The notes below the pieces were generated by a model, which worked only from the letters and a program-made list of their open reading frames with translations, was not told where the DNA came from and did no database searches. A stretch of 64,000 bases of DNA from an uncultured Ignavibacteriota bacterium (GTDB taxonomy: Bacteria > Bacteroidota > Ignavibacteria > UBA10030 > UBA8401): NCBI GenBank assembly GCA_903884005.1, contig CAISDA010000033.1, positions 124,001 to 188,000 of the forward strand, written 5' to 3'. The position numbers and the translations under genes were made by a program. Numbering within the stretch: position 1 is the first letter of the stretch; each line of letters begins with the position of its first letter. Positions 1 to 64,000 of the stretch are shown here, piece by piece.

Positions 1-4
1 TAGA

Positions 5-1435
5 TCAACTTCCGGCGATCGTTTCGTCTTCGCGTTTCAATGATGCTGTGGTAAAACCGATCGCTCCGTACAGCAGCGGCATCACGAAGCCGACGTAATT
101 GAATACCGCCCAGGGGGCATACTGCCATGTGGACACACCGAGCGTTCCCGTCATGTAGACGGCGGCGATGGCCCACGGCACGACGGGGACGATCGAATGT
201 GCTTCCTGCGTAGCACGGGCAAGATTTTTGGCCGCAAGATTTTTCGCCTTGAATGCCGGAGCAAACAGTTCGCCCGGAATGAGCACGCTCAGGTACGCGC
301 TGCCGGTCACGAGTGCCGTTGTGAGCGCCCCTGCCACACCCGAGGCGATCAAGAGCGGCGTTGTCTTCGCAAACCGCAATATTTTTTCAAGCAGCAGATC
401 GAGCATGCCGGCCTTCTGCACGATACCCGCAAACGCAAAAGCGCAGAATGCAAGCAGGGAGATCTTCATCATTTCCTGCAACCCGCCGCGAGAGAGGAGC
501 TGGTTCACTTCCGGCATCGGCGTCCTGGCCACATACCCCGAAACGCAATATTCCATTCCGCGGGCCAACGGTTGGTTCTGGAACCAGGCCGCGAGCACGA
601 GCGCGGTCGCCGCGGACAGGAGCATTCCGGGTATCGCAGGCTTTCGCATGAAGGTGAGCACAAGCACTACGAGCGGCGGCAGCAGCAAGAGCCAATGATA
701 GGTGAAGGTAGACCGCAATGTCGTTTGTATGAGCGCGATCTTTTCGGTGTTCACTGTATGGACCGCAAAGTGCGAACCGGCGATCCAATACACGATCAGG
801 CCAATGATGAACGCGGGAAGCGTCGTCCACAGCAGATGCTGAATGGTGTCGATCACATTGCAGCGAACGGCAGCCGACGCGAGATTGACGGAGGCGGCAA
901 AGGGAGATATCTTGTCGCCGAAATAGGAACCGGCAACGATCGCTCCGGCTGCGGGTGCCAGAGGGATTCCCATGCCCTGGGCCACGCCGATGAATGCGAT
1001 CCCGACCGTTCCCGCCGTGCCGTATGCGGTCCCCGTCAGCAGCGAAATGATGGCGCAGACCACGCATGCCGTCACGAGAAAGAGCGACGGCGAAACGATG
1101 CCCAATCCATAATCGATGAGCATCGGTATGGAACCGCACGCGATCCACGACGCGATCATCACTCCGACGACAATGATGATCATCTGCGCGGGCATTGCTT
1201 TCGCAATCGAATCGATGATCCCGCTTTCAATGTCTTTCCATGTATATCCGAGCCGCAGCGCCATGCCGCCGGCAACAATGGACGCGCAGATCAGGAGTAT
1301 TTCCACCGGCAGCTGCAGTACGCCGTACCCGATGCCGAGAAGCAGCGCCATCGCAATGATGGGAACAAAGGCTTCCCACAGCGTCGGTATCCGCGCAGGG
1401 CCGGCCGTGTTCGGCGCGTTCGATCGTTTTTCCAT
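5..1435 (-). CDS. nhaC: Na+/H+ antiporter, NhaC family
   Basis: Integral inner-membrane protein of 476 residues, predicted to exchange sodium for protons. The sequence is a run of hydrophobic segments from about residue 20 to 465. It carries family landmarks: a Gly/Thr-rich stretch TGTAYGTAGTVG near residues 135-145 and FGDKISP at 172-178, both typical of NhaC transporters. The length fits the family. The ATG at 1435 is preceded five bases upstream by GAGGAG, a strong ribosome binding site, so the start is well supported. It is the last gene of a leftward series behind an M14 peptidase. The link to peptide or polysaccharide use is not obvious; sodium homeostasis or exchange of a carboxylate or amino acid (as in related NhaC-like transporters) are both possible. 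Family is confident, substrate is not. Confidence 0.85.
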   Translation of the reverse strand: MEKRSNAPNTAGPARIPTLWEAFVPIIAMALLLGIGYGVLQLPVEILLICASIVAGGMALRLGYTWKDIESGIIDSIAKAMPAQMIIIVVGVMIASWIACGSIPMLIDYGLGIVSPSLFLVTACVVCAIISLLTGTAYGTAGTVGIAFIGVAQGMGIPLAPAAGAIVAGSYFGDKISPFAASVNLASAAVRCNVIDTIQHLLWTTLPAFIIGLIVYWIAGSHFAVHTVNTEKIALIQTTLRSTFTYHWLLLLPPLVVLVLTFMRKPAIPGMLLSAATALVLAAWFQNQPLARGMEYCVSGYVARTPMPEVNQLLSRGGLQEMMKISLLAFCAFAFAGIVQKAGMLDLLLEKILRFAKTTPLLIASGVAGALTTALVTGSAYLSVLIPGELFAPAFKAKNLAAKNLARATQEAHSIVPVVPWAIAAVYMTGTLGVSTWQYAPWAVFNYVGFVMPLLYGAIGFTTASLKREDETIAGS

Positions 1436-1466
1436 GCACTCCTCTATTATCGTAGTACCGCAGTTT

Positions 1467-2942
1467 TTACTTCATGATGCGATAGACGGGATAGTCTGTT
1501 CCCTTCGAACGCAGCGCCGAAAATTCGGCGTACTGCGCCAGTCCCCACATCGACGCCGGCTCAAGCGCGATCACGATGAGTGCCGAGGAAGTCTGAGCCA
1601 CCGGCACAAGAAGATCGCCCGCTGCCGCCGTGACATTCCCTTCTCTCACCTGCGTTTGAATGTCGGTGAACGACTTGTTCTCCATCCACACCTGCTTCGT
1701 ATCGGTGATCGATATGATCTCCGCATTCTTTTTTTCGGATCGAACGATCCGTTCTCCGCGGATCCCAAGACGATCGAGCGCGGCGATCAGCGCCGTTTGA
1801 CCCTGCGGGATGAGATAGGCGATCGGCCGCGATACCGTTGCGAGAGACGTTACGAGGGAAGCGTATTTTTTTGATACCGTCGTATCGGCGCCCGAGGCCA
1901 CGATCTCCATCGGCAGTGCGATCGTTTCGCCTGCATACCGGTAATCCATCTGCACAATAACGGGCTCACGGCTCTGTTCCATTGTTTTCCGTTCACTCAA
2001 CACGAGCGATCGGATCTCCGTGCTGTTGGCATTCACAAACCCAAGAAACGCCTCGATCGCGACAAGCTGGCCTTCCGTGCGCCGCTGCAGGTCGTCATTG
2101 AGACTATGTCCGTTCTTGCCTTCCAGGATAAATGAATAAGTGTTCAGAATCGCCAGACTCTGGCGGCCGTCGTTGATGCTCGTCGTGCTCGCCCGAACGG
2201 TATCACTCGGTTCATCCAGCTTAAGGTAGTTGCTGAAATGCAGATTTTTTTCGGATAGTTCAGACTCGAGAAACGGGAACATGCGCTTCAGGCCGTACTC
2301 CCGGATCGCCGCGGAAACATTCAGGTTCGTCGGAGCCCCAACTTGCTCGTCCACCGTGCGAACACACCCTTCGGCCAGCATTTCTTTCCGATACGCCATA
2401 AATTCGTGAACATCCAGCGCCGCTTCCGGTTGCAGTGCCGCAAACACGGCATGCACCGCGCGCGTCTCCGGCTCGGAACACATGAGGTGGTCCCGGTTCA
2501 GATCCTGCTTGTGCGCGTTCTGGCGCTTCCCCGCTTCATTGCCGTCCGGATTCACCGACGGCATGATCGTCAGATCGATATTGGGAAAGAGCGTGTTCTT
2601 CTTGTCTGCGGCAATTGTTTTCAGGAGCATCAACACCGCTTCCTTTCCCGACGGCTCGTTGCCGTGCTGCTGGCAGTAGAGGAACACCTTGATTTTTTCA
2701 CCTGCTCCCCGCGGCAGCACATGGACGGAAGGGATCGTTCTCCCTTCAACCGTGGTTCCGACTGTCGCAATAGTCAGTCTCGGAGAGACCCGTGCCAGCG
2801 CATTGATGTATGCGAGAAGATCGGCATGAGAGGTTACCTTTTTAAATCCGCACTGTTCGAGCGGTGTTTGAGGCGCCTCGGCCGCCGCGGTACTATACAC
2901 CAGACAGAGGGCGAGGAGAAACGAAATTGTGTGCATCTTCAT
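1467..2942 (-). CDS. Secreted M14 zinc carboxypeptidase
   Basis: Predicted exported metallopeptidase of 491 residues that removes C-terminal residues or acts on peptidoglycan-like peptides. A Sec signal peptide covers residues 1-21 (KMHTISFLLALCLVYSTAAA). The M14 zinc site is visible: HGNEPSG (His93, Glu96) and LDVHE (His179), with the substrate-binding Asn-Arg pair at 149-150 (DLNRD). Residues 330-490 form an extra C-terminal part with no motif I recognise. No ribosome binding site is clear; a second in-frame ATG lies two codons in. It lies between the NhaC gene and an M20 peptidase, so this end of the window looks like a peptide-use group. There is no T9SS sorting domain, so periplasmic location is likely. 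Confidence 0.82.
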   Translation of the reverse strand: MKMHTISFLLALCLVYSTAAAEAPQTPLEQCGFKKVTSHADLLAYINALARVSPRLTIATVGTTVEGRTIPSVHVLPRGAGEKIKVFLYCQQHGNEPSGKEAVLMLLKTIAADKKNTLFPNIDLTIMPSVNPDGNEAGKRQNAHKQDLNRDHLMCSEPETRAVHAVFAALQPEAALDVHEFMAYRKEMLAEGCVRTVDEQVGAPTNLNVSAAIREYGLKRMFPFLESELSEKNLHFSNYLKLDEPSDTVRASTTSINDGRQSLAILNTYSFILEGKNGHSLNDDLQRRTEGQLVAIEAFLGFVNANSTEIRSLVLSERKTMEQSREPVIVQMDYRYAGETIALPMEIVASGADTTVSKKYASLVTSLATVSRPIAYLIPQGQTALIAALDRLGIRGERIVRSEKKNAEIISITDTKQVWMENKSFTDIQTQVREGNVTAAAGDLLVPVAQTSSALIVIALEPASMWGLAQYAEFSALRSKGTDYPVYRIMK

Positions 2943-2975
2943 ATGAATGGACTAATAATGATGGGGTGGGATATC

Positions 2976-3012
2976 GCACCGCTTTGCGGTGCGGGCGAGA
3001 TGAATCTCGCCC
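2976..3012. repeat. Intergenic double hairpin, GGGCGAGAT family copy 1
   Basis: Two adjacent perfect hairpins. GCACCGC/GCGGTGC (2976-2982 with 2986-2992, loop TTT) is followed directly by GGGCGAGAT/ATCTCGCCC (2993-3001 with 3004-3012, loop GA). The second hairpin recurs near 28640, 36845 and 57280, always between genes. There is no U-rich tail on either strand, so this is a dispersed repeat or mRNA-stabilising structure rather than a classical terminator. It separates the M20 and M14 peptidase genes. Confidence 0.75.
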
Positions 3013-3063
3013 TGCAAAATAAGATTCAACGTAACGCCTCAGTGTTCACTCACATCGACGTCG

Positions 3064-4212
3064 TTAGCAGCGGAGCGAAGAATCTAAATTGTCCCCACTC
3101 GCCGCTATGCCGCGGACAATATTCAATCCGATGTGTGCAGCCGTCACGAGATCATTCACGGCAATGCATTCGTCGAACGAATGGGCGTTCTTGAATCCGA
3201 CACCGAGATTCAGCATGGGGATCCCGTTCTCGTTCAGCACATTGGCATCGCTGCCTCCGGCATATTTCAGCGCTGTGGGCGCAAGCCCGGCCACCGTGAT
3301 CGCCCGGCATGCCGTGCGTATCATCGGATGGTCTTCCGTGAATTGATAGCCGCCATATTTTTCCGTGAATGTGATATCGACAGTGCCGCCAAGCTCCGAG
3401 GCAGTGTCGTGAAAGACCGTGCGTATGTATTCGATCTGCGATCGCAGTTTCTGTTCATTGGCATTGCGCGTTTCGCCGGTGATCTCGACCGCATCCGGAA
3501 CGATGTTAATGGCGCTGCCTCCGTGAATCGTGCCGATGTTCAGCATGCCTGTACTATCCCAGCGGCCCAATTTCAGCGCCGCGATCGATTTGCTGGCGAT
3601 CTCTATGGCGTGGATCCCCTTTTCGGGAGAGACCGCCGCGTGCGCCGACCGGCCGCGGACAGATGCGGTGAATGATACGGCCCCCGGGGCTTCGACGATA
3701 TAATTTCCCGGCGATGCCTGACAATCGAAAATAAAACCGTAGGGCGCTTCGAAATCAGCACGTTTAATAAATTTTGCGCCGTGCATGCCCGCCTCTTCGC
3801 AAACGGTAAAGAGGACTTCAATGGGGCCGTGCTGAATGTGCTGCTCCTGTAATACCTGGAGAATTTCCAGTATGATCGCCACACCCGAACGGTCATCCCC
3901 GCCGAGAATGGTCGTTCCATCGGACCGTATCATGCCGTTTTCCATGACATGCCGAAGATTCTTTGTCGATTGGACCGTGTCCATGTGGGCACAGAGAATG
4001 ACGGGCGGCGCGCAGATCGTGCCCTCAATGCGCGCATGAACATTCCCGGCATTCCCCCCGAATGTATCTCCGGCGTCATCCATTACGGAATCTATCCCCA
4101 ACGCGTGCAATTTCGCCTGAAGTTCGCAAGCAATTTCACGTTCGCTGCCGTGAATACCATCGATCTGCCCGAGCGCAATAAATGTCTGTACGATCCGTTC
4201 CTGATGTATCAT
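3064..4212 (-). CDS. M20 family peptidase, PepT-like
   Basis: Cytoplasmic zinc aminopeptidase of 382 residues, close to the tripeptidase-T-like branch of M20. Metal ligands and catalytic residues are visible in order: HMDTV (His76, catalytic Asp78), GGDDRSG (Asp106 region), CEEAG (catalytic Glu139 and ligand Glu140), DCQASPG (Asp163) and a C-terminal NAHSFDE (His ligand). The dimerisation domain lies roughly at 175-290. There is no signal peptide. A purine-rich GGGGGA sits about 13 bases before the ATG at 4212, rather far for a ribosome site. The likely role is final breakdown of di- or tripeptides; exact substrate is unknown. It follows a secreted hydrolase gene with 23 bases between them, consistent with one transcript. 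Confidence 0.87.
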   Translation of the reverse strand: MIHQERIVQTFIALGQIDGIHGSEREIACELQAKLHALGIDSVMDDAGDTFGGNAGNVHARIEGTICAPPVILCAHMDTVQSTKNLRHVMENGMIRSDGTTILGGDDRSGVAIILEILQVLQEQHIQHGPIEVLFTVCEEAGMHGAKFIKRADFEAPYGFIFDCQASPGNYIVEAPGAVSFTASVRGRSAHAAVSPEKGIHAIEIASKSIAALKLGRWDSTGMLNIGTIHGGSAINIVPDAVEITGETRNANEQKLRSQIEYIRTVFHDTASELGGTVDITFTEKYGGYQFTEDHPMIRTACRAITVAGLAPTALKYAGGSDANVLNENGIPMLNLGVGFKNAHSFDECIAVNDLVTAAHIGLNIVRGIAASGDNLDSSLRC

Positions 4213-4235
4213 TCGATTGTTCTTTCCCCCTTAAA

Positions 4236-5672
4236 TCATTTCAGCAACAAAAGCTTGATCACGGATGACTCTTGGCCGGACTGGATTCTGCAGAAGTACA
4301 TCCCATTCCCAAACGCGTCCCCGTCGAACTTCCTGCGATACACACCGGGAGAAAGAACGTCGTCCACTAGTGTCAGTATTTTTTCCCCAAGAATATTATA
4401 CACAGCCACTGTTGTCCGCGCCGATTTCGTCACGGTGAACACGATATTCGTCGACGCATTGAAGGGATTCGGATAACTTCCCATGTGCTGCGGAACGGCA
4501 TCAGCCTTCGCGTCTTCCTTCACCGGCGTCATTCCCTGAAGATAGGCGCCGGCCGCGGCGGCCATTTTTTGATATTCATGCCCCGAACCGACGACATCCA
4601 GCAGAAGCCATCGGCACGACGGGCTGACGTTGTTTCCTTTTTGAAAAAAATATCCCGCACGCTGATACCGGTTCAATCCCTGTGCATCGGAAAGCGCTTC
4701 GACGTTCAGATCCGAGTCCCTCAGGGTATCCCCTGTGCCCCTCATAATGATGAGATCGCGCGCGACATACGCCAACAGATCCTGACGTGTGATCGCCAGA
4801 AACGGATGCTTCACGCCCCACGGATACACGATCGTGCTGTCGGGAGCGGTGTACCATCCCGGATTCGCCGCAATCGCACGGCGTATCATCGGATCGTATG
4901 CGAACAGCATCATTCTGTGGACGAATTGTCCGCCGGCGGAATGTCCCCAGAGCGTATACATCGTGTCGCGTATTCCAAACCCGCGCACGAGCGTCCGTTG
5001 AATATCGGACACGAGCGAAAACGTCCATTTCTCCTTGGAATTCAGCGAGCCGCTGCCTGAAGATCCGGTAAACATATTTCCCAGGCCGTAGGCGTCGCTC
5101 GTCCAATCTGCCGCGATGAATTCGGGGGCGATAACCATCCATCCGTTCGCGGATGCGAAGGGGGTCCACGCGAGTCCATAGCTGTATGCATTGCGGTCGA
5201 TGCCGTGCATCACCACCACCTGCTGCGTGGAAGGAGAGAAGGATGCGGGAAGATAACAATATACGGCGATAGGCTTCGAGGGAAACCAGGGCGACTTATA
5301 AAGATATTTTTGCATCGACCCTTTGCTGAAGACCTGGAGTTCAATCGAATCGCGTTCGGCGCCGCTCGATGCAAAAATCTTATAATACGAATATTGTCCC
5401 GCGTATTTAATGAGGAGCACTTGCACGGAATCACCCGACCCTGTGAGCGTGTCTCCGACTTTGGCATACGCATTGTTCGCCTCGTCAATCGTATACGCAA
5501 AGACCTTCCAGGCGACATTCGTGCCGCGATATGCCGGAGCCGTTTTTATATATGCAATTCTGACAGGTTGAAGAATGGGTATTCGTTCAATGATCGGGGA
5601 TGCAACGGAAGACGCGGCAGTGAGGATCAGTGACATGCACGCACCGAGCATGATAGATCGTATGTTTCTCAT
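4236..5672 (-). CDS. Secreted alpha/beta hydrolase with T9SS sorting domain
   Basis: Exported protein of 478 residues. Residues 1-25 are a signal peptide. Residues 110-385 look like an alpha/beta-hydrolase (esterase/PHB-depolymerase style): a VVVMHGID oxyanion region near 153-159 and nucleophile elbow GHSAGG with Ser245. The C-terminal 80 residues are a type A T9SS sorting domain: SYPNPFNASTNI, then a beta-rich segment ending in KLLLLK. It is therefore expected on the cell surface or released. Substrate is not known; an ester-linked polysaccharide decoration or a polyester are reasonable guesses. It lies just downstream of the PorV-like protein of module I, fitting a secreted cargo next to secretion-linked barrel genes. 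No clear ribosome site precedes the ATG. Confidence 0.75.
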   Translation of the reverse strand: MRNIRSIMLGACMSLILTAASSVASPIIERIPILQPVRIAYIKTAPAYRGTNVAWKVFAYTIDEANNAYAKVGDTLTGSGDSVQVLLIKYAGQYSYYKIFASSGAERDSIELQVFSKGSMQKYLYKSPWFPSKPIAVYCYLPASFSPSTQQVVVMHGIDRNAYSYGLAWTPFASANGWMVIAPEFIAADWTSDAYGLGNMFTGSSGSGSLNSKEKWTFSLVSDIQRTLVRGFGIRDTMYTLWGHSAGGQFVHRMMLFAYDPMIRRAIAANPGWYTAPDSTIVYPWGVKHPFLAITRQDLLAYVARDLIIMRGTGDTLRDSDLNVEALSDAQGLNRYQRAGYFFQKGNNVSPSCRWLLLDVVGSGHEYQKMAAAAGAYLQGMTPVKEDAKADAVPQHMGSYPNPFNASTNIVFTVTKSARTTVAVYNILGEKILTLVDDVLSPGVYRRKFDGDAFGNGMYFCRIQSGQESSVIKLLLLK

Positions 5673-5700
5673 AAACTTCTATTCGTTATACTTCATGAGG

Positions 5701-6729
5701 TTACATTTTTATGCCGAGCGAGAACACGTGCACGGCGGGGAACACTCCGAATGATGCGTAGGCATAATCGACCGTAAACACGGACGCGCCGATCGGGATA
5801 TTCACGCCGGCTCCAAACGTCGATCCTTCCTCGTCGGTATTGAAGATGTATCCTCCGCGCAGAAAAAATGTTTTCGTGAATCCATATTCGGCGCCGACGC
5901 TGAAATGCTCCGGATTATCGCTCAAATGAACTCCTTCAACGGATGCCACAAACGACGACGATCCCGATGGTATCAATCCCTCGGGACCCACCACCGGCAT
6001 CGAAAACGACACATGGAAGCTTGCAGGCAGCGCGTATGCCTGTGTCTTCAGATCGGCTTCCACGACAGGATTGATGGCACTCACCGGATCCAGGTCCACG
6101 GTCTTGATCAATTCGGTGCCGCTCATAGTCAACGCGGGACCAAAATTCCGGAATGCGATGCCCATTGTTGCACCGTAAAAATCGGTGCGAAGCAGAAAAC
6201 CAAGATCGAATCCAACGGTCTGGGCGCTGGTGCCGGCGATGCGCTGCGAGATGTATTTGGCCGACACGCCGATATTCACACGGTCCATGATGGCCCGTGC
6301 ATACGTTACCGAAAGGGCGATGTCTGCTGCGGTGTAATACGTTCCCGTTCCTTTCGGAGCTTCGATGGTTGTGGTTTCGATGTCGCCCGAATTGAGCTGA
6401 TCGACCGAAAATCCGACCGTGCCGTTGTCACCCGTCGGCAGCGCAATGGCGAGGTAATTGTGAGCGATGTCGGCAAGCCACGACGTATGCGACACGCCGA
6501 TCTCGAACCGGTCGATCGACGCTGCGCCGGCCGGATTCCAATAGAGCGTGCTGATGTCATCGGCGACGGATGATGACGTGCTCGCCATCGACATCGCCTT
6601 TGCTCCCACGGGAATTTTTAAGAATTGCCCGGCCGATGTTCCGGCTTTGCTGAAGTCCTCTCCATGCACGCTCACGGCGTACACGAGCAGAAAAAGGATG
6701 GATCGGCGTGATGCGTTCATGAGATTCAT
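5701..6729 (-). CDS. PorV/PorQ-like outer membrane protein (UPF0164), module I
   Basis: Outer-membrane beta-barrel of 342 residues. After a signal peptide (1-23) comes the family signature GTSAGQFLKIPVGAKAMSMAS and then TLYWNPAGAA, both found in PorV/UPF0164 proteins of the FadL superfamily. The rest alternates polar and hydrophobic residues with a final FSLGIKM strand ending. PorV acts in T9SS as a shuttle that carries sorted cargo to the sortase PorU; paralogues are common and of unknown task. GGAG eight bases ahead of the ATG at 6729 supports the start. It follows the large surface-protein gene by 13 bases, as its paralogues do in modules II and III. Which of the three paralogues, if any, is the true T9SS PorV cannot be told from sequence. 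Confidence 0.82.
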   Translation of the reverse strand: MNLMNASRRSILFLLVYAVSVHGEDFSKAGTSAGQFLKIPVGAKAMSMASTSSSVADDISTLYWNPAGAASIDRFEIGVSHTSWLADIAHNYLAIALPTGDNGTVGFSVDQLNSGDIETTTIEAPKGTGTYYTAADIALSVTYARAIMDRVNIGVSAKYISQRIAGTSAQTVGFDLGFLLRTDFYGATMGIAFRNFGPALTMSGTELIKTVDLDPVSAINPVVEADLKTQAYALPASFHVSFSMPVVGPEGLIPSGSSSFVASVEGVHLSDNPEHFSVGAEYGFTKTFFLRGGYIFNTDEEGSTFGAGVNIPIGASVFTVDYAYASFGVFPAVHVFSLGIKM

Positions 6730-6742
6730 TCGGTTTCTCCGC

Positions 6743-9703
6743 TTATAGTATTATCGAAAACTTACCGATCGTCTTTTCTCCGGCGGGTGTTTGCACCACA
6801 TAGAGATATAATCCAAAGGCGACTTCAACTCCGGATTTGTTCGTCAAATTCCAATCTTCATCGCCAGTGCCGTTGGCATGCGTCAATGTGGTCACGAGTT
6901 CGCCGCGCACGGTATAAATTCCGATCGTGCACACCGGCGGAAGGAACATGAAGCGCAGCCTCCGGTTATTGGTGATCTGTTCCCACTTTGCATTCACAAT
7001 GAACGGATTCGGGACGACGCGTATGCCGGACATGCTGCTTTCCACCACCTGATGGTCTGTGACCGTCTGCGGTTGCGTCGTCTGCACGCGGAATGTATCC
7101 GCAGCCGTCAATTGGCTGTACGACTCGACCGTAAATGCCTCACCCGTCACGGGAAGCCGCGCACCGGCGGACGTCCCCAGGTTGACGCTGATCGTGTAAT
7201 ACCAATAGAGGAGATTGAACGTTCCCACGGTATCGGCGTTTACGAGGTAGGGGAAATTCACCACTCTGATATCTTCTCCCACATCAAACAGGTTGTTGGC
7301 ATTTTTGTCCACGAGCACGCATCCGATCTGAAATTGTTTTTCAGGGATCGTCACGTTCCAGATCTCGAAGGGCACGGCATATTTTTTGATCATCGGCGCG
7401 CCCTGGCCGGTCAAGCCGGCAGCCCACGATCCCTTCGACGTGAAACGGAATTCATAATGGGCACCCTTTGCCTGCGTGTTTGCCGAATTATTTTTCGAGG
7501 CGTCCTTCACATACCACTGACCGTCGGGATTCAGATTCAGATCGCCGTACACATTGTTGCCCTTATTATCCAAAAGATTTTTTACGGTGCCGGTTTGCGC
7601 ATCTCCGTCCACACGGACTTTTATTCCGTCGCACACCACCATTGCGTCTGAAGCGAGCGCGGTCTTCGCCATTACTGTTTTCGTCCGGCCGTTGCTGAAG
7701 TAGAAACTGTCGGCAGGCGAGGCGTTGAACGAGATGATATACGGGTCGCCCGTTAACTTGGCGGGGTCCGCGATCTGCACAGCGACAACTCCATTGCCGA
7801 CATCCGCAAGCTGCTTCACCGTCGGTGCCGCACCCACATACCCGATCGAATTGGAGCGCGGCGTCACGTCCACAAGATTAGCATCCGCTGCGGTCGTGCC
7901 GCGTGCCGACTCGAGCGATTCCAGGTCGGCGGACACCGAACCGGAATCGTACGAGGTGATCGTATACGAATACTGCACGCCATTATTAACAGTGGAATCG
8001 ACGAACATATGCACAAGGCCGGTATTGTCGCCGAGATAGTTCGACTGATTGATCGGATCCGCACCCTGTATCAGATCTTTCTTGTCGAATTGCGCGATGG
8101 GCACATACCCAACGAGCTTGCCTTTGGAATCGGTGATCTTATCGCCCCACGTCGAGCCCTGGTCCTGGCTCCTGTAAATTTTATATCCTTCGAAGTCGGC
8201 AACCTTCGATACGGGATCGATCGCCCTTTCCGGCGTGTCATTCCAATAGAGTGTCACTTTCGCATCGCCGCTTACCGCGTGCACATCGGGCGACGGCGGT
8301 GCGGCCGGTCCGAGAAATTTATTGAGATACATTTTTTGGGCCATCACGAAATTTTTCTTCAGATCAGCAAGATCGTTGCCCGCCGAAAACGCGGTGGTTG
8401 CTTTTATTTTTTCCCCGGGACGAAGTGAGAATGGCCCCGTTGTAACATACATTGACCAGTTGTTCGGACCGGGACTCTTGCCGACGCCGGTCAGACTGAA
8501 ATCGTCGAACTTTGGATTGGTGCCGTGGAAATAATCGGCCTTCGTGCCCAACAGATTCTTGCTGTTCGGATCGCTGATGATGACGGGCCACATTTGCGAA
8601 TCGACGCCAGGCGTGATGCTGCCGGAGAGATCACGAAAAAAATGACAGTCGGTCACACCTAGGTCGAACGGCGTGCCGAGTATCAACATGCCAAAATACC
8701 CGACCTCTATATTGCCGGGACTCGACCCGTTGTAGTCGAATTGGTAGAAACCATTGTCAAACCCTTTCGGGTTGACGCCGGAGTTGTATGTTCCCCACGT
8801 CTCCTCGAGCACGTCGCCGAACTGGAAATCGACGTAGTACCCGAACCAGCAGCTATCCAATTGCTTCCCGCTGTTGTTCGTGATCGTGATGTTATAGAAC
8901 TGAATGTCCTCGGCGAACCGCCTGCCGTACGAATACGCCTGGTCTTCCATTGTCAAACCGATCGTGACCGACGGCGCTTGCGCGCTGCGGTCGGTCATAA
9001 TAGCATAGACCTCGCGATCGGCCGCGAACTCGCCGGGCACTTCCTTGCCATAGTTCGGGGAGAGCATATCGACATCGGTGCGGAATTTGCCCGGCCAAAA
9101 GCGCCATACATTTTTACTCGCATCGAAGTATGCGGCTTTCGCCAGCACGGTTTTTCGATCGGCCTCGGAGAGCGACGCGAGCGGACCGGTTGGCGCCGGA
9201 TGCCACACGTACGCCGAATCCATATACCCCTTGGGCCACGTGATGGGAATGTCGCTGTGCGCCAAACGCGGCGCGCCGTCGGGAGCGAACAATTCCGCGG
9301 GCTGGTCGTCGGCATGGTAATGTCCGCGGGCGCCGACGGGCGCCATCCAGTCCTCGTTGCGGTACATGGTATACGTGTCCAGCACGTTCCCTTTGCACCC
9401 GAACATCACCGACACGTCGTCCGCCGCATTGACGTCGCCAAGGTTGGGATTTGCAACACCCTTGCTCTTCGGCCAGCGGAAATTGTAAATAAGATTCTGA
9501 TAATACGAATCCGAGATCATCCCCTGGTTCCCGAGGATGTTGATGAGCTCGCCCTTGTCGAGCACGCCGAAGGCATCTTCAGGAGACGTGGCCGTTTTTT
9601 TCAGCGACCGCTTCTCTGCCGGATCGTCGTTCACTAACCGTTGGGCTGATGACTGTCCTGCAACAAGGACGGCAAGTGCGATAACAAAGAAATATTTTTT
9701 CAT
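6743..9703 (-). CDS. Large secreted protein with sorting-like C-terminus, TonB/PorV module I
   Basis: Exported protein of about 986 residues with signal peptide MKKYFFVIALAVLVAGQSSA. I do not recognise a catalytic domain. The middle carries a fibronectin-III-like segment (around KVTLYWNDTPE to SYTITSYDSGS). The end has VVPNPF, LRFMFLPP, CTIGIYTVRGELV and a final GKFSIIL. This tail matches the tails of the ~750-residue proteins of modules II and III, and all three occupy the same slot between a TonB receptor and a PorV-like gene. It is therefore probably a surface-exposed partner of the receptor. A further in-frame ATG lies five codons upstream at 9718; I chose 9703 because the signal peptide then starts normally. 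Neither start has a clear ribosome site. Function unknown; SusD-like binding is only a hypothesis. Confidence 0.72.
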   Translation of the reverse strand: MKKYFFVIALAVLVAGQSSAQRLVNDDPAEKRSLKKTATSPEDAFGVLDKGELINILGNQGMISDSYYQNLIYNFRWPKSKGVANPNLGDVNAADDVSVMFGCKGNVLDTYTMYRNEDWMAPVGARGHYHADDQPAELFAPDGAPRLAHSDIPITWPKGYMDSAYVWHPAPTGPLASLSEADRKTVLAKAAYFDASKNVWRFWPGKFRTDVDMLSPNYGKEVPGEFAADREVYAIMTDRSAQAPSVTIGLTMEDQAYSYGRRFAEDIQFYNITITNNSGKQLDSCWFGYYVDFQFGDVLEETWGTYNSGVNPKGFDNGFYQFDYNGSSPGNIEVGYFGMLILGTPFDLGVTDCHFFRDLSGSITPGVDSQMWPVIISDPNSKNLLGTKADYFHGTNPKFDDFSLTGVGKSPGPNNWSMYVTTGPFSLRPGEKIKATTAFSAGNDLADLKKNFVMAQKMYLNKFLGPAAPPSPDVHAVSGDAKVTLYWNDTPERAIDPVSKVADFEGYKIYRSQDQGSTWGDKITDSKGKLVGYVPIAQFDKKDLIQGADPINQSNYLGDNTGLVHMFVDSTVNNGVQYSYTITSYDSGSVSADLESLESARGTTAADANLVDVTPRSNSIGYVGAAPTVKQLADVGNGVVAVQIADPAKLTGDPYIISFNASPADSFYFSNGRTKTVMAKTALASDAMVVCDGIKVRVDGDAQTGTVKNLLDNKGNNVYGDLNLNPDGQWYVKDASKNNSANTQAKGAHYEFRFTSKGSWAAGLTGQGAPMIKKYAVPFEIWNVTIPEKQFQIGCVLVDKNANNLFDVGEDIRVVNFPYLVNADTVGTFNLLYWYYTISVNLGTSAGARLPVTGEAFTVESYSQLTAADTFRVQTTQPQTVTDHQVVESSMSGIRVVPNPFIVNAKWEQITNNRRLRFMFLPPVCTIGIYTVRGELVTTLTHANGTGDEDWNLTNKSGVEVAFGLYLYVVQTPAGEKTIGKFSIIL

Positions 9704-9727
9704 AAAGATGGCTGCCATTGGTAAATG

Positions 9728-12424
9728 TTAAAAGTCCAACCTGATGCCTGCTTGAATCGATCGTCGAACGTCGACATAGCTCGGGATGTTCATGCGATCG
9801 CGTGTTCGGCTGTACGTCGGTCCCGCATCCAACGGATTGCCCGATGTTGGCCAGACGTCAAGCGCATTGATGCTGTCGAAGACATTGTTGACGATGGCGA
9901 ACACAGCCAATTTCATGCCGGCGATGGTGAACCCGCGCGAGGCTCTCAGGTCGACCCTCTGCGTGGACGGCATTCGCTCGGAATTTTTTTCTTCAAGGAG
10001 ACTGTTGCTCTCATCGGGTTTTTGAGGAGTATACGGCAGCCCGCTCGATACGCGTATGACCGCATTAAGGGAAAAATTTTCGAACGGATGAATTCCGGCT
10101 ACATCTGGCCCGAAATCTTTCGGAAACTCCAGCCCCAGCGTGCTGTAGAAGACATGCTCGCGATCGAAGGCAAGCAGGAACACACGCTTGGGCCGCAATA
10201 CTGCCGAGGCACGCCGGTAATCGTTATACCCTTCGCGCGGATCCGATTCATTCCCCTTCGCAACGGAATACGTATAGTTCATGTTGCCGAACCAGTAATC
10301 GCTCAAACGCTTCGTTACTCCGATCTCGAGTCCCTGAACGTTGCCATAATTCGAATTGTCGAACACCGTGTATTCATACGGGAAAACGGCCAAATAGGTG
10401 CTTCCCGTCAGATTGGTGATGTCCTTGAAGTAGCCGCCGATATCGATGGAATAATCGGCACCAAGCTGGTGCTTCACACCGAATTCAAACGCCACGGTCT
10501 TCTGCGGGGCAATGCCCGGATTGCCGACGATCGCTCCGTCGACGGTCGGATCGCGCAGCGTGTACATGTCGACATAGTCGGGGATCTGAAAAAAATGTCC
10601 GTACGAACCATAGAAAACGGTCTTATCGCTCATCGGGAACGCAATGCCGAGACGAGGACTGACCTGCTGCTTTGCCGGCGTCGATACTTCGCCCACCGGC
10701 ACCCAAATTTTATCGCTGTTCAGATACCCCGCCGGCTCGCGCACCGACGGCCACCGGGTATCATCCACATTCACATAATCGTAGCGAAGCCCCGCATTGA
10801 TGATGCAGATATCAAATTCAATTTTGTCCTGAATGTAAGCGGACACTTCGAGCGGATTTTTCACATATTTTTCATAGGCATGAAATCCGGCCGGGAACGG
10901 TTCCTGGAAACTCAATCGGTCGATCGCATACCGGCGAATCTCGATGCCGCTCTTGACAAGATTATGTCTGCCCAGCTGCGTGCTGAAGTCGGCCTTCGCA
11001 AGGATCGTCGTCACATTGTTCGTGATCCCGATGCCGTTGTCGGCGTTCGTCCAGAAAGGAGGAGTGTTGCTGTTCTTCACGAGATAATTGGAAGACAACA
11101 GCTGCCCGTCCGCAGAAAAAACAGCGTCGCGTCCCTGTTCAAACCTGTTGAAGTAACGGCGCTGATAGGACAGCGATGCCTCATAGTATGTGCCGGGATT
11201 GAGGATGTGACTGATTTTCAGATTATCGCGCCACGAATAATCCTGCCTGTCCTCATATCCAGCCGGGTCGTACTTCCATTGATGCGAGTACGGCTTGTAG
11301 GTTTTGTAAAACCTCTGCGAACTCAGATTGAGCTTGATGGCGTTCCACGCATAGGTGAGCTTTCCGTTCACTTCCCGTTCTTTTGTATATCCCCAGGGCA
11401 TCGGATCGAGCATATTCATATAGCGTCCGGTGACGAAGAATTTGAGGTCGGGAAGGTAAGGAACCGGGCCGCTCAGCACAGCCGAAAGCTGACCGCGCAT
11501 ATTGATATCCGGCCACAAATCCGGCGTGCCCGAGAGCGTTTGTTTCTTATATGCCGAGGGATAGTCGTTGACGAGCGTATACCCTCGTCCGTTGACACGC
11601 GGAACAAATGAACCGTCCGGCGCCACGCCCCACTCATCGAGCGCAAGCGCGTCGGCTTTGTGATAGGGAGACTCATTCAACTGGTCCGTGGTGTATTCGA
11701 TGCGGCCGGCGTAGTGATCCCCGCCTTCCTTTGTGACAATGTTCACAACGCCTGAGAGCGCCTGTCCGTATTCGGCGCTGAATGCGCCGGTAAGTACCTG
11801 CAGTTCTTCGATCGCGTACTTGTCGATCTCGCCGTTGAAACCTCCCGAAAGCGGATCGCGAACGGGCACGCCGTCGATCATGTACGCAACTTCACCGCCG
11901 CGGCCGCCACGGGCGTGCAATGCACCGTCTCCGCCCGTCGTGAATCCGGCCTGCAGTCCGACGACGTCCTGAAACGACACCACCGGCAGGTCGGAGAACG
12001 CCTGAGATGAGACGACCGATGTGCGGGACGTCTCATCCTTGTTGATCATCGGGCGTTCGGCTTTGATGATCACTTCGCCGATGGAGATCGAACTTTCCGT
12101 CAACGAATATTTGACCTCCGTCGTGAAATCCGCCCTCACCGCCACATTGGTCATGGTCTGTTCCCCATAACCGACAAGGCTCGCCTTGAGTGAGTATGTG
12201 CCCGGCCTCACCTGGAGCACAACAAAATACCCTTCCGGGTCCGACACTGCGCCCAGGCGTTCGCCAACAATTTGAACGTTGACGAACGGAAGCGGTTCGC
12301 CGGTTGCTTTACTGATCGCACGTCCGGATATTTTCCCGGTTGTGCCGGCAATGAGCATTGCCGGCAGCGCGATGAGTACAAGTGCTCCCAGATATTTTCC
12401 GAACACACGGCACAGATTGGACAT
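9728..12424 (-). CDS. TonB-dependent receptor, module I
   Basis: Outer-membrane transporter of 898 residues. Residues 1-26 are the signal peptide; 28-115 form a carboxypeptidase-regulatory-like domain (GKISGRAISKATGEPLPFVNV); 120-240 form the plug, with DVVGLQAGF, a Gly-rich GGRGGEVAYMIDGVPV and VLTGAFSAEYGQALSGVVNIVTK. The remainder is a 22-strand barrel type region ending in a short LDF-type aromatic strand. It imports a ligand by use of the TonB-ExbBD system; the ligand is unknown. GGAG six to seven bases before the ATG supports the start. It lies 90 bases after the lamin-tail protein gene and 24 bases before the large surface protein gene, so all are probably one transcript from the promoter at 13645-13673. 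Confidence 0.9.
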   Translation of the reverse strand: MSNLCRVFGKYLGALVLIALPAMLIAGTTGKISGRAISKATGEPLPFVNVQIVGERLGAVSDPEGYFVVLQVRPGTYSLKASLVGYGEQTMTNVAVRADFTTEVKYSLTESSISIGEVIIKAERPMINKDETSRTSVVSSQAFSDLPVVSFQDVVGLQAGFTTGGDGALHARGGRGGEVAYMIDGVPVRDPLSGGFNGEIDKYAIEELQVLTGAFSAEYGQALSGVVNIVTKEGGDHYAGRIEYTTDQLNESPYHKADALALDEWGVAPDGSFVPRVNGRGYTLVNDYPSAYKKQTLSGTPDLWPDINMRGQLSAVLSGPVPYLPDLKFFVTGRYMNMLDPMPWGYTKEREVNGKLTYAWNAIKLNLSSQRFYKTYKPYSHQWKYDPAGYEDRQDYSWRDNLKISHILNPGTYYEASLSYQRRYFNRFEQGRDAVFSADGQLLSSNYLVKNSNTPPFWTNADNGIGITNNVTTILAKADFSTQLGRHNLVKSGIEIRRYAIDRLSFQEPFPAGFHAYEKYVKNPLEVSAYIQDKIEFDICIINAGLRYDYVNVDDTRWPSVREPAGYLNSDKIWVPVGEVSTPAKQQVSPRLGIAFPMSDKTVFYGSYGHFFQIPDYVDMYTLRDPTVDGAIVGNPGIAPQKTVAFEFGVKHQLGADYSIDIGGYFKDITNLTGSTYLAVFPYEYTVFDNSNYGNVQGLEIGVTKRLSDYWFGNMNYTYSVAKGNESDPREGYNDYRRASAVLRPKRVFLLAFDREHVFYSTLGLEFPKDFGPDVAGIHPFENFSLNAVIRVSSGLPYTPQKPDESNSLLEEKNSERMPSTQRVDLRASRGFTIAGMKLAVFAIVNNVFDSINALDVWPTSGNPLDAGPTYSRTRDRMNIPSYVDVRRSIQAGIRLDF

Positions 12425-12514
12425 GCTGCTCTCCGAAAGATCGTTGTTATTGATAGCCGTTCATGAACCGAACGAGATCGCACACCTGATGATGTGCTTG
12501 GCACCGGCCGGTCG

Positions 12515-13525
12515 TTACTTAAGCAATGTCATCCGTTTCGACTGCACGAACGAGCCTGCGTCGAGGGTATAAATATACACGCCCGCCGGAAGTTTCGACG
12601 CATCGAATGAAACGTGATATTGGCCCGCGCCAACTTTTTTATTGAGGAGCGTGGACACCCGCTTGCCGAGAATGTCATACACATTCAAGCGCACCATCTG
12701 TTCGCTCGCAATGGTGAACGAGATCACCGTCGACGGATTGAACGGGTTGGGATAGTTCTGCTTCAGCGACATGGACACGGGAAGCACGGCCTCCGCGTCG
12801 TTCACTCCTGTTGTGGCATCGGCCAGGAAACCGGGCGAATAGTAGAGCGAGGTATCGCGCGCTACGTCTTTGTGTCGTCCCCATTTTCCGGTCGATGTTT
12901 GATAATGAACCGACTGCTTGATCGCTCCCTGAATGGAGTCGCCTTTGACCGTTTTTGTACCCGCAAGGTATGTTCCTTTGGTCCAGAAGGGCTTCACGAC
13001 GCGGGGCGGTACATTATTGTCGTATCCAAAGGAGACTTCGGCCACCGTATCGGCAAGCAGCGGATTGACGATCATCACACGGTCGCCGTTCGAGGCCAGA
13101 TTGGTCTTCGCGGATCCGGTGGACGTGGTCACGGGACCGAAGCCCTGGTCTGTGGCGCCGGTGTAATGCGAAAATTTCACCGTCCCTGTTGGAAAGTTCG
13201 CCCCCCACGGGGATGCAATGGCGTTGCCGAACACAACGGCACACTTTTTCGCCGGCAGCACGGCACCCACCGGAAAGGTGAACACGACCTGCCCTTCACG
13301 TTCGATGATCACATAGCCGCTCAGATCGATCGAGACGGCGCTGTTGTTGTAGAGTTCCACAAATTCATCACCGGCAGCCTGGCGGGTGCCGTCTCCATTG
13401 GGGTCTCCGTTGGGACTTGCTGGAATGTCCCACAAAATTTCAGTCAACTGCAGGCCGCTCTGGCCGAATGCGGTCGCGCCGGATAGGCACAGGAGTATCA
13501 GCATAGCATAGACGATGTGTTTCAT
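12515..13525 (-). CDS. Lamin-tail-domain protein with T9SS sorting domain
   Basis: Secreted protein of 336 residues. It has a signal peptide (MKHIVYAMLILLCLSGATAFG), then a lamin-tail domain at about 23-150 (LTEILWDIP, DEFVELYNN, IDLSGYVI), a binding-type fold common in bacterial surface proteins. It ends with a classic sorting domain: NYPNPFNPSTVI, then a beta-rich stretch finishing KRMTLLK. An earlier in-frame start exists at 13612, but the ATG at 13525 has AAGGAG seven bases upstream and starts directly with a signal peptide, so it is preferred. It is the first gene after the RpiR-facing promoter and precedes the TonB receptor. No enzyme motif was seen; a ligand-binding or adhesion role on the surface is an inference. 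Confidence 0.8.
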   Translation of the reverse strand: MKHIVYAMLILLCLSGATAFGQSGLQLTEILWDIPASPNGDPNGDGTRQAAGDEFVELYNNSAVSIDLSGYVIIEREGQVVFTFPVGAVLPAKKCAVVFGNAIASPWGANFPTGTVKFSHYTGATDQGFGPVTTSTGSAKTNLASNGDRVMIVNPLLADTVAEVSFGYDNNVPPRVVKPFWTKGTYLAGTKTVKGDSIQGAIKQSVHYQTSTGKWGRHKDVARDTSLYYSPGFLADATTGVNDAEAVLPVSMSLKQNYPNPFNPSTVISFTIASEQMVRLNVYDILGKRVSTLLNKKVGAGQYHVSFDASKLPAGVYIYTLDAGSFVQSKRMTLLK

Positions 13526-13621
13526 ACAGGCTCCTTCATGGTAATGGGTGGTGGTGAACCGTTGTTGCGCGAAAAAAATGTGCTTGACTGCGATTGGAAT
13601 ATTTATTATCATGAATTGATT

Positions 13622-13641
13622 AATGGAATATAAATTCCATT
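13622..13641. promoter_or_regulatory. Palindromic operator candidate for the RpiR regulator
   Basis: A perfect inverted repeat with 8-bp arms AATGGAAT (13622-13629) and ATTCCATT (13634-13641) around ATAA. It covers the expected transcription start (about 13638) of the leftward promoter next to it and lies between that promoter and a divergent RpiR-type regulator gene. RpiR/MurR regulators bind AT-rich inverted repeats, so repression of module I by the neighbour is the simplest reading. This is inferred from position and symmetry. Confidence 0.65.
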
Positions 13642-13644
13642 TTT

Positions 13645-13673
13645 ATAGTACGACATTTTCATCAATGTGTCAA
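13645..13673 (-). promoter_or_regulatory. Sigma70-type promoter for module I
   Basis: Read leftward: TTGACA (-35, 13673-13668), a 17-base spacer, and TACTAT (-10, 13650-13645). This is a full -35 consensus, ideal spacing and a 5/6 match at -10. It lies 120 bases before the lamin-tail gene start and abuts the 20-bp palindrome. It should drive the lamin-tail, TonB receptor, large surface protein, PorV and perhaps hydrolase and M20 genes. Confidence 0.75.
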
Positions 13674-13773
13674 GCATTATTTATTGCCGAACGCGATCCG
13701 GTTCGGAAGCGGCGCCACCGGCTATCCCCCGCAACGCACGGATGAGACAATCCTCACGAAGAACGATATTCCT

Positions 13774-14655
13774 ATGAACAAGCAGCAGTTCGAAAAGCTC
13801 CACTCGGCGATACAGGCGCACCTCGACTCGTTCACACCGACCGAACGGCGGATCGCATCCTACCTCATGGAGCAATCCAAAGAAATCGCCCTCGTATCGG
13901 TTCAGGAACTGGCGGTCCGATTGCACACGGGGCCGGCTTCGATCATCCGGTTTGTCAAAAAATTAGGATACGACGGACTGGCGGCCCTCAAAGCGGAACT
14001 GCGCGAGGATATTCGGACGGGCGGTTCCCCGTTGGCCCAATTTAAAAACACACTGGACCATGGGTTGGAGCCTGGATTGAAGGAGGTTCGGCTCATTGCA
14101 GGACAGGAAATTACGAACATCCAAAATTCCCTCTCAGTGCTGAGCGAGGCGACATTTGCAAAAACCGTTCAGATGATCATTAAGGCGGATCACATCTATA
14201 CCGTCGGGGTGGGAACCTCGGCGCACATTGCGGCGGTCACGTCGTTCCTGTTGCGCAGGATCGGACTTCGCGCCGACACGGTCACACACACAGGACTCAG
14301 GCTGACGGAAAGCCTCATCGGCATCGGGAAAAAAGATCTGCTCATCGCATTCTCATTTCCCCCGTATTCGGAATCAACACTCGACGCGGCGGCATTCGCG
14401 AAGCAGCAAAAAGCGTCCGTCATCGGCTTTACAAATGAAATGCTTGCACCGATAGCGGACCATTGCGACGCGCTCCTCATTGCGAAGACCGACAGCCGCA
14501 TCCCGGCAAACGCCATTTCAGCCCCGCTGTTGCTCGTCTCCGGCTTGATCTCTGTGGCCGCCGCCAAGACGCGCAAACGCTCATCCCAGGCGCTGGAAAC
14601 AACGATCCGCCTGCGCAAGCAGCGGACGAAATCCGCATCATCGTCAACCGACTAA
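13774..14655 (+). CDS. RpiR/MurR-family transcriptional regulator with SIS domain
   Basis: Cytoplasmic regulator of 293 residues. Residues 1-77 form an RpiR helix-turn-helix domain (FTPTERRIASYLME, then VSVQELAVRLHTGPASIIRFVKKLGY). Residues 105-255 form a SIS sugar-phosphate-binding domain (HIYTVGVGTSAHIA, LLIAFSFPPYSESTLDAAAFAKQQKASVIGFT). It should sense a phosphorylated sugar and control nearby genes; the leftward promoter and palindrome at 13622-13673 are the obvious target. I chose the ATG at 13774, where the domain begins; an earlier in-frame start at 13684 would add 30 unlikely residues. Its stop codon overlaps that of the convergent GH2 gene by four bases. One of only two plus-strand genes here. 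Confidence 0.88.
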   Translation: MNKQQFEKLHSAIQAHLDSFTPTERRIASYLMEQSKEIALVSVQELAVRLHTGPASIIRFVKKLGYDGLAALKAELREDIRTGGSPLAQFKNTLDHGLEPGLKEVRLIAGQEITNIQNSLSVLSEATFAKTVQMIIKADHIYTVGVGTSAHIAAVTSFLLRRIGLRADTVTHTGLRLTESLIGIGKKDLLIAFSFPPYSESTLDAAAFAKQQKASVIGFTNEMLAPIADHCDALLIAKTDSRIPANAISAPLLLVSGLISVAAAKTRKRSSQALETTIRLRKQRTKSASSSTD

Positions 14656-17318
14656 TTCAATCGTCTGATTTTAATTGCATTTAAGAACGTATAACCAGCC
14701 TCACGCTCAAACGATACCGTGATGCCTCTCAGATCTTTCGATTGAACAACGAATGTTTTGGGGATAGCGCTTAATACTCCATATTGCGCTGCCGGACAAA
14801 AATTTTCAAGACATGGCACGCCATTGATCGACACATTAAATTCGCTGGCTTCCTGCCCCTTTTCTTCGCTCGTGCTCACATCATAGATTGTTTTTGTTGC
14901 CGTCGTTCCGGGATCGGAAAAATGCAATTCAACTTCATATTCCCCATCGGCAACATCAAATTTATAGTCTGTTAATCCGTACCGAAATGTTTGATATAAG
15001 GGAACATTCCGGGTTTGAGCCACTTCCGACTGATGCCCGATCCTCTTTTCGGTTGATCTGAACACCTCACCGCCGACGTATCCGAAACTGCCGCGTGTAT
15101 ATGCCTGATCGGGCAGCCAGGTAGTGCTATTTATTGGATCGATAAAAAAACAATTGCTGCCGACATTGACGCCGAGTGTAAATGATTTTCCCTTAGCCCG
15201 ATTGAGCAGAGCCGGCAGTATTTCAAAGTCAATGCGCAGAGCATCTTCATACACAGCACCATCACGCAACCCTTTTGCAATAAATAAATTCTTCCCATCG
15301 ACAAACGGCGCGTTCCACACGGAAACACCTTTGACTATCTTCTGCGTGCCTAGCGATGTGCCATTCGCGAACAGCTCCACGTTGTCAAGATTTGAATATA
15401 TTTTTATGGGCTGTGTCACTGTGGTGTCACCCGCCGATGCCTGAATCCCCGTACGAATTGTCCAGTCACGACTGGCAATATGAATGACGGGTGTTTTAAG
15501 CAACCATGCCTGGTACAGTGAATAGACATCTTTCGGAATTCTATTGTTATAGAGCAATCCCTTATTGTTAATACGCGGCATGCTCTCCTGGCGGCCTCCG
15601 GACCCGAAGTCTATTAAGTTCCACACTGCGGCACCGGCGATATACGGTCTGCTGAATATTTGATCTACATACGACTCATGATACAGTTGCTGCCATTCAA
15701 TGCTGAAATCAAATTGTTCGGGTTTCAGACTATGCAAACGGCCATCCCCTCCTGCGCCAAATTCACTTATCAAGGAAATTATTTTGGGATATTCCGCATG
15801 TTCCTTGTCCATGAAGGAACCAAATTTATCGAAGCTGCCCGTGTACCAACCTGCATAATTGTTCCACCCTATTACATTGGGTATGGCAGATATTCCGGAT
15901 TTTTGATAAAGATCTCTTCCACCTGAATTCAGGGCCATCGTCGATACACGATTGTGGTCTTCACTATGAACAATGCTGTCTAATTCCCGCGCAAACTGTG
16001 CTGTACTTTCAATTACTTCCTGTTGATTGATTTTATCCGCCATTTTTACCGTTCCCAGGGCGATTTCATTCATATACCCCCAGATAATGATGCTCGGATG
16101 GTTAAAATTCTGACGTATCATCTCTTTCAGGCTGCTCACGCATGTCGCCTTCAGTTCAGCGTTTTCGTAAAAAGTGTTTCCGAGCGGCGTTTCCTCCCAC
16201 ACCAGGATCCCCAATTTATCACACATCTCGACAATTGTTGGATCTTGAGGATAATGACTGATACGCACAAAATTACCACCCATTTTTTTCAACATTTCCA
16301 TATCATGCCGGTGAAGATCATTGTCCAGCGCATTCCCTAATCCCATATAATCCTGATGACGACTGGCTCCTATGAGTTTTAGGCTTTTGCCATTGAGACG
16401 AAAACCGGAGTCCGGATGAAAACTACACCATCTGAAACCCAATGAATTGTTGATTTCATCGTACTCAACCGGTTTTTTATCGTCGGACAACAGTGTCGTT
16501 GTAACCGTGTACAAATAAGGGGATTCCGGCGACCATAAGCGTGGGCTGGCTATCGTTCCCGACACTTGTTGAAAATTCCCATTGGCACCCGCACGTACGT
16601 GCAGCGTTGTTGTAACTGCTGCAATTGTTTTCCCCGATTCATCTATTATCTTTGAGAGCACGCAGACATTTTTATTTTCAGCAGACTCATTACGTATTGT
16701 GCCTTTGATTTTTACCGTGGCACTTTTTTCGTTCACCTGGGGTGTTTCAATAAATATTCCATTCGACCCATAGTTCATCTGATCAAAATGCAGACGCTCG
16801 GTGCTCACCAAATAAGCGTCTCTATACAAACCGCCGAACATCGTGTAATCACCCGAAATGGGCGGCAACTGTAAATGGCCGCTGTTGTCAACTTTTACAG
16901 CGATGACATTCTTCCCGGGAATTGTAACCATCGTTGAAATATCACATGTAAAGGCTGTAAACCCGCCTTTGTGTTCTCCTGCCAATTTTCCATTCACATA
17001 AATTGCAGCCTTGACAAATGCTCCCTCGAAATTTAAAAACAGTTGTTTCGTCGCATATTTATTAGTGAGGTAAACATCTTTTCGATACCAGCCGACACCT
17101 CTGTAATACTGTTTTAATGTATAGGCGTCCGTTGCATTCCAGGTATGCGGTATGTTGACTTTTGTCCACGATGAATCGTTGAAAATCGATTGCTCCGCTC
17201 CCGATACGTCCTCGCGTATAAACCGCCATGATTCATTTATACTTTCTTTCGAACGTTGAGAAAAACAACAGAGCGTGCTCACAAGGAGTGCAGACAACAG
17301 TACAATTTTTGATCTCAT
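14652..17318 (-). CDS. GH2 beta-galactosidase/glucuronidase-like enzyme with malectin-like tail
   Basis: Exported glycoside hydrolase of 888 residues, family 2. Signal peptide 1-21. Then the sugar-binding jelly roll (WRFIRED, DSSWTKVNIPHTWNATDAY), an Ig-like domain and the TIM barrel. Acid/base Glu418 is in WGYMNE and nucleophile Glu519 in ISEFGAG, as expected for GH2. Residues about 735-888 form a malectin-like carbohydrate-binding module (NVGSNCFFID, YTRGSFGYVGGE, YEVELHFSDP). Beta-galactosidase or beta-glucuronidase activity is likely; the exact sugar cannot be read. The ATG at 17318 starts the signal peptide; an upstream TTG at 17345 is less likely. It lacks a T9SS domain, so periplasmic action fits. 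It follows a second GH2 gene by 51 bases. Confidence 0.87.
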   Translation of the reverse strand: MRSKIVLLSALLVSTLCCFSQRSKESINESWRFIREDVSGAEQSIFNDSSWTKVNIPHTWNATDAYTLKQYYRGVGWYRKDVYLTNKYATKQLFLNFEGAFVKAAIYVNGKLAGEHKGGFTAFTCDISTMVTIPGKNVIAVKVDNSGHLQLPPISGDYTMFGGLYRDAYLVSTERLHFDQMNYGSNGIFIETPQVNEKSATVKIKGTIRNESAENKNVCVLSKIIDESGKTIAAVTTTLHVRAGANGNFQQVSGTIASPRLWSPESPYLYTVTTTLLSDDKKPVEYDEINNSLGFRWCSFHPDSGFRLNGKSLKLIGASRHQDYMGLGNALDNDLHRHDMEMLKKMGGNFVRISHYPQDPTIVEMCDKLGILVWEETPLGNTFYENAELKATCVSSLKEMIRQNFNHPSIIIWGYMNEIALGTVKMADKINQQEVIESTAQFARELDSIVHSEDHNRVSTMALNSGGRDLYQKSGISAIPNVIGWNNYAGWYTGSFDKFGSFMDKEHAEYPKIISLISEFGAGGDGRLHSLKPEQFDFSIEWQQLYHESYVDQIFSRPYIAGAAVWNLIDFGSGGRQESMPRINNKGLLYNNRIPKDVYSLYQAWLLKTPVIHIASRDWTIRTGIQASAGDTTVTQPIKIYSNLDNVELFANGTSLGTQKIVKGVSVWNAPFVDGKNLFIAKGLRDGAVYEDALRIDFEILPALLNRAKGKSFTLGVNVGSNCFFIDPINSTTWLPDQAYTRGSFGYVGGEVFRSTEKRIGHQSEVAQTRNVPLYQTFRYGLTDYKFDVADGEYEVELHFSDPGTTATKTIYDVSTSEEKGQEASEFNVSINGVPCLENFCPAAQYGVLSAIPKTFVVQSKDLRGITVSFEREAGYTFLNAIKIRRLN

Positions 17319-17369
17319 AGAATCAATTCCCAAATAATTAACCAACTACAGCGCCGTTCATTTCCAACC

Positions 17370-19841
17370 CTATCGGCCGATGATCAGATATTCCCCCTTG
17401 AAATCCTGATTGCGCGCTTCGATCACTGCGCGGCCGGCGGCTGCAGGTTCAAATTCGATCTGCGCTTTGCCGTTCGCCATTTCAATGATCGAACTGCGCG
17501 TCGGGGTCCCGTAATTTTCAATGAGCCGCCCCGGTCCGTCGTGCGAAAAATAAATGCGCTTGTTATAATCGAGACAGCGCGTTCCATCCTTATCAACCGC
17601 AACAGCCGTCACGAGCACATGTCCCGTCTTCAGTTGTTCGGAGGAAAGGACGATATGGTCCGCGGTGTCGTTCTTTTTGAAGCTATAGTGCACGGCAATT
17701 GAGTCGACTGCTTTTTTCTTTGCCCCTGTTACTTCCACTGCAACGATCGTATTGTCGCCCTCGGTAAATTGCACCTGCCAGCTCAATCCGCACGCCGGAA
17801 AATTCTTTATGTCGCGCGTCTTTTTACCCAGGCTCGTTCCGTTGTGGAACAACTCAACTTTCGCACAGTTGCTGAACACATTCACTTCCCGTTTCACGTT
17901 CGCCGGTCCGCTGCGTTCGGTCCATGTGTGCGATTCGATATAGCAGAATAACGGCGACGTTGTCCAGTAGCTCTTGAACACGTAGTACGCGTCTTTCGGA
18001 TTGCCGGCGCGGTCGACCAATCCTTTTTGATTCATGTACGGTATCGGATTTTCGGGCCGCAGCGGCGTCGGGAAATCTTTGAACGCCCATTGTGCATTTC
18101 CCGTTAAAAAGTCCAATCGCTCCGACACATGGAGGTCCCAATCGAAAAGGTCGACGATGTAATTTTCGCTCCAGTCGCTGTTTTGCGACACATTCTTCAC
18201 TTTTTGAGGTTTGATGTTCTCTTCGAATCCGTCGGACACGGTTGTGGCGTCGCCCGTCACCGGGTTTTCGCTGTGCCGTCCGAAGTGGCTGTCGCCTCCG
18301 TATTCCACATGGACCAGGTGAGCATACTTGTCCTTTGCATCGGTGATCGCCTTTTCAAATCCTTTATAATTGCCAGAGTACCATCCGGGCCAGATCGACG
18401 GCGACACGACATCCACAAGGTCCGCGCCTTCGGTGAATTTCCTGGTCGAAGTGAGGCGGGATGGATCGATCGCATGGGCGATGCCGTTCAGTTCCCCGAT
18501 CATTGCGCGTAATGAATCCATGTTATCGCCGTCCGGAACATCGGGCAGCCAGTAGAGCTCGTTGCCGAGCGAGTGGAATATGATGCTCGCATGATTGAAA
18601 TTCTGTTCGACCTGTTCTTTCAATAAGCGTCTCGTATTCGCCTTCCATGCTTCCCCGCCCATGCCGCCGCGGCACCACGGCAGCTCGTCCCATACGAGGA
18701 TACCGAGTTCGTCGCATGCGCGGTATACTTCCGGCGCCTGCGGATAATGGGCAAGGCGCACGAAGTTGCCGCCCATCTCCTTGATCATTCTCATGTCTTT
18801 TCGCTGGAGACTGTCCGGCATCGCGCTGGCATATCCCGCATAATCCTCATGACGGTGAGTGCCGCGCAAGAGGAGACGTTCGCCGTTGAGGTAGAACGGA
18901 CCATGCTCTTTGATTTCGAACCACCGGCATCCGAAACGATCGGCTGTTTCATCGATCGTTGTTGAGGACTGCCGCAGCTGCACACGCACGGTGTAGAGCG
19001 CAGGATCGTTTGGCGACCACAACAAAGGGTTCTTGATCGCCGATAATGGAAATTTCACGACCGATTCGCCGCTCGATATTTTTTGTTTCACGGATGTCTT
19101 CGCGACCTCTTTGCCTGTCCGGTCGAGCGTGACCGCCGTGAGCTCGTACAAGCCCTCGCTGCCGGTCGTATTCTGCATGACCGCTTCAACGCCAACCGAG
19201 GCGGATGTTTTGGACACCTCTGATGTGCCGATCTTCACTCTGTTCACGAACACCGGCGGCACAACTTTCAGCCAGACGTTCCGTGTGATGCCGCCATAGA
19301 TGCAAAAATCCGATTTCTGTGACGGAATGAGATCCGGATTGTACTCGTTCGTTGCACGCACGAGGATCGTGTTCAGTTCGCCCTTGCGCACAAACGGCGT
19401 GATGTCCACGTCGAAACCGACGTATCCACCCGCATGCCCTCCGGCACGCATCCCGTTCACGAACACTTCGCTCGAAATATTCACTCCCTCGAACGAGAGA
19501 ATGAATCGGAGCTGGTTCGTGCACGCCGGTATCGTGAGTTCTTTTTTATACCAGCTCGCAGAGCGCCGGTACCCCGGTTCGGCATCGACCGCATCCCAGA
19601 GGTTCCACGTATGCGGAAGATCCACCGCTTCCCACACCGCCTTCGTTTCCGACACGTCCTTGACCTGCGCGCAATCATCCTGGAGATACGACCAATGCGC
19701 GTTCAAGGCAAACACCTGCCGCTGCGCCTGGTCTTTGATCGCGGGATCGATCGCACCGGTTCGTCGTTCCTGAGCATTCAGTGCGGTCAGTGCTGCGATC
19801 GCACAGAAAACGATCAGAAATAAATATTTTTTCATCGTCAT
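17370..19841 (-). CDS. GH2 family beta-glycosidase
   Basis: Exported family 2 glycoside hydrolase of 823 residues with signal peptide (MKKYLFLIVFCAIAALTALNA). It shows the sugar-binding domain (VDLPHTWNLWDAVD, ASWYKKELTIP), the central Ig-like domain and a TIM barrel with acid/base Glu428 (SLGNELYW) and nucleophile Glu513 (HVEYGGD). The C-terminal region (650-823) has further Ig-like domains seen in many Bacteroidota GH2 enzymes. It is only distantly like the neighbouring GH2, so the two probably cut different bonds. ATGs at 19841 and 19835 are both possible; an in-frame extension to 20057 would run into the previous gene and is rejected. It starts 26 bases after the GH88 fusion gene, so co-transcription is likely. 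Confidence 0.87.
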   Translation of the reverse strand: MTMKKYLFLIVFCAIAALTALNAQERRTGAIDPAIKDQAQRQVFALNAHWSYLQDDCAQVKDVSETKAVWEAVDLPHTWNLWDAVDAEPGYRRSASWYKKELTIPACTNQLRFILSFEGVNISSEVFVNGMRAGGHAGGYVGFDVDITPFVRKGELNTILVRATNEYNPDLIPSQKSDFCIYGGITRNVWLKVVPPVFVNRVKIGTSEVSKTSASVGVEAVMQNTTGSEGLYELTAVTLDRTGKEVAKTSVKQKISSGESVVKFPLSAIKNPLLWSPNDPALYTVRVQLRQSSTTIDETADRFGCRWFEIKEHGPFYLNGERLLLRGTHRHEDYAGYASAMPDSLQRKDMRMIKEMGGNFVRLAHYPQAPEVYRACDELGILVWDELPWCRGGMGGEAWKANTRRLLKEQVEQNFNHASIIFHSLGNELYWLPDVPDGDNMDSLRAMIGELNGIAHAIDPSRLTSTRKFTEGADLVDVVSPSIWPGWYSGNYKGFEKAITDAKDKYAHLVHVEYGGDSHFGRHSENPVTGDATTVSDGFEENIKPQKVKNVSQNSDWSENYIVDLFDWDLHVSERLDFLTGNAQWAFKDFPTPLRPENPIPYMNQKGLVDRAGNPKDAYYVFKSYWTTSPLFCYIESHTWTERSGPANVKREVNVFSNCAKVELFHNGTSLGKKTRDIKNFPACGLSWQVQFTEGDNTIVAVEVTGAKKKAVDSIAVHYSFKKNDTADHIVLSSEQLKTGHVLVTAVAVDKDGTRCLDYNKRIYFSHDGPGRLIENYGTPTRSSIIEMANGKAQIEFEPAAAGRAVIEARNQDFKGEYLIIGR

Positions 19842-19867
19842 ATGTTTTTCAATGGAAAGAGGATTAT

Positions 19868-22144
19868 TTATTTCACCCACAGCAGCGGCTGCTTGAGCGG
19901 AATATTCCTCTGCACTTCGGCATCTGCCGGATCGGGATCGAGCTGCTTCCAGAGGCCGATGTATTTTTGTTCGTTGAACGCGATGCCTGCAAAGAGCAGC
20001 ATCGGCCGACGGGACGGGAATCCGTCGAAATGCATCACATCTTTCGCGAACGGCCATGTCGTTTTGTCGGCAATGTAGGGATACATGAACGCCATCCCTT
20101 TCCTCATGTTCCGGCCGTCGGGCAGCGTGAAATTCCAGAGATCGTCCCCGGGCGTCGACAGTGTCTGGCAGATGATGGCAAATCCTTCGAGATCAAAAAG
20201 AGAATAATTGTACGGCTTTGTCCGCTTCAGCTCCAACGGGAAACTGCCGTCAGCGGCCATCTGATCCGGCATCAACACGGTCTTGAACCGTTCGCGGCAC
20301 GACGTCTGCAGAAGAGTGTCGCCAACGCAGTGCGCGAACGCTGCGACTTGCGTGACCCACCATGTGCCGTGATTGTTCTTGGCATTGCGCTCATCCATAC
20401 CGTACTGATGCGTCGTCAGCCAGGCAATATATTCCTTAAACCATTTCATAATGGCGGCGCGTGTCGCTTCGTCCATCGACTTTGAATCCCGCAGGATCTC
20501 CAACGCCCGGGCCACATCGATCAAATGGATTGTGTCTATGATCCCCGTGCCGCGGCCGGTGAATCGTCCCTTGATCGCCTGAGCGTACAGCAGATGCGGA
20601 TTCATCTTCGTTGCCGCATCGATATACCACGCTTTCAGATGTTTGATCGCCTGCGCCGCATAGCGCTCGTCACCAGTCAATGTGTAGGCTGCGGTCAGGC
20701 TCGATACGGCTTTCACGAAGTGGAACATCACTTCCCGGTGTTTCACAAAGTTGTCGGGATTCGTCATTCCGTCGCGCTGAATATACGCGCTGTCCGCACT
20801 CTTCGGATTAGGCCACCAATAATCGCCCTCCGAAAAATAATCGTGAATCCCCCCTGCGCTTCGCGGCGAAAGATACGCCGTGATGGTCACCGGTTCTTCC
20901 TTCATCAATTGCGCCGCGACTGCAAGAATGCGGTCCCGCTCGATCGCCGCAACATCAACGGTCACCGCATTCATTCGGTCAAGCCGCGTTAACGCCTCGA
21001 GGAAATAATAATCGCCATAGATCAACGACACATCGATCTCACCTTTCGCCGGTTTGTGCCCCGTGGAATGGTTCAGAATGGCGTGCGACGGCGTTCCTTG
21101 TGCAAGGTACGGCGGACCGCTGAGCGCGCGAAGAATCTTGGTCGCCGCATCGTAATATTTTATTTTCAACTCCGGGCTCGCCACGACTGTGCTAAGCTCG
21201 AGCATGCCCGATGCCGCAATGGCCGCAGCCGATGCATCGCGCGGTTCGTTCGGAATCTTGGGCGCCTGAAAATCCCAATACGGCACAAAGTCCGCCGGCA
21301 AGTGTGCGATAAAATAATCCGCAGTGTGCTGCGCCGTGTTCAGGAAGCGCTGATCCTTCGTGAAACGGTATGCCGCCGTGAATCCATAGAGTGCCCACGC
21401 TTCGCCGCGCGCCCAGCACGACGAATCGGCATACCCCTGATTTGTGCCTCTGGTGAGCACCGTGCCGTTCGTCGTATCATACCCGACGACATGGTACGTG
21501 CTGTAGTCCGGCCTGAAGTGATTCTTCATTGTATGCTCCGCGTGGCTGAACGCAGCATCGTACATAGCCTGCGTTCCGCCGTTCTGCGACGCCCAGAAGA
21601 GCAGTTCCAGATTCATCATGTTATCGATGATCACCGGATACGGCCATCGTCTGTTATCCCACGATTTGATCACACCGGCGACGGGATTATACCGTGTCAT
21701 CAACGTTCGGGCGGTCTGGAGCAGCACCTTTTTGTACTGTTCATTCTTTGTCAACCGGTAACCGTTGCCGTAACTGCAAAAGATCATGAACCCGATATCG
21801 TGGGAACCACCCCACGATTGAATCCTCTCCAGTCCCTGCGTCCATCGCTCGGCAGCATCTTTATAGAACGGGTCGTTCGATGCTTCAAAGCCATACCAGA
21901 GGCACCCCGGAAAAAACCCGCTCGTCCAATCGAATATATTTTCAGAATGCCATCTTCCATCGGGAAACGTGCTCCGCGGATATTGAAGCGTGTCGCCCAA
22001 TTCCGTGACAGTGCGCTTCAGTTGCTGCTGAGCGAACGGCCTCGCGTGTGCGATACCCGGATCCTTTGCCTGTGCACTCACCAGTGAACATCCTACAGCG
22101 CAGCAGACAAGCAAGGCGACCGCGTTCCGTGTCATTCGTCTCAT
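19868..22144 (-). CDS. GH88-type unsaturated glucuronyl hydrolase fused to alginate-lyase-like domain
   Basis: Exported two-domain enzyme of 758 residues. Signal peptide 1-24. Residues 30-395 resemble GH88/GH105 unsaturated uronyl hydrolases: Asp116 in GGSHDIGF and Asp174 in IDNMMNLELL fit the two catalytic aspartates, and CWARGEAWALYGF is typical. Residues 400-758 resemble the alpha-toroid alginate/glucuronan lyases (PF05426, PL38/PL5-like): SPRSAGGIHDYFSEGDYWWP, NNHGTWW (590-596) and RPMLLF. A lyase creates the 4,5-unsaturated end that GH88 enzymes remove, so one polypeptide may do both steps. The reading frame is continuous, so this is a true fusion and not a sequencing join. AGGAA nine bases before the ATG supports the start. 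It sits 16 bases after a sulfatase gene. Confidence 0.83.
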   Translation of the reverse strand: MRRMTRNAVALLVCCAVGCSLVSAQAKDPGIAHARPFAQQQLKRTVTELGDTLQYPRSTFPDGRWHSENIFDWTSGFFPGCLWYGFEASNDPFYKDAAERWTQGLERIQSWGGSHDIGFMIFCSYGNGYRLTKNEQYKKVLLQTARTLMTRYNPVAGVIKSWDNRRWPYPVIIDNMMNLELLFWASQNGGTQAMYDAAFSHAEHTMKNHFRPDYSTYHVVGYDTTNGTVLTRGTNQGYADSSCWARGEAWALYGFTAAYRFTKDQRFLNTAQHTADYFIAHLPADFVPYWDFQAPKIPNEPRDASAAAIAASGMLELSTVVASPELKIKYYDAATKILRALSGPPYLAQGTPSHAILNHSTGHKPAKGEIDVSLIYGDYYFLEALTRLDRMNAVTVDVAAIERDRILAVAAQLMKEEPVTITAYLSPRSAGGIHDYFSEGDYWWPNPKSADSAYIQRDGMTNPDNFVKHREVMFHFVKAVSSLTAAYTLTGDERYAAQAIKHLKAWYIDAATKMNPHLLYAQAIKGRFTGRGTGIIDTIHLIDVARALEILRDSKSMDEATRAAIMKWFKEYIAWLTTHQYGMDERNAKNNHGTWWVTQVAAFAHCVGDTLLQTSCRERFKTVLMPDQMAADGSFPLELKRTKPYNYSLFDLEGFAIICQTLSTPGDDLWNFTLPDGRNMRKGMAFMYPYIADKTTWPFAKDVMHFDGFPSRRPMLLFAGIAFNEQKYIGLWKQLDPDPADAEVQRNIPLKQPLLWVK

Positions 22145-22160
22145 GTTCTATTCCTATTCC

Positions 22161-23576
22161 TCAATTACGTGTGTGGGTTGCGATGAACGGGTCATTGTTT
22201 TTTTTACCCCATTCCGCCAAATAGCTCCGGTGCTGCTCGAGTATTGCTTTGTATTCGGGGTTCCCTGCCAGGTTATGCATTTCACCCGGATCCTGCTCGA
22301 GATCGATCAATATTTCATTGCTATCGCCAAGGTCGAACGTGCAATATTTATAGTTCGCGCTGCGCACCATTCGTCCGCTCGGTTCGGGCTTTACTCCGTC
22401 GATCGGTTCGCCCTGGATCATCTTGTTTTCGACGACAATATATTCCCGTCTTTTTTCTTCCTTCACGACATTGACACCGGGATACGTGCGAGGCAGCGAG
22501 ATCCCGGCAAGGCCGCACAGTGTCGGCAGCATGTCGATTCCGGTGTTGACCAGATTGTTGTTCATCGCGTTGGCGCGTTTCCCCGGTTCGCTGATGATCA
22601 GCGGGACTCTCGTTGATTCTTCAAAGAACACCGTCTTCTGACTCCATCCATGCGCCCCCTGCATATCGCCATGATCGCTCATAAACACGACGATCGTATT
22701 ATCGTACTGTCCGGAGTCGCGAAGCGATTGTATGACCTTCCCGACCAGCGCGTCAACTTTTTCGATCAGTCGGTAATAGACCCACCGGTACTCGCGCCAT
22801 TTCTTTTCGTCGAAATCGCCGACCGGAAACAATTTATTGCTCTGGAAAGATTTTTTCATGAGCCGCAGAAGGTCCGGCTCATGTTCCATCTGCGCGTGAT
22901 TGGCGATCAGCGGCGGACATTCCTCCACCGTGGGCGGCGTTCCCACCTCGCCGTCGGGCAATTCCTGATCCCTGGGCCATTCGCAAATATTATGGGGATT
23001 GACGAACGACGTGACCAGCAAAAAAGGTTTTTCTCTTTTTATTTTTAAAAATTCTTCTGCGCCTGCCGGTATGTCGTTGTCCGCCCCGACATTCTTAATG
23101 TCGCGCATGAACTCGAACCCGTGCGTGGAAGCATCCTTTACGGGAAAGGCGATATGCCACTTGCCGATGTACCCGGTATCGTATCCCCCCTCCTTAAAGA
23201 TCGTTCCCATGTTTTTGATCTTGCCCGCAAGCTGCTCCGTGATATCCGAATTCGTCTGCACCTTGGTCTGATGCGGATATAATCCGGTGAAGATGGACGT
23301 GCGGCATGGAACACATAATGGGTTCGCCGCATAGGCGTGCGTGAAGACGGTCCCTTTCGAGGCGATCTCGTCCATCACGGGCGTGTTAAGATATTTTTTT
23401 CCGATCACCCAGCTCATGGCATCGGCAGACAACTGGTCTGTCATGATGAGCAGAATATTGGGTCGTTTTCCCTCCGATACTGTCCCTAAGGGCAAGGCCT
23501 TCCCAAGCATCTTCGGTCCGATGAGGGATGCCCCCGCAACGGCCCCGGCAGCGAGAATGAATTTTCTTCGATCCAT
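22161..23576 (-). CDS. Tat-exported sulfatase, S1 family (CVPCR variant)
   Basis: Formylglycine-dependent sulfatase of 471 residues. The N-terminus has a twin-arginine signal (MDRRKFILAAGAVAGASLIG). The N-terminal metal site starts at MTDQ (Asp47). The modification site is CVPCR at 88-92: Cys88 would become formylglycine. Most family members have Ser or Ala where Cys91 stands. GKWHIAFP and SDHGDMQGAHGW are further active-site segments. ATGs at 23576 and 23582 and a GTG at 23597 are possible; I chose 23576 because the paralogous sulfatases also begin MDRR. It removes sulfate esters from a polysaccharide in the periplasm; which position is unknown. It is followed closely by the GH88 fusion gene. 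Confidence 0.87.
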   Translation of the reverse strand: MDRRKFILAAGAVAGASLIGPKMLGKALPLGTVSEGKRPNILLIMTDQLSADAMSWVIGKKYLNTPVMDEIASKGTVFTHAYAANPLCVPCRTSIFTGLYPHQTKVQTNSDITEQLAGKIKNMGTIFKEGGYDTGYIGKWHIAFPVKDASTHGFEFMRDIKNVGADNDIPAGAEEFLKIKREKPFLLVTSFVNPHNICEWPRDQELPDGEVGTPPTVEECPPLIANHAQMEHEPDLLRLMKKSFQSNKLFPVGDFDEKKWREYRWVYYRLIEKVDALVGKVIQSLRDSGQYDNTIVVFMSDHGDMQGAHGWSQKTVFFEESTRVPLIISEPGKRANAMNNNLVNTGIDMLPTLCGLAGISLPRTYPGVNVVKEEKRREYIVVENKMIQGEPIDGVKPEPSGRMVRSANYKYCTFDLGDSNEILIDLEQDPGEMHNLAGNPEYKAILEQHRSYLAEWGKKNNDPFIATHTRN

Positions 23577-23735
23577 GATCATTTCATCTTTCTTCACATG
23601 AACGCAGTGATTTCAAGCATCAGCGTTTAATGGATGGCATAGAGTTGTCGGCAGTATGAACGAGAAGCTTCGGCGACCGCGATAGAACGAACATATCGCA
23701 GCATCCCAACTGAATCATCGGTGGCGAACAACGTA

Positions 23736-25097
23736 TTATTTATCGTCGTCTTCCGACTTTTTTTTCTTTTTCTTGTTCGCGTGACGGCCCGTGCCGTCTC
23801 CCTCGTCCAGAATGCCGCCCGCTGGATTCAATTGGTCCAACGCCGCCTGCAGGCGCGTTCGCACGGCAGCGATGGCCGGATCCTTCGATTCTGCAGGGAC
23901 AAGCTTTTCCTCAAAGGGTGCACCGGTCATATCAAACAAGTCGCCCGTACGGGTGAGTTTCCATTGTTCATCGCGCACGTACCACTGAGCGGCGAGCTGA
24001 ACGTAGGCCCAGTCGCGGGGCTTGCTTCTTTCGCCGCGGATCCTCGGTGCGAAGCTGTGTCCGTCGATCTTGACATTCTGCGGAAGCGTCGCTCCCGCCA
24101 CTTCGGCGAACGTCGGAAGGAAGTCCGTCGAATCGATCAAATCGTCACAGACCTTACCGGCGGGAGTGACGCCCGGCCAGTTGACGATCAACGGTTCGAG
24201 GCTGCCGCCTTCGAGCATGCTGCCTTTTGCACCGGATAGACGCCGGCCGCCGATCTGTGCCCGGTCGGCACGGCCATTGGCCGTACCGTTGTCGCCGAAG
24301 AACACGAGCAGCGTGTTTTCGCGCAGCTTCAAGCGCTCGAGTTCCGCGACAAGCTTTCCGACGAGTTTGTCCATATACGCGATATTGTCGGCGTACAGAT
24401 CCTTGCTGTCCGGCGCGCTGTCCGGCGTGGGCAAAATTTCCGTATGCACTTCCGACAAGGCGTAATAGACGTAAAACGGATCGTCGCGGTGCTTCGCAAG
24501 AAATTCCATGAGATGCGCATGCATCACATCGGGCATGTATTCTTTGTCGTGGAGGATTTTTTCTTCGCCGTTCTGAATATACGTTTTGCCCTTGAGCTGC
24601 GTGTTCCAGTAGATGCCGCTGCCTTTAAATTGAAGATAGTCGTCGAAGCCAAAATCCCCCGCCTCCTGCGGAAGCTGCCCCCACTTGCCGATCATTGCAG
24701 TGACGTAGCCGGCAGGCTTCAGAATTTCCGGCATCATCGTTTCTGCGGCAGGTGTGAATTGCCCTGTGGCATCCTGGTTCGTGGCACCCGTGCGGAACGC
24801 GTAGCGGCCCGTCAGAATGCACGCGCGGGAAGGACCGCACAGGGACGGCGTATACGCATGGGTGAAGCGTGTGCCCTCGCGGGCCAATTTGTCGATATGA
24901 GGCGTCTTGTAATTGTCCGCCCCATAACAACTCACTTCGCCGATACCCAGATCGTCTGCAAGAATGTAAATGATGTTGGGCTTCTTGCCGTTCAACAGCT
25001 GACCCGGGAAAAACCCCTTGCCCATGACAAGATTGCCCGCAATAAGTGTCCCTGCAGCCGCTGCTCCCGCCGCTATGATGAAATTCCTTCTATCCAT
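23736..25097 (-). CDS. Tat-exported sulfatase, S1 family
   Basis: Sulfatase of 453 residues with a twin-arginine signal (MDRRNFIIAAGAAAAGTLIAG). It has the metal pair ADDLG (Asp48-49), formylglycine motif CGPSR with Cys87, GKWG and FFGDNG. The last residues are an odd charged tail with six lysines in a row followed by SEDDDK. AAAGGGA six bases ahead of the ATG at 25097 decides the start; an ATG nine codons upstream at 25124 lacks such a site. It is one of five sulfatases in this cluster and not a close copy of its neighbours, so each probably removes a different sulfate. Substrate unknown. Confidence 0.88.
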   Translation of the reverse strand: MDRRNFIIAAGAAAAGTLIAGNLVMGKGFFPGQLLNGKKPNIIYILADDLGIGEVSCYGADNYKTPHIDKLAREGTRFTHAYTPSLCGPSRACILTGRYAFRTGATNQDATGQFTPAAETMMPEILKPAGYVTAMIGKWGQLPQEAGDFGFDDYLQFKGSGIYWNTQLKGKTYIQNGEEKILHDKEYMPDVMHAHLMEFLAKHRDDPFYVYYALSEVHTEILPTPDSAPDSKDLYADNIAYMDKLVGKLVAELERLKLRENTLLVFFGDNGTANGRADRAQIGGRRLSGAKGSMLEGGSLEPLIVNWPGVTPAGKVCDDLIDSTDFLPTFAEVAGATLPQNVKIDGHSFAPRIRGERSKPRDWAYVQLAAQWYVRDEQWKLTRTGDLFDMTGAPFEEKLVPAESKDPAIAAVRTRLQAALDQLNPAGGILDEGDGTGRHANKKKKKKSEDDDK

Positions 25098-25243
25098 GAC
25101 TATCCCTTTGTCTTTGAACTCCATGAACGATAACGATCATTGTGCCGGCACCGTTTCACATTCTAATGTAATTCTTTTCCCGGCACCAGAGAAGCAGTCA
25201 TCGGTGTACTTTGCGCAATCTACCGTTGACTGCGTTGAATTGA

Positions 25244-26779
25244 TCAGGGTTTCGCTTTCTGCCATCCCGCAGTCAATTGCACGTGCAACAGGGCAACCAG
25301 CTCTTTGTTCTCCGGATTGTCAACGATGCATTCTTTGCAGATCGGATCATTCTTCAGATCGTACAGTTCACGGGCAAGGATATCCTTTGTATTCAGATCG
25401 ATCCATTCATTGTAGCGATATTGATCGGTCCTCATGGAATATCCCATGATCTTGTTCTTGCCGCGCGGATACTGGCTGAATGCCGCCGCTTTCCACTTCT
25501 TCTTCGGCTCGCTCATGAGCGGAACGAAGCTCGTCCCTTCCAGATCGTTGGCCACGGGCAGGCCGCAGAGTTCGGCAAGCGACGGATAGATGTCGACAAA
25601 TTCCGTCAGCGCCGGCACGCGTTCGCCTTTCGGATAATCCGGATCGGAAATGATCATGGGGACGTGCGTGTCAAATTCGAAATTCGTATGCTTGCTCCAT
25701 TCCGAGTATTCGCCGAGCTTCCAGCCATGATCGCCCCAGACGATCACGATCGTGTCTTTGCGAAGATCCAATCGATCGAGTTCAGCCATGAGCTTGCCGA
25801 CCTGCGCGTCCATATAGCTCACGCACGCATAGTATCCGTGTATCAGCTCGCGTGTTTTCGCCTCATCGCACACTCCCACATCCGGTATATCCGAATACGA
25901 CCGAAGTTCGCCCCAGCCGGCGAAGGCAAGGTCCGGAGCGTGGTGCGGATGCTCGGGATACGGCATGACGATCTTCGAACGATCGTAGAGGTCCCAATAT
26001 TTTTTCGGCGCGACGAAGGGGAGGTGAGGCTTCCTGAAACCGACCCCGAGAAAAAACGGCTGATGCTCCGCCTTATTGTTCGATTTCGCTTTCGGCGCGA
26101 GACGGCGAAGCGACTCGATCGCCATTTCGGAATACATGCCATCCTCGTAGACATTGTCCGCAACATCGGCGCATTCGGTGGCCGGACCGCGCATGCGCCC
26201 GCCTTCTTCCTGCTCGTCTTTGTTCGTCTTCGTTACTTTACCGCCCTCTTTCTTCAGGTTGTTGTTCGCATCAAGCGCGTACTGCTCGGCTTTCGCGTAC
26301 CGGTGGGGGGTGCTGTACGACGGTTCGTCTTCATAGCCCGCATGGAACAGCTTGCCCATGGCTTCCGAGAAATATCCGTTGTTCTTGAAATGCTGCTGCA
26401 GCGTCACCACCGAGGGCATCGTCGTCCTGATGTGTGTCTTGAGATCGTAGATGTGCGTCGTGTCCGGCCGCTTCCCCGTCAGGAGGCTTGCGCGTGTCGG
26501 CGCGCAGACAGCCTGCTGGCAATACGTGCGTTCGAAGAGGATGCCGTTCTTTGCCAGCGCATCGATGTTCGGAGACTTGACCATCGGGTGGCCATAGCAT
26601 CCCAATTCCGGCCGAAGATCATCGACGGCGATAAAGAGAACATTTTTTCTTCTGGCTGCGATCGAATTCAGTGCTGCTGCATTCTTGCCGAATAATTTAG
26701 TAAGCGGTGAAAGGCCCACTATTCCCGCGACACCGAGAGCAGCGGAGTGCGTTAAAAATTCCCTGCGTGTTTGGCTCAT
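25244..26779 (-). CDS. Iduronate-2-sulfatase-like sulfatase
   Basis: Sulfatase of 511 residues from the iduronate-2-sulfatase-like branch of family S1. Signal TRREFLTHSAALGVAGIVG is of Tat type. Metal pair VDDLRPELGCYG (Asp53-54), formylglycine motif CAPTRASLLTG with Cys92, then KLFHAG, GFRKPHLPF, WGDHGWKLGE and KHTNFE segments typical of iduronate-2-sulfatases. Such enzymes remove 2-O-sulfate from uronic acids in glycosaminoglycans or in ulvan. AGGAGTG stands right before the ATG at 26779. The presence of this branch among uronic-acid lyases supports a sulfated uronate-containing substrate. The precise sugar is inference. Confidence 0.88.
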   Translation of the reverse strand: MSQTRREFLTHSAALGVAGIVGLSPLTKLFGKNAAALNSIAARRKNVLFIAVDDLRPELGCYGHPMVKSPNIDALAKNGILFERTYCQQAVCAPTRASLLTGKRPDTTHIYDLKTHIRTTMPSVVTLQQHFKNNGYFSEAMGKLFHAGYEDEPSYSTPHRYAKAEQYALDANNNLKKEGGKVTKTNKDEQEEGGRMRGPATECADVADNVYEDGMYSEMAIESLRRLAPKAKSNNKAEHQPFFLGVGFRKPHLPFVAPKKYWDLYDRSKIVMPYPEHPHHAPDLAFAGWGELRSYSDIPDVGVCDEAKTRELIHGYYACVSYMDAQVGKLMAELDRLDLRKDTIVIVWGDHGWKLGEYSEWSKHTNFEFDTHVPMIISDPDYPKGERVPALTEFVDIYPSLAELCGLPVANDLEGTSFVPLMSEPKKKWKAAAFSQYPRGKNKIMGYSMRTDQYRYNEWIDLNTKDILARELYDLKNDPICKECIVDNPENKELVALLHVQLTAGWQKAKP

Positions 26780-26833
26780 TGTACACTCCTGTCAATTGTT
26801 ATGATGAAGTACCTTCGATGATTAATTTTCCAT

Positions 26834-28585
26834 TTAATGCGACCACGGCCAGGGCTTGGCTTTTATCCTGATCGCTTCACGCTCCCACAGTCGCGATAAC
26901 TCTTTCACTTTCTCCGCGTGCGTCGGCGCCAGATCGTTCGTCTCGGACGGGTCCCGATCCATATCGTATAATTCCCATGCGCGTTCATCTTCCGGTGTGA
27001 ATTTTTTCCTCGTCTCCACCTTCGCAACGAGCTTCCATTGATCCACTCTGATGGCGCGATTACCGACGTGCTCCCAGAAGAGATAGTCGCGTTTGATCGG
27101 CTTATTGCTGAATGCCGGCACGAGACTCTTGCCTTCAATGGGTTGAATGGTATGTCCGTTAAATTTCTGCGGATACGGAACACCGGTGATCTCGAGGCAT
27201 GTCGCCATGATATCGATGAGGTGGGAATTTTGCGTCCGCAGTTCGCCTTTCGCGGCAATGCCAGCCGGCCACTGCACGATCAGCGGCGAAGCAATTCCGC
27301 CTTCATGCACCCATTGCTTATACATGCGGAATGGCGTATTGCTCACATTCGCCCATTCAATGCCATACGCCGTCCATGTATCGGGGCCGCCGGGCATCAC
27401 GCCTCGTCCGCTCCGCACAAATCTCCCGTCACGCGTGTAGGCCGGTACTTTTCCCAAAAAAATGGATTCCGCAGGGATCGGCTTCAGCACTTTCTGCGCA
27501 TCGGTCAAGGGAACTTCCGGTGCTTCGACGCCCTGGGGTTCGGCGCATCCGCCGTTGTCGTGCATGTAGAAGATGACGGTATTGTGAAGTTCTCCGTTTT
27601 GTTCGAGCGCCGAAACGATGCGGCCGATTCCTCCATCCATGATGCTGATCATTGCAGCATACACTTCCATGCGGCGCGCCTGCCACTGCTTCATCGTCTC
27701 ATCCTTCCACGCCGGGATCTCGACCCCCCGCTCGGTGAGCACGCACTGGTCGCTGATGATACCCAATTCTTTCAGCTTCGTAAACCGCCGGACACGCATC
27801 GAGTCCCATCCGACATCGTACATGCCCTTGTATTTTTGCACTTCGTTCTCGGGAGCATGCATCGGCCAGTGCGCGGCCGTATAGGCGACGTAAAAGAAAA
27901 ATGGTTTGTCCTTCGGATGCTCATTGATAAATTTTACCGCCGTATCGCTGATCGCGTTCGTGTAATAGAAATCCTTCGTGGGCGGAACGAATGTATTATT
28001 GCTGATCAACGTGCCGGGGTCGTAGTAACTGCCCGAGCCGTTCAGCGTACCGAAGTAGCGCTGGAACCCCCGCTGACACGGCCAATTGCTCTTGTCTCCG
28101 TCCTTCGCCAGGTTTTTCGCGATGTGCCATTTTCCCGTCATGTATGTCGCGTAGCCCGCCTGCTGAAACACTTCCGCCATGGTGACAGCGTTCTTACTCA
28201 GATCGTCGCGATATCCCTCTTCCTCGTAGTTCTCCGTCGCAAGCATACCCATCTCGGCCTCATGCGCATACAAGCCGGTCAGTAACGATGCGCGCGAGGG
28301 ACTGCACCGCGCCGTGTTATAATAGTGCGTGAACCGAACGCCGTTGCCCGCGAGCTTGTCTATATTCGGTGTACGTATTTCGGATCCATAGCACCCGATA
28401 TCGGAAAATCCCATGTCGTCCGTCAAGATCACCATTACATTCGGACGCTTGTTCCTCGCCTGCGCATCCATGAGTGATGGCTTCAGCCAGGCAAGCGCCA
28501 GGAGCGCTGTGAATACCAATTTTAAAGTCTGTGCGCGCAAGTGCCGCACCCGTTTTCTCAACGACGATGTTCGTGAGTTGTGCAT
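26834..28585 (-). CDS. Arylsulfatase A-like sulfatase
   Basis: Sulfatase of 583 residues, arylsulfatase A-like (probably the S1_4 type). Unlike the four neighbours it has a Sec-type signal with a long basic n-region (hydrophobic core about 22-40) and no twin Arg-Arg-x-Phe motif. Metal pair TDDMGFSDIGCYG (Asp56-57), formylglycine motif CSPSRASLLTG with Cys94, GKWHIAK, HDNGGCAEPQG and the lid-like segment around FVRSGRGVMPGGPDTW typical of this group. GGGAGA six bases before the ATG at 28585 supports the start. It presumably desulfates fragments in the periplasm. It follows a PL6 lyase gene, with a dispersed hairpin between them. Confidence 0.88.
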   Translation of the reverse strand: MHNSRTSSLRKRVRHLRAQTLKLVFTALLALAWLKPSLMDAQARNKRPNVMVILTDDMGFSDIGCYGSEIRTPNIDKLAGNGVRFTHYYNTARCSPSRASLLTGLYAHEAEMGMLATENYEEEGYRDDLSKNAVTMAEVFQQAGYATYMTGKWHIAKNLAKDGDKSNWPCQRGFQRYFGTLNGSGSYYDPGTLISNNTFVPPTKDFYYTNAISDTAVKFINEHPKDKPFFFYVAYTAAHWPMHAPENEVQKYKGMYDVGWDSMRVRRFTKLKELGIISDQCVLTERGVEIPAWKDETMKQWQARRMEVYAAMISIMDGGIGRIVSALEQNGELHNTVIFYMHDNGGCAEPQGVEAPEVPLTDAQKVLKPIPAESIFLGKVPAYTRDGRFVRSGRGVMPGGPDTWTAYGIEWANVSNTPFRMYKQWVHEGGIASPLIVQWPAGIAAKGELRTQNSHLIDIMATCLEITGVPYPQKFNGHTIQPIEGKSLVPAFSNKPIKRDYLFWEHVGNRAIRVDQWKLVAKVETRKKFTPEDERAWELYDMDRDPSETNDLAPTHAEKVKELSRLWEREAIRIKAKPWPWSH

Positions 28586-28630
28586 TTCGTTCTCCCGATG
28601 TTAATAATCAGCGTCATTACGCGATTCAGT

Positions 28631-28650
28631 GGGCGAGATACATCTCGCCC
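28631..28650. repeat. GGGCGAGAT hairpin repeat, copy 2
   Basis: Perfect 9-bp arms GGGCGAGAT (28631-28639) and ATCTCGCCC (28642-28650) with loop AC, between the arylsulfatase and PL6 genes. A related imperfect hairpin follows (GGGCAACA 28686-28693 with TGTCGCCC 28698-28705, one mismatch). Same family as the copies at 2993, 36835 and 57271. Confidence 0.75.
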
Positions 28651-28718
28651 TCCAATGCATCGTCCGGTAATGCAAGCGTTATGTAGGGCAACACTCATGT
28701 CGCCCGATAAAGAATTCT

Positions 28719-30185
28719 TTATTTTCCATTCACTTGCCAGGAGGGACCGACATTTTCACCCCGAAGGATGTCTTCGTGTGCATTCTGAGACAGGCCATAG
28801 GCACCCGGCGAAGGAAGCACACCCGTGGTACCCTGAGCGGGTTCGCGCATCGTGAAGCCGTTCGCAGCCGACGGCACAGTCACTTTTCCACCGATGCAGA
28901 CATTGCCCGAGAATTTATTCGGCCGGAATTTCACGACATCGAACGGCGGGGTCATGTCCTGTGCGGTTTCTTCGACAACGTCGCGGCCGGGAGCCTTTAC
29001 AATGAAATTGTTTGCAATTGCATTATGTTCAGGAAGGAGGATCAGCTGCGCCGCGGGCCATTTGTTCTTGTACCGATAGCCCATGACGAAGTCGGGGCCT
29101 TCGCTGTTCACGAGCGTGTTATTCGCAATTACACAATCGTGCACCCAGCCATACGTCGCCATGCGTCCGAGGGGCGCGTCCGGGGATAATTTGGGTTCGT
29201 ACGAGCCCGTCAAACCTTTTTCGATGTACTCGCCGCACATCAAGCGGATGCCGCTCTGACAGTCCCGGATCACATTATTGACGATCGTATGCCCGTGACC
29301 CGCAATGCGTATCCCCCACGATCTGGGCCCCTTCTCCCCGAGAATGACGTTGCCCTCGATGCGATTGCCATCGCCCATGCGCAGCGATATCTCGCCCTGC
29401 GACGCACGAATGATGTTGTTACGCACGATATTGCTGTCGGATTTCAACGAGATGATCTCCGTGCCCTCGCCATCGGCGTGGTCGAAGAGATTCTGCTCGA
29501 TCATGAAGAACGCGCCCTTCTCTCCCTTCCCGCGCACATCGTGATGCCCATAACCGAAGATGCGGAAGATCTCGCGCCCGTTGTTGTCGGCAATATAGGG
29601 AATGTCTCTGACCACGCAATGGTCGACCCGGTTGTGCCGGCTGCCCTCATCATCATTGCCGACCACGGGCTCGTTGTTGCTCTTTCCCGTGAGGAGGCAA
29701 TGGTCCATTCTGTTCGCATTTCCCGCAAAATACACGTAATAATATTTCGTCATCGGATCGGCGGTCGTGAAATCGACGATAGCCGATTCCGTCAGCCTGC
29801 AGTTGTCGGCATTGAAGCGGACGACGGCGAAATATTTTTTGTCATACGTTCCGCCTCCGTCTTTGAAGCAAAGCCCTGACACGGTCTGCCATTTCGCAGA
29901 AAAGACGAGCTGCGATGTTCCGCGCAGAATGACGGCGCCGTTCGTCTCGGCTTTCAGGCTCACCGGCGCAGAGACTGTGCCCGGCTTCGTCATGTCGATA
30001 CGCACGTCCTGCCAGATGCCGTTCTTCATCACGATCGTCGTCCCCGGCCGTGCTGCGGCAAGCGCCGCGTGTAATTCTTTTGCATTTGAAACGCGTGTTT
30101 CCGCCGCTGCAAGCCCGGACATGACAATACCGCAGCACACCACCATCCGCATCACTCTGTTCATTGTTCGATTATGTAATACCAT
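28719..30185 (-). CDS. PL6 polysaccharide lyase (alginate lyase/chondroitinase B type), no sorting domain
   Basis: Exported parallel beta-helix lyase of 488 residues. Signal peptide 1-28. PL6 hallmarks: NRMDHC, NRVDHC, catalytic Lys248 in EIISLKSDSN and Arg269 in EISLRMGDGN. The first of the two calcium-binding acids found before the catalytic Lys in PL6 (ExE at -7/-5) is Gly here, so metal use may differ. It would beta-eliminate within a uronic-acid polymer (alginate or dermatan-like). It ends without a T9SS domain, so periplasmic. AGAGGG just before the ATG at 30185 supports that start over later ATGs at 30164 and 30152. It follows a sulfatase by 66 bases. Confidence 0.85.
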   Translation of the reverse strand: MVLHNRTMNRVMRMVVCCGIVMSGLAAAETRVSNAKELHAALAAARPGTTIVMKNGIWQDVRIDMTKPGTVSAPVSLKAETNGAVILRGTSQLVFSAKWQTVSGLCFKDGGGTYDKKYFAVVRFNADNCRLTESAIVDFTTADPMTKYYYVYFAGNANRMDHCLLTGKSNNEPVVGNDDEGSRHNRVDHCVVRDIPYIADNNGREIFRIFGYGHHDVRGKGEKGAFFMIEQNLFDHADGEGTEIISLKSDSNIVRNNIIRASQGEISLRMGDGNRIEGNVILGEKGPRSWGIRIAGHGHTIVNNVIRDCQSGIRLMCGEYIEKGLTGSYEPKLSPDAPLGRMATYGWVHDCVIANNTLVNSEGPDFVMGYRYKNKWPAAQLILLPEHNAIANNFIVKAPGRDVVEETAQDMTPPFDVVKFRPNKFSGNVCIGGKVTVPSAANGFTMREPAQGTTGVLPSPGAYGLSQNAHEDILRGENVGPSWQVNGK

Positions 30186-30251
30186 GATCCCTCTGTTGCA
30201 TGTGGTAATGAAATGATGCGAACCGGTTGTTCGCGTGATTTGTCGGCACCG

Positions 30252-31775
30252 TTATTCTTCGTAATCAATTTTATTTTTCGGCCGGTCTTTTTTTCGCGTG
30301 TCTTTCGCTTTTTCAGCGGCGCGGATCTGCTGGATCGACCGGTTCTCCACCAGGGGCGTGAGCCCGCGATGCGTCAGATTGGCCATCAGCTCCTTCTTCA
30401 GTTTCTCCTTGATCGCGGCATACGACGGATCGTCGATATAATTGATCGTCTCACCGGGATTCGTCGCCACGTCCGTCAGCATTTCCGGATTACCGGGCAG
30501 CTCATACACCGTAAATTTATACCTGCCATCGGTGATCTGATACGCGTTATAATCTTCGGTGACGATGTATTCGCGGTCGGGTTTCTTTCCCGTGCCCGTC
30601 AGCAGCGGCTTGAGTGAAACACCGGTAATATTCTTCGGCCGCGCGATGCCGGCCAAATCGCAGATCGTCGGCATGATGTCCAGGCCGTTACAGGTCAGCG
30701 TCGAATTGTCGGCGAAATTGGACTTAATGCCTTTCCCCGCAAATATCAACGGCACTCGCTGGCTTTCCTCGAACATGACGTTTTTCGTGATCAATCCATG
30801 CGACCGGTTCATCTCTCCGTGATCGGATGTGAACACGATGATCGTCGTTTCTTCAAGGCCCGATTTTTTCAACGCACTCAGCGCGCGGCCGATCTGCGCA
30901 TCGACACTTTCTGTTAACCGATAGTACATCCAGTTATAAAGATCCCACTGGGCGTCATCCCATTTCCGTCCCTGCACGCTCATATTCACCATCTCCGGCT
31001 GTTCGCCGTTAATGGGGGCGATGTTCGCCGGACGAGGCGGGATCTGCCTGCGATATTCCTCCGCACTCAAGGATTTTTGCACGGCGAGCAATCGCTTCGT
31101 TTCGCGCGCATTGTCTTCCGATAATCCGTCGGGGAAGCGTTTGTCCGCGCCGGCCTTGTAACAGATGTCGTGCGGATTCAGGAATGAGAGAAACAGGAAA
31201 AACGGTTTCTCCTGTTTCCCTTTTCCACGTTCGGCCAGTATTTTTTCGGCATAGATCGCCGGTCCATCATACGGGTCACGGCTATCGAGCGTGAAGCCGT
31301 ATTCGGTCAGATCCTTCGTGCCGTAGAGATGCGTCTTGCCGGAATACAATGTTTCGTATCCCGCCGCGCGGAAGACGTTTCCCAGCGCGCCGTGCGTCAC
31401 AATGGCCTTCACTTTTTTCGGATCCGCGGCGGAGGTGTTCTCCTTCACGCCGACCTCGGACGCATAATGTCCGGTCAAAAGTGAAAACCGCGACGGCATG
31501 CAGACGGGATTGACGCAATAATTTTTTTCAAAGCGATATCCCATCTTTGCAATGGCGTCCATGTTGGGCGTACGCACACTCGTATTGCCCATGCAGCTCA
31601 TCATGGTGTACGACTGCTGGTCGGTCATGATAAACAGGACGTTCGGTTTTTTTGCCGATGCGCCAAGCGCAGCGGAAATTCCTTTTTTCAGCAGTTCTTT
31701 TCCGAAAACCTGCTGCCCGAGTACCGCCGCTCCGGCAGCGACTCCGGCTGCTTGAATAAATTTTCTTCGATCCAC
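30252..31775 (-). CDS. Tat-exported sulfatase, S1 family, coupled to maturase gene
   Basis: Sulfatase of 507 residues with a Tat signal (MDRRKFIQAAGVAAGAAVLG). It has MTDQQS (Asp52) as the first metal site, formylglycine motif CMPSRFSLLTG with Cys92, GKTHLYG and TSDHGEMNRSHG. The C-terminus is basic (KDTRKKDRPKNK). The start codon is GTG at 31775, preceded by GAGGTGA, and only three bases separate it from the stop of the sulfatase-maturase gene, so the two are almost surely translated from one message. That pairing suggests the maturase serves this and the other Cys-type sulfatases of the cluster. Sulfate position and sugar are unknown. Confidence 0.88.
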   Translation of the reverse strand: MDRRKFIQAAGVAAGAAVLGQQVFGKELLKKGISAALGASAKKPNVLFIMTDQQSYTMMSCMGNTSVRTPNMDAIAKMGYRFEKNYCVNPVCMPSRFSLLTGHYASEVGVKENTSAADPKKVKAIVTHGALGNVFRAAGYETLYSGKTHLYGTKDLTEYGFTLDSRDPYDGPAIYAEKILAERGKGKQEKPFFLFLSFLNPHDICYKAGADKRFPDGLSEDNARETKRLLAVQKSLSAEEYRRQIPPRPANIAPINGEQPEMVNMSVQGRKWDDAQWDLYNWMYYRLTESVDAQIGRALSALKKSGLEETTIIVFTSDHGEMNRSHGLITKNVMFEESQRVPLIFAGKGIKSNFADNSTLTCNGLDIMPTICDLAGIARPKNITGVSLKPLLTGTGKKPDREYIVTEDYNAYQITDGRYKFTVYELPGNPEMLTDVATNPGETINYIDDPSYAAIKEKLKKELMANLTHRGLTPLVENRSIQQIRAAEKAKDTRKKDRPKNKIDYEE

Positions 31776-31778
31776 CTG

Positions 31779-32912
31779 TCACCTCTGTTGATTCTGTTTC
31801 CATTGATCCGCTAAGGCGGTTAATTTGGCGTCCGCATGTGCAAAAAATATTTTATACGATTCACAGAAATGATTCGAGCCGTTATCCTGGGCATCGCGCA
31901 TCCTGTCTTTCGTGCAGCCGCCCTGGCATTTTTGCAGCCACTGGCACGACACGCATTCTTCAGGAAGTTTCGCCTTCATGTTCCCGAATTCGGACTGCCG
32001 CGGCGCGTTGAGCATATCGTCGAGCTTGTGCGTCTGTATGTTGCCGAGCTTCCACGCATTCTCCACGAAGAAATCGCATGCATAGACGTCGCCGTTATGT
32101 TCCACGACAACATACTCGCCGCACGTTCTCATGAGTGTGCAGTCGGGCGCCTGCATACCGACATACTTGTGGAACACCGAATCGAAGTAGCGGACGGACG
32201 TGGCCGCCACGCCATCGGTGATGTCTGCATACCAGCAATCGAAGACCTTCGTTAAAAATTCGCCGTACTGTTCCGCCGACACCGAAAACGGCGCCGCCTG
32301 CCCCGGGTTCGCCGCATCGGCCTCCACGCACGGGATGAACTGCATATAATTCAGGCCGAGCTCTTTGTGGAAATTGTAGATCTCTTCCGGAAATTTCACC
32401 GAGTAATCATTCACGACCGAGAGCGCGTTCGTTTCCACTCCCGCTTCGAGCAGCATCTTCGCCTTCGCGTGCACTTTTTTCCATGTTCCCTTGCCCTGAT
32501 TGTTCACGCGGTAGTGATCGTGTACATGTTCGGGACCGTCGATGGAGAGACCGACGAGAAAATTATACTGCACCAGAAATTTCGCCCAGTCCTCGTTCAG
32601 CAGGATCCCGTTCGTCTGCAGGCCGTTGCCGACGGTCTTGCCCTCGCCGTAGAGTTCCTGAAAATGCACGGCCTTCTTGAAGAACGACAGTCCCATTACG
32701 GTCGGTTCGCCGCCCTGCCATCCGAACGACATGTGGGAACCGCTCTGCTCCATCGACTGCTGTATCATTTTTTCGAGCATCGCCACGGACATCCGATGTA
32801 TTTTCGTCTTCGGAAACATCTCCGCCTTCTCCAGATAAAAACAGTACGTGCAATCCAGATTGCAGTCGGGTCCGCTCGGCTTAATGAGCAGCGAGTTCAG
32901 TAGTTTTTTCAT
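31779..32912 (-). CDS. Anaerobic sulfatase-maturating enzyme (radical SAM/SPASM)
   Basis: Cytoplasmic radical SAM enzyme of 377 residues that oxidises the active-site Cys (or Ser) of sulfatases to formylglycine without oxygen. The SAM cluster motif is CNLDCTYC (Cys17, Cys21, Cys24), with the family's FYLEKAEMF following and GWQGGEPTVMGL for SAM binding. The SPASM region holds CTLMRTCGEYVVVE, DVYACDFFV, CVSCQWLQKCQGGC and a last Cys in HFCESYK, enough ligands for two extra Fe-S clusters. It precedes and nearly abuts a Cys-type sulfatase. All five sulfatases of the window have Cys-type sites, which it could modify before Tat or Sec export. Its presence suggests an anaerobic or facultative life. 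Confidence 0.93.
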   Translation of the reverse strand: MKKLLNSLLIKPSGPDCNLDCTYCFYLEKAEMFPKTKIHRMSVAMLEKMIQQSMEQSGSHMSFGWQGGEPTVMGLSFFKKAVHFQELYGEGKTVGNGLQTNGILLNEDWAKFLVQYNFLVGLSIDGPEHVHDHYRVNNQGKGTWKKVHAKAKMLLEAGVETNALSVVNDYSVKFPEEIYNFHKELGLNYMQFIPCVEADAANPGQAAPFSVSAEQYGEFLTKVFDCWYADITDGVAATSVRYFDSVFHKYVGMQAPDCTLMRTCGEYVVVEHNGDVYACDFFVENAWKLGNIQTHKLDDMLNAPRQSEFGNMKAKLPEECVSCQWLQKCQGGCTKDRMRDAQDNGSNHFCESYKIFFAHADAKLTALADQWKQNQQR

Positions 32913-32976
32913 GATGGCACTTCAATAATAATTACTGCGAGCGTTCCACACTGGTACGCCTCAACCGATGCTCCGG

Positions 32977-34680
32977 TTATTTTATGACAGCTAATTTTCG
33001 TGTTGCTGTGCCCTGTCCCGCCTGCAACCGGCAGAAATAGACACCGCTCGGATACCGTGCGGCATTCCAGACTATCTCGTGACTGCCCGCCTGCTGCATC
33101 TCGTCTGCCACAATCTCCGCAACCCTGCCGACGCAATCAACGATCTCCAGACGCACATGCGCTGCTGCCGGAATCTGATAACGGATCGTCGTCGTTGGAT
33201 TAATCGGATTCGGATACGCCTCATGCAAAGCGAATCCGGATGGTCCTGCCTGAAGACTATTCGCCGGCCGCTCCGGTACGCCGGTTGCTGGGCCGCCAAG
33301 ATACGAAGGCCCGACGTCGGCTATCTTCAGAGGCCTGTTCGTTACAGGTCCGGCGGCGTTAAATTCATCGCAGCCGACATCCTTCAGCGTGACGGCTGCC
33401 GGCCGTGATTGCCCGCTGATATCATATGCCAAGGCCGGATCATCATCTATCCCGGCAATGTGAAGTATGGCCGGATAGCCGGCGCTCGCCGCATCTATTG
33501 CAGGACTTCCGGAGGAAAGGCCATAATACCCATCGGCATTGACCACGAGTTTCGGGTCGGCATTTGTCATGCTTGATGGAATAGTAAGTCCCAACGCGCC
33601 TTGATATATATTTCCCGCCCACGAGATGCCTGAGGCTCCACCCGTAAAAATAGTGCCGGAACTTTTTTTGAAAATATTATTTGCCCAGGTATTCCCGGTG
33701 GCATGGGAATCGAATTCCACCGAGGTGCCGTCGACAATCGTATTATGAATGATGTTCACATTGCCGAGATGAGGGACTCCGACCCCGCTGTCATACACAT
33801 ATTTAACGGGAGCCGTGATGCTTCCATCGCCGCAGTTCTGAAAATAGTTGTTATAACAATAGATGTTATTCGCAACTTTGATCCTTATGCCGCCGGACGA
33901 GAGGAAGAAATTGCTATAGGCAATATTGTTGTCGCCAAACCGAAAACAAAAATTACCATGCATGTTATTGTTCATGGTGTTGTACCGAAGAACATTCTGC
34001 GCGCATTTCACGGAAATAACTTCGCTGTCACCCGCTCCAGTGTTTTCAAAATAGCAAAACTCGACAACTGTCCGACAGACGTACGATGATGTGGCACCAT
34101 TGCTGATCCTGATGCATTCATTGCCATTATCCCCGCCCGCCCCAGGCATATTCTTGAAAGAACAATATCTGATCTTTGCATAGCGCGGAATTGTTGCATC
34201 GGGCGATACATGGATGAGATTGCCGATCGGCGCCGTCGTGGGTTTGTTTTCGAAAGCGCTGTAGGAAAGCACATCATATTGGCCTAGCAGATTGATATAT
34301 TTTTGTGCCGAATAGCCGTTGAAATTCAATTGTGTCAACGTATCATTGTTGCCCGAGACGGTAATCACGATGCCGGTAATGCTGCCCGATGTGAATTGAA
34401 ATCCGCTGAATGTCACCGCGCTGCCTGCAATAATAATGCCGTTGGTTCCATTGAGAAACACTCCTCCCGGTGTCGCCGCCCGCACAGTGATATTGTTTGT
34501 GCCGATGTACAGCGTCGAATTCAGATATGTGCCGTTGGCCAGTACAAGCACGTCTCCGGCAGAGGCGGCAGAGATCGCGGTTTGGAGCTCGGAGATCGAG
34601 GAGACGTGTACTTCGGTTGCAGACAACTGCGAACAGAACAAAACAGCTATCAATACAATGACGTTTAAAAAATATTTCAT
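32977..34680 (-). CDS. PL6-like polysaccharide lyase with T9SS sorting domain
   Basis: Secreted beta-helix protein of 567 residues. Signal peptide 1-21. PL6 features: SSISELQTAISAASAGDVLVLANG at the start of the helix, catalytic Lys225 in SEVISVKCAQN and Arg247 in FCFRFGDNN, and SGGIRI. The Glu pair before Lys reads DSE rather than the ExE of well-studied PL6 enzymes. It ends with a T9SS domain (YPNPINPTTTIRYQIP to KLAVIK), so it should act at the cell surface, cutting the intact polymer. Weak purine stretch before the ATG. It lies 64 bases ahead of the maturase gene, in the same direction. Confidence 0.82.
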   Translation of the reverse strand: MKYFLNVIVLIAVLFCSQLSATEVHVSSISELQTAISAASAGDVLVLANGTYLNSTLYIGTNNITVRAATPGGVFLNGTNGIIIAGSAVTFSGFQFTSGSITGIVITVSGNNDTLTQLNFNGYSAQKYINLLGQYDVLSYSAFENKPTTAPIGNLIHVSPDATIPRYAKIRYCSFKNMPGAGGDNGNECIRISNGATSSYVCRTVVEFCYFENTGAGDSEVISVKCAQNVLRYNTMNNNMHGNFCFRFGDNNIAYSNFFLSSGGIRIKVANNIYCYNNYFQNCGDGSITAPVKYVYDSGVGVPHLGNVNIIHNTIVDGTSVEFDSHATGNTWANNIFKKSSGTIFTGGASGISWAGNIYQGALGLTIPSSMTNADPKLVVNADGYYGLSSGSPAIDAASAGYPAILHIAGIDDDPALAYDISGQSRPAAVTLKDVGCDEFNAAGPVTNRPLKIADVGPSYLGGPATGVPERPANSLQAGPSGFALHEAYPNPINPTTTIRYQIPAAAHVRLEIVDCVGRVAEIVADEMQQAGSHEIVWNAARYPSGVYFCRLQAGQGTATRKLAVIK

Positions 34681-34722
34681 TAAGACATCATCTTTCTCAC
34701 AACTACGAATCGAAACAACATT

Positions 34723-34754
34723 CGAAGGACTGAGCGGTGGTGCTCAGTCCTTCG
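34723..34754. terminator. Strong stem-loop after the 662-residue secreted protein gene
   Basis: Perfect 13-bp arms, CGAAGGACTGAGC (34723-34735) and GCTCAGTCCTTCG (34742-34754), with loop GGTGGT. It begins 10 bases past the stop codon of the gene ending at 34765. On the minus strand the bases after the stem are only moderately U-rich, so it may end or stabilise transcripts rather than act as an ideal intrinsic terminator. Confidence 0.6.
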
Positions 34755-34764
34755 ACGTTTTGAC

Positions 34765-36753
34765 TTATTTCATCAGGATCATCTTCTTCGTTTCCGTGAA
34801 CAAACCCGATTTCATGGTGTAGAAGTACATGCCAGAACCGAAGCCTGCCGCATTCCACGTTGCGCTGTATGCGCCCGGCTGTTTTACTTCATTCACGAGT
34901 GTGACTGCTTCCTGGCCAAGCGCGTTATAGATCTTCACAGACACCAATCCCGCCGTAGCGACCCGGTATGAAACGCTGGTGCTCGGATTAAACGGATTCG
35001 GATAATTTTGGTTCAAGCCGAATTCACGCGGTGCCGACGTCATGTTCTCCTGCACGGCGGTTCCGCCGGTCACAGTGACACGAGCAGTATATGATCCTTT
35101 CAGCGCACCTGATTTCAGGAATAACGTGTCGGTGATCGTCAACAACTTGGACGCGGTAACGCCCAATCCGTTGCTGATCGTCACATTCTTCACGGTGTCC
35201 GGCAGCATATTTCCAGTGACCTGCGCGGCGCTTCCATTGAACACGTAGTTCGGTGCCGAGAAGAAAAAATTTCCCATGCGTCCGGCGCAAGTCGTGATCG
35301 TCAGGTTCCCGTTCAGTTTGACCGCATTCAACAGCGAGACGCTGTCCGTGCCCGTATTGAGGGTCAAGTTGTTAAAAATAGTCGTTGAACCCGTGCTGAT
35401 TTTATATCCGGCCGTACTGAATACCGTAGCGGCGCCCTGGCCTAAAACAATTGTCGCCGTTCCCGATATATTCGGAGCCACACCAGCCACAGCCAGTTCA
35501 GCGGTTGAACCGGGTGTGCTGTTAGGGTTCAGGATCGTGAACGTGCCGCTGGTAAAATTCCACGGATTGACTCCACCGGTACCGGTGGTTACTCTGAACG
35601 CATAATCGGTGCCCGGTGTGGGCGTGAGAGATGCAAATCCTTTCGGATCGATGATGATATTCGCACCGTTGACCGTGACTGCCGTAAGACCGCTCATCGC
35701 CATCTTTCCATACACCACGACGGAACCCTTCGTGAATGTCCCCGTAGCACCCAGCACGTATGTCATATCGATCTTGCTGCCTCCCGAACCGACGATGAGA
35801 GAATCCGATGTGTTCACAAGCAGCGCGCCGTACACATTGATGTTGCTATAGATGGTCGCGCCTCCGGTGCCGATGATGTTCATTGCGCAGCTCGTTGCAG
35901 TCAGCGATCCTATTGCGACACTACCGCTTGTCGTCGTAAAATGGTTTGCATTTTGTTCCCATGTGCCGGCGAGAATTCCCAATGGTGTGCCCGCGGCCGT
36001 CACATTAATGCTTGAAATAACCTTGTTGGCGACGGCTGTTTTATTCAACCATATGTTTCTGAACCGTGTCGTTGCACCCGCACCGCTGATCGTCTGGTCG
36101 CCCGCTTTGTTGAACCCTACCTGACAGATGCCCGCGGCATTACCTCGCGACATATCGAATGTGCCGTTGTTCGTCAGGTTGCCGCCGATCGAGAGCGAGT
36201 CATCATACCCGATGTTGAGAACTGCACCGGGAAGTGCGACTGTAGAAGCGTTGGACAGGGTGATGGTATTGGCCGTAAACGACGCGACGGTCACCCACCC
36301 GCCGATGCCGGCGAGTGTGCCGATATTCATACCAGCCGCCACACCGGCAGTTGATGCGACATTGGTGATGGCTGTTGCCAGCGCACCGAGATCGCCGGTG
36401 GTCGTGATTGGCGTTTGTGCTATAAACGTGCCACCCGCGGCAACCGTAATATTTCCTGTAACAGTCATCACTCTGGAAGCGGCGTTATCGAATGTGAGTG
36501 TGCCGCTTGCGCCCTGACCGACAGTGACCGATGCAACAGTAATGTTCGCATTGATTGTGACGGTTGCGCCATTGGCAATAACGACATCATCAGTGGTTCC
36601 GGGAACAGCTCCACCAGCCCACGTTGTTGTTGCGCTCCACGTTCCTCCGGTCGCCGTCGATGTGACCGTTGCTGCCGTCACACTCGCGGTCATGATAACG
36701 CACATCATCACTCCGACAACTGCAGCAATAAAAAATTGTATCCTGTGTTTCAT
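34765..36753 (-). CDS. Large Thr/Gly/Ala-rich secreted protein with T9SS sorting domain
   Basis: Exported protein of 662 residues, low in charged residues and rich in Thr, Ala, Gly, Val. Signal peptide 1-28. The body is a series of beta-strand repeats of the kind seen in autotransporter/G8-like beta-helices (GTWSATTTWAGGAVPGTTDDVVI, ATVTINANITVASVTVGQGASGTLTF). No catalytic motif is visible. It ends with a full sorting domain (NYPNPFNPSTSVSYRV to KKMILMK). GGAGG five to six bases before the ATG at 36753 decides the start over another ATG at 36765. It may be an adhesin or surface-layer protein; its place between module II and the lyase cluster gives no firm role. The low-complexity translation is real: strong start signal, signal peptide and sorting tail. 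Confidence 0.78.
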   Translation of the reverse strand: MKHRIQFFIAAVVGVMMCVIMTASVTAATVTSTATGGTWSATTTWAGGAVPGTTDDVVIANGATVTINANITVASVTVGQGASGTLTFDNAASRVMTVTGNITVAAGGTFIAQTPITTTGDLGALATAITNVASTAGVAAGMNIGTLAGIGGWVTVASFTANTITLSNASTVALPGAVLNIGYDDSLSIGGNLTNNGTFDMSRGNAAGICQVGFNKAGDQTISGAGATTRFRNIWLNKTAVANKVISSINVTAAGTPLGILAGTWEQNANHFTTTSGSVAIGSLTATSCAMNIIGTGGATIYSNINVYGALLVNTSDSLIVGSGGSKIDMTYVLGATGTFTKGSVVVYGKMAMSGLTAVTVNGANIIIDPKGFASLTPTPGTDYAFRVTTGTGGVNPWNFTSGTFTILNPNSTPGSTAELAVAGVAPNISGTATIVLGQGAATVFSTAGYKISTGSTTIFNNLTLNTGTDSVSLLNAVKLNGNLTITTCAGRMGNFFFSAPNYVFNGSAAQVTGNMLPDTVKNVTISNGLGVTASKLLTITDTLFLKSGALKGSYTARVTVTGGTAVQENMTSAPREFGLNQNYPNPFNPSTSVSYRVATAGLVSVKIYNALGQEAVTLVNEVKQPGAYSATWNAAGFGSGMYFYTMKSGLFTETKKMILMK

Positions 36754-36817
36754 GAAAACCTCCATTGTGAATGAAAAGCAATCGTTGAATGAACATTATT
36801 TCTCTCTCAAGTAACTC

Positions 36818-36854
36818 GCATCGCTTTGCAATGCGGGCGAGATGAGTCTCGCCC
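36818..36854. repeat. GGGCGAGAT double hairpin repeat, copy 3
   Basis: As at 2976-3012, two hairpins side by side: GCATCGC/GCAATGC (36818-36834, one mismatch, loop TTT) then GGGCGAGA/TCTCGCCC (36835-36842 with 36847-36854, loop TGAG). It lies between the small barrel gene of module II and the 662-residue protein gene. Confidence 0.75.
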
Positions 36855-36869
36855 TCGACTCATACATCA

Positions 36870-37550
36870 TTACAACTGCAGCCGCACCCCGGCGGTGACG
36901 GGAACATATGCCGTCCCAATATTTTTTGACAGGCCGAAGGCGAAGCGCGCTTCAATAAAAATTTTAAGTAGCTCGGTCAATCGGGCATCAATGCCGAGCC
37001 CCGTTTGAATGAATGGTGTGGTTTCCGTTCCTCCGACGATCCGTTGCTGCGCCTGTATCGCGACGTTCGTTCCGTCGAGCGAGAGCACACTGGTTGTGGG
37101 AAGCGCAATTTCGCCGAACGAAGAAAACAGTGCGCCGGCTCCCACCAGAGCGTAGGGGCTGAAAATTTTTGTCGCAAGCGGACTCTCTACACGCACGCTC
37201 GCCGCCACGGTCATGATCGAACTGATGGGAGCGGACGGCTGCAGGGACACGTCGCTGAAGATCCAGATGCTGCGCATATACTGCGTATCGAATTTTTTGC
37301 TGATCCCGTCGGTGTTCAGCTTGTACCGATAGTACTCAACGGAACCAAGCACCATCACGGATGGCGAGACTGCGATGCCGGCGGTGAAGCCCCCGCCCGC
37401 CTGCATTGTCCAATAGTTCGCAAATGTCATCGGCGACGTGGGAAGCACATACCCGCTGCTCAGGGACAGCTCCACTGTTGAGTTCTGCTGGGCCCGCCCT
37501 GCAGCCATCGCTGCGAGAGAAAGCATGAACACTACGACTACTCGTTTCAT
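36870..37550 (-). CDS. Small outer-membrane barrel protein, module II
   Basis: Exported protein of 226 residues with signal peptide MKRVVVVFMLSLAAMAAGRAQ and a pattern of amphipathic beta-strands ending in TAGVRLQL, as in 8- to 10-strand outer-membrane barrels. It is a paralogue of the 226-residue protein at 55761-56441: both share ELSLSSGYVLPTSPMTFANYW-like openings, KFDTQYMR, the segment LPTTSVLS and a closing YVPVTAG. Function unknown. It is the last gene of the six-gene module II, 54 bases after the lipoprotein gene. GGAAAAT precedes the ATG, as in the paralogue. Confidence 0.75.
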   Translation of the reverse strand: MKRVVVVFMLSLAAMAAGRAQQNSTVELSLSSGYVLPTSPMTFANYWTMQAGGGFTAGIAVSPSVMVLGSVEYYRYKLNTDGISKKFDTQYMRSIWIFSDVSLQPSAPISSIMTVAASVRVESPLATKIFSPYALVGAGALFSSFGEIALPTTSVLSLDGTNVAIQAQQRIVGGTETTPFIQTGLGIDARLTELLKIFIEARFAFGLSKNIGTAYVPVTAGVRLQL

Positions 37551-37604
37551 ATGATTTTCCAGTTCTACGTTAATATCCTATGCGCGGCTTCTATCGTCAG
37601 CGCA

Positions 37605-38351
37605 TCAGTGAAAATAATAGGCACCAAGCTCGTCACGGCGCACACGAACTATGGTTCCATCCGCTTTTCGCTGAAATTTTTCCATCATGATGAGCCCAAA
37701 CCCGGGTTTGAAATAATAGTTGGTAAATTCTTTACGCACGACGTAGAATTGTGCGTATTTGAAATACGGCGCCGAGCCAATGGTCGTTCTCAACGAATCT
37801 ATTTTCGATGCAAGCACTGTGCGCACTGAATCCGGGCGCGTTATCACGATATCGCCCGATGCCCAGCGGCTTGTATCTGTGCCGACGTATCGCCCGGTTG
37901 TCGTATCGCCGACTGCAGCCCTGAAGTTGAACGCGGTCTGTTCAAAAAACCGGGCATCGTCATTTTTTCGCATGCAGAGGTTTTCCAGACTGTCGACCTG
38001 CCAGCACATCCTGGCCCCAAGTTCGCCTTGAAGCAGGTACCACCGAAGAGCGTCCCTCACCAATCCTTTTTTGGCGTTGGCCGACAGCGGGATGCTGCTC
38101 GTATCCGTCGTTATCGTATCCACGACGCTGAGCACATAACTGTAGTGCGTTCTCTCCGCTCCGGACACGGTATCATAGAGGACCACGTTATACGTCCATG
38201 CATTCCCGATGGCCAGGGGAACAAGTTCTTTTGTCCCGATTGCGTACTTGCCGTCCGTCGATCCGGGCGACAGCGGGTCGAGGGTTTTATTGCACGCGGC
38301 AACACCAAGCACCGCCGCGGAAAAAAAGATTGCCTTTAAAAAATTCTTCAT
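37605..38351 (-). CDS. Putative lipoprotein, module II
   Basis: Lipoprotein of 248 residues. The signal ends in a lipobox (LGVAAC, Cys20), then CNKTLDPLSPGSTDGKYAIGTKELVPLAIGNAWTYNV. The rest is beta-rich with no known domain. Its paralogue at 56495-57247 has the same layout (TENLDPLTPGSTNGRYSVGTKSLVPLAVGN), the segment NLCMR-NDxRFFEQTAFNFRAxVGD and a YYFKPGFGL motif near the end. AGGAG eight bases before the ATG at 38351 fixes the start. It lies 70 bases after the FadL-like gene. Probably an outer-membrane-anchored accessory of the module, facing periplasm or surface; role unknown. Confidence 0.8.
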   Translation of the reverse strand: MKNFLKAIFFSAAVLGVAACNKTLDPLSPGSTDGKYAIGTKELVPLAIGNAWTYNVVLYDTVSGAERTHYSYVLSVVDTITTDTSSIPLSANAKKGLVRDALRWYLLQGELGARMCWQVDSLENLCMRKNDDARFFEQTAFNFRAAVGDTTTGRYVGTDTSRWASGDIVITRPDSVRTVLASKIDSLRTTIGSAPYFKYAQFYVVRKEFTNYYFKPGFGLIMMEKFQRKADGTIVRVRRDELGAYYFH

Positions 38352-38421
38352 ATCACTCCTGACATCACTCGTACCAAAGAGCACCCGAACAGTGCGGTGT
38401 GTTGTTAAAAAAATGTCGTCC

Positions 38422-39957
38422 TTAGAACCGATATGCGGCTTCGATCATTAAATTATGCCGCTTTTGCGAATTGTAATTCCCATTCGATTGATAGATATCC
38501 TGGTACGTCAACACCGCATACTCGTATGTGAGCTCCAGCAGGACATTGCCAAGCGTGATGCCCGCGCCCGCAGAATAGATGCCGCCGCGGGCAGGTTCGC
38601 CGATAATGGCAGACCCGTCGGGCGAGAAGGCTTGTATATCCTCGTGATACCCGGTGCGCAGCGCAACCGTTGTGCTCGGCCGAAATTCAGCGCCAAAGCG
38701 CATCGTTGCATAATTATTGACCCATGGGTTGGACGATGCTGTGAGTGTGGAGCCCGTCAAGAGCATGGATGAAAGACTGCGCACTTCATAGTCGAATGCA
38801 AGCGTCCATTTTTCCGTGGGCGTTAAAATAAAACCGATCGTATACGCCATGGGGAAGGCAAGATCTTCTTTGCCGCTTTCATGATAACTTCTGTTCACGA
38901 GAGAATCGATACGAACGGGAAACCTTTTTTTGGTAGTATCGAGGCTCGTCACTTCCCGATCCCAGGTTCGAGTCAGCGTGTATGCAGGCTTCACCGTCAC
39001 ACCGAGACTGAAGAAATTTTGTTGAAACAGCAGCCCGACCGTAAACATTGTTCCGGAATACGATGACGTCCCCACTTTCGCCTGTTGATAATACACGGTA
39101 TCCAGCATGAAATCATTGGCGGTTGCTTTATTATTTGTGGCAAGATAGAGATGGCCTCGCTCCACGCGATGTTCGTTGTCATCCGATTTTCCGGTGAGCA
39201 GTGTCGCCGAAGCGCCGAAGGTCAGCCCCTGCACCAGAGCGGCCGAGAATCCGGGAGTAATGCCGTACACGCTCCCTGTCCGTTCACGAATGTATTGATA
39301 CCACTGCGCATTCACCGTGTCGATCGGCTTGGTGATGGTTTTCGGATCCGGGCGCAGCTGCCCAAGATACGGAGACAGCGCATTGTTGTTCTGGTAATAG
39401 TGATCGAGGTTCATCACCTGCGATGCGCCAATGCCCGCGGTAATGGAAATATCCGCGACCTTCAACGGCATCGCCGCCACGAGGGAAAGCGGCTGTGCTG
39501 AGGAAGAACTCCGGTCCCAATTCGGCTGAATATTATCGTATTGCCGCTGCACGGCCTTCCATCCCGTCAGGGGAACGCCCAAACTATCCTTCGGTGTCGG
39601 AATGTGCGATGGATCGGCAAGGCTTTCAAACATTGCGCTCAGCCCCGGGTCGCTCATGTACGGGACCCATTCCTGCGTCTGCTGCCGTGATGTGCTCCCG
39701 AAGAGTCCGCCAACGCGAAGTTCAAACGACCCGAGCCGTGAGAGTGCGGCCGGATTTGAGAAGAGCGCAGACGCATCGTTTCCATTCGCACCGACGGTCC
39801 CTCCCATTGCGCGTGAACGGCCGCTCGCCACACTGAGTTGGTCAAGCCCCTGAACGTCCAATGGACCTGCGGCAATTTGTGCGACCATCGCGGAAGCGCA
39901 ACAAAGCGTCGCGGCAACGATCACACCGATAATTTTCGTGGCAAGGTTCATTGTCAT
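38422..39957 (-). CDS. FadL/OmpP1-like outer-membrane barrel, module II
   Basis: Exported protein of 511 residues resembling FadL-type outer-membrane transporters: signal peptide 1-26, then SRAMGGTVGANGNDASALFSNPAALSRL, the N-terminal hatch typical of FadL and PorV relatives, and a barrel ending in an aromatic strand (AAYRF). FadL proteins move hydrophobic molecules; in this setting the substrate is open. Start ATG overlaps the stop of the PorV-like gene by four bases (ATGA), implying translational coupling, and GGAG lies about ten bases upstream. The paralogue at 57495-59033 has the same overlap. Sequence pairs such as QYDNIQPNW/QYDNITPNW and YYQNNNALSPYLGQ/YYQNNNSMSPYLGQ show recent common origin. 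Confidence 0.83.
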   Translation of the reverse strand: MTMNLATKIIGVIVAATLCCASAMVAQIAAGPLDVQGLDQLSVASGRSRAMGGTVGANGNDASALFSNPAALSRLGSFELRVGGLFGSTSRQQTQEWVPYMSDPGLSAMFESLADPSHIPTPKDSLGVPLTGWKAVQRQYDNIQPNWDRSSSSAQPLSLVAAMPLKVADISITAGIGASQVMNLDHYYQNNNALSPYLGQLRPDPKTITKPIDTVNAQWYQYIRERTGSVYGITPGFSAALVQGLTFGASATLLTGKSDDNEHRVERGHLYLATNNKATANDFMLDTVYYQQAKVGTSSYSGTMFTVGLLFQQNFFSLGVTVKPAYTLTRTWDREVTSLDTTKKRFPVRIDSLVNRSYHESGKEDLAFPMAYTIGFILTPTEKWTLAFDYEVRSLSSMLLTGSTLTASSNPWVNNYATMRFGAEFRPSTTVALRTGYHEDIQAFSPDGSAIIGEPARGGIYSAGAGITLGNVLLELTYEYAVLTYQDIYQSNGNYNSQKRHNLMIEAAYRF

Positions 39958-41009
39958 TTGAATTGCACTCCTAAGCTGATACGATGCACATTATTCAGAT
40001 ATTCATTCATTTTTCCATAGCTGTAATCGACGCTCACCGGCCAGCCGCCCAGATCGGTGCACACGCCCGCTCCATACGTCAGCCCCTCGCTGTCGTAATC
40101 GACCTTGTAGCCGACGCGCAGCGCAATGATTTCCGAGAACGAGTATTCGGCCCCGACGTGCATCTGCTGCAGGTAATCGTTCGGCTGAAACAGATCGTAG
40201 GCAACAGTGAGACGATTCGTGTTATCCTGGAACAGCAGGCCCTCTTTGCCGAACATATTTGCCGAAATGCCAAGACGAAAAGCGAACGGCGCCGGATGCT
40301 CTTTACTGGCAAACGTCACCTGCGGACCGAAATTTTGGGCCGACACGCCGATCTGCACGGAGCGGTATCCGGTATTATAGATCATGCCGAAATCGAAGAG
40401 GAAGGCTTCGGCATATGTCTTGTACGATGTTTCCTCGCCGGTCACGCTGTTCACCGTCGTGATCACATTATCCGTCCACAGCGATTCCATTGCATACTTC
40501 ACCGTGCCGCCGATAGAAAATTTATCGGTGAGCGCCTGTGCATACGAGAACCCCACGAGATACGAATACGGAGTGAATGATCTGCCGGTCAATCCGGAAT
40601 TGAAAAACCGCGAACCGTCGGCGGACATCACCAGGTCGGACACATCGGCCCTCGTTTCCTTGATCGTACCATAATCGACATACTGGAACTGAAATCCGAT
40701 ATTCCCCAGATTTCCCATGGGCAGGTCGTATGCGAGTGCGATCAGTTTCGTGTCGAAGATCCACGACGTCAGCGTGGACGCCACTTGCTGGTATTCGCTT
40801 CGCGCGAGGCCTGCCGGATTCCAAAAGGAAGCGTCGGCACCGCTGGCGAGCGAGCCGAAAGCGTCTCCCATGGCCGTGGCTCGCGCCGTCGGCATGACCT
40901 TTAAGAATTGAAGCGATGTCGTGCCGACTTTTTGCCCGTGCATCTGTTCGATGCACAGCACCACCAACGACAGCATGATCATTGTTCGTAATGTAGGTTT
41001 CATAGTCAT
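39954..41009 (-). CDS. PorV/PorQ-like outer-membrane protein (UPF0164), module II
   Basis: Outer-membrane barrel of 351 residues with signal peptide and the family signature VGTTSLQFLKVMPTARATAM, then GDAFGSLASGADASFWNPAGLA. It ends VHRISLGVQFK. The family includes PorV, the T9SS carrier of sorted cargo, but this copy is part of a TonB receptor module and may serve the ~750-residue protein with its sorting-like tail. I chose ATG 41009, giving MTMKPT and the same length as the paralogue in module III (MTMKHT, 351 residues); a GTG at 41018 is possible. Ten bases separate it from the stop of the previous gene, and its stop overlaps the next start. Confidence 0.83.
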   Translation of the reverse strand: MTMKPTLRTMIMLSLVVLCIEQMHGQKVGTTSLQFLKVMPTARATAMGDAFGSLASGADASFWNPAGLARSEYQQVASTLTSWIFDTKLIALAYDLPMGNLGNIGFQFQYVDYGTIKETRADVSDLVMSADGSRFFNSGLTGRSFTPYSYLVGFSYAQALTDKFSIGGTVKYAMESLWTDNVITTVNSVTGEETSYKTYAEAFLFDFGMIYNTGYRSVQIGVSAQNFGPQVTFASKEHPAPFAFRLGISANMFGKEGLLFQDNTNRLTVAYDLFQPNDYLQQMHVGAEYSFSEIIALRVGYKVDYDSEGLTYGAGVCTDLGGWPVSVDYSYGKMNEYLNNVHRISLGVQFK

Positions 41010-41018
41010 CTGGTTCAC

Positions 41019-43283
41019 TTAGTTGATGATAACAAACTTGCCGTGACAGCGGGAACCGTCGGGCGTATCGACGGAATAAAAATAGACGCCCGAAGCGATC
41101 AATTGATTGTTGCGCGTGATCTGGACATACGGCTCCTGAATATTATTCACGTCATGGTCAATGGTTTGAATCAACTGCCCGCTGAATGAGAAGATCCGTA
41201 TCGTGCAGGTTTTCGGAAGATTGTAAAATCGCAATTGACTGTCCACATTGCCCGCACCGGTGTATCCCGATTTGACAAGAAATGGATTGGGAGCGATATA
41301 CACTTGTTCCAGGTTGAGCGTGGAACCGATCGCCGATTCGCGCAGTGTCATGTTCGTGCGCCCGCTCGTATTGCCCTGATCGTCCACTGACAAGACGGAG
41401 TAATACCACTTGTCGCCAACCCGCGTATTTTTATCGGTGAACTGATACCTGCCGTTTATTAAATAGAGCGGATCATGTTTTTGCACCGATGCCAATTTTT
41501 GCCAATGCCCCAGCGGATGCGCCGACTTGAATAATTCATAATGGCTGAACGCACCCTGGAGCCGCGGTGTGGTGAACGATTCCACTTGAGGACCCCAGCT
41601 GATGACATTCTCACCCTGCGCCGTGTTTTCCACCAGAATGGCAGGCGCCGGTACAGGAATCGGAAGAGTGTACGTTCCATGGTCGTTATATTTTTCAGGC
41701 CAATACGGTTTTGTCGAATCATCATGGTTGATCACGGGCCCGCCGATATATGCCTGTATGGCACGGTCTGCGACCTCACGCACAGTGATCACGTTCGAAT
41801 TAAGATATTCCGGTTTTGGATATTTCGACAGATAATCGCTTCCATGAAGGATAGTCGGGTTCAATGTCAAAGGATTGAGATCTTTTTGCAGATGGATCAC
41901 CCAATAGTTCGGTACTCCGTAAAATGCAAACGATGGCTGACCCGATTCGCCGACCCTGCCATCGGTAGAGACATTACCGGTGCTTCCTCCGACATCGTGG
42001 AGATATGTTCTTACTGCCATGCCGGCGACTGTTTCGGAGTCGCGCGCGGCGCCGAAGCCGCATACTTCAGCGATGGTAATGCGAAGTTTTTCATGCGGCT
42101 TGAGTATATACGGCCCAAACGCCCAATTCCGCCCGACAGCCTGCGGCAAACTCTGGCGCCAATTGAATTCTCCCCGTCCGAGCCAGTCCTTTCCATACGT
42201 CGCAGAATCGGTGATCGAAGGATTCGCGCGCACGCCGCCGATATCCAGGACCTTTGTTCGTGTTCTCGGTCCGTCCAACTGCGCGGTCTCAACTCCATCA
42301 TAATATGGCTGCTTCATATGCATGTGAGAGTCCCATGCCACCGGATCTTCCGTCAGAGGATTGGCGAACTTGACTGCGGTTTCCGATTTGTGAGCAAGGT
42401 GGAGCGTATCATAATAGAGCACCATAACGCCGGGGGCCTGAGGGCTCAGCATCCCGCCCCCATATTTTCCCGTCGCAGCCCAATCGGCGAAATATGTTTT
42501 TTCCGGATTCCCCGTGCGGTGGAGTCCATATTGAAGCCAGCGCTGCATGTCGAAATGCGCCTGATAATCCTTGCCTGCGATACCGATCTGCGACCAGCTG
42601 CCCGACCTGTCGTACCCAAATTTTCCGCCGGTGAGTCCATGAGAAAAATTGATGATCAAGTCCACGAGCTTCAGCGGATTTTTCGGTGACGACGGCACAC
42701 CGTCCAGATCGCCCGTGTTTTCAAATTCGTATTCGTAGATGATGAAATCATCGTAATCGGGAAAGCTCCACGACCGGCTCGTGCGTTTGATCGTCACGCC
42801 CACGGGGGTTGCCCATTGAGTGACGATCAGTTCTTCCGCTTCATCCGGATTGTACGCGGGATTTAAACTTCCATCACTCAGCACCGGGTAATTTTCCTCG
42901 CGCTTATCCGCGCCGGGGATGGGAAAAGAATTGGTTTGCGGCAGCGCGTTCGTGCCGCCGCCGCAGTACGCGTAGAGACGCGCCCTCGCAATGGAATCGA
43001 CAGGCGTGGCGGAAATTTGCACCCCGCCGCCAAACGAATTGTGCTGGCCTGTATAGGTTACTCCATCCAACACCAAAGAAGAATTTGCAGGCCACTCGAA
43101 CGAGGGAACTCCGAGCTCCGTTGTGCCCGCATTCTGGTACGCGCTGCGGCCCAGCGCGCCGGTCTTATACACGGCCTGCTGCAGCATCCCGCGCCTGTGT
43201 ATGAGATAATCCGTCTGTGACCACGCAGTATGCATTCCGGCGATCACGCAAAAAATGGATATCAGTTGTTTAGCTGAAATCAT
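41019..43283 (-). CDS. ~750-residue secreted surface protein with sorting-like tail, module II
   Basis: Exported protein of 754 residues, signal peptide 1-22. No enzyme motif is known to me. Conserved blocks shared with the module III protein: DYLIHRRGMLQQAVY, GVPSFEWPANS, YTGQHNSFGGGVQ, ENYPVLSDGSLNPAYNPDEAEE, RTSRSWSFPDYDDFIIYEYEF and GVMVLYYDTLHLA. A fibronectin-III-like part follows (PVPAPAILVENTAQGENVISW), and the tail reads VYIAPNPF, LRFYNLPKTCTIRIFSFSGQL, ASGVYFYSVDTPDG, GKFVIIN: similar in plan to T9SS sorting domains. GAGGAG six bases before the ATG is a strong ribosome site. It directly follows the TonB receptor gene in all three modules. Likely a surface partner of the receptor, a possible functional stand-in for SusD; inference only. 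Confidence 0.75.
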   Translation of the reverse strand: MISAKQLISIFCVIAGMHTAWSQTDYLIHRRGMLQQAVYKTGALGRSAYQNAGTTELGVPSFEWPANSSLVLDGVTYTGQHNSFGGGVQISATPVDSIARARLYAYCGGGTNALPQTNSFPIPGADKREENYPVLSDGSLNPAYNPDEAEELIVTQWATPVGVTIKRTSRSWSFPDYDDFIIYEYEFENTGDLDGVPSSPKNPLKLVDLIINFSHGLTGGKFGYDRSGSWSQIGIAGKDYQAHFDMQRWLQYGLHRTGNPEKTYFADWAATGKYGGGMLSPQAPGVMVLYYDTLHLAHKSETAVKFANPLTEDPVAWDSHMHMKQPYYDGVETAQLDGPRTRTKVLDIGGVRANPSITDSATYGKDWLGRGEFNWRQSLPQAVGRNWAFGPYILKPHEKLRITIAEVCGFGAARDSETVAGMAVRTYLHDVGGSTGNVSTDGRVGESGQPSFAFYGVPNYWVIHLQKDLNPLTLNPTILHGSDYLSKYPKPEYLNSNVITVREVADRAIQAYIGGPVINHDDSTKPYWPEKYNDHGTYTLPIPVPAPAILVENTAQGENVISWGPQVESFTTPRLQGAFSHYELFKSAHPLGHWQKLASVQKHDPLYLINGRYQFTDKNTRVGDKWYYSVLSVDDQGNTSGRTNMTLRESAIGSTLNLEQVYIAPNPFLVKSGYTGAGNVDSQLRFYNLPKTCTIRIFSFSGQLIQTIDHDVNNIQEPYVQITRNNQLIASGVYFYSVDTPDGSRCHGKFVIIN

Positions 43284-43301
43284 GTGGTACTCCTCAACAC
43301 T

Positions 43302-46115
43302 TTAAAAGTTTAAGATCATTCCAAGCTGCACCGACCTCGGGGCATTTGAATACAGTCGAAATTCCTGATTGACAAGGTAGCTTGGGCTGTCCGGATGTGA
43401 AAAATATGTCACGTCCTGACCAAGTTCGAATTTTTTGGTATACTCTTCGAGACCGAGCCCCGCACTCGTGTTCGGATTGAACAACGCGTTGTAGTCGTAG
43501 ATGCGGTCGTTGAACAGATTGGTCACCTCGGCATAGAATGATGCATTGGTCCCGAAGAAATTCTGTATCTGCTTTGTGATCTTCAGGTTCGTGCCGTATT
43601 CGGCCGGTGTCCGCAGGCCCATCAGAATAAGCTTGTTGATCTGCGAGTTGTACGGACGGCCGCTGCGCGCAAACGATGTGGCGGCAATGGTGAGCTGCTC
43701 GAACGGATAGATGCCAAAGATCTCGGGCCCCCATTGCATGGGTCCGTTCAGGATAACGTTTGCGACAAGATTATGAGTTCTGTCAAAATCCATATAGATG
43801 TCTTCCGGCGTCGGGTCCTTCGTTCCGCTGCTTTCATAAATATCCGGATAGAGCATGCCAAGGGCGGAACTGTTTTTCCCCATCGCAACGCCATACGTAT
43901 AATTCAACGAGCCGGACACAATGCCGCTGCGTTTCGAAAGCCCGGCACGGAACCCGCGCACATCGGCATAATCGCGATTGACATACGTGATGTACGGCGA
44001 CCCGGAGATCGGATGAAACTGCGCCTGCTGGATAAGATCTCTGATGTCTTTGTAATACCCGCTGACATCCACCGTAAATCCTTCGCCCAATCCTTTTGTG
44101 ACGCCGAGATCGAGGCTGTTCGTCTTTTCCGGCTTCAATGTAGGATTCCCGATCACATTGGGAATTTGCGAGATGATGCCCGATGCGATATCGGACTGGG
44201 AATACCTCTGGTTAATGATGCGGTTGAATTGAGGGCGCTGAAAAAACGACCCGTAGTTGACGTGAAACACAGTGCTCACAGACACGGGGAATGAAATGCC
44301 GATACGCGGCTGCAATCCCGATACTGTCGGTGTGTTCGATGTCGGAGCCAGCAGTTCGTTAAATTTTGTGTTGCCAAGGCTGTCCGTGTAGCGGTACGGA
44401 GAAAAAACGTCGGTGTAATACTTCACATTCGCATTATAGACGTCCATTCGGAGGCCGACATTCGCGATCATTCCCTCGAATTCCATCTTGTCCTGAACAT
44501 ACACCGCATATTCATACGGCTTCACGGTGTAGTGAGAAATGGCCGCGTTTTTTCCGCCCACACCGAAGAGGTCGTTGAGCTCAAGTGTATATGCGTTGCC
44601 CTGAATACCGGCGAGCAGCATGTGCGACACAGACACCTGACTCGTGATCGACGCATCGAGACTGACAGTTTGAGTCTTTTCGGAAGTAAAGCTGCTGTTT
44701 AACTGGCCGTACTTGAAATAATCACCGACATCTTTTCCGTCCCACGCCTGATCCCACACGGGGAACGGCGGCGCGTAATAATTTTCATTCGGGTCCGTGG
44801 CAGGCGGGCCTTCGAGTGTACTCGTCGTGAGCGAATTCAGCTTCACTTCGTAAAATGTGCTCTTGTTGATCGCCTGGGACCATCGGAGGCCCAGCTGCGT
44901 GTTTTCGTCGATCGTGCGGTCGATGTTGAACAATTGATCCCATATCCAATCGTACCAGCCGACGCCGCTTTTGTCGCTGAACACATGGCCGTCCGCGCGG
45001 GAATACGCGCCGCTGAACCGGAGAGACATCCCGCTGCCGACATCATACACGAGGTTCCCCATGAACTGCCTGGTGATATTCGGTTCCGGTGTCGGCAGCA
45101 TCGGCCAGCTATTATCCGTGTGCACCGCCATAAACATGCGGATGCCCTTCGCCAACGGCCCGCCGAAATTTGCATCAAGCGAATAATCCCGAAGATTGTC
45201 GTAGCTGTCGCCGAAGGTTCGATGTGCCTGCAACAGCCACACAGTATAGAGCAGCCCCGCCCTCGACGATGCCGTCGACGCCAAACCGCCATAACGGCCG
45301 CCGACCGTCCCTTCAGTCCCGGTCCACTGACTCAGCGACAAGCGGTTCCCCATATAGGGATTGGCAACGGTATCCCACAAGCTCGGACCAAAATGCTTGA
45401 GGCTTGGAAGGCGCGTCCGCACTTCTCCCCGCGCGGACCATTTGTCCGATGAGCCTTCTTTCATCGTGATATTGACGATACCCGATTGCGCGTTTCCATA
45501 TTGTGCGCTAAACCCGCTCGTGATGACTTCGACTTCTTCCACTGCGCTCATGATAGGATTGAACGATGCTGCGCTGGTCAGCGGGTTCATGATCCCCATG
45601 CCGTGAAGATTATAGAGTTCCTCATTGTCGCGGCCGCCGCGGAAATGCCCGTCGCTGACATCCGCATTCAGCGCAAGCACGTCTGCGATATCCTGTATGC
45701 CGGGAACATTCACCACGTCCTCGCCCCGTCGAATTTCGCTTGTCGAGGTTTTTTCCCTCTCCACATCAGGACGTGTGGCCGTGATCACAACTTCCTGAGC
45801 CTGGACTGTCGACTCGTCCATGCGAAAATCAACGACTGTCGTGCGATTCACGTTGACGATGATCTTTTGCTGAAGCACGCCCCGATAGCCGACAATCGAT
45901 GCGGCAATATTATACACACCGGGGGGAACGTTGAGGATGAAATAATTTCCATCGGCGTTGCTCGATGCTCCGAGCGAGGTTCCGCGAAGAACAATGTTGG
46001 CAAACGGAAGGGGGTCTCCATTTTTTGCATCAAGAACACGTCCGGATATTTTTCCGGCATCTTGCGCGAATGCGGAGACAGAGAGGAGAACGCACAATAG
46101 TAAAATTTTTGCCAT
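43302..46115 (-). CDS. TonB-dependent receptor, module II
   Basis: Outer-membrane receptor of 937 residues. Signal peptide 1-17, a carboxypeptidase-regulatory-like domain at 21-108 (GKISGRVLDAKNGDPLPFANIVLRG), plug at about 110-230 (GIQDIADVLALNADVSDG, HFRGGRDNEELYNLHGMGIMNP, VEVITSGFSAQYGNAQSGIVNITMKEG), then the barrel, ending in LGMILNF. The energy-coupled ligand is unknown. GGGAAG seven bases before the ATG supports the start. It heads the six-gene module II and is divergent from the ToxR-like regulator at 46384, which may control it. It is clearly closer to the truncated receptor of module III than to that of module I. Confidence 0.92.
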   Translation of the reverse strand: MAKILLLCVLLSVSAFAQDAGKISGRVLDAKNGDPLPFANIVLRGTSLGASSNADGNYFILNVPPGVYNIAASIVGYRGVLQQKIIVNVNRTTVVDFRMDESTVQAQEVVITATRPDVEREKTSTSEIRRGEDVVNVPGIQDIADVLALNADVSDGHFRGGRDNEELYNLHGMGIMNPLTSAASFNPIMSAVEEVEVITSGFSAQYGNAQSGIVNITMKEGSSDKWSARGEVRTRLPSLKHFGPSLWDTVANPYMGNRLSLSQWTGTEGTVGGRYGGLASTASSRAGLLYTVWLLQAHRTFGDSYDNLRDYSLDANFGGPLAKGIRMFMAVHTDNSWPMLPTPEPNITRQFMGNLVYDVGSGMSLRFSGAYSRADGHVFSDKSGVGWYDWIWDQLFNIDRTIDENTQLGLRWSQAINKSTFYEVKLNSLTTSTLEGPPATDPNENYYAPPFPVWDQAWDGKDVGDYFKYGQLNSSFTSEKTQTVSLDASITSQVSVSHMLLAGIQGNAYTLELNDLFGVGGKNAAISHYTVKPYEYAVYVQDKMEFEGMIANVGLRMDVYNANVKYYTDVFSPYRYTDSLGNTKFNELLAPTSNTPTVSGLQPRIGISFPVSVSTVFHVNYGSFFQRPQFNRIINQRYSQSDIASGIISQIPNVIGNPTLKPEKTNSLDLGVTKGLGEGFTVDVSGYYKDIRDLIQQAQFHPISGSPYITYVNRDYADVRGFRAGLSKRSGIVSGSLNYTYGVAMGKNSSALGMLYPDIYESSGTKDPTPEDIYMDFDRTHNLVANVILNGPMQWGPEIFGIYPFEQLTIAATSFARSGRPYNSQINKLILMGLRTPAEYGTNLKITKQIQNFFGTNASFYAEVTNLFNDRIYDYNALFNPNTSAGLGLEEYTKKFELGQDVTYFSHPDSPSYLVNQEFRLYSNAPRSVQLGMILNF

Positions 46116-46383
46116 AGATCTTCCCTTTGGTGCACAAATAAATGGTAAATCTCTTGCCGCCTGATCGACGCACGCTGCATCCGCGCCCGAATGCTTGTTC
46201 GCCTTGTAACACGATAATCATCAACTACCCGCGTGCTGCGAATGCATTAAATGGCATTTAAATGTAGGTTTCCTTTTTCCGAAAAATAAGCAAAAAACAG
46301 TTTTTTCGAAGCAATTAACGTTGAATTATGTTAAATTTGTCAATATCAATTCATTTTAATGAATTACACGAAACTGCTTCACA
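46116..46383. promoter_or_regulatory. Divergent control region between module II and the membrane-bound regulator
   Basis: A 268-base AT-rich region. At 46241-46264 lie clustered palindromes: AATGCATT (46241-46248), AAATG-G-CATTT (46249-46259) and CATTTAAATG (46255-46264), candidate regulator sites. A-tracts follow at 46280-46310, suggesting bent DNA. On the minus strand TTGACA is present (46348-46343), but no good -10 lies at 16-18 bases. On the plus strand TTGAAT-17-TATCAA (about 46323-46351) is a weak promoter candidate for the regulator. Confidence 0.45.
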
Positions 46384-47670
46384 ATGATGACTCAACCGAG
46401 TGCACTGGAAAAGGTCGCAATACTCTCTCAAATCGTGAAGAGTCCAGACTTCAAAGATTCGAAGAAACACCAGGACCTTTTAAAATTTCTTGTCGAACGG
46501 CCTTCATCCGCGGATGTTCTCAAAGAGACAGAGATCGCGCTGGCGGTATTCGGGAAAGATACTAAATTTGACCCCACCACCGATTCCCTGGTCAGGTCAT
46601 ACATCAGTACACTTCGAAAAAAACTCGATCACTATTATCTGACGACCGACGATCTCTATTCCTTCAAACTCGAGATCCCCAAGGGTCACTATACCATTCA
46701 GTTTACGAGTCCCGCGGCGAAATCATCACAAAACATATACAACCTCTCGTTTCCCCGACTCCGGAACGTCAGTTGGGTCATTCTTCTGCTGCTTGTTCTC
46801 GTCCTCTCATACCGTGAATTTTTCCGCGGCTCGTCAACAGGCACGGATGCGCGGAGCGTTGCGGCGAATCCTCTGTGGAATGATTTTATCGCGCCGAACG
46901 GCCGGCCGACACTCATTGTTTTCGGCGATTTCTTTTTCATGCGCGAACGGGCCAAACCGAACGGTTATTATCGTTCGATCATGATCAACACCATCGAAGA
47001 CTATCTCGACTACATCAATCAGAACCCGGAATTCGGCAAGCGTTACATGAAAGCCAATTTTACCTATCTCCGGCCGAGCGCGCCGTGGGGATTGATGCAG
47101 ATTCTGCCGATCCTTCAACATGGAACAACTACTATTTCCATGAATCTGGCTTCGCAGGTTTCGCCCGATGATTTCAAAACGAACAATATTATTTTTATCG
47201 GTTCGTTCAAAACGCTCTATCTGCTGAAAAATTTCTTATCCAGTCTTAAACTTGAATTTGACCTGACGAATGCATCGTTTCGCATACGGGATAAGGACTC
47301 GGATTCCGTGCACGTCTTTCGGCCGGAAATGCTTACCATCGGGACTCTGGTGAAGGATTATGGTGTGATCGCAAAGGGTGAGGGACCGGAAGGAAGTAAA
47401 TTGCTTGTGCTGTCAGGCTTTTCGGAAACCGGCGTGATCCAGGCGGCTCAGGCGGCGAGTGATCCGAATCTCTTCAAGGCAATCGCAGAGAGATATCCAC
47501 CGGGAGCACATATCGACCCCGCCACACTCACACTCGTGTTCAGCGCAGAAGGGATCACTCAATCCCTGTACAGTACGAACATCAAATACGTGGCAGGCCT
47601 CGGCGCACCGCGAATGGACTCTTCCTCGGCGCATGCGGATTCTCAAAAAACGAAAGCACCGGGGAATTGA
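46384..47670 (+). CDS. ToxR-like membrane-bound transcriptional regulator
   Basis: One-component regulator of 428 residues. Residues 10-106 look like a winged-helix OmpR/ToxR-type DNA-binding domain: KHQDLLKFLVERP, KETEIALAVFGK, FDPTTDSLVRSYISTLRKKLDHYY, then IPKGHYTIQF. The same arrangement heads many Acidobacteria regulators. Residues 130-143 (SWVILLLLVLVLSY) form a single membrane helix, and 150-428 would lie outside the cytoplasm with no domain I recognise. It probably senses a periplasmic signal and acts directly on DNA. It faces module II across a 268-base control region with palindromes. Start is ATG at 46384 or 46387; no strong ribosome site. It is the second of the two plus-strand genes here. 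Confidence 0.78.
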   Translation: MMTQPSALEKVAILSQIVKSPDFKDSKKHQDLLKFLVERPSSADVLKETEIALAVFGKDTKFDPTTDSLVRSYISTLRKKLDHYYLTTDDLYSFKLEIPKGHYTIQFTSPAAKSSQNIYNLSFPRLRNVSWVILLLLVLVLSYREFFRGSSTGTDARSVAANPLWNDFIAPNGRPTLIVFGDFFFMRERAKPNGYYRSIMINTIEDYLDYINQNPEFGKRYMKANFTYLRPSAPWGLMQILPILQHGTTTISMNLASQVSPDDFKTNNIIFIGSFKTLYLLKNFLSSLKLEFDLTNASFRIRDKDSDSVHVFRPEMLTIGTLVKDYGVIAKGEGPEGSKLLVLSGFSETGVIQAAQAASDPNLFKAIAERYPPGAHIDPATLTLVFSAEGITQSLYSTNIKYVAGLGAPRMDSSSAHADSQKTKAPGN

Positions 47671-47699
47671 CCCCCTGAGTAATTATATCGATCCTCCGA

Positions 47700-48460
47700 T
47701 CATTTCACGACGGCGAGTTTTCTTGTTTCCGTGCTTTGTTCGGTCTGCAGTCGGTAAAAGTAGACGCCGCCTGCAGAGCGCGCCGCATTCCATTCTCGCT
47801 GATGAAGGCCCGCCTGCTGCATCTCGTCGGCCAACACGTCCACAACTCTGCCCAGACAGTCGACAATGTCCAGCCTCACGTTCGACGCTGCCGGCAGCTG
47901 ATACCGGATGATCGTCGAGGGATTAAACGGATTCGGGTAATTTTGCTCCAGGTACAACTTCCCGGGCGCGGCTGTTTGCAATAGGCCAACGCCTGTCGTG
48001 CCTGCGAGCCGATCGCTCAACTGCGCTTTGTAGAGGGATTGCGGATTTATTCCGGCCGCATTTGTTCCTTCGATATACCCTTGCGCCCCGGTGAATGGAC
48101 CCGCGCCGGTCACGCCCCCCATACACCCGATCGCATAGTTTTGCGCCGTCGGCGGTTTTTGAATGATGATCCTGCTTGTGCCGGTTGTGCAATTCCATGC
48201 AACGGAATGCACTGCCGGACCCATGCATCCTCGATCTTCCCCAGGTAGATCGCATCGAACGCATGATGCCTCTCGTCACCATCGACGGCGGGAGACTGAT
48301 CATACGGATTCATGATGTCGACACGCAGATTCTCGATCCCTATCTGTGTGAGGATGCCGCTCCTGTTCGTTTTATAGATATAGGACTGAGAAAGAGATTT
48401 GACAAGGGTTGTGAAGACGGGTGCATCAATGGCGATCGTTGTGCCGCGTATCGACCGGAC
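47700..48460 (-). pseudogene. Decayed beta-helix/pectate-lyase-like secreted protein with T9SS tail
   Basis: Remnant of a secreted polysaccharide-related protein. An open frame at 47700-48224 (VHSVAWNCTTGTSRIII, KPPTAQNYAIGCMGG, GYIEGTN, PQSLYKAQLSDR) ends with a complete T9SS domain (NYPNPFNPSTIIRYQLP to KLAVVK), but has no start region or signal peptide. In another frame, 48460 down to about 48217, RGTTIAIDAPVFTTLVK, ILTQIGIENLRV and HAFDAIYLGKIEDAWVR read as the preceding part of the same kind of protein, bounded upstream by a TAA at 48461-48463. Further scraps lie in other frames up to about 48580 (VYNSGGIAV, VAVVDSVSPV). The join near 48220 shifts frame and seems to lack the central part. 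So: 5' loss, stop, frameshift and internal deletion. Confidence 0.7.
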
Positions 48461-48597
48461 TTACAGAATCCACCACGGCGACATCGGGAATCGATACGCC
48501 GCCGTGAGCACCCTCGCCGGCATCCACGCGTTCGCACCGCGATACCGCCGGAGTTGTACACCTTTTTCATTCATCGATATGTCCACAGCTTGCTGCC

Positions 48598-49383
48598 TCA
48601 TTTTGCGAGTATCATTTTTTGCACAATGCTCTTGCCGTTGCACTCCAGACGCGAAAAATACATGCCCGAAGCCATCATCCCCGCATTGAAGGTAGCGGTA
48701 TTCATGTCACCGGCCCGCGCCATTCCCCGAAACACCGTTGCAACTTCCTGCCCCAGCATATTCAGGATCTTCACGGTTGCAAATCCATTTTCCCGAACCG
48801 AGAAGCGAACCGTGGTCTCCGGATTGAACGGGTTCGGATAATTTTGCAGCAGCAACAAACCCTGAGGCAGTGCATCTAGTGGTGCGACCCCCGTTGTTGC
48901 TTCCGTTGCTGTAATGGACAGCTTGGAACTTTGACCGCTGGAACTGCCGGTCGATGTTCCCTGAAATCCGGCCGCGTAGAATGTTACCGGCCCGCTGCCG
49001 GCACCAGGAGCCGTCCACTGAAATGCGAGCGCGTCGATAAGGTGCGGCGACACATAGATGCCGTCGCCGGGATACAACGCGGTATTGGAACCCGCAATAA
49101 ATGTGCCCGCCACAACCGTCGTGGTTCCCAGCCGCGTCGAGGCATTGACGTTCACGAATTTGTTGCCGCCGTTGTGCGTGATGGTAATGGTATAGGTCTG
49201 TCCCGGACTATAAGATGCCGGGAAGCCGCTGGCTTGTATGGTTCCGCCCGAGCCCCCGTGACATGTCGCACAGGTGCCCTTTCCGCCGGGAGCGCCTGAA
49301 TACCCGCCCGTATAAGAATTATGCGCCGCACAGACAGTCACGGCTGCCAGCACGAGAACAACAATTTGTTTCATTGTATTCAT
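48598..49383 (-). CDS. Secreted CxxCH protein (choice-of-anchor V-like) with T9SS sorting domain
   Basis: Exported protein of 261 residues. Signal peptide 1-20, then NSYTGGYSGAPGGKGTCATCHGG with a CATCH motif (Cys38, Cys41, His42), which can bind a c-type haem. Residues 55-165 are a Reeler-like beta domain (SYSPGQTYTITITHNGG). The end is a T9SS domain (NYPNPFNPETTVRFSV to QKMILAK). This layout matches the choice-of-anchor V group of surface proteins. AGGA seven bases before the ATG at 49383 decides the start against an upstream one. Whether haem is really attached is not known. It lies between the pseudogene and a lyase-fold gene; role in polysaccharide use is unclear, and electron transfer at the surface is possible. 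Confidence 0.78.
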   Translation of the reverse strand: MNTMKQIVVLVLAAVTVCAAHNSYTGGYSGAPGGKGTCATCHGGSGGTIQASGFPASYSPGQTYTITITHNGGNKFVNVNASTRLGTTTVVAGTFIAGSNTALYPGDGIYVSPHLIDALAFQWTAPGAGSGPVTFYAAGFQGTSTGSSSGQSSKLSITATEATTGVAPLDALPQGLLLLQNYPNPFNPETTVRFSVRENGFATVKILNMLGQEVATVFRGMARAGDMNTATFNAGMMASGMYFSRLECNGKSIVQKMILAK

Positions 49384-49456
49384 GGTTCTTCCTAATTGTG
49401 CAAAATGATCGTGGAATGCTGTCATCGCTGTTCGCGCCGCAGCACTATAGTATACT

Positions 49457-50542
49457 TCATTTTAAAATCAGCAGCTTCTTCGTTTCCACATATTCCTTCG
49501 TCTGCAGCCTGCAGAAATATACTCCGCCCGGATACTGTGCCCCATCCCATGGCACCTGGTAGCGGCCGCCATTTTGAATTTTATCGACCAACACATCCAT
49601 TACTTTGCCGAGGCAATCATAGATTGCCACTCGAATGTGTGAAACACCGGGAATCTGGTAGCTGATCATCGTCGATGGATTAAACGGGTTCGGATAGTTT
49701 TGCTCCAAATGCATGTGCTGCGGAAGTGACGGTTCCGATCGATCGACCCCGGTAGTCGTCCCCTCTTGAATGGAAATTGCGTTAAAGCGAACCGCCTCGT
49801 CGCGCAGATCCGTTGGATGATCAAGGCTTCGATAGATTCCCCATTTCGGCCTGATGAAACTATTATCCGGACGAATGGTCATAATGCTGTTGTTGCTGTA
49901 CGAAAGTATGGTTGTGCTGTCACTCACTTTTTTAATAGTCATTGAGTACGTGCCGGCAGCCCCGACCTTGACAACCTCAGTGCACGAGACCCACACTCCT
50001 TCAAACAAGGACAAATTGACGATCGCAACCTTTGTGGTATTATCATGTATGAGCTCCAATTTGTTCGGAGAACCTTTTCGCGGCGTCAGTGTAAAGAGAG
50101 GGTTGCCATCATCTCCGCCCACGGCTTTGATCTGATGGATGTGCGTGAAGCTGCTCGACGGCTGGAAACCAACGGGCAGCTTAAATTTCCATTTGTACGT
50201 GATTGTCTCCCCCACCACGCCTTTCAGGTAATCGGGCGATGCCTCATAGGTTTTGATCTCGATCCGTTCCCTGTCAAAAGCGACGCAGCGATCATTATCC
50301 GGCGTGACATGAGAATAAAATTCGAACACATAACACTTCAGATCGTCGTCCCATACCTCGGCAATATGCCTGCCAAACTGCGGATGGATGCATTCCGGGT
50401 TCTCTACCGCATCTGCGCCCGGCGCCAGTACGCTCGATATCAATTCATACGTATTGCCCGGACCGTCGGCATTGAGAACAACCTGCGAGTACGAACAGTA
50501 CGGATAGAAAAAAATAACTGCCACTAACGCGATGCGAAGCAT
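49457..50542 (-). CDS. Heparinase I/glucuronan-lyase-fold secreted protein with T9SS sorting domain
   Basis: Exported protein of 361 residues. Signal peptide 1-19. Residues 20-265 look like the jelly-roll polysaccharide lyase fold of heparin lyase I and glucuronan lyase (PF14099): ECIHPQFGRHIAEVWDDDL, RIEIKTYEASP, TITYKWKFKLP, FTHIHQIKAVGG and the hallmark KWGIYRSL near 240. The C-terminus is a T9SS domain (NYPNPFNPSTMISYQIP to KKLLILK). It should cut a uronic-acid polymer at the cell surface. A GTG at 50551 is an alternative start; no clear ribosome site. It neighbours two PL6 genes, which fits a uronate target. Family assignment is by a few motifs, so moderate. Confidence 0.7.
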   Translation of the reverse strand: MLRIALVAVIFFYPYCSYSQVVLNADGPGNTYELISSVLAPGADAVENPECIHPQFGRHIAEVWDDDLKCYVFEFYSHVTPDNDRCVAFDRERIEIKTYEASPDYLKGVVGETITYKWKFKLPVGFQPSSSFTHIHQIKAVGGDDGNPLFTLTPRKGSPNKLELIHDNTTKVAIVNLSLFEGVWVSCTEVVKVGAAGTYSMTIKKVSDSTTILSYSNNSIMTIRPDNSFIRPKWGIYRSLDHPTDLRDEAVRFNAISIQEGTTTGVDRSEPSLPQHMHLEQNYPNPFNPSTMISYQIPGVSHIRVAIYDCLGKVMDVLVDKIQNGGRYQVPWDGAQYPGGVYFCRLQTKEYVETKKLLILK

Positions 50543-50615
50543 AGTAAACACCGATATATTGATGGAAAATATTCCCGCCGAAAGCGGCGAGAGAGAGAAA
50601 AAAAATATGTACTAA

Positions 50616-50680
50616 AACTACTTAGTGTGGACCAAAATCATTGTCCCAGAATGACAGTGACTATAGAGTACGCTGAGTTA
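50616..50680. repeat. MITE-like element, short copy
   Basis: About 65 bases. The left end ACTTAGTGTGGACCAAAATC and CATTGTC are joined almost directly to CAGAATGACA and a right end TACGCTGAGTT; the ends are imperfect inverted repeats. Longer relatives lie at 53988-54172 and 57317-57489. It sits between a PL6 gene and the heparinase-fold gene. No coding capacity. Confidence 0.55.
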
Positions 50681-50708
50681 CGATGTAACAACTCATTATG
50701 CTCTACGA

Positions 50709-52118
50709 TCACGGAGCATCGGGCCCGACATCGTTTCGGACCAGAGGCCGCGGACGCGCCGGCTGATTTGGCGTTTGCCAGATCCCTTCGGCCTGCACCA
50801 TATGCGGATCTTCAACGCGCACTCCCTTCATTGGAGAGCCGGACGCGACGGCAGTGCCGGTCGGCCATACGATGTTGTTTTCCCACTTCGATTTCACAGG
50901 CTTCGTAAAGAGATGCACGAGCGTATCCCGGCTGCCGACAATGACGTTGTGTGCAATGTGCATCCCCGCCGGCGCCAGATGCCACCAATTATTTTGAAAA
51001 CCGCCGCCGTCGTAACCGATCTCGAAATTGCTCGAATTGTTCACGAGCGTGTTGGATTCAATCGTTGCGTCGTGGATCCGAAAATGTTTCGTCAGCGGCT
51101 GGCCGTCGCCGTATTCTGCATCGCCGTTGGTAATGGCGAATGTCGCATCCCACCGCGTGCCGGTCAATCCCTCGAAATAATTATTGATGATGCGCATTCC
51201 GTTGCCGTAGAACCGAACCCCGCCCGTGCCGAGGGTCCACGCTTTTCCGGTGCTGTCGAGGAATGTGCCTGTGCGGCCGTTGCCGAGCACGTAGTTGCCT
51301 TCGACCGTCGTGCGATTCCCATGACGCAGGGATAACGAGCCCAGGCACTCGCGGAACGTATTGCGCCGGATGGTATCGTCGCTCGATTTGATGGAAATAT
51401 ATTCCGGATCGCCGTCGCATCGCTCGAACAGATTGTCTTCGATCACCGTGAATCCGCTCGAGAGCGAATAGCGCGCCGATCCATTTCGGATGGCCTCGAG
51501 CACATTTTCAACGCGCGGGCCGATGTCCACGAAGAGATTATGATCGATGCGGTCGTGCTGCGACATTTGCGGCTCTGCGCGCATCGTGCCTTCAATGGTG
51601 ATAAAGTTACCGAGCAGCGATTTTCTCTCGAAGAGATTGTGGTCGACCCTGTTGTGATGGCTGAGGCGGACAGAATCTCCCGCGATGCCGTCTATGAATA
51701 TCCATGACCCCTGCTTTGTCTCTTTCAGGTGAAATGTATTGCGGGTGATTTGAATGTAGCTGCACCCTCGCAGTTCTATGGCCGGCCCATTCGTGCTCTC
51801 GAAATTCAGCCCCTCGATGACGACGTGCTCTGCGGCCGTGAGAATAACATGCGACTCTCCGACGATCGCCGCCTTCCCCCGGTGCTCCGCCGCTATGCGT
51901 ATTGGCGCACTGTCTGTCCCCTTGCATCCCAGTTTGACATCACCGTGCAGATCGAAGACGCCGTCGGACAGTATGATCTGCAGTCCCGGCTCGGCGTTTT
52001 TCAGTGCACGCAGAAATTCTGCCGCTGTTCCCACACGCACAGTCGATATCCCCGCATTGGAAACACACGACAAAACGAACAGCAAAAAACAAATGGCAAT
52101 GAAACGAAGATTCAACAT
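50709..52118 (-). CDS. PL6 polysaccharide lyase, possible lipoprotein
   Basis: Exported beta-helix lyase of 469 residues. PL6 markers: NRVDHNLF, DRIDHNLF, catalytic Lys244 in PEYISIKSSDD and Arg265 in SLSLRHGNRTTVEGNYVLG. The first calcium ligand before Lys is Asp (DPE) instead of Glu. The signal ends in FVLSC, an acceptable lipobox (Cys18), so it may be lipid-anchored; there is no sorting domain. I chose the ATG at 52118, which has GAGG about nine bases upstream and begins the hydrophobic signal; ATGs at 52133 and 52139 are alternatives. Likely exolytic or oligomer-directed uronate lyase in the periplasm or on the membrane. Confidence 0.83.
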   Translation of the reverse strand: MLNLRFIAICFLLFVLSCVSNAGISTVRVGTAAEFLRALKNAEPGLQIILSDGVFDLHGDVKLGCKGTDSAPIRIAAEHRGKAAIVGESHVILTAAEHVVIEGLNFESTNGPAIELRGCSYIQITRNTFHLKETKQGSWIFIDGIAGDSVRLSHHNRVDHNLFERKSLLGNFITIEGTMRAEPQMSQHDRIDHNLFVDIGPRVENVLEAIRNGSARYSLSSGFTVIEDNLFERCDGDPEYISIKSSDDTIRRNTFRECLGSLSLRHGNRTTVEGNYVLGNGRTGTFLDSTGKAWTLGTGGVRFYGNGMRIINNYFEGLTGTRWDATFAITNGDAEYGDGQPLTKHFRIHDATIESNTLVNNSSNFEIGYDGGGFQNNWWHLAPAGMHIAHNVIVGSRDTLVHLFTKPVKSKWENNIVWPTGTAVASGSPMKGVRVEDPHMVQAEGIWQTPNQPARPRPLVRNDVGPDAP

Positions 52119-52202
52119 AGGTGGTATCCTCATATGCATGTATACGTTGATTTTTTATTAGTTGCGATCTTTTTCCGTGGCGGTTCGGGCCGATCGTCCG
52201 CG

Positions 52203-53948
52203 TCATTTCGTCAATACCAATTTTTGCACCTGCACCTGTCCGCCGGTTTCCAATTGCGCGAAATAGAATCCACTCGCACATCCCGCCGCATTCCATCGCA
52301 CCGAATGCAGCCCCGCCGGCTCGGTCTCATTTGCCAGGACCGCCGCTTCGCGTCCAAGCACATCGTACACCGTGAGCGTCACGTGACCCGGCACAGACAG
52401 CTCATAGTTGATCATCGTGGCAGGGTTGAAGGGATTGGGATAATTTTGTGCAAGAGAAAATTTCCGTACTGTTTCCATTCCGGCGCCGGATTCAAGCGCA
52501 TGCGTGACGATCATCGCGCTCGGAGGTCCTACATCGGCCGGCGTCAGGGGACGAAACAGCATCGGCGCCGGCGACACTTCATCCGCACCGACATCAGGCA
52601 GCGCATCGCGCACCTGTCCATCCATATCCGTCGTGATGAAAGGATACACTCCCTGCGCGGCATTGAGGACCGGGCTCGAATTCGCGGGCCGCCACAGTCC
52701 ATCCGAGGAAAGAGCCAACTGCGGATTCACTATCATGATGCCGGAGGGCTGGGCAATGCCCAATGACGCCCCATACATCATATTCCCCTGCCACGCATGG
52801 TGTGTCGGAATGTCGCTGTATGTAATGATGGGTGCGGTTGTCGTGTATACCACATTGTTTGCGATCACGCAGCTGTCCGGAGCAAGAGAGAGTTCCGCAT
52901 CTTTGCCTCCGCCGATATTGAATGTATATCTCGTGTCCACAAATGTGTTGAACACCACGACAGCACGCTTCACCTGAAAGTACCGGTCTAGCGGCGAGTT
53001 GGGCACTCCGTTCATGATCGTCAATGCGGACTTGAGACTGCTGCCGTCCGTATGGGCGATATAATTGTTGAAGACCTTATGATCTTCACCGATAATGCGT
53101 ATGCCGCCCGAATTCACCGCATGCCGTCCGTCAAAAAAATTTCCTTCGACCGTCGCTCGGTTGCCATGGCGCAGCGTCAATGTGCCCTGGCAGCCGATGA
53201 ATGTATTATGCCGGTACATGTTTCCGCACGACTTGTTCGAGATGATCTCGATCTCTCCGTTACATTCTTCAAAGAGATTGTATTCCACTGTCGTAAACGA
53301 ATCGTACTGCGACCAGTCGCTGGTGCCGACGCGAATGGTTTCGCCTCCATTCCAGCCGTACAATTCAGGGCGATTGGCAAAGTAGTTATGATCGATCTGA
53401 TGGTAATTCGGCTTCACAGACAGCCAGACGACCAGCGTGGTGCCCGAGTGTTTCTTCCCTTTGAGGTAACAGTGATCCACACGATTGTGCGTTCCATAGA
53501 GCGAGACCCATTTATAGTCTCTCGTCGAATCAGCCGGATTGAAATTGATGACGGAGCAGTTCGTCAGTCGGCACGAATCGCTTTCGCCGTTCGTGCCTCT
53601 GAATTCTATCACGTCGCCCGAACCGCTCGACCCATTCCTGAATAATAACCCGTCGGCGATCAGATGTTTACCCGAAATGCGAAGGTTCGACGCGCCCGTG
53701 ATCACCACTCCGCCATACGACTCGGCGCGCAGAAGGATCGGGGCGGACGCGGTTCCCGTTGCCGCAAATTGAATGAACACATTGGTCCATGTGCCGTTCG
53801 TCATCGTCAGCGTGTCGCCGGGCTTCACGGTGCTGAGTGCGGACGTGATCTGCGGAACCGATGACACGCGATACTCGGCTCCGCGAAGTATCTGCGAAAC
53901 CGTAAGGAGCAAAAAACCAAGCTGACGAAACTTGTAAAAGTATGACAT
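52203..53948 (-). CDS. PL6 alginate lyase/chondroitinase B-like enzyme with T9SS sorting domain
   Basis: Exported beta-helix lyase of 581 residues and the most canonical PL6 here: calcium-type acids in GEIEIISNKS (Glu232, Glu234), catalytic Lys239 and Arg260 in LTLRHGNRATVEGNFFDG, and NSGGIRIIGEDHKVFNNY. The N-terminal signal covers about 1-24. The tail from NYPNPFNPATMINYEL to KLVLTK is a T9SS domain, so it acts outside. It should cleave mannuronate-, guluronate- or iduronate-type linkages by beta-elimination. ATG 53948 begins the signal peptide; the longer frame to 54017 runs into repeat DNA and is rejected. It lies next to another PL6 gene lacking the sorting domain. Confidence 0.87.
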   Translation of the reverse strand: MSYFYKFRQLGFLLLTVSQILRGAEYRVSSVPQITSALSTVKPGDTLTMTNGTWTNVFIQFAATGTASAPILLRAESYGGVVITGASNLRISGKHLIADGLLFRNGSSGSGDVIEFRGTNGESDSCRLTNCSVINFNPADSTRDYKWVSLYGTHNRVDHCYLKGKKHSGTTLVVWLSVKPNYHQIDHNYFANRPELYGWNGGETIRVGTSDWSQYDSFTTVEYNLFEECNGEIEIISNKSCGNMYRHNTFIGCQGTLTLRHGNRATVEGNFFDGRHAVNSGGIRIIGEDHKVFNNYIAHTDGSSLKSALTIMNGVPNSPLDRYFQVKRAVVVFNTFVDTRYTFNIGGGKDAELSLAPDSCVIANNVVYTTTAPIITYSDIPTHHAWQGNMMYGASLGIAQPSGIMIVNPQLALSSDGLWRPANSSPVLNAAQGVYPFITTDMDGQVRDALPDVGADEVSPAPMLFRPLTPADVGPPSAMIVTHALESGAGMETVRKFSLAQNYPNPFNPATMINYELSVPGHVTLTVYDVLGREAAVLANETEPAGLHSVRWNAAGCASGFYFAQLETGGQVQVQKLVLTK

Positions 53949-53987
53949 TAATTTTCGATGATCTGTTTGAAATTGTAAATGACAGTA

Positions 53988-54172
53988 ATACTCAGTGTGC
54001 ACAAATATCATTGTCATCCTAAGGTTTCATCTTGGCTGCGCCAAGAATCTTCATGCATATGACATCAGTACTCTGTCATTCTGAGCGCAAGCGAAGAATC
54101 TTGCATCGTGTGAGCAGCCGGCAAGATTCTTCGGTCGCTCGAGCTCCTTCACAATGACACGGCTGGGTGTGT
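53988..54172. repeat. MITE-like palindromic element, composite copy
   Basis: Starts with ACTCAGTGTGCACAAATATC and CATTGTCATCCT like the copies at 50616 and 57317. Inside, CGAAGAATCTTGC (54092-54104) pairs perfectly with GCAAGATTCTTCG (54121-54133), nested within TGTCATTCTGAG and CACAATGACA, making a long hairpin. The right end looks degraded. No coding capacity. Confidence 0.6.
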
Positions 54173-54210
54173 TTGCCAATCATATCATCAGTGGCATGCG
54201 CAATCCGCCT

Positions 54211-55596
54211 TTATTTTTTATTGATCTTTCCCTTTACTTCAATTTTGATGACACTGGCGATCGGATCCGGCGCTGCTGCCGGTACATCGATCGTCATTCC
54301 TTCATCCGTCGACGAGATCTTCAGTGTTTCTCGGTTTGCGACAAGTGTCGCGGACACACATTCATTGTTCACACCCGCGACCATCAGTTTTTTGTCCGCC
54401 GGCCAATCGAACACGGAAAGGTAGAGTGTTGTCACGTCCCCATGCTCTTTCATTGTGCAGCGGCCCCACGGCAGCACATGCAGCGGACTGGCTTTGGTGC
54501 CATAGATCGCCTCACCATTGATCTTCATCCACGCCCCCATCGCCTTCAGTGCTTCCACGCTCTGTTCCGGAAATTCTCCTTCAGCGGTCGGACCGACGTT
54601 CAGCAAATAATTTCCGCCTTTCGACGCAATGTCTATGAGATTGCGTATGAGCGTTGACGGTGTCTTCCATTTATTGTCGTCGCGTTTATACCCCCACGTC
54701 CCGTTCATGGTCATGCAGGTTTCCCAATCCTTGCCGTCGAGATCGCTCAGGTTTGGAATTTTTTGTTCCGGTGTCTTAAAATCTCCAGGGAAATTCGGAC
54801 GCTTCAGGCGGTCATTGGTGATGATGTTCGGCTGAAGCTTCAAGAGGGCGGTCAATTTTTCGGCAAATTCATCGGTCATGTTCGTCGGCGTATCCCACCA
54901 GAGCACTGCCACGTCGCCGTAGTTCGTCAATATTTCTTTCACCTGCGGTACGGCTACCCCGTCCATGTAATCGGCCATGCTCGCCGTCGTCTGTGCCGGA
55001 TCCCAATGTCCCGCATGCTCTGCGGTGTATGCATCGATCATGGAAGAATCAGGGTTCGGCCAGCCTTCGCTTGTTGCTTTGCGTGCAACCGCTCCGCCGG
55101 GATTGTACCAATCCTGCGCCTGGGAATAATAGAATCCCAATTTGATACCGTATTTTTTGCACGCTGCTGCAAGCGGCAGCAGCAGGTCCTTCCCGTAAGG
55201 CGTCGCATCGACCGCGTTCCACTGACTGACTTTTGTTTTGAATAACGCGAATCCGTCGTGATGTTTCGCTGTGATCACAATGTATTTCATGCCGGCATCC
55301 TTTGCCATGCTCACCCAGGCATCCGCATCATAGTTCACCGGATTGAATTGTTTTGCAAATGCCTGGTACTCGGGAACCGGAATTTTACCCCTGTTCATGA
55401 TCCATTCGGCGGCCTTATTGATCTTGTGATCGTTATAGATGCCCGCAGGCACGGCGTAGACGCCCCAATGGATGAACATGCCGAACCGTGCATCCCGCCA
55501 CCACTGCATGCGTTCATTGCGGGGCAATTCGCTTTGCGCGAAACCGGATTGAAAAGACCCGATAATCATCATGATGACGAAAAGAATTTTTTTCAT
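54211..55596 (-). CDS. Alpha-L-fucosidase, GH29
   Basis: Exported glycoside hydrolase of 461 residues. Signal peptide 1-20. GH29 features in order: WWRDARFGMFIHWGVYAVPAG, KYIVITAKHHDGFALF, GIKLGFYYSQAQDWYNP and VAVLWWDTPTNM, whose Asp235 is the likely nucleophile. LLNVGPTAEGEFPEQSVEAL is also typical. A C-terminal beta domain ends without a sorting tail, so the enzyme is probably periplasmic. It would release terminal alpha-L-fucose from imported fragments, which implies a fucosylated target, though some members of this group also take related sugars. ATG 55596 begins the signal. It lies between the PL6 genes and module III. Confidence 0.88.
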   Translation of the reverse strand: MKKILFVIMMIIGSFQSGFAQSELPRNERMQWWRDARFGMFIHWGVYAVPAGIYNDHKINKAAEWIMNRGKIPVPEYQAFAKQFNPVNYDADAWVSMAKDAGMKYIVITAKHHDGFALFKTKVSQWNAVDATPYGKDLLLPLAAACKKYGIKLGFYYSQAQDWYNPGGAVARKATSEGWPNPDSSMIDAYTAEHAGHWDPAQTTASMADYMDGVAVPQVKEILTNYGDVAVLWWDTPTNMTDEFAEKLTALLKLQPNIITNDRLKRPNFPGDFKTPEQKIPNLSDLDGKDWETCMTMNGTWGYKRDDNKWKTPSTLIRNLIDIASKGGNYLLNVGPTAEGEFPEQSVEALKAMGAWMKINGEAIYGTKASPLHVLPWGRCTMKEHGDVTTLYLSVFDWPADKKLMVAGVNNECVSATLVANRETLKISSTDEGMTIDVPAAAPDPIASVIKIEVKGKINKK

Positions 55597-55701
55597 AGCA
55601 TGCTCATGGCTGAGGTGCAATTATTGATGGGCAACGTGACTGTGATTTCACTCGGTTGTGCCGTACGGCGGGGCAGCGTATATATGCAGCGGCGCGCCAT
55701 A

Positions 55702-55723
55702 GTGCGGCGCTCTGCCGCCGCAC
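55702..55723. terminator. GC-rich hairpin between module III and the fucosidase gene
   Basis: Perfect 8-bp arms GTGCGGCG (55702-55709) and CGCCGCAC (55716-55723) with a 6-base loop, 38 bases after the stop of the small barrel gene of module III. There is no U-tract, so it may be a terminator-like or repeat structure. It suggests that the fucosidase gene is transcribed apart from module III. Confidence 0.4.
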
Positions 55724-55760
55724 ATGGTGCTTCGGAAAGGTCGAGGGGCGGAAACGAATG

Positions 55761-56441
55761 TCACAAACGAACGTTAATTCCGGCGGTCAGCGGTATATAC
55801 GACGTACCAAGCCCATTCGAAAATCCGTGAACGTACCGTGCTTCAACAAATAGATTCACAAGGGATGTCATATGAACATCCAGGCCCACACCGAATTGCG
55901 CGAGAGCCGATGTTGTACTTCCGCCGGTAATTGTTTGCAGGGCGGTCATTGAAATGTTCGAACCGTTTGCGGTCATGACACTCGTCGTCGGCAGCGAAAT
56001 CTCGCCGAGCGAAAGACTCATCACGCCGACTCCCGCGAGCACATACGGAGACAGCGGTCCGGAGCGGTGCGAAGGGGAAAAGCGAATCGTGGCCGATGCC
56101 GACGCAACGGAGCTTGGATCGGCCGTTGGAGCCAATGAAACATCGGTGAACGCCCATATATCACGCATGTATTGCGTGTCGAAACTGCTGCTGATTCCCG
56201 CCGGTTTCAGTGCGAATTTATAGTACTCGACCGAGCCGACAAGCGTGACGGTTTCAGACATGGGAATGCCCACTCCGACACCGACACCATATTGCATTTT
56301 CCAATAGTTTGAAAATGTCATCGGCGAGGATGGAAGCACATAGCCGCTGCTCAAACTGACTTCAATGCCGGATTGCTGCTGTGCACTCACCGGCGTCAGC
56401 GTCAACAGTACGAGTGCGAACAGAATGCTTAATCGTTTCAT
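55761..56441 (-). CDS. Small outer-membrane barrel protein, module III
   Basis: Exported protein of 226 residues, paralogue of 36870-37550 and of exactly equal length. Signal peptide MKRLSILFALVLLTLTPVSAQ; then EVSLSSGYVLPSSPMTFSNYW, KFALKPAG, FDTQYMRDIW, amphipathic strands and a closing SYIPLTAGINVRL. Predicted outer-membrane barrel of unknown role. The ATG at 56441 has TGGAAAA nine bases upstream; the longer frame to 56543 overlaps the lipoprotein gene and is rejected. It is the last gene of module III. Confidence 0.75.
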   Translation of the reverse strand: MKRLSILFALVLLTLTPVSAQQQSGIEVSLSSGYVLPSSPMTFSNYWKMQYGVGVGVGIPMSETVTLVGSVEYYKFALKPAGISSSFDTQYMRDIWAFTDVSLAPTADPSSVASASATIRFSPSHRSGPLSPYVLAGVGVMSLSLGEISLPTTSVMTANGSNISMTALQTITGGSTTSALAQFGVGLDVHMTSLVNLFVEARYVHGFSNGLGTSYIPLTAGINVRL

Positions 56442-56494
56442 GATAGTTTTCCAGTAGAACGTTAATGTCCACGACGTCTTCGATGCACGGAAGA

Positions 56495-57247
56495 TTAATT
56501 TAAGAAGTAGGAAACCAGCTCGTCTCTGCGCACGCGAATCCATCTCCCACCCGCTGTCCGCTGATATTTTTCGATCAGGAAAAGACCGAAACCGGGTTTG
56601 AAGTAATAATTGGTATAATCGGTGCGCTTCACATAGGACTGCGTATATTGAAAGTAAGGCGCCGAGCCAAGAGTTGTTCTGACCGAATCGTTGCCTTTTG
56701 ATGCAAAGACCGTTTTTACCGAATCGGCGATCGTTATGATCCTGTCTCCGGAAGCCCAGATGCTCGTATCCGCGCCGACGTACCGCGCGGGGTTTGCATC
56801 GCCAACCGACGCCCTGAAATTGAATGCCGTTTGTTCGAAGAACCGTGTATCATTTGCCGACCGCATGCAGAGATTCTCAACGCTGTCCACCTGCCAGCAC
56901 ATCCGCGCACCCATTTCTCCCTGTATCAGGTACCAGACCAGCGCATCCCTGTTGATATTTTTCCTGTTCGTGTTCGGAGGCACGAGCGGAATCAGGCTCG
57001 TGTCCGCGGTCACCGTATCGAGCACGCTCAGTGTGTAGGTGTACCGCGTTTTCTCCGCGCCCGTCGTATCATAGAGTATCACCGCATAATTCCAACGATT
57101 GCCAACGGCCAAAGGGACCAGTGATTTTGTCCCCACCGAGTAACGGCCGTTCGTTGAACCGGGGGTGAGCGGGTCAAGGTTTTCTGTGCAGGCTGGGATG
57201 AGCAGCGATGCCGATAGCAATAAAAGCGTGATCAGTACATTTTTCAT
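56495..57247 (-). CDS. Putative lipoprotein, module III
   Basis: Lipoprotein of 250 residues with lipobox LLIPAC (Cys20) and then TENLDPLTPGSTNGRYSVG. Paralogue of 37605-38351; shared blocks include MGARMCWQVDSVENLCMR, RFFEQTAFNFRASVGD, and YYFKPGFGLFLIEK. No known domain. GAGGA six bases before the ATG at 57247 fixes the start. Between it and the FadL-like gene stand a hairpin repeat and a MITE-like element (about 245 bases), absent at the same place in module II, so the insertions came after duplication or the module was copied first. Confidence 0.8.
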   Translation of the reverse strand: MKNVLITLLLLSASLLIPACTENLDPLTPGSTNGRYSVGTKSLVPLAVGNRWNYAVILYDTTGAEKTRYTYTLSVLDTVTADTSLIPLVPPNTNRKNINRDALVWYLIQGEMGARMCWQVDSVENLCMRSANDTRFFEQTAFNFRASVGDANPARYVGADTSIWASGDRIITIADSVKTVFASKGNDSVRTTLGSAPYFQYTQSYVKRTDYTNYYFKPGFGLFLIEKYQRTAGGRWIRVRRDELVSYFLN

Positions 57248-57270
57248 TTCATTCCTCACGTTGCGATAAT

Positions 57271-57291
57271 GGGCGAGATAACATCTCGCCC
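57271..57291. repeat. GGGCGAGAT hairpin repeat, copy 4
   Basis: Perfect arms GGGCGAGAT (57271-57279) and ATCTCGCCC (57283-57291) with loop AAC, then CTACAAAA as also seen after related copies. Lies upstream of the module III lipoprotein gene, next to a MITE-like element. Confidence 0.75.
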
Positions 57292-57316
57292 TACAAAAAT
57301 CACGTTCATTTAAAGT

Positions 57317-57489
57317 AACGACTCAGTATGCACCAAAGCCATTGTCATCCTGAGCGAAGCGAAGGATCTTAAAGAGTGATCGATACAGGCAACATTTAAT
57401 TCATGCTCCCCGTTGCTGACGTTTTTTAGATTCTTCGGTCGCTCGAGCTCCCTCAGAATGACAGGGATTATCGATTGCGCTGAGTAGTT
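57317..57489. repeat. MITE-like element, full-length copy
   Basis: About 173 bases with imperfect terminal inverted repeats: left ACTCAGTATGCACCAAAGCC then TTGTCATCCTGAG; right, read inward on the other strand, ACTCAGCGCAATCGATAATC then TGTCATTCTGAG. Inner arms GCGAAGGATCTT and AGATTCTTCGGTCGC pair. It has no coding capacity. It separates the FadL-like and lipoprotein genes of module III. Confidence 0.65.
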
Positions 57490-57494
57490 TCCAT

Positions 57495-59033
57495 TTAAAA
57501 ACGGTAAGCAAGCTCCATCACGAATTGATGCTGTTCTCGTGTGTTATAGTTGACATTCGATTGATAGATATCCTGGTATTTCAGAAGCGAATATTCGTAT
57601 GCGCAATCGATCCTGATGTTCCCCAGATTGATGCCTGCTCCGAACGAATAGATTCCGCCGCGGGCCGGCTCGTCAATAATTGCCGAACCATCCGGCGAGA
57701 ACGCCTGGATGTCCTCACGGAAACCGCCGCGAAGCGCCAGCAGGTCACTGGCAAGGTATTCTATACCGAGACGCATCGCTGCCTTGTTTCCTGACCACGG
57801 GTGCGTTGTCGTGCCGGTGTAGCTCGACGTCAATTCCACCGATCCTAAATTTCTCAATTCATAATCGAACGCGATCGTCCATTTGTCCGTCGGTGTCAGC
57901 ACAATTCCCAGCGTATAGGAAAACGGGAACCTGATATTATCCGTGCCGCTTTCGTGATACGCTCTCGCGACCAGGCTGTCGAAGTTCGCATAACGCACCC
58001 TGCGCGATCTCAGTGTCGAATCGATGGTAACGTCGCGGTCCCACTTTCGTGTGATCGTCATGGTCGGTTTCACGCTGAGGCCAATGCTGTAGCGCTCCTG
58101 TTGAAAATGAAGTCCGAGGATCGCATTCGTTCCGGAGTACGTCGAGGTCCCGATTTGTGACTGCGCGCAAAAAACGGTGTCCACCATGAAGTTGGCAGCT
58201 GTGCCGTTGGAGATCGCGATATTAATGTGACCTCGTCCCTGGCGACGTTCATTGTCATCCGAGGAGCCTGTAAGAATTGCCACCGATGCGCCGACCCTGA
58301 GCCCCGGCAGCACTGTCACGGACAGGCCGGGAGTAATACCGTAGACAGAACCCGTCCGTTCGCGTCGATATTGATACCACTCGACATGGACGGTGTCGTT
58401 CAGTTTCGTGATCAAAAACGGATCCGGACGCTGCTGGCCAAGATACGGCGACATGGAATTGTTGTTCTGATAATAGTTGTCGAGATCCATCATCTGCGCC
58501 ACACCGACGCCCGCGGCGGCATTCATGCCTGCAATGGTGAATGGCATGGCGGCAGCCAGCGACAGCGGCTGTGTACGTGAGGATTTTTTTTCCCAGTTCG
58601 GCGTGATGTTGTCGTATTGTTTCTGCAGCTTCGACCAGGCGCTTAATGGCAGGCCCGGTACCCCGTTGCTGTCGGGCGTCTTGATGGTGCCGGTCAGGCC
58701 TTCAAACATGACGCTGATGCCGGGAAGGTTTCTCATCGGAACCCATTCCTGCGTCTGCTGCCGGTCGGCGGTGATGAAGATGCCGCTGCCCCGTATTTCA
58801 AAAGACGTGAGCCGCGAAAGAGCGGCAGGATTTGAAAAGAGAGCGGATGCATCGTTCGCACTTGCCGCTCCGGTGCCGCCCATGGAGCGCGAACGGACGC
58901 CGATGACGGAAAATTGATCGAGTCCCTGAACACTGAGCGGACTCGCGGCAGGCTGAGCGACCAGGATCGACGTACAGCTGAGAACTGCAGCAATGATCAC
59001 GACGTACATTTTTTTATCGAGACTCGATTTCAT
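57495..59033 (-). CDS. FadL/OmpP1-like outer-membrane barrel, module III
   Basis: Exported protein of 512 residues, paralogue of the module II protein at 38422-39957. Signal peptide 1-26, hatch motif SRSMGGTGAASANDASALFSNPAALSRL, barrel and terminal aromatic strand (ELAYRF). The start ATG overlaps the stop of the PorV-like gene by four bases, exactly as in module II, so coupled translation is conserved. As a FadL relative it may pass a small, perhaps hydrophobic, molecule, or have become an accessory of the T9SS/TonB assembly. Substrate unknown. Confidence 0.83.
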   Translation of the reverse strand: MKSSLDKKMYVVIIAAVLSCTSILVAQPAASPLSVQGLDQFSVIGVRSRSMGGTGAASANDASALFSNPAALSRLTSFEIRGSGIFITADRQQTQEWVPMRNLPGISVMFEGLTGTIKTPDSNGVPGLPLSAWSKLQKQYDNITPNWEKKSSRTQPLSLAAAMPFTIAGMNAAAGVGVAQMMDLDNYYQNNNSMSPYLGQQRPDPFLITKLNDTVHVEWYQYRRERTGSVYGITPGLSVTVLPGLRVGASVAILTGSSDDNERRQGRGHINIAISNGTAANFMVDTVFCAQSQIGTSTYSGTNAILGLHFQQERYSIGLSVKPTMTITRKWDRDVTIDSTLRSRRVRYANFDSLVARAYHESGTDNIRFPFSYTLGIVLTPTDKWTIAFDYELRNLGSVELTSSYTGTTTHPWSGNKAAMRLGIEYLASDLLALRGGFREDIQAFSPDGSAIIDEPARGGIYSFGAGINLGNIRIDCAYEYSLLKYQDIYQSNVNYNTREQHQFVMELAYRF

Positions 59034-60085
59034 CGGAATTGCACTCCTAAACTGATGCGATGCACTGTATTCAAATATTCACTCATTTTACCGTAGCTGT
59101 AATCGACGCTCATCGGCCACCCTGAAATATCGGTGTGCACTCCGGCGCCGAATGTCAATCCTTCACTATCGTAGTCGACTTTGTACCCCGCGCGCAGCGC
59201 GATGATTTCCGAGAATGAATACTCCGCGCCCACGTGCATTTGCTGCTCGTAGTCGTTCGGCTGGAAGAGATCGTAGGCAAGCGTGAACCGGTTCATATTG
59301 TCCCGGAAGAACAGGCCTTCCTTGCCGAAGAGATTTGCCGAAACACCCAAACGAAACGCCAGAGGAGCCGGATGGGCGACATCGGCGAATTTCACCTGAC
59401 CACCGAAATTCTGCACCGATACGCCGAGCTGAACGGATCGGAAGCCGGTGTTATACAACATGCCGAAATCGAACAGCAGCACGTCGGCGTACGTCTTGTA
59501 TGTCGTCTTCTCCCCCGTCACGCTGTTGACAAGCGTGATGATCTGATCGGACCACAGGGATTCCATGGCGTATTTTGCCGTCAACGCAGCCGAAAATTTA
59601 TCGGTGAACTGTTTCGCATACGACACTCCAAGCACATACGAATACGGCGTGAACGAACGTCCGGTCAATCCGGCATTGAAAAACGGCTGGCCGTTCGCGG
59701 GAATGACGAGATCCACCGCGTCGGCGCGCGTTTCGTCCATTCGTCCATAATCAATATATTGGAATTGAAAACCGGCCGTTCCCAGGTCTCCCAATGGCAG
59801 TCCGTATGCCAGCGCAACCTGCTTCGTGTCGAACAGCCACATGGTAAGGGTGGAGGAGATCTCGTGATTGTCGAGCTTCGTTAATCCCGCAGGATTCCAA
59901 AAAACGGCATCGGCACCCGACGCAAGCGACACGAATGCATCGCCCATTGCCGTTGCGCGGGCTGTCGGCATCACCTTCAGGAACTGGAGTGAACTTGTGC
60001 CGACCTTTTGCGATTGCCCCTGCTCAATGCACACTGCAAGCAAAAGCATGGTCACTACTAATCGATGTGTATGTTTCATAGTCAT
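59030..60085 (-). CDS. PorV/PorQ-like outer-membrane protein (UPF0164), module III
   Basis: Outer-membrane barrel of 351 residues, same length as its module II paralogue. Signal peptide 1-25, then KVGTSSLQFLKVMPTARATAM and GDAFVSLASGADAVFWNPAG, ending TVHRISLGVQFR. It belongs to the family of the T9SS carrier PorV. ATG 60085 (MTMKHT) lies nine bases after the stop of the ~740-residue protein gene. No strong ribosome site is seen. Conservation of length, spacing and gene order with module II argues for a specific task within the module. Confidence 0.83.
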   Translation of the reverse strand: MTMKHTHRLVVTMLLLAVCIEQGQSQKVGTSSLQFLKVMPTARATAMGDAFVSLASGADAVFWNPAGLTKLDNHEISSTLTMWLFDTKQVALAYGLPLGDLGTAGFQFQYIDYGRMDETRADAVDLVIPANGQPFFNAGLTGRSFTPYSYVLGVSYAKQFTDKFSAALTAKYAMESLWSDQIITLVNSVTGEKTTYKTYADVLLFDFGMLYNTGFRSVQLGVSVQNFGGQVKFADVAHPAPLAFRLGVSANLFGKEGLFFRDNMNRFTLAYDLFQPNDYEQQMHVGAEYSFSEIIALRAGYKVDYDSEGLTFGAGVHTDISGWPMSVDYSYGKMSEYLNTVHRISLGVQFR

Positions 60086-60094
60086 CTGCTTAGC

Positions 60095-62326
60095 TCAATT
60101 GATAATAACGAACTTGCCATGCGTGCGGGAGCCGTCCGGTGAATCGACGACGAAGAAATACACGCCCGAAGCAATTAATTGATTGTTACGTGTTACCTGA
60201 AAATATGCCTGATCATTTTTATCGATGTCATGTTCGATCGTCTGCACCAACTGTCCGCTGTACGAGAAGATGCGGATCGTGCATGTGTGGGGAAGATTAT
60301 AAAAACGGAGCTGCGAATTAATGTCTCCGCCGACGCTCTCGCCGCTCTGGCCCGATTTGACAATGAATGGATTCGGCGCAACGAACACTTTGCCGAGGGT
60401 CGGCGCCGACCCGATCGTGGATTGATGCAGCGTCAGGTTCGTCCGCCCGCTCTTGTTGTTTTTATTATCGACCGACAGCACGGAGTAATAGAAATAATCG
60501 CCGATTCTCGAATTCTTGTCGATGAATTGATACTTCCCGTTGACGAAGTACTGTGCTTCACCACGTGCAACGGAGACCAGCTTTGTCCATGGACCGAGTG
60601 CGCTCGACGCCTTGTACACATCGTAATGGTCGAACGTGCCCTGCATCCGGGGAGTTTGAAATGATTCCACCTGAGCTCCCCACACGATTCGGTTTTCTCC
60701 CTGCAGCGTATTTTCGATCGTGATCGCGGGCGCCGGCACTGGAATTGGAAGACGATACACGCCGTGCGCATTGTATTTTTCCGGCCAGAATTGCATTGCA
60801 TTATGGTTGGTCAGCGCTTCGCCTGTGTATGCCTGGATCGCACGGTCCGCCACCTCGCGCACTGTCACGACGTTCGAATTGACATAATCCGGCAGAGCAT
60901 ACTTGCTCAGGTAGTCGCTGCCCCAGATGACCGACGTGTTGACGGAATTCGGGTTGAGGTCCTTTTGCGTATTCGTCTGCCAGTAGTTCGGCACCGTATA
61001 GAACGCGTACAACGCATCGCCGGCTTCAGCCGTCGGGGGACTGGTTTGTCCGTTGCTGCCTCCGATATCCTTTACTCCTGCGGCGGTCTCTTCGGCTCGC
61101 GCCGCTCCGTAGCCGCACACTTCGGCGATGGTGATATTGAGTTTTTCACCCACATCCAAATTGAACGGGCCGAAGCAAAAACCCCTTCCGATGCCGAAAT
61201 AATTGCTTTGTCTCCAGTTGAAGGTGCCGCGGCCGAGCCAGTCGCTCCCGAACGTGACGGAATCGGAAATGGCGGCGAGGGAGCGGTTGTTCTGTGTATT
61301 CAGGAACGCCGTGAGAAGCTTCGTCATTGTGTACTGCGACGTCTCCATGCGAAGGCTGTACGGCTGCTTGATATGCCCGTTGACGTCCCACGAATTGGTC
61401 GTGTCCTTGCCGATCAAGATGACCTTCGTATCTCCCTTGCGTGCGAGATGAAGCGTATCGTAATACAGTGCCATGTATCCGGGACACTGAGGACTAAGCA
61501 ATCCGCCGCCGTTTTTCCCGGTTGTCGACCATTCATTAAAATACTTTGTCTCGGGATTTCCCGTGCGGTGATAACCATACTCGAGCCAGCGCTTCGGGTC
61601 CCACCTAGCATAAAAATCGAGTTTTTCAACCACGGTCGGCGCCCAGGAGTCGGTCTTCCTGTTATACCCGAACTTGCCGCCGGTCAGTCCGTTCGAAAAA
61701 TTGATGATCAAGTCCTTGAGCTTCACCGGACGCGGCGGTATCGATGGGCTGCCCGTCAAATCGCCGGTGTTTTGAAATTCGTATTCATAGATGATAAAAT
61801 CGTCGTAATCGGGAAAGCTCCATGCGCGGCTGGTGCGCGTGATGGTGATGCCCGCGGGTGTCGCCCACTTGGAAACGATCTTTTCTTCCGCCTCGTCGGG
61901 ATTGTACGACGGATTCAAACTGCCGTCGCTGAGAACGGGGTAGTTCTCGATCCGCTGCTGACTCAGCGGGAACGAATTGAGATATTCCGCAACGGCGTCG
62001 ATCACGCCGCCGCAATACGCATACAGTCGTCTGGTGGAGTCGACACGGTCCGCACCAAGCTGCACGCCTCCGCCATAGGAATTATGCTGCCCCGTGTATT
62101 GCTTCGCATCCACGATGACGGCGGAATTCGCAGGCCACTCGAACGACGGAATCCCGAGTTCGGTATTGGCATTCGACGTCGCATATTTGCGGCCCAGCTC
62201 GCCGGTGTTATACACGGTCTGATTCAACATTCCGCGTTTGTGTATGAGATAATCTTTTTCCATCTGCGCAGCGGCGACGTTTCCGAGCAGACAGAGAAGA
62301 CATGCGAGCGCTTTGAATTTGCCCAT
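60095..62326 (-). CDS. ~740-residue secreted surface protein with sorting-like tail, module III
   Basis: Exported protein of 743 residues, paralogue of 41019-43283. Signal peptide MGKFKALACLLCLLGNVAAAQ; conserved blocks KDYLIHKRGMLNQTVYN, GIPSFEWPANS, QYTGQHNSYGGGVQ, ENYPVLSDGSLNPSYNPDEAEE, RTSRAWSFPDYDDFIIYEYEF and MALYYDTLHLA. A fibronectin-III-like part follows, then the tail VFVAPNPFIVKSG, LRFYNLPHTCTIRIFSYSGQL, GKFVIIN. AGGAG seven bases before the ATG at 62326 decides the start; an upstream TTG would overlap the receptor gene. No enzyme motif recognised. Likely surface partner of the TonB receptor encoded just upstream; binding function is a hypothesis. Confidence 0.75.
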   Translation of the reverse strand: MGKFKALACLLCLLGNVAAAQMEKDYLIHKRGMLNQTVYNTGELGRKYATSNANTELGIPSFEWPANSAVIVDAKQYTGQHNSYGGGVQLGADRVDSTRRLYAYCGGVIDAVAEYLNSFPLSQQRIENYPVLSDGSLNPSYNPDEAEEKIVSKWATPAGITITRTSRAWSFPDYDDFIIYEYEFQNTGDLTGSPSIPPRPVKLKDLIINFSNGLTGGKFGYNRKTDSWAPTVVEKLDFYARWDPKRWLEYGYHRTGNPETKYFNEWSTTGKNGGGLLSPQCPGYMALYYDTLHLARKGDTKVILIGKDTTNSWDVNGHIKQPYSLRMETSQYTMTKLLTAFLNTQNNRSLAAISDSVTFGSDWLGRGTFNWRQSNYFGIGRGFCFGPFNLDVGEKLNITIAEVCGYGAARAEETAAGVKDIGGSNGQTSPPTAEAGDALYAFYTVPNYWQTNTQKDLNPNSVNTSVIWGSDYLSKYALPDYVNSNVVTVREVADRAIQAYTGEALTNHNAMQFWPEKYNAHGVYRLPIPVPAPAITIENTLQGENRIVWGAQVESFQTPRMQGTFDHYDVYKASSALGPWTKLVSVARGEAQYFVNGKYQFIDKNSRIGDYFYYSVLSVDNKNNKSGRTNLTLHQSTIGSAPTLGKVFVAPNPFIVKSGQSGESVGGDINSQLRFYNLPHTCTIRIFSYSGQLVQTIEHDIDKNDQAYFQVTRNNQLIASGVYFFVVDSPDGSRTHGKFVIIN

Positions 62327-62346
62327 GTGTTGCTCCTGAAAAAAAA

Positions 62347-64000
62347 TCAAAAGTTAATGATCATGCCAATATTCACCGAGCGCGGCGAGTTGGAGTATAT
62401 TCTAAATTCCTGATTGATCTTGAATCCCGGACGAAGGTCGTCTTCATAATACGTGATGTCTTCGCCCTTCTCATACATGAGTGTCCATTTCGTAAGATTC
62501 GATGTATTGGTCGGATCGGGATTGAACACGGCAGTGTAATCGTAGATCTTGTTGTCGAACAGGTTGGTGACCTCGAAGTAGAACGACGCTGTCGTGCCAA
62601 GGAAATCGGAAAATTGTTTCGTCAGCTTCATATTGGTGTTGTATTCGGCCGGCGTTCTCTTTGTCATGAGCAACCCGGGATTGAGGCGGGATGTAAACGG
62701 ACGGCCGCTGCGCGTAAACGACGTGAAGGCGCATGTGATTTGCTCCAACGGATAGGCTCCGAACATCTGCGGTCCCCATTGCTGAGGCGTATTAAATCCC
62801 ACATTGGCCACAAGGTTATGCGTGCGGTCAAAATCCATCAGTATATCTTGCGGAGTCGGATCGTGGGACGGGCCGCTTTCATAGATCGTCGGAATCTGGT
62901 TGCCGTCCGACGAACTGTTTTTTCCGGTCGCTACGCCGTATGTGTAATTCAACGTGCCGGTAAGCATGCCGCCGCGCTTTGCAATGCCGACCCGGAAGCC
63001 GCGGATGTCCGCGTAATCGCGGTTAACATACGTTGTATAGTTGCCCGATTTGGCGCTGTAGATGGCCTGCTGGAGCAGGTCCTTGACGTCTTTGTAATAA
63101 CCGCTGATGTCCAGTGTGAACCCCTCGCCCAGAGCCTGCGTGACGCCGATATCATAGCTGTTTGTCACTTCCGGGTTCAGGCGCGGGTTGCCAAGCGTTC
63201 CGGAGACCGTCTTTGCTCCGCCGTAGTTATAGAGTTCTTTTCTATTGATCGACTGCGAAACAATGCGGCTGAACGGAGGACGCTGTAAAAATGTTCCGTA
63301 GTTCACATGGAACACGGTATTGATCGAGACCGGGAATGAGAATCCGGCACGGGGCTGGAGTCGTGCAATGACCGGGGTCTTCGATTTGGGCGCATAGCGC
63401 TCGTCGATCTTTTGAAGGCCGGTGCTGTCTGTGTATCGATACGGCGCAAAGATATCGGTATAGTATTCCGTATTCGCGCTGTACACGTCGAAACGAAGTC
63501 CGATGTTGGCAATCATTCCTTCGAATTCCATCTTGTCCTGCACAAAGAGAGCGGCTTCATACGGCTTTGCGGAGTATGCAGAGACGCTGCCGCCGCTGCG
63601 CGAAGCGACCGAGCTGAGATCGCTCACATCGATGTTGTACATGTTTCCCTGCACGCCGGCCAGCAGCATATGAGACTTCGTCACCTGGCTTGTGAGAGAA
63701 GCGTCGAGACTGTACGTTTGCGTCTTGTCGGTATTAAAGTCCTGATCGAGCACGCCATAGGTAAACCCATCCGGCAGATTCGACCAGCTTGCCCAGACCA
63801 GCGGAGACGAGACTCCGTCCATCTGATTCGGATCGGTGACCGGTGAACCGTCGAGCGCCGTCGTCTGGAGCGTGTTCACTTTGATTTCATAAAATGTGCT
63901 CGTGCTCAGCGCCTGCGTCCAGCGAAGGCCGAGCTGAAGATTCTCGTCCAACGTACGCTTCACATCGAACACCCGATCCCACGTCCACGCATACCATCCG
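62347..64000 (-). CDS. TonB-dependent receptor, module III (cut by window edge)
   Basis: C-terminal 550 residues or so of an outer-membrane receptor; the frame stays open to the right edge (GWYAWTWDRVFDVKRTLDEN), matching GWYDWIWDQLFNIDRTIDEN in the module II receptor. Shared blocks include QLGLRWTQALSTSTFYEIKV, KPYEAALFVQDKMEFEGMIANIGLRFDVY, PRAGFSFPVSINTVFHVNYG and the terminal SVNIGMIINF strand. Signal peptide, regulatory-like domain and plug must lie outside the window. It precedes the ~740-residue protein gene by 20 bases, so module III mirrors module II gene by gene. Confidence 0.92.
   Translation of the reverse strand, partial: GWYAWTWDRVFDVKRTLDENLQLGLRWTQALSTSTFYEIKVNTLQTTALDGSPVTDPNQMDGVSSPLVWASWSNLPDGFTYGVLDQDFNTDKTQTYSLDASLTSQVTKSHMLLAGVQGNMYNIDVSDLSSVASRSGGSVSAYSAKPYEAALFVQDKMEFEGMIANIGLRFDVYSANTEYYTDIFAPYRYTDSTGLQKIDERYAPKSKTPVIARLQPRAGFSFPVSINTVFHVNYGTFLQRPPFSRIVSQSINRKELYNYGGAKTVSGTLGNPRLNPEVTNSYDIGVTQALGEGFTLDISGYYKDVKDLLQQAIYSAKSGNYTTYVNRDYADIRGFRVGIAKRGGMLTGTLNYTYGVATGKNSSSDGNQIPTIYESGPSHDPTPQDILMDFDRTHNLVANVGFNTPQQWGPQMFGAYPLEQITCAFTSFTRSGRPFTSRLNPGLLMTKRTPAEYNTNMKLTKQFSDFLGTTASFYFEVTNLFDNKIYDYTAVFNPDPTNTSNLTKWTLMYEKGEDITYYEDDLRPGFKINQEFRIYSNSPRSVNIGMIINF

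Follow-up and report, generated by a model that had tools for sequence, protein, structure and literature searches.

One gene in this locus raises the question of whether two consecutive steps in the breakdown of an acidic polysaccharide can be carried on a single chain, and whether such a join is genuine. The window, i.e. the whole stretch of 64,000 nucleotides that we analyzed, contains on its minus strand a single frame with an ATG start, 758 codons, and no internal stops. The initial annotation had described this gene as one continuous frame linking a GH88-type domain to a PF05426-like lyase domain, and a domain search of both halves bears this out, as each half matches a Pfam family and solved structures. 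Specifically, PF07470 (Glyco_hydro_88) matches residues 65–344 with 49.1 bits against a cut-off of 26.6, PF05426 (Alginate_lyase) matches residues 422–697 with 287.2 bits against one of 22.2, and the fusion protein matches no NCBIfam family at E 0.001. The features of the gene are as follows.

19868–22144, minus strand: GH88-PL38 fusion gene, 758 amino acids, one frame with Pfam PF07470 and PF05426 and both folds in the model
22070–22144, minus strand: signal-peptide-like N-terminus, residues 1 to ~25, with the hydrophobic stretch AVALLVCCAVGCSLV
20966–22063, minus strand: GH88 domain, residues ~28–393 (3wiw, Z 47.1)
21797–21799, minus strand: GH88 catalytic Asp116, in the motif HDIGF (PDB mutant titles D88N, 2fv0, and D115N, 3vxd)
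21623–21625, minus strand: GH88 catalytic Asp174, in the motif IIDNMMN (PDB mutant title D175N, 3ani)
20954–20968, minus strand: junction, residues 393–397, with a near-zero linker
19871–20956, minus strand: PL38 lyase domain, residues 397–758 (3nnb, Z 36.5; 8bdq, Z 36.4)
20369–20374, minus strand: PL38 catalytic Asn591-His592 (BoPL38 N242/H243), unchanged in all 28 of the aligned PL38 rows
20204–20206, minus strand: PL38 catalytic Tyr647 (BoPL38 Y298), invariant in the same 28 rows

The N-terminal half belongs to GH88: its Pfam match exceeds the cut-off, its nearest folds are those of GH88 enzymes, and both catalytic Asp residues are present. A sequence search of the PDB aligns 3wiw to residues 38–393 (9.1e-101), and the same structure superposes on residues 27–393 with Z 47.1 and an rmsd of 2.4 Å over 358 residues at 45% identity (VIA-align 2). 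Overall, nine rows of GH88 structures score Z 36.7–47.1 against this half, with 29–45% identity. PF07470 is common to GH88 and GH105, and a GH105 identity is ruled out by structure scores that fall behind those of GH88. The GH105-type rows (1nc5 and 2gh4, i.e. YteR, which we take to be GH105, together with 4wu0, 3qwt, 3pmm, and 4xuv) reach Z 27.8–29.7 with 12–16% identity, under the cellobiose 2-epimerases (Z 30.7). Asp116 and its HDIGF motif align with the HDIGF of 1vd5, and the 2ahf group has Asn at that position. By its title, 3wiw is a heparin-specific GH88, and it shares the Asp motifs and the whole N-terminal domain with the window protein; however, it is a stand-alone chain of 402 residues with no lyase, whereas the GH88 of the window is joined to one. 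The whole-chain model (AlphaFold2, 19-row alignment) has a pLDDT of 82.5, with low-confidence stretches that include residues 424–432, 438–441, 457–462, and 522–532, and the placement of the two domains relative to each other is unsettled because its pTM is only 0.68.

The C-terminal half proves to be a lyase of the PF05426 type, as annotated, and its fold narrows this to a PL38-like lyase. A model of this half alone (28 rows) has a pLDDT of 91.0 and a pTM of 0.91, with low confidence at its residues 135–137 and, as in the whole-chain model, in the loop of Q522. It superposes on 3nnb with Z 36.5 (3.1 Å over 348 residues) and on 8bdq with Z 36.4 (3.0 Å over 345), and residues 397–758 of the whole-chain model give Z 33.6 against 8bdq (3.0 Å over 334; VIA-align 2). 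By sequence, the nearest PDB entries are 3nfv/3nnb (BACOVA_01668; residues 407–708 for 3nfv, 1.2e-59) and BoPL38, 8bdq (5e-45). All BoPL38 and BACOVA_01668 rows score Z 34.5–36.5, compared with 25.5 for the best A1-III alginate lyase (presumably PL5) and 23.2 for the best PL17. Structures of PL38 therefore lie far above both groups, and a PL5 or PL17 identity, about 11 Z points or more lower, is ruled out.

The Tyr/His/Asn set expected of such a lyase is present (Tyr647, His592, and Asn591), and Asp116, Asp174, and the NNHGTWW motif (residues 590–596) are all found where the initial annotation had put them. Positions Y91, D108, Q173, N242, H243, and Y298 of BoPL38 correspond to Y442, D458, Q522, N591, H592, and Y647 of the window protein, and all six are invariant in the 28 PL38 rows. 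The BoPL38 residues mutated in PDB entries, by title, are Y91, D108, Q173, N242, H297, and Y298. Proton abstraction in BoPL38 is assigned to Y298 and H243 in the available text of PMC13169297. The residue just before the catalytic Tyr, His297 in BoPL38 and the target of the mutation in PDB 9fi1, is replaced by Asn646 in the window and by Gly in BACOVA_01668, and this position is variable among the 28 rows. Given Asn646, activity on alginate cannot be assumed. BoPL38 and BACOVA_01668 (an alginate lyase by its PDB label) keep the catalytic Asn/His/Tyr in common with the window protein at 28–30% identity, but both are stand-alone chains, while the PL38 of the window is joined to GH88.

The N-terminus is signal-peptide-like by hydropathy only, with a mean of 2.66 in the hydrophobic stretch vs at most 0.87 near the GH88/PL38 junction. 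Relatives with two separate genes (e.g. G255, G214, and G218) have a stop and a signal-peptide-like stretch at the position of the junction; in G255, for example, the GH88 stop is followed by such a stretch and then by PL38. The window fusion has neither the GH88 stop nor the internal signal-peptide-like stretch, which fits a single export of the protein as one unit. The fusion enzyme is most likely exported, with the periplasm as its predicted compartment.

Beyond the fusion itself, the surrounding genes encode further enzymes for polysaccharides.

13684–14655, plus strand: MurR/RpiR-like transcriptional regulator (match below the curated cut-offs)
14652–17345, minus strand: another GH2 gene, which also encodes a malectin domain (Pfam)
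17370–19841, minus strand: GH2 glycosidase directly downstream of the fusion, likely start 19841, gap of 26 bp
22161–23597, minus strand: PF00884 sulfatase (nearest solved 3b5q and the 2-O-glycosaminoglycan sulfatase 5g2t)
23736–25124, minus strand: PF00884 sulfatase (Pfam)
25244–26779, minus strand: PF00884 sulfatase (nearest 6hhm, then the iduronate-2-sulfatase 5fql)
26834–28585, minus strand: PF00884 sulfatase (Pfam)
28719–30185, minus strand: PL6/chondroitinase-B-type lyase, PF14592 (nearest 7o79)
30252–31775, minus strand: PF00884 sulfatase (Pfam)
31779–32912, minus strand: anaerobic sulfatase maturase (TIGR03942, 440.3 bits, cut-off 349.45)

Upstream of the fusion, the genes on the same strand thus include five PF00884 sulfatases, the maturase, and two of the four PL6/chondroitinase-B-type genes of the window. 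These four are all on the minus strand (28719–30185, 32977–34680, 50709–52139, and 52203–54017), and two have a T9SS sorting tail. A gene for an alpha-L-fucosidase (GH29-type) lies at 54211. The genome of the window has three PF07470 matches, among which the sole one found with P0001 is the fused copy, and one KduI-family match.

We propose, with a probability of roughly 0.78, that the gene encodes an exported bifunctional enzyme in which the PL38 half makes a 4,5-unsaturated uronate end and the GH88 half then removes it; both activities and the common substrate are predicted from the folds, the catalytic sets, and the repeated fusion described below. A lyase cut of the PL38 kind yields a 4,5-unsaturated uronate by established chemistry. 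In the proposed sequence of events, the PL38 half would cut the glycosidic bond of a 4-linked hexuronate by beta-elimination, with Tyr647 and His592 handling the proton and Asn591 presumably neutralizing the carboxylate, and the unsaturated residue would be left at the new nonreducing end. The GH88 half (D116 and D174) would then hydrate this residue so that it leaves as 5-keto-4-deoxyuronate. The sugar behind it would thereby become accessible, and the adjacent GH2 enzyme could remove that sugar. Sulfatases and PL6-type lyases from this gene run would prepare or cleave the remainder of the polymer, a sulfated uronate polysaccharide. Release of the unsaturated residue as 5-keto-4-deoxyuronate is described for GH88 in the available part of PMC12269599. 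The idea in the initial annotation that the lyase produces what the hydrolase consumes is thus supported, at the level of substrate class, by the GH88 and PL38 folds and their catalytic residues. The benefit of the fusion is probably a matched dosage and co-localization of the two consecutive steps.

The sulfatases in the gene run suggest that the polymer is sulfated, and the substrate is probably a sulfated uronate polysaccharide. Accessible portions of the literature give alginate and glucuronan as PL38 substrates, with hyaluronan and, weakly, chondroitin sulfate added recently (PMC13027841), and also activity on glycosaminoglycans that are not of the heparin type (PMC11790493). With 28–30% identity and N646 in place of H297, these substrates cannot be carried over to the window protein.

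Both halves could instead be active on different polymers or linkages, with GH88 trimming the ends left by other lyases (e.g. those of the PL6 type), in which case the fusion would share only export and dosage. The four chondroitinase-B/PL6-type genes in the window are in favor of this explanation, which we nevertheless regard as improbable, given that the same two families are joined in four groups and in both orders, and that GH88 lies near PL38 more often than the PL6-type cluster does. Among the best 80 of 258 relatives, all 80 loci contain PL38, and GH88 is found in the fetched DNA of 40, i.e. in the PL38 frame in two (L007 and L026) and in another frame in 38, although this sample was ranked against the whole fusion and may favor loci with both enzymes; the fetched DNA of the other 40 has no GH88. 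Gene clustering of the window with these best 80 of 258 finds the PL6-type cluster in the window and 12 of the 80. By the same clustering, GH2 is present in the window and 38 of the 80 loci, GH29 in the window and 33, and the GH95 and GH31 clusters in 29 loci each.

PL38-GH88 fusions occur in at least seven genomes or records (G000, G001, L007, L026, G186, G218, and G714), in a census that sampled 22, 294, 395, 32, and 294 genomes, partly overlapping, and in which only suspect frames were read. They form four groups, i.e. GH88-PL38a (group A, the window and G001), PL38a-GH88 (group B, L007 and L026), and PL38b-GH88 twice (group C, G186 and G218; group D, G714). In group B the order is reversed, with PL38 before GH88 in the same frame. 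The lyase that precedes GH88 in G186 and G218 is from the PL38b clade, about 34% identical, and G714, which belongs to another family, has a PL38b-GH88 fusion of 780 codons. The group B frames (L007:7989–10205 and L026:7974–10184) start almost at the PL38 domain without a clear signal peptide, unlike those of the window, G186, G218, and G714. Export is therefore not to be expected of every fusion, and those of group B may be cytoplasmic enzymes.

Several long frames turned out to be something else. Those of G255 (798), G214 (845), and G210 (865) have stops between the genes, that of G691 (809) is two frames, and G637 (870) and G663 (1171) have a PL38 with extra N-terminal sequence and no GH88 in the frame. 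None of 14 further suspect regions (G608, G820, G698, G734, G872, G810, G755, G609, G817, G327, G269, G078, and G085, plus G663 reread) contains PL38 and GH88 in one frame. In G218 (L142:6169–9810), a PL38a gene comes right after the fused PL38b-GH88, in frame with it and separated from it by a single stop codon.

Given these groups, we asked how many separate unions they represent. In the careful PL38 tree (79 rows), groups A, B, and C are each one clade (100/99), D joins C among the 19 PL38b rows (100/100), and the fused and unfused states require four changes; a quick tree, built from 69 rows that did not include D, requires three, and long branches, including G714, are flagged in the PL38 trees. 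The GH88 trees require more, i.e. six changes in the careful tree (70 rows) and five in the quick one (69 rows), with the unfused L099 (G255) inside group A and, in the quick tree, C interleaved with unfused genes. AU tests on GH88, for groups chosen after the trees were seen, reject A with C (P = 2.4e-9), are compatible with A alone (P = 0.228) and with B and D together (P = 0.259), and keep C alone as borderline (P = 0.054). A single fusion for C and D is allowed by PL38 (P = 0.503) but rejected by GH88 (P = 2.8e-58), and we do not retain it. On these alignments, there appear to have been at least three separate PL38-GH88 unions, and most simply four. The lyases of B and D are in different PL38 clades, so a later lyase swap could reduce four unions to three; both later splitting and a swap between B-like and D-like proteins could have taken place.

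That one half is catalytically dead and now has only a structural or binding role is very unlikely. The change of BoPL38 H297 to Asn646 would fit this explanation, as would a precedent from Bacteroides intestinalis, the known lyase fusion PL-CE, for which no lyase activity was found on xanthan or its oligosaccharides, as summarized in the accessible part of a review (PMC10881899). However, the H297 position varies across PL38, and the other residues are kept. Six fused proteins were tested for motifs (window, L087, L007, L026, L103, and L124), and all carry NNHG together with the two GH88 Asp motifs; the PL38 Tyr motif is present in five, with the sixth, L087, cut by a contig end before it. 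A seventh, L165 (G714), has NNHA and HYS in its translation. Between the window and G001, the NG86 dN/dS is well below 1 in both halves (0.18 over 366 GH88 codons and 0.11 over 225 codons of PL38), values that are only rough because dS is above 1.

The initial annotation would have been refuted if the fusion were a sequencing error absent from related genomes, but it is there in G001, the only other member of the genus among the 22 genomes of the family search. The GH88-PL38 frame of G001 runs for 623 codons until the contig stops (base 7513), which leaves no more than 229 residues from the start of the PL38 half, and is 67% identical to the window protein over query residues 4–625. One frame with both domains is thus present in more than one genome, and the copy in the window is complete. 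An assembly or sequencing error that merged two adjacent genes is scarcely credible and is rejected, even with both genes in-frame in G255 and G214 and separated by a stop and a signal-peptide-like stretch only, since the junction aligns with no gaps in this second genome of the genus, at 67–70% protein identity, and so is not the error of one assembly, and since a single base error does not explain the loss of a whole signal peptide.

For the bifunctional enzyme, the closest known systems use separate proteins. In Akkermansia muciniphila, PL38 enzymes (Amuc_0771 and Amuc_0778) and the GH105 Amuc_0863 perform the same two consecutive reactions on glycosaminoglycans, but as two separate proteins and with GH105, whereas the window has one chain with GH88 (PMC11790493, accessible part). 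Likewise, the available text of PMC12269599 describes BcPL35 followed by BcGH88 of Bacteroides caccae as a lyase-GH88 tandem on one polymer, chondroitin; these are separate proteins, and the lyase is from another family than PL38. PL38 and GH88 are also mentioned as separate genes in the accessible part of PMC13274419. The initial annotation knew of no well-studied example of the fusion, and in keeping with this, our search of mainly open-access literature found no description of PL38 and GH88 on one chain in the text it covered. It is possible that CAZy lists this architecture without its having been discussed. Both families are known, and what is new is their repeated fusion, in both orders.

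A lyase and an unsaturated-uronyl hydrolase are consecutive steps in the bacterial use of acidic polysaccharides, carried out by separate proteins in the published cases found, as far as their accessible text goes. That the pair came to lie on one chain repeatedly is good evidence for a common target molecule of these clades of PL38 and GH88, and it narrows the search for the substrate. The fused chain would also be a natural one-pot enzyme for 5-keto-4-deoxyuronate, and a model for whether fusing consecutive steps speeds them. More tentatively, and in our view less likely than not, PL38 and GH88 may, along with the adjacent GH2 and GH29, make up a modular pathway that degrades a single widespread uronate polysaccharide yet to be named, where passing the unsaturated end directly from lyase to hydrolase gives a real advantage. 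Consecutive steps would then have been welded repeatedly (GH88-PL38, PL38-GH88, GH88-GH2, GH29-GH88, and GH31-PL38), and a single fused enzyme would take the polymer all the way to free 5-keto-4-deoxyuronate.

Two proteins of the window, of 991 and 754 amino acids (6743–9718 and 41019–43283, both on the minus strand), lie beside TonB-receptor and PorV-like genes and have no Pfam matches at 1e-5. Among the related loci, other joined frames are seen. GH88-GH2 frames of about 1185 amino acids adjoin PL38 genes in L138:2614–6168, L139:1380–4934 (minus strand), and L140:1620–5171, and their GH88 domains are about 37–39% identical to that of the window. GH29-GH88 frames are present in L010:9073–12117 and L020:9105–12182, the GH88 part of L010 being recognized by BLAST and not by Pfam. 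GH31-PL38 frames occur in L023:5724–9065 and L073:5838–9107, a melibiase-PL38 frame in L059:6342–9266, and a GH88-esterase frame in L073:10956–13520. Lastly, G817 has a frame of 1512 amino acids (L174:1208–5743, minus strand) with a GH88 domain at residues 893–1230 and unassigned sequence on both sides.

Follow-up and report, generated by a model that had tools for sequence, protein, structure and literature searches.

The protein encoded at 41019-43283 belongs to a family whose members stand between a TonB receptor and a barrel of the PorV family. We consider it reasonably probable that this protein is a T9SS-exported, non-lipidated, substrate-capturing subunit which is held at the receptor by a dedicated PorV paralogue, SusD-like in its role and unrelated to SusD. 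The holding of polysaccharides at the receptors of Bacteroidota is usually explained by lipoproteins of the SusD type. Genomes without SusD lack that explanation, and for whole classes and phyla the cassette described here supplies one that can be tested. No earlier description of the family or of the cassette was found in the open-access literature searched, which was limited to open-licence papers.

Results

Gene order of the cassettes

Three members of the family lie in the window, i.e. in the whole stretch of 64,000 nucleotides that was analysed. The order of transcription at each of the three loci is TonB receptor, slot protein, PorV-family barrel, where the term slot protein denotes the family member sited between the receptor and the barrel. 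The preliminary description had placed three proteins in one and the same slot, and indeed a TonB receptor is directly upstream and a PorV-family gene directly downstream of each. The genes are the following:

43302..46115, minus strand: TonB receptor of the 41-kb cassette, 937 aa, with CarbopepD_reg N-domain (Pfam PF00593, PF13715; cassette-linked receptor clade)
41019..43283, minus strand: slot protein 1, 754 aa (ORF; Sec signal peptide, supersandwich, FnIII, T9SS-like tail)
39954..41018, minus strand: PorV-family barrel of the 41-kb cassette, 354 aa, putative dedicated shuttle and anchor (NF033709, 204 bits)
38422..39957, minus strand: FadL/OMPP1-like fourth gene of the 41-kb cassette subtype (PF03349 just under the cut-off; weak BamG match, 63 bits)
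62347..64000+, minus strand: TonB receptor of the 60-kb cassette, truncated at the end of the window (948 aa in the longest open frame, L176)
60095..62326, minus strand: slot protein 2, close member, 743 aa when counted from the likely ATG (61% identity with the 41019 gene)
59030..60085, minus strand: PorV-family barrel of the 60-kb cassette (HMM)
57495..59033, minus strand: FadL-like gene of the 60-kb cassette (ORF and HMM tabulation)
9728..12424, minus strand: TonB receptor of the 6.7-kb cassette (ORF and Pfam)
6743..9718, minus strand: slot protein 3, distant member, 991 aa (long subfamily, extra beta domains ahead of the tail)
5701..6729, minus strand: PorV-family barrel of the 6.7-kb cassette (NF033709, 181 bits)

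The ORF of the second slot gene reaches further, to a TTG at 62350. A ribosome-binding site, GAGGAG, precedes the 41019-43283 gene, the intergenic gaps in the window cassettes are operon-like with about 20 bp or less, and in the 41-kb and 60-kb loci the FadL-like gene, which is conserved in relatives, shares 4 bp with the PorV gene. Each close cassette is followed by a pair of small proteins (226/260 aa and 259/254 aa; window 36870-38384 and 55761-57259); since the same pair stands after both, the duplicated unit comprises at least six genes. Identity between the 6.7-kb protein and the two others, from the 41-kb and 60-kb loci, is about 20%. The signal peptide, the FnIII part and the tail ascribed earlier to the slot proteins are present in all three, but the size of about 750 residues fits just two of them, because the third has 991 aa; the family spans 595 to 1286 aa.

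Both PorV barrels tested, those of the 41-kb and 6.7-kb cassettes, exceed the cut-off of 90 bits of the PorV/PorQ family model NF033709, and both miss the cut-off of the PorV equivalog NF033710 (79 and 74 bits, cut-off 250); the barrel of the 41-kb cassette also misses those of the PorQ and PorV2 equivalogs. With the SusC/RagA model TIGR04056, both cassette receptors tested gave 60 bits, under its cut-off of 368.

The 754-aa protein matched 16 places in the whole source genome, most of them adjoined by PorV-model matches. When the neighbourhoods were tabulated as genes in 20-kb stretches, the family was present at 15 loci of this genome. It had been stated that the protein is always found between a TonB receptor and a PorV-like gene; the adjacency is strict in 13 of these loci, but at C88 a small ORF separates the slot gene from the PorV gene and at C84 the slot gene lies a few genes upstream of a TBDR-PorV pair. 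The FadL-like gene is absent from most source-genome cassettes.

The same order was recovered elsewhere. Relatives belonging to the 754-aa subfamily were compared at 80 loci in Ignavibacteria, Rhodothermales, KSB1, Calditrichia and Neomarinimicrobiota. On almost every contig of sufficient length these loci contain the receptor, the slot protein and PorV, usually with the FadL-like gene as well. Independently of that subfamily, the best tail-only match per genome was taken in 40 other genomes of the same phylum, i.e. the selection was made by tail sequence alone, and the immediate neighbours were a receptor upstream in 35 and PorV downstream in 37 (38 and 39, respectively, within three genes). 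PorV was the next gene after family-class tails in 14/17 cases in the source genome, 39/43 in the 40 genomes and 68/69 in the 80 loci, while it was never next to the ordinary type A tails of the same loci (0/24, 0/26 and 0/88, in total 0/138). The PorV adjacency of the family tails far exceeds chance. Some variants of the neighbourhood were also seen: members of about 1100-1150 aa (L129, L133, L134, L137-L139, L147 and similar) in other genomes usually have a gene of about 580 aa downstream of them, and at L028:8655-12104 two tandem PorV paralogues lie beside a protein of 530 aa whose tail is related, without a nearby TonB receptor, which is possibly a cassette of another kind.

Co-evolution of receptor, slot protein and PorV

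The three components of the cassette have diverged together. Tree distances of the receptor, the slot protein and PorV correlate among the 15 source-genome cassettes with r 0.79-0.86 (permutation p 0.0005), and identical sister pairs recur across the three trees; the distances of the tail and of PorV co-vary as well (r 0.74). The cassette PorVs cluster together, separately from the housekeeping PorV of the source genome (C6:225347, 118.8 bits) and from other paralogues. In the tree of 38 source-genome receptors, all 15 cassette receptors fall in one clade (support 99/98), together with just two others, L168 and L175 (G000 C46 and C2). The L168 receptor is followed by a signal-peptide protein that runs off the stretch and may be a divergent slot protein.

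Predicted structure of the slot proteins

The AlphaFold model of the 754-aa protein reached pLDDT 86.6 and pTM 0.87; that of the 991-aa protein was poorer (pLDDT 71, pTM 0.61). The following domains were delineated:

41664..43220, minus strand: N-terminal beta-supersandwich, residues 22-540 (VIA-align Z 19.8 to 9ju0)
41331..41663, minus strand: FnIII domain, residues 541-651 (Z 10.6 to 5z06, Z 10.0 to 2w1n)
41022..41324, minus strand: C-terminal T9SS-like domain of PorZ/PorU type, residues 654-754 (PorZ 5m11 fold match, profiles)
8309..9601, minus strand: supersandwich of the third member, residues ~40-470 (9ju0, Z 16.8, 3.1 A over 241 residues)

The supersandwich of the 754-aa protein matches that of the dextran dextrinase 9ju0 with 3.4 A over 267 residues, and those of GH94 phosphorylases and GH116 with Z 17-18. 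In GH94/GH116-type enzymes the helical barrel after the supersandwich is the catalytic part, and this barrel is absent from the 754-aa protein. The fibronectin-III-like part noticed earlier was confirmed by the FnIII fold match of the same model, and the C-terminal domain superimposes on PorZ 5m11 with Z 10.7 and 2.9 A over 86 residues at 21% identity. Since the 991-aa protein has the same predicted supersandwich despite about 20% identity, one predicted architecture is common to the members. Beta structure dominates the models, in the form of the supersandwich, the FnIII and Ig-like domains, and SusD is not among the fold matches listed; a search against viral structures gave chiefly FnIII-type and phage-tail matches.

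The tail and the T9SS

The tail had been described as a variant T9SS sorting domain, and this was supported: hhalign aligned it with type A tails (97%, E 2e-11). Its closest solved relatives are PorZ and PorU. Profiles of the family tails matched PorZ (E 9e-5) and PorU (E 1e-3) among the solved structures, and type A cargo structures were not matched. Thus both marks of the T9SS CTD superfamily were found, homology in the hhalign comparison and an Ig-like fold in the PorZ CTD match. Against TIGR04183, the type A CTD model with a cut-off of 23 bits, five members gave 22.3, 23.9, none, 13.3 and 14.4 bits. An HMM of the family tails separated 136 of them from 195 type A tails, with 3/331 within 10 bits; one of these three borderline tails belongs to a gene beside the housekeeping PorV, probably PorU. 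Judged by such comparisons, the family tails and the type A tails appear to be related but separate classes. An ending in Asn or Leu, to which attention had been drawn, is true for the three window proteins, but most family members end in Lys or Arg, and as a class-defining feature it was ruled out. The source genome encodes at least 150 type A T9SS-tailed proteins, a large secretome for 4.5 Mb.

On the surface of P. gingivalis PorQ anchors PorZ and PorV anchors PorU, and PorZ, like PorU, retains its CTD (PMC5562754). In the SprA translocon it is PorV that binds type A cargo (PMC10994853), and type B cargos adjoin dedicated barrels of the PorP/SprF type, by which they are fetched and held (PMC12618676, PMC9143113). 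By analogy, the slot protein and its PorV neighbour would fit this cargo-barrel pattern as a new type of pair.

Distribution in relation to SprA and SusD

The sample comprised 148 genomes of the phylum, 117 SprA-positive and 31 SprA-negative, in which the per-genome numbers of family members are lower bounds, as no more than 7 candidates were scored in each. SprA was present in 76/76 family-positive genomes and the family in 0/31 SprA-negative ones; SprA was also found in 20/20 genomes behind the sampled loci, mostly of KSB1, Calditrichota and Neomarinimicrobiota. The association with the T9SS holds, as the family occurs solely in SprA-bearing genomes of these samples. At G079:C7:260525-263974 the open frame around a SprA-like match has 6523 codons, far above the usual SprA length.

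The SusD models PF07980, PF14322 and PF12771 had no match anywhere in the source genome, and SusD families were absent from the Pfam matches of the three slot proteins at E up to 1. There is no lipobox cysteine in these three proteins, and a lipobox-like motif was detected in 3/80 close relatives. With SusD models unmatched and the lipobox lacking, the slot proteins were ruled out as SusD members. The family was present in 40/40 SprA-positive genomes without SusD, SusD in 41/41 SprA-positive genomes without the family, and both in 36/117 SprA-positive genomes. In the class of the source genome the family occurs in 35/36 genomes and SusD in 6/36, and outside this class both systems were found in 31/81. 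The direction of these counts fits a substitution; they come from related genomes, so they are non-independent and the complementarity is partly phylogenetic.

Polysaccharide context and probable ligand

The locus of the 41-64 kb cassettes holds PL6-type lyases, sulfatases, GH2, GH29, a GH88-alginate lyase fusion and a radical-SAM/SPASM protein of the sulfatase-maturase kind, and this composition supports placing the 41-kb and 60-kb genes in a PUL. Around and between the close cassettes (window 14652-57259) there are no fewer than three PL6-type Chondroitinas_B proteins, along with several sulfatases and two GH2. This locus probably targets a sulfated uronate/fucose glycan, and the ligand of the two cassettes is probably a sulfated uronic-acid polysaccharide. 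Elsewhere the 754-aa subfamily has lyase-type cargo downstream of it (Chondroitinas_B 11, DUF5123 28 and Hepar_II_III_C 6 of 64), with DUF4957 and Alginate_lyase as further neighbours in other genomes, and the lyase-type proteins beside the cassettes often bear type A tails of their own.

The neighbours of other subfamilies are TPR proteins and PPIC rotamases rather than carbohydrate enzymes; PPIC-type rotamase models match 10/61 scanned downstream neighbours of the cassettes outside the 754-aa subfamily. A glycan ligand is therefore not general, and the assumption that all cassettes are polysaccharide loci was ruled out.

Discussion

From these observations we infer four steps, namely T9SS export, tethering by the PorV paralogue, receptor contact and glycan binding. 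The slot protein would leave the cytoplasm by its Sec signal peptide, without a lipid anchor, and would cross the outer membrane through SprA using its own class of C-terminal domain. The adjacent PorV-family barrel might then capture it and stay as its outer-membrane anchor, in a manner comparable to PorZ-PorQ and PorU-PorV, so that the supersandwich and the FnIII domain could lie above or next to the partner TonB receptor and pass the ligand to it. A similar interpretation had been offered in the preliminary description and is partly supported, by the FnIII domain, the variant T9SS tail, the occurrence solely with SprA, the lack of SusD in the genome and the polysaccharide context of the two close cassettes; the Asn/Leu ending is incidental.

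The chief alternative is that the slot proteins are surface enzymes, in which a catalytic supersandwich resembling that of the GH174 endo-fucanase cuts the polysaccharide at the mouth of the receptor. An enzymatic role is possible because the supersandwich fold is common to carbohydrate enzymes, including the catalytic domain of the GH174 fucanase, and the models do match GH174 9k1g (Z 13.3 for the 754-aa and Z 13.6 for the 991-aa protein), 8jd7 (Z 13.7, 991-aa model) and the polysaccharide lyase 5no8 (Z 11.3, 754-aa model); moreover, in the 41019-type subfamily conservation reaches 95% or more at 27 polar residues of the N-domain. However, the better matches by fold come from the N-domains of enzymes of the GH94/GH116 type, the helical catalytic barrel of which is missing here, and none of the acidic residues of the supersandwich is invariant across the whole family. 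The clear catalytic domain of a known enzyme family, which had been named as an observation against a SusD-like role, was not found by sequence, neither with Pfam and NCBIfam nor with profiles against solved chains. The neighbouring lyase-type proteins, too, often have type A tails of their own. We regard the enzyme reading as unlikely.

Two further explanations concern the barrels. The PorV-like and FadL-like barrels might form, together with the slot protein, a module for the assembly or quality control of the large receptor, in the manner of BamG-BamH in the BAM complex of Bacteroidota, where BamG, a FadL-type barrel, anchors the surface protein BamH and loss of BamH affects some SusCD pairs (PMC12611786). 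This we hold to be quite improbable: although the FadL-like fourth gene is weakly similar to BamG, it misses the BamG cut-off and is lacking in most cassettes, and a dedicated set per receptor, diverging along with it, is more in keeping with a receptor subunit than with a general factor. Alternatively, the operon would reflect neighbourhood only, the slot protein being ordinary T9SS cargo, released or A-LPS-linked via the housekeeping PorV, and the paralogue an independent small-molecule porin. A housekeeping PorV does exist, hydrophobic compounds can pass FadL-type barrels, and 1/5 tails tested barely passes the type A model (23.9 against 23 bits). Nevertheless, type A cargos number about 150 in the genome, none of the 138 sampled type A tails adjoins PorV and the family tails nearly always do, and the co-variation of tail and PorV distances likewise speaks against it, thus we give this explanation very little weight.

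If the subunit model is true, it would establish a direct link between protein secretion by the T9SS and nutrient import, and would provide a function for many genes of environmental genomes annotated as "PorV/PorQ family" or "hypothetical". The cassette is, in addition, a marker for polysaccharide loci that are missed by SusCD-based searches. The chances seem to us evenly balanced for the wider proposal, in which a third, PorZ/PorU-like kind of T9SS sorting signal with dedicated PorV paralogues, joined to TonB receptors, would make up a SusD-independent nutrient-uptake machine occurring across Ignavibacteria, Rhodothermia, KSB1, Calditrichota and Neomarinimicrobiota, with subfamilies serving different substrates.

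Comparison with known systems

In BamG-BamH (PMC12611786), as proposed here, a FadL-type barrel anchors an extracellular protein over an outer-membrane barrel; however, BamH is a lipoprotein, the BamG cut-off was missed, and the cassettes occur as one set per receptor. The type B CTD cargos with PorP/SprF (PMC12618676, PMC9143113) share the arrangement of a cargo gene followed directly by a dedicated FadL-type barrel gene, but the slot tail is not type B by sequence, the cassette includes a receptor gene, and its barrel is of the PorV/PorQ family (14 bits with TIGR03519, cut-off 90.55). PorZ-PorQ and PorU-PorV (PMC5562754) have the same kind of tail, as indicated by the PorZ fold match, and a partner of the PorV/PorQ family; they serve the attachment of T9SS cargo, whereas the slot proteins have other N-terminal domains and many paralogues and are linked to TonB receptors instead. 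SusCD resembles the cassette in the gene beside a TonB receptor with CarbopepD_reg N-domain, in the one dedicated partner per receptor and in its polysaccharide loci. It differs in that the slot protein is without SusD homology and, by its model, beta-rich in contrast to the TPR-type helical fold of SusD, that it has a T9SS-like tail and a PorV-family partner in place of a lipobox, and that the cassette receptor falls far below the SusC model cut-off. The cassette is made of known parts.
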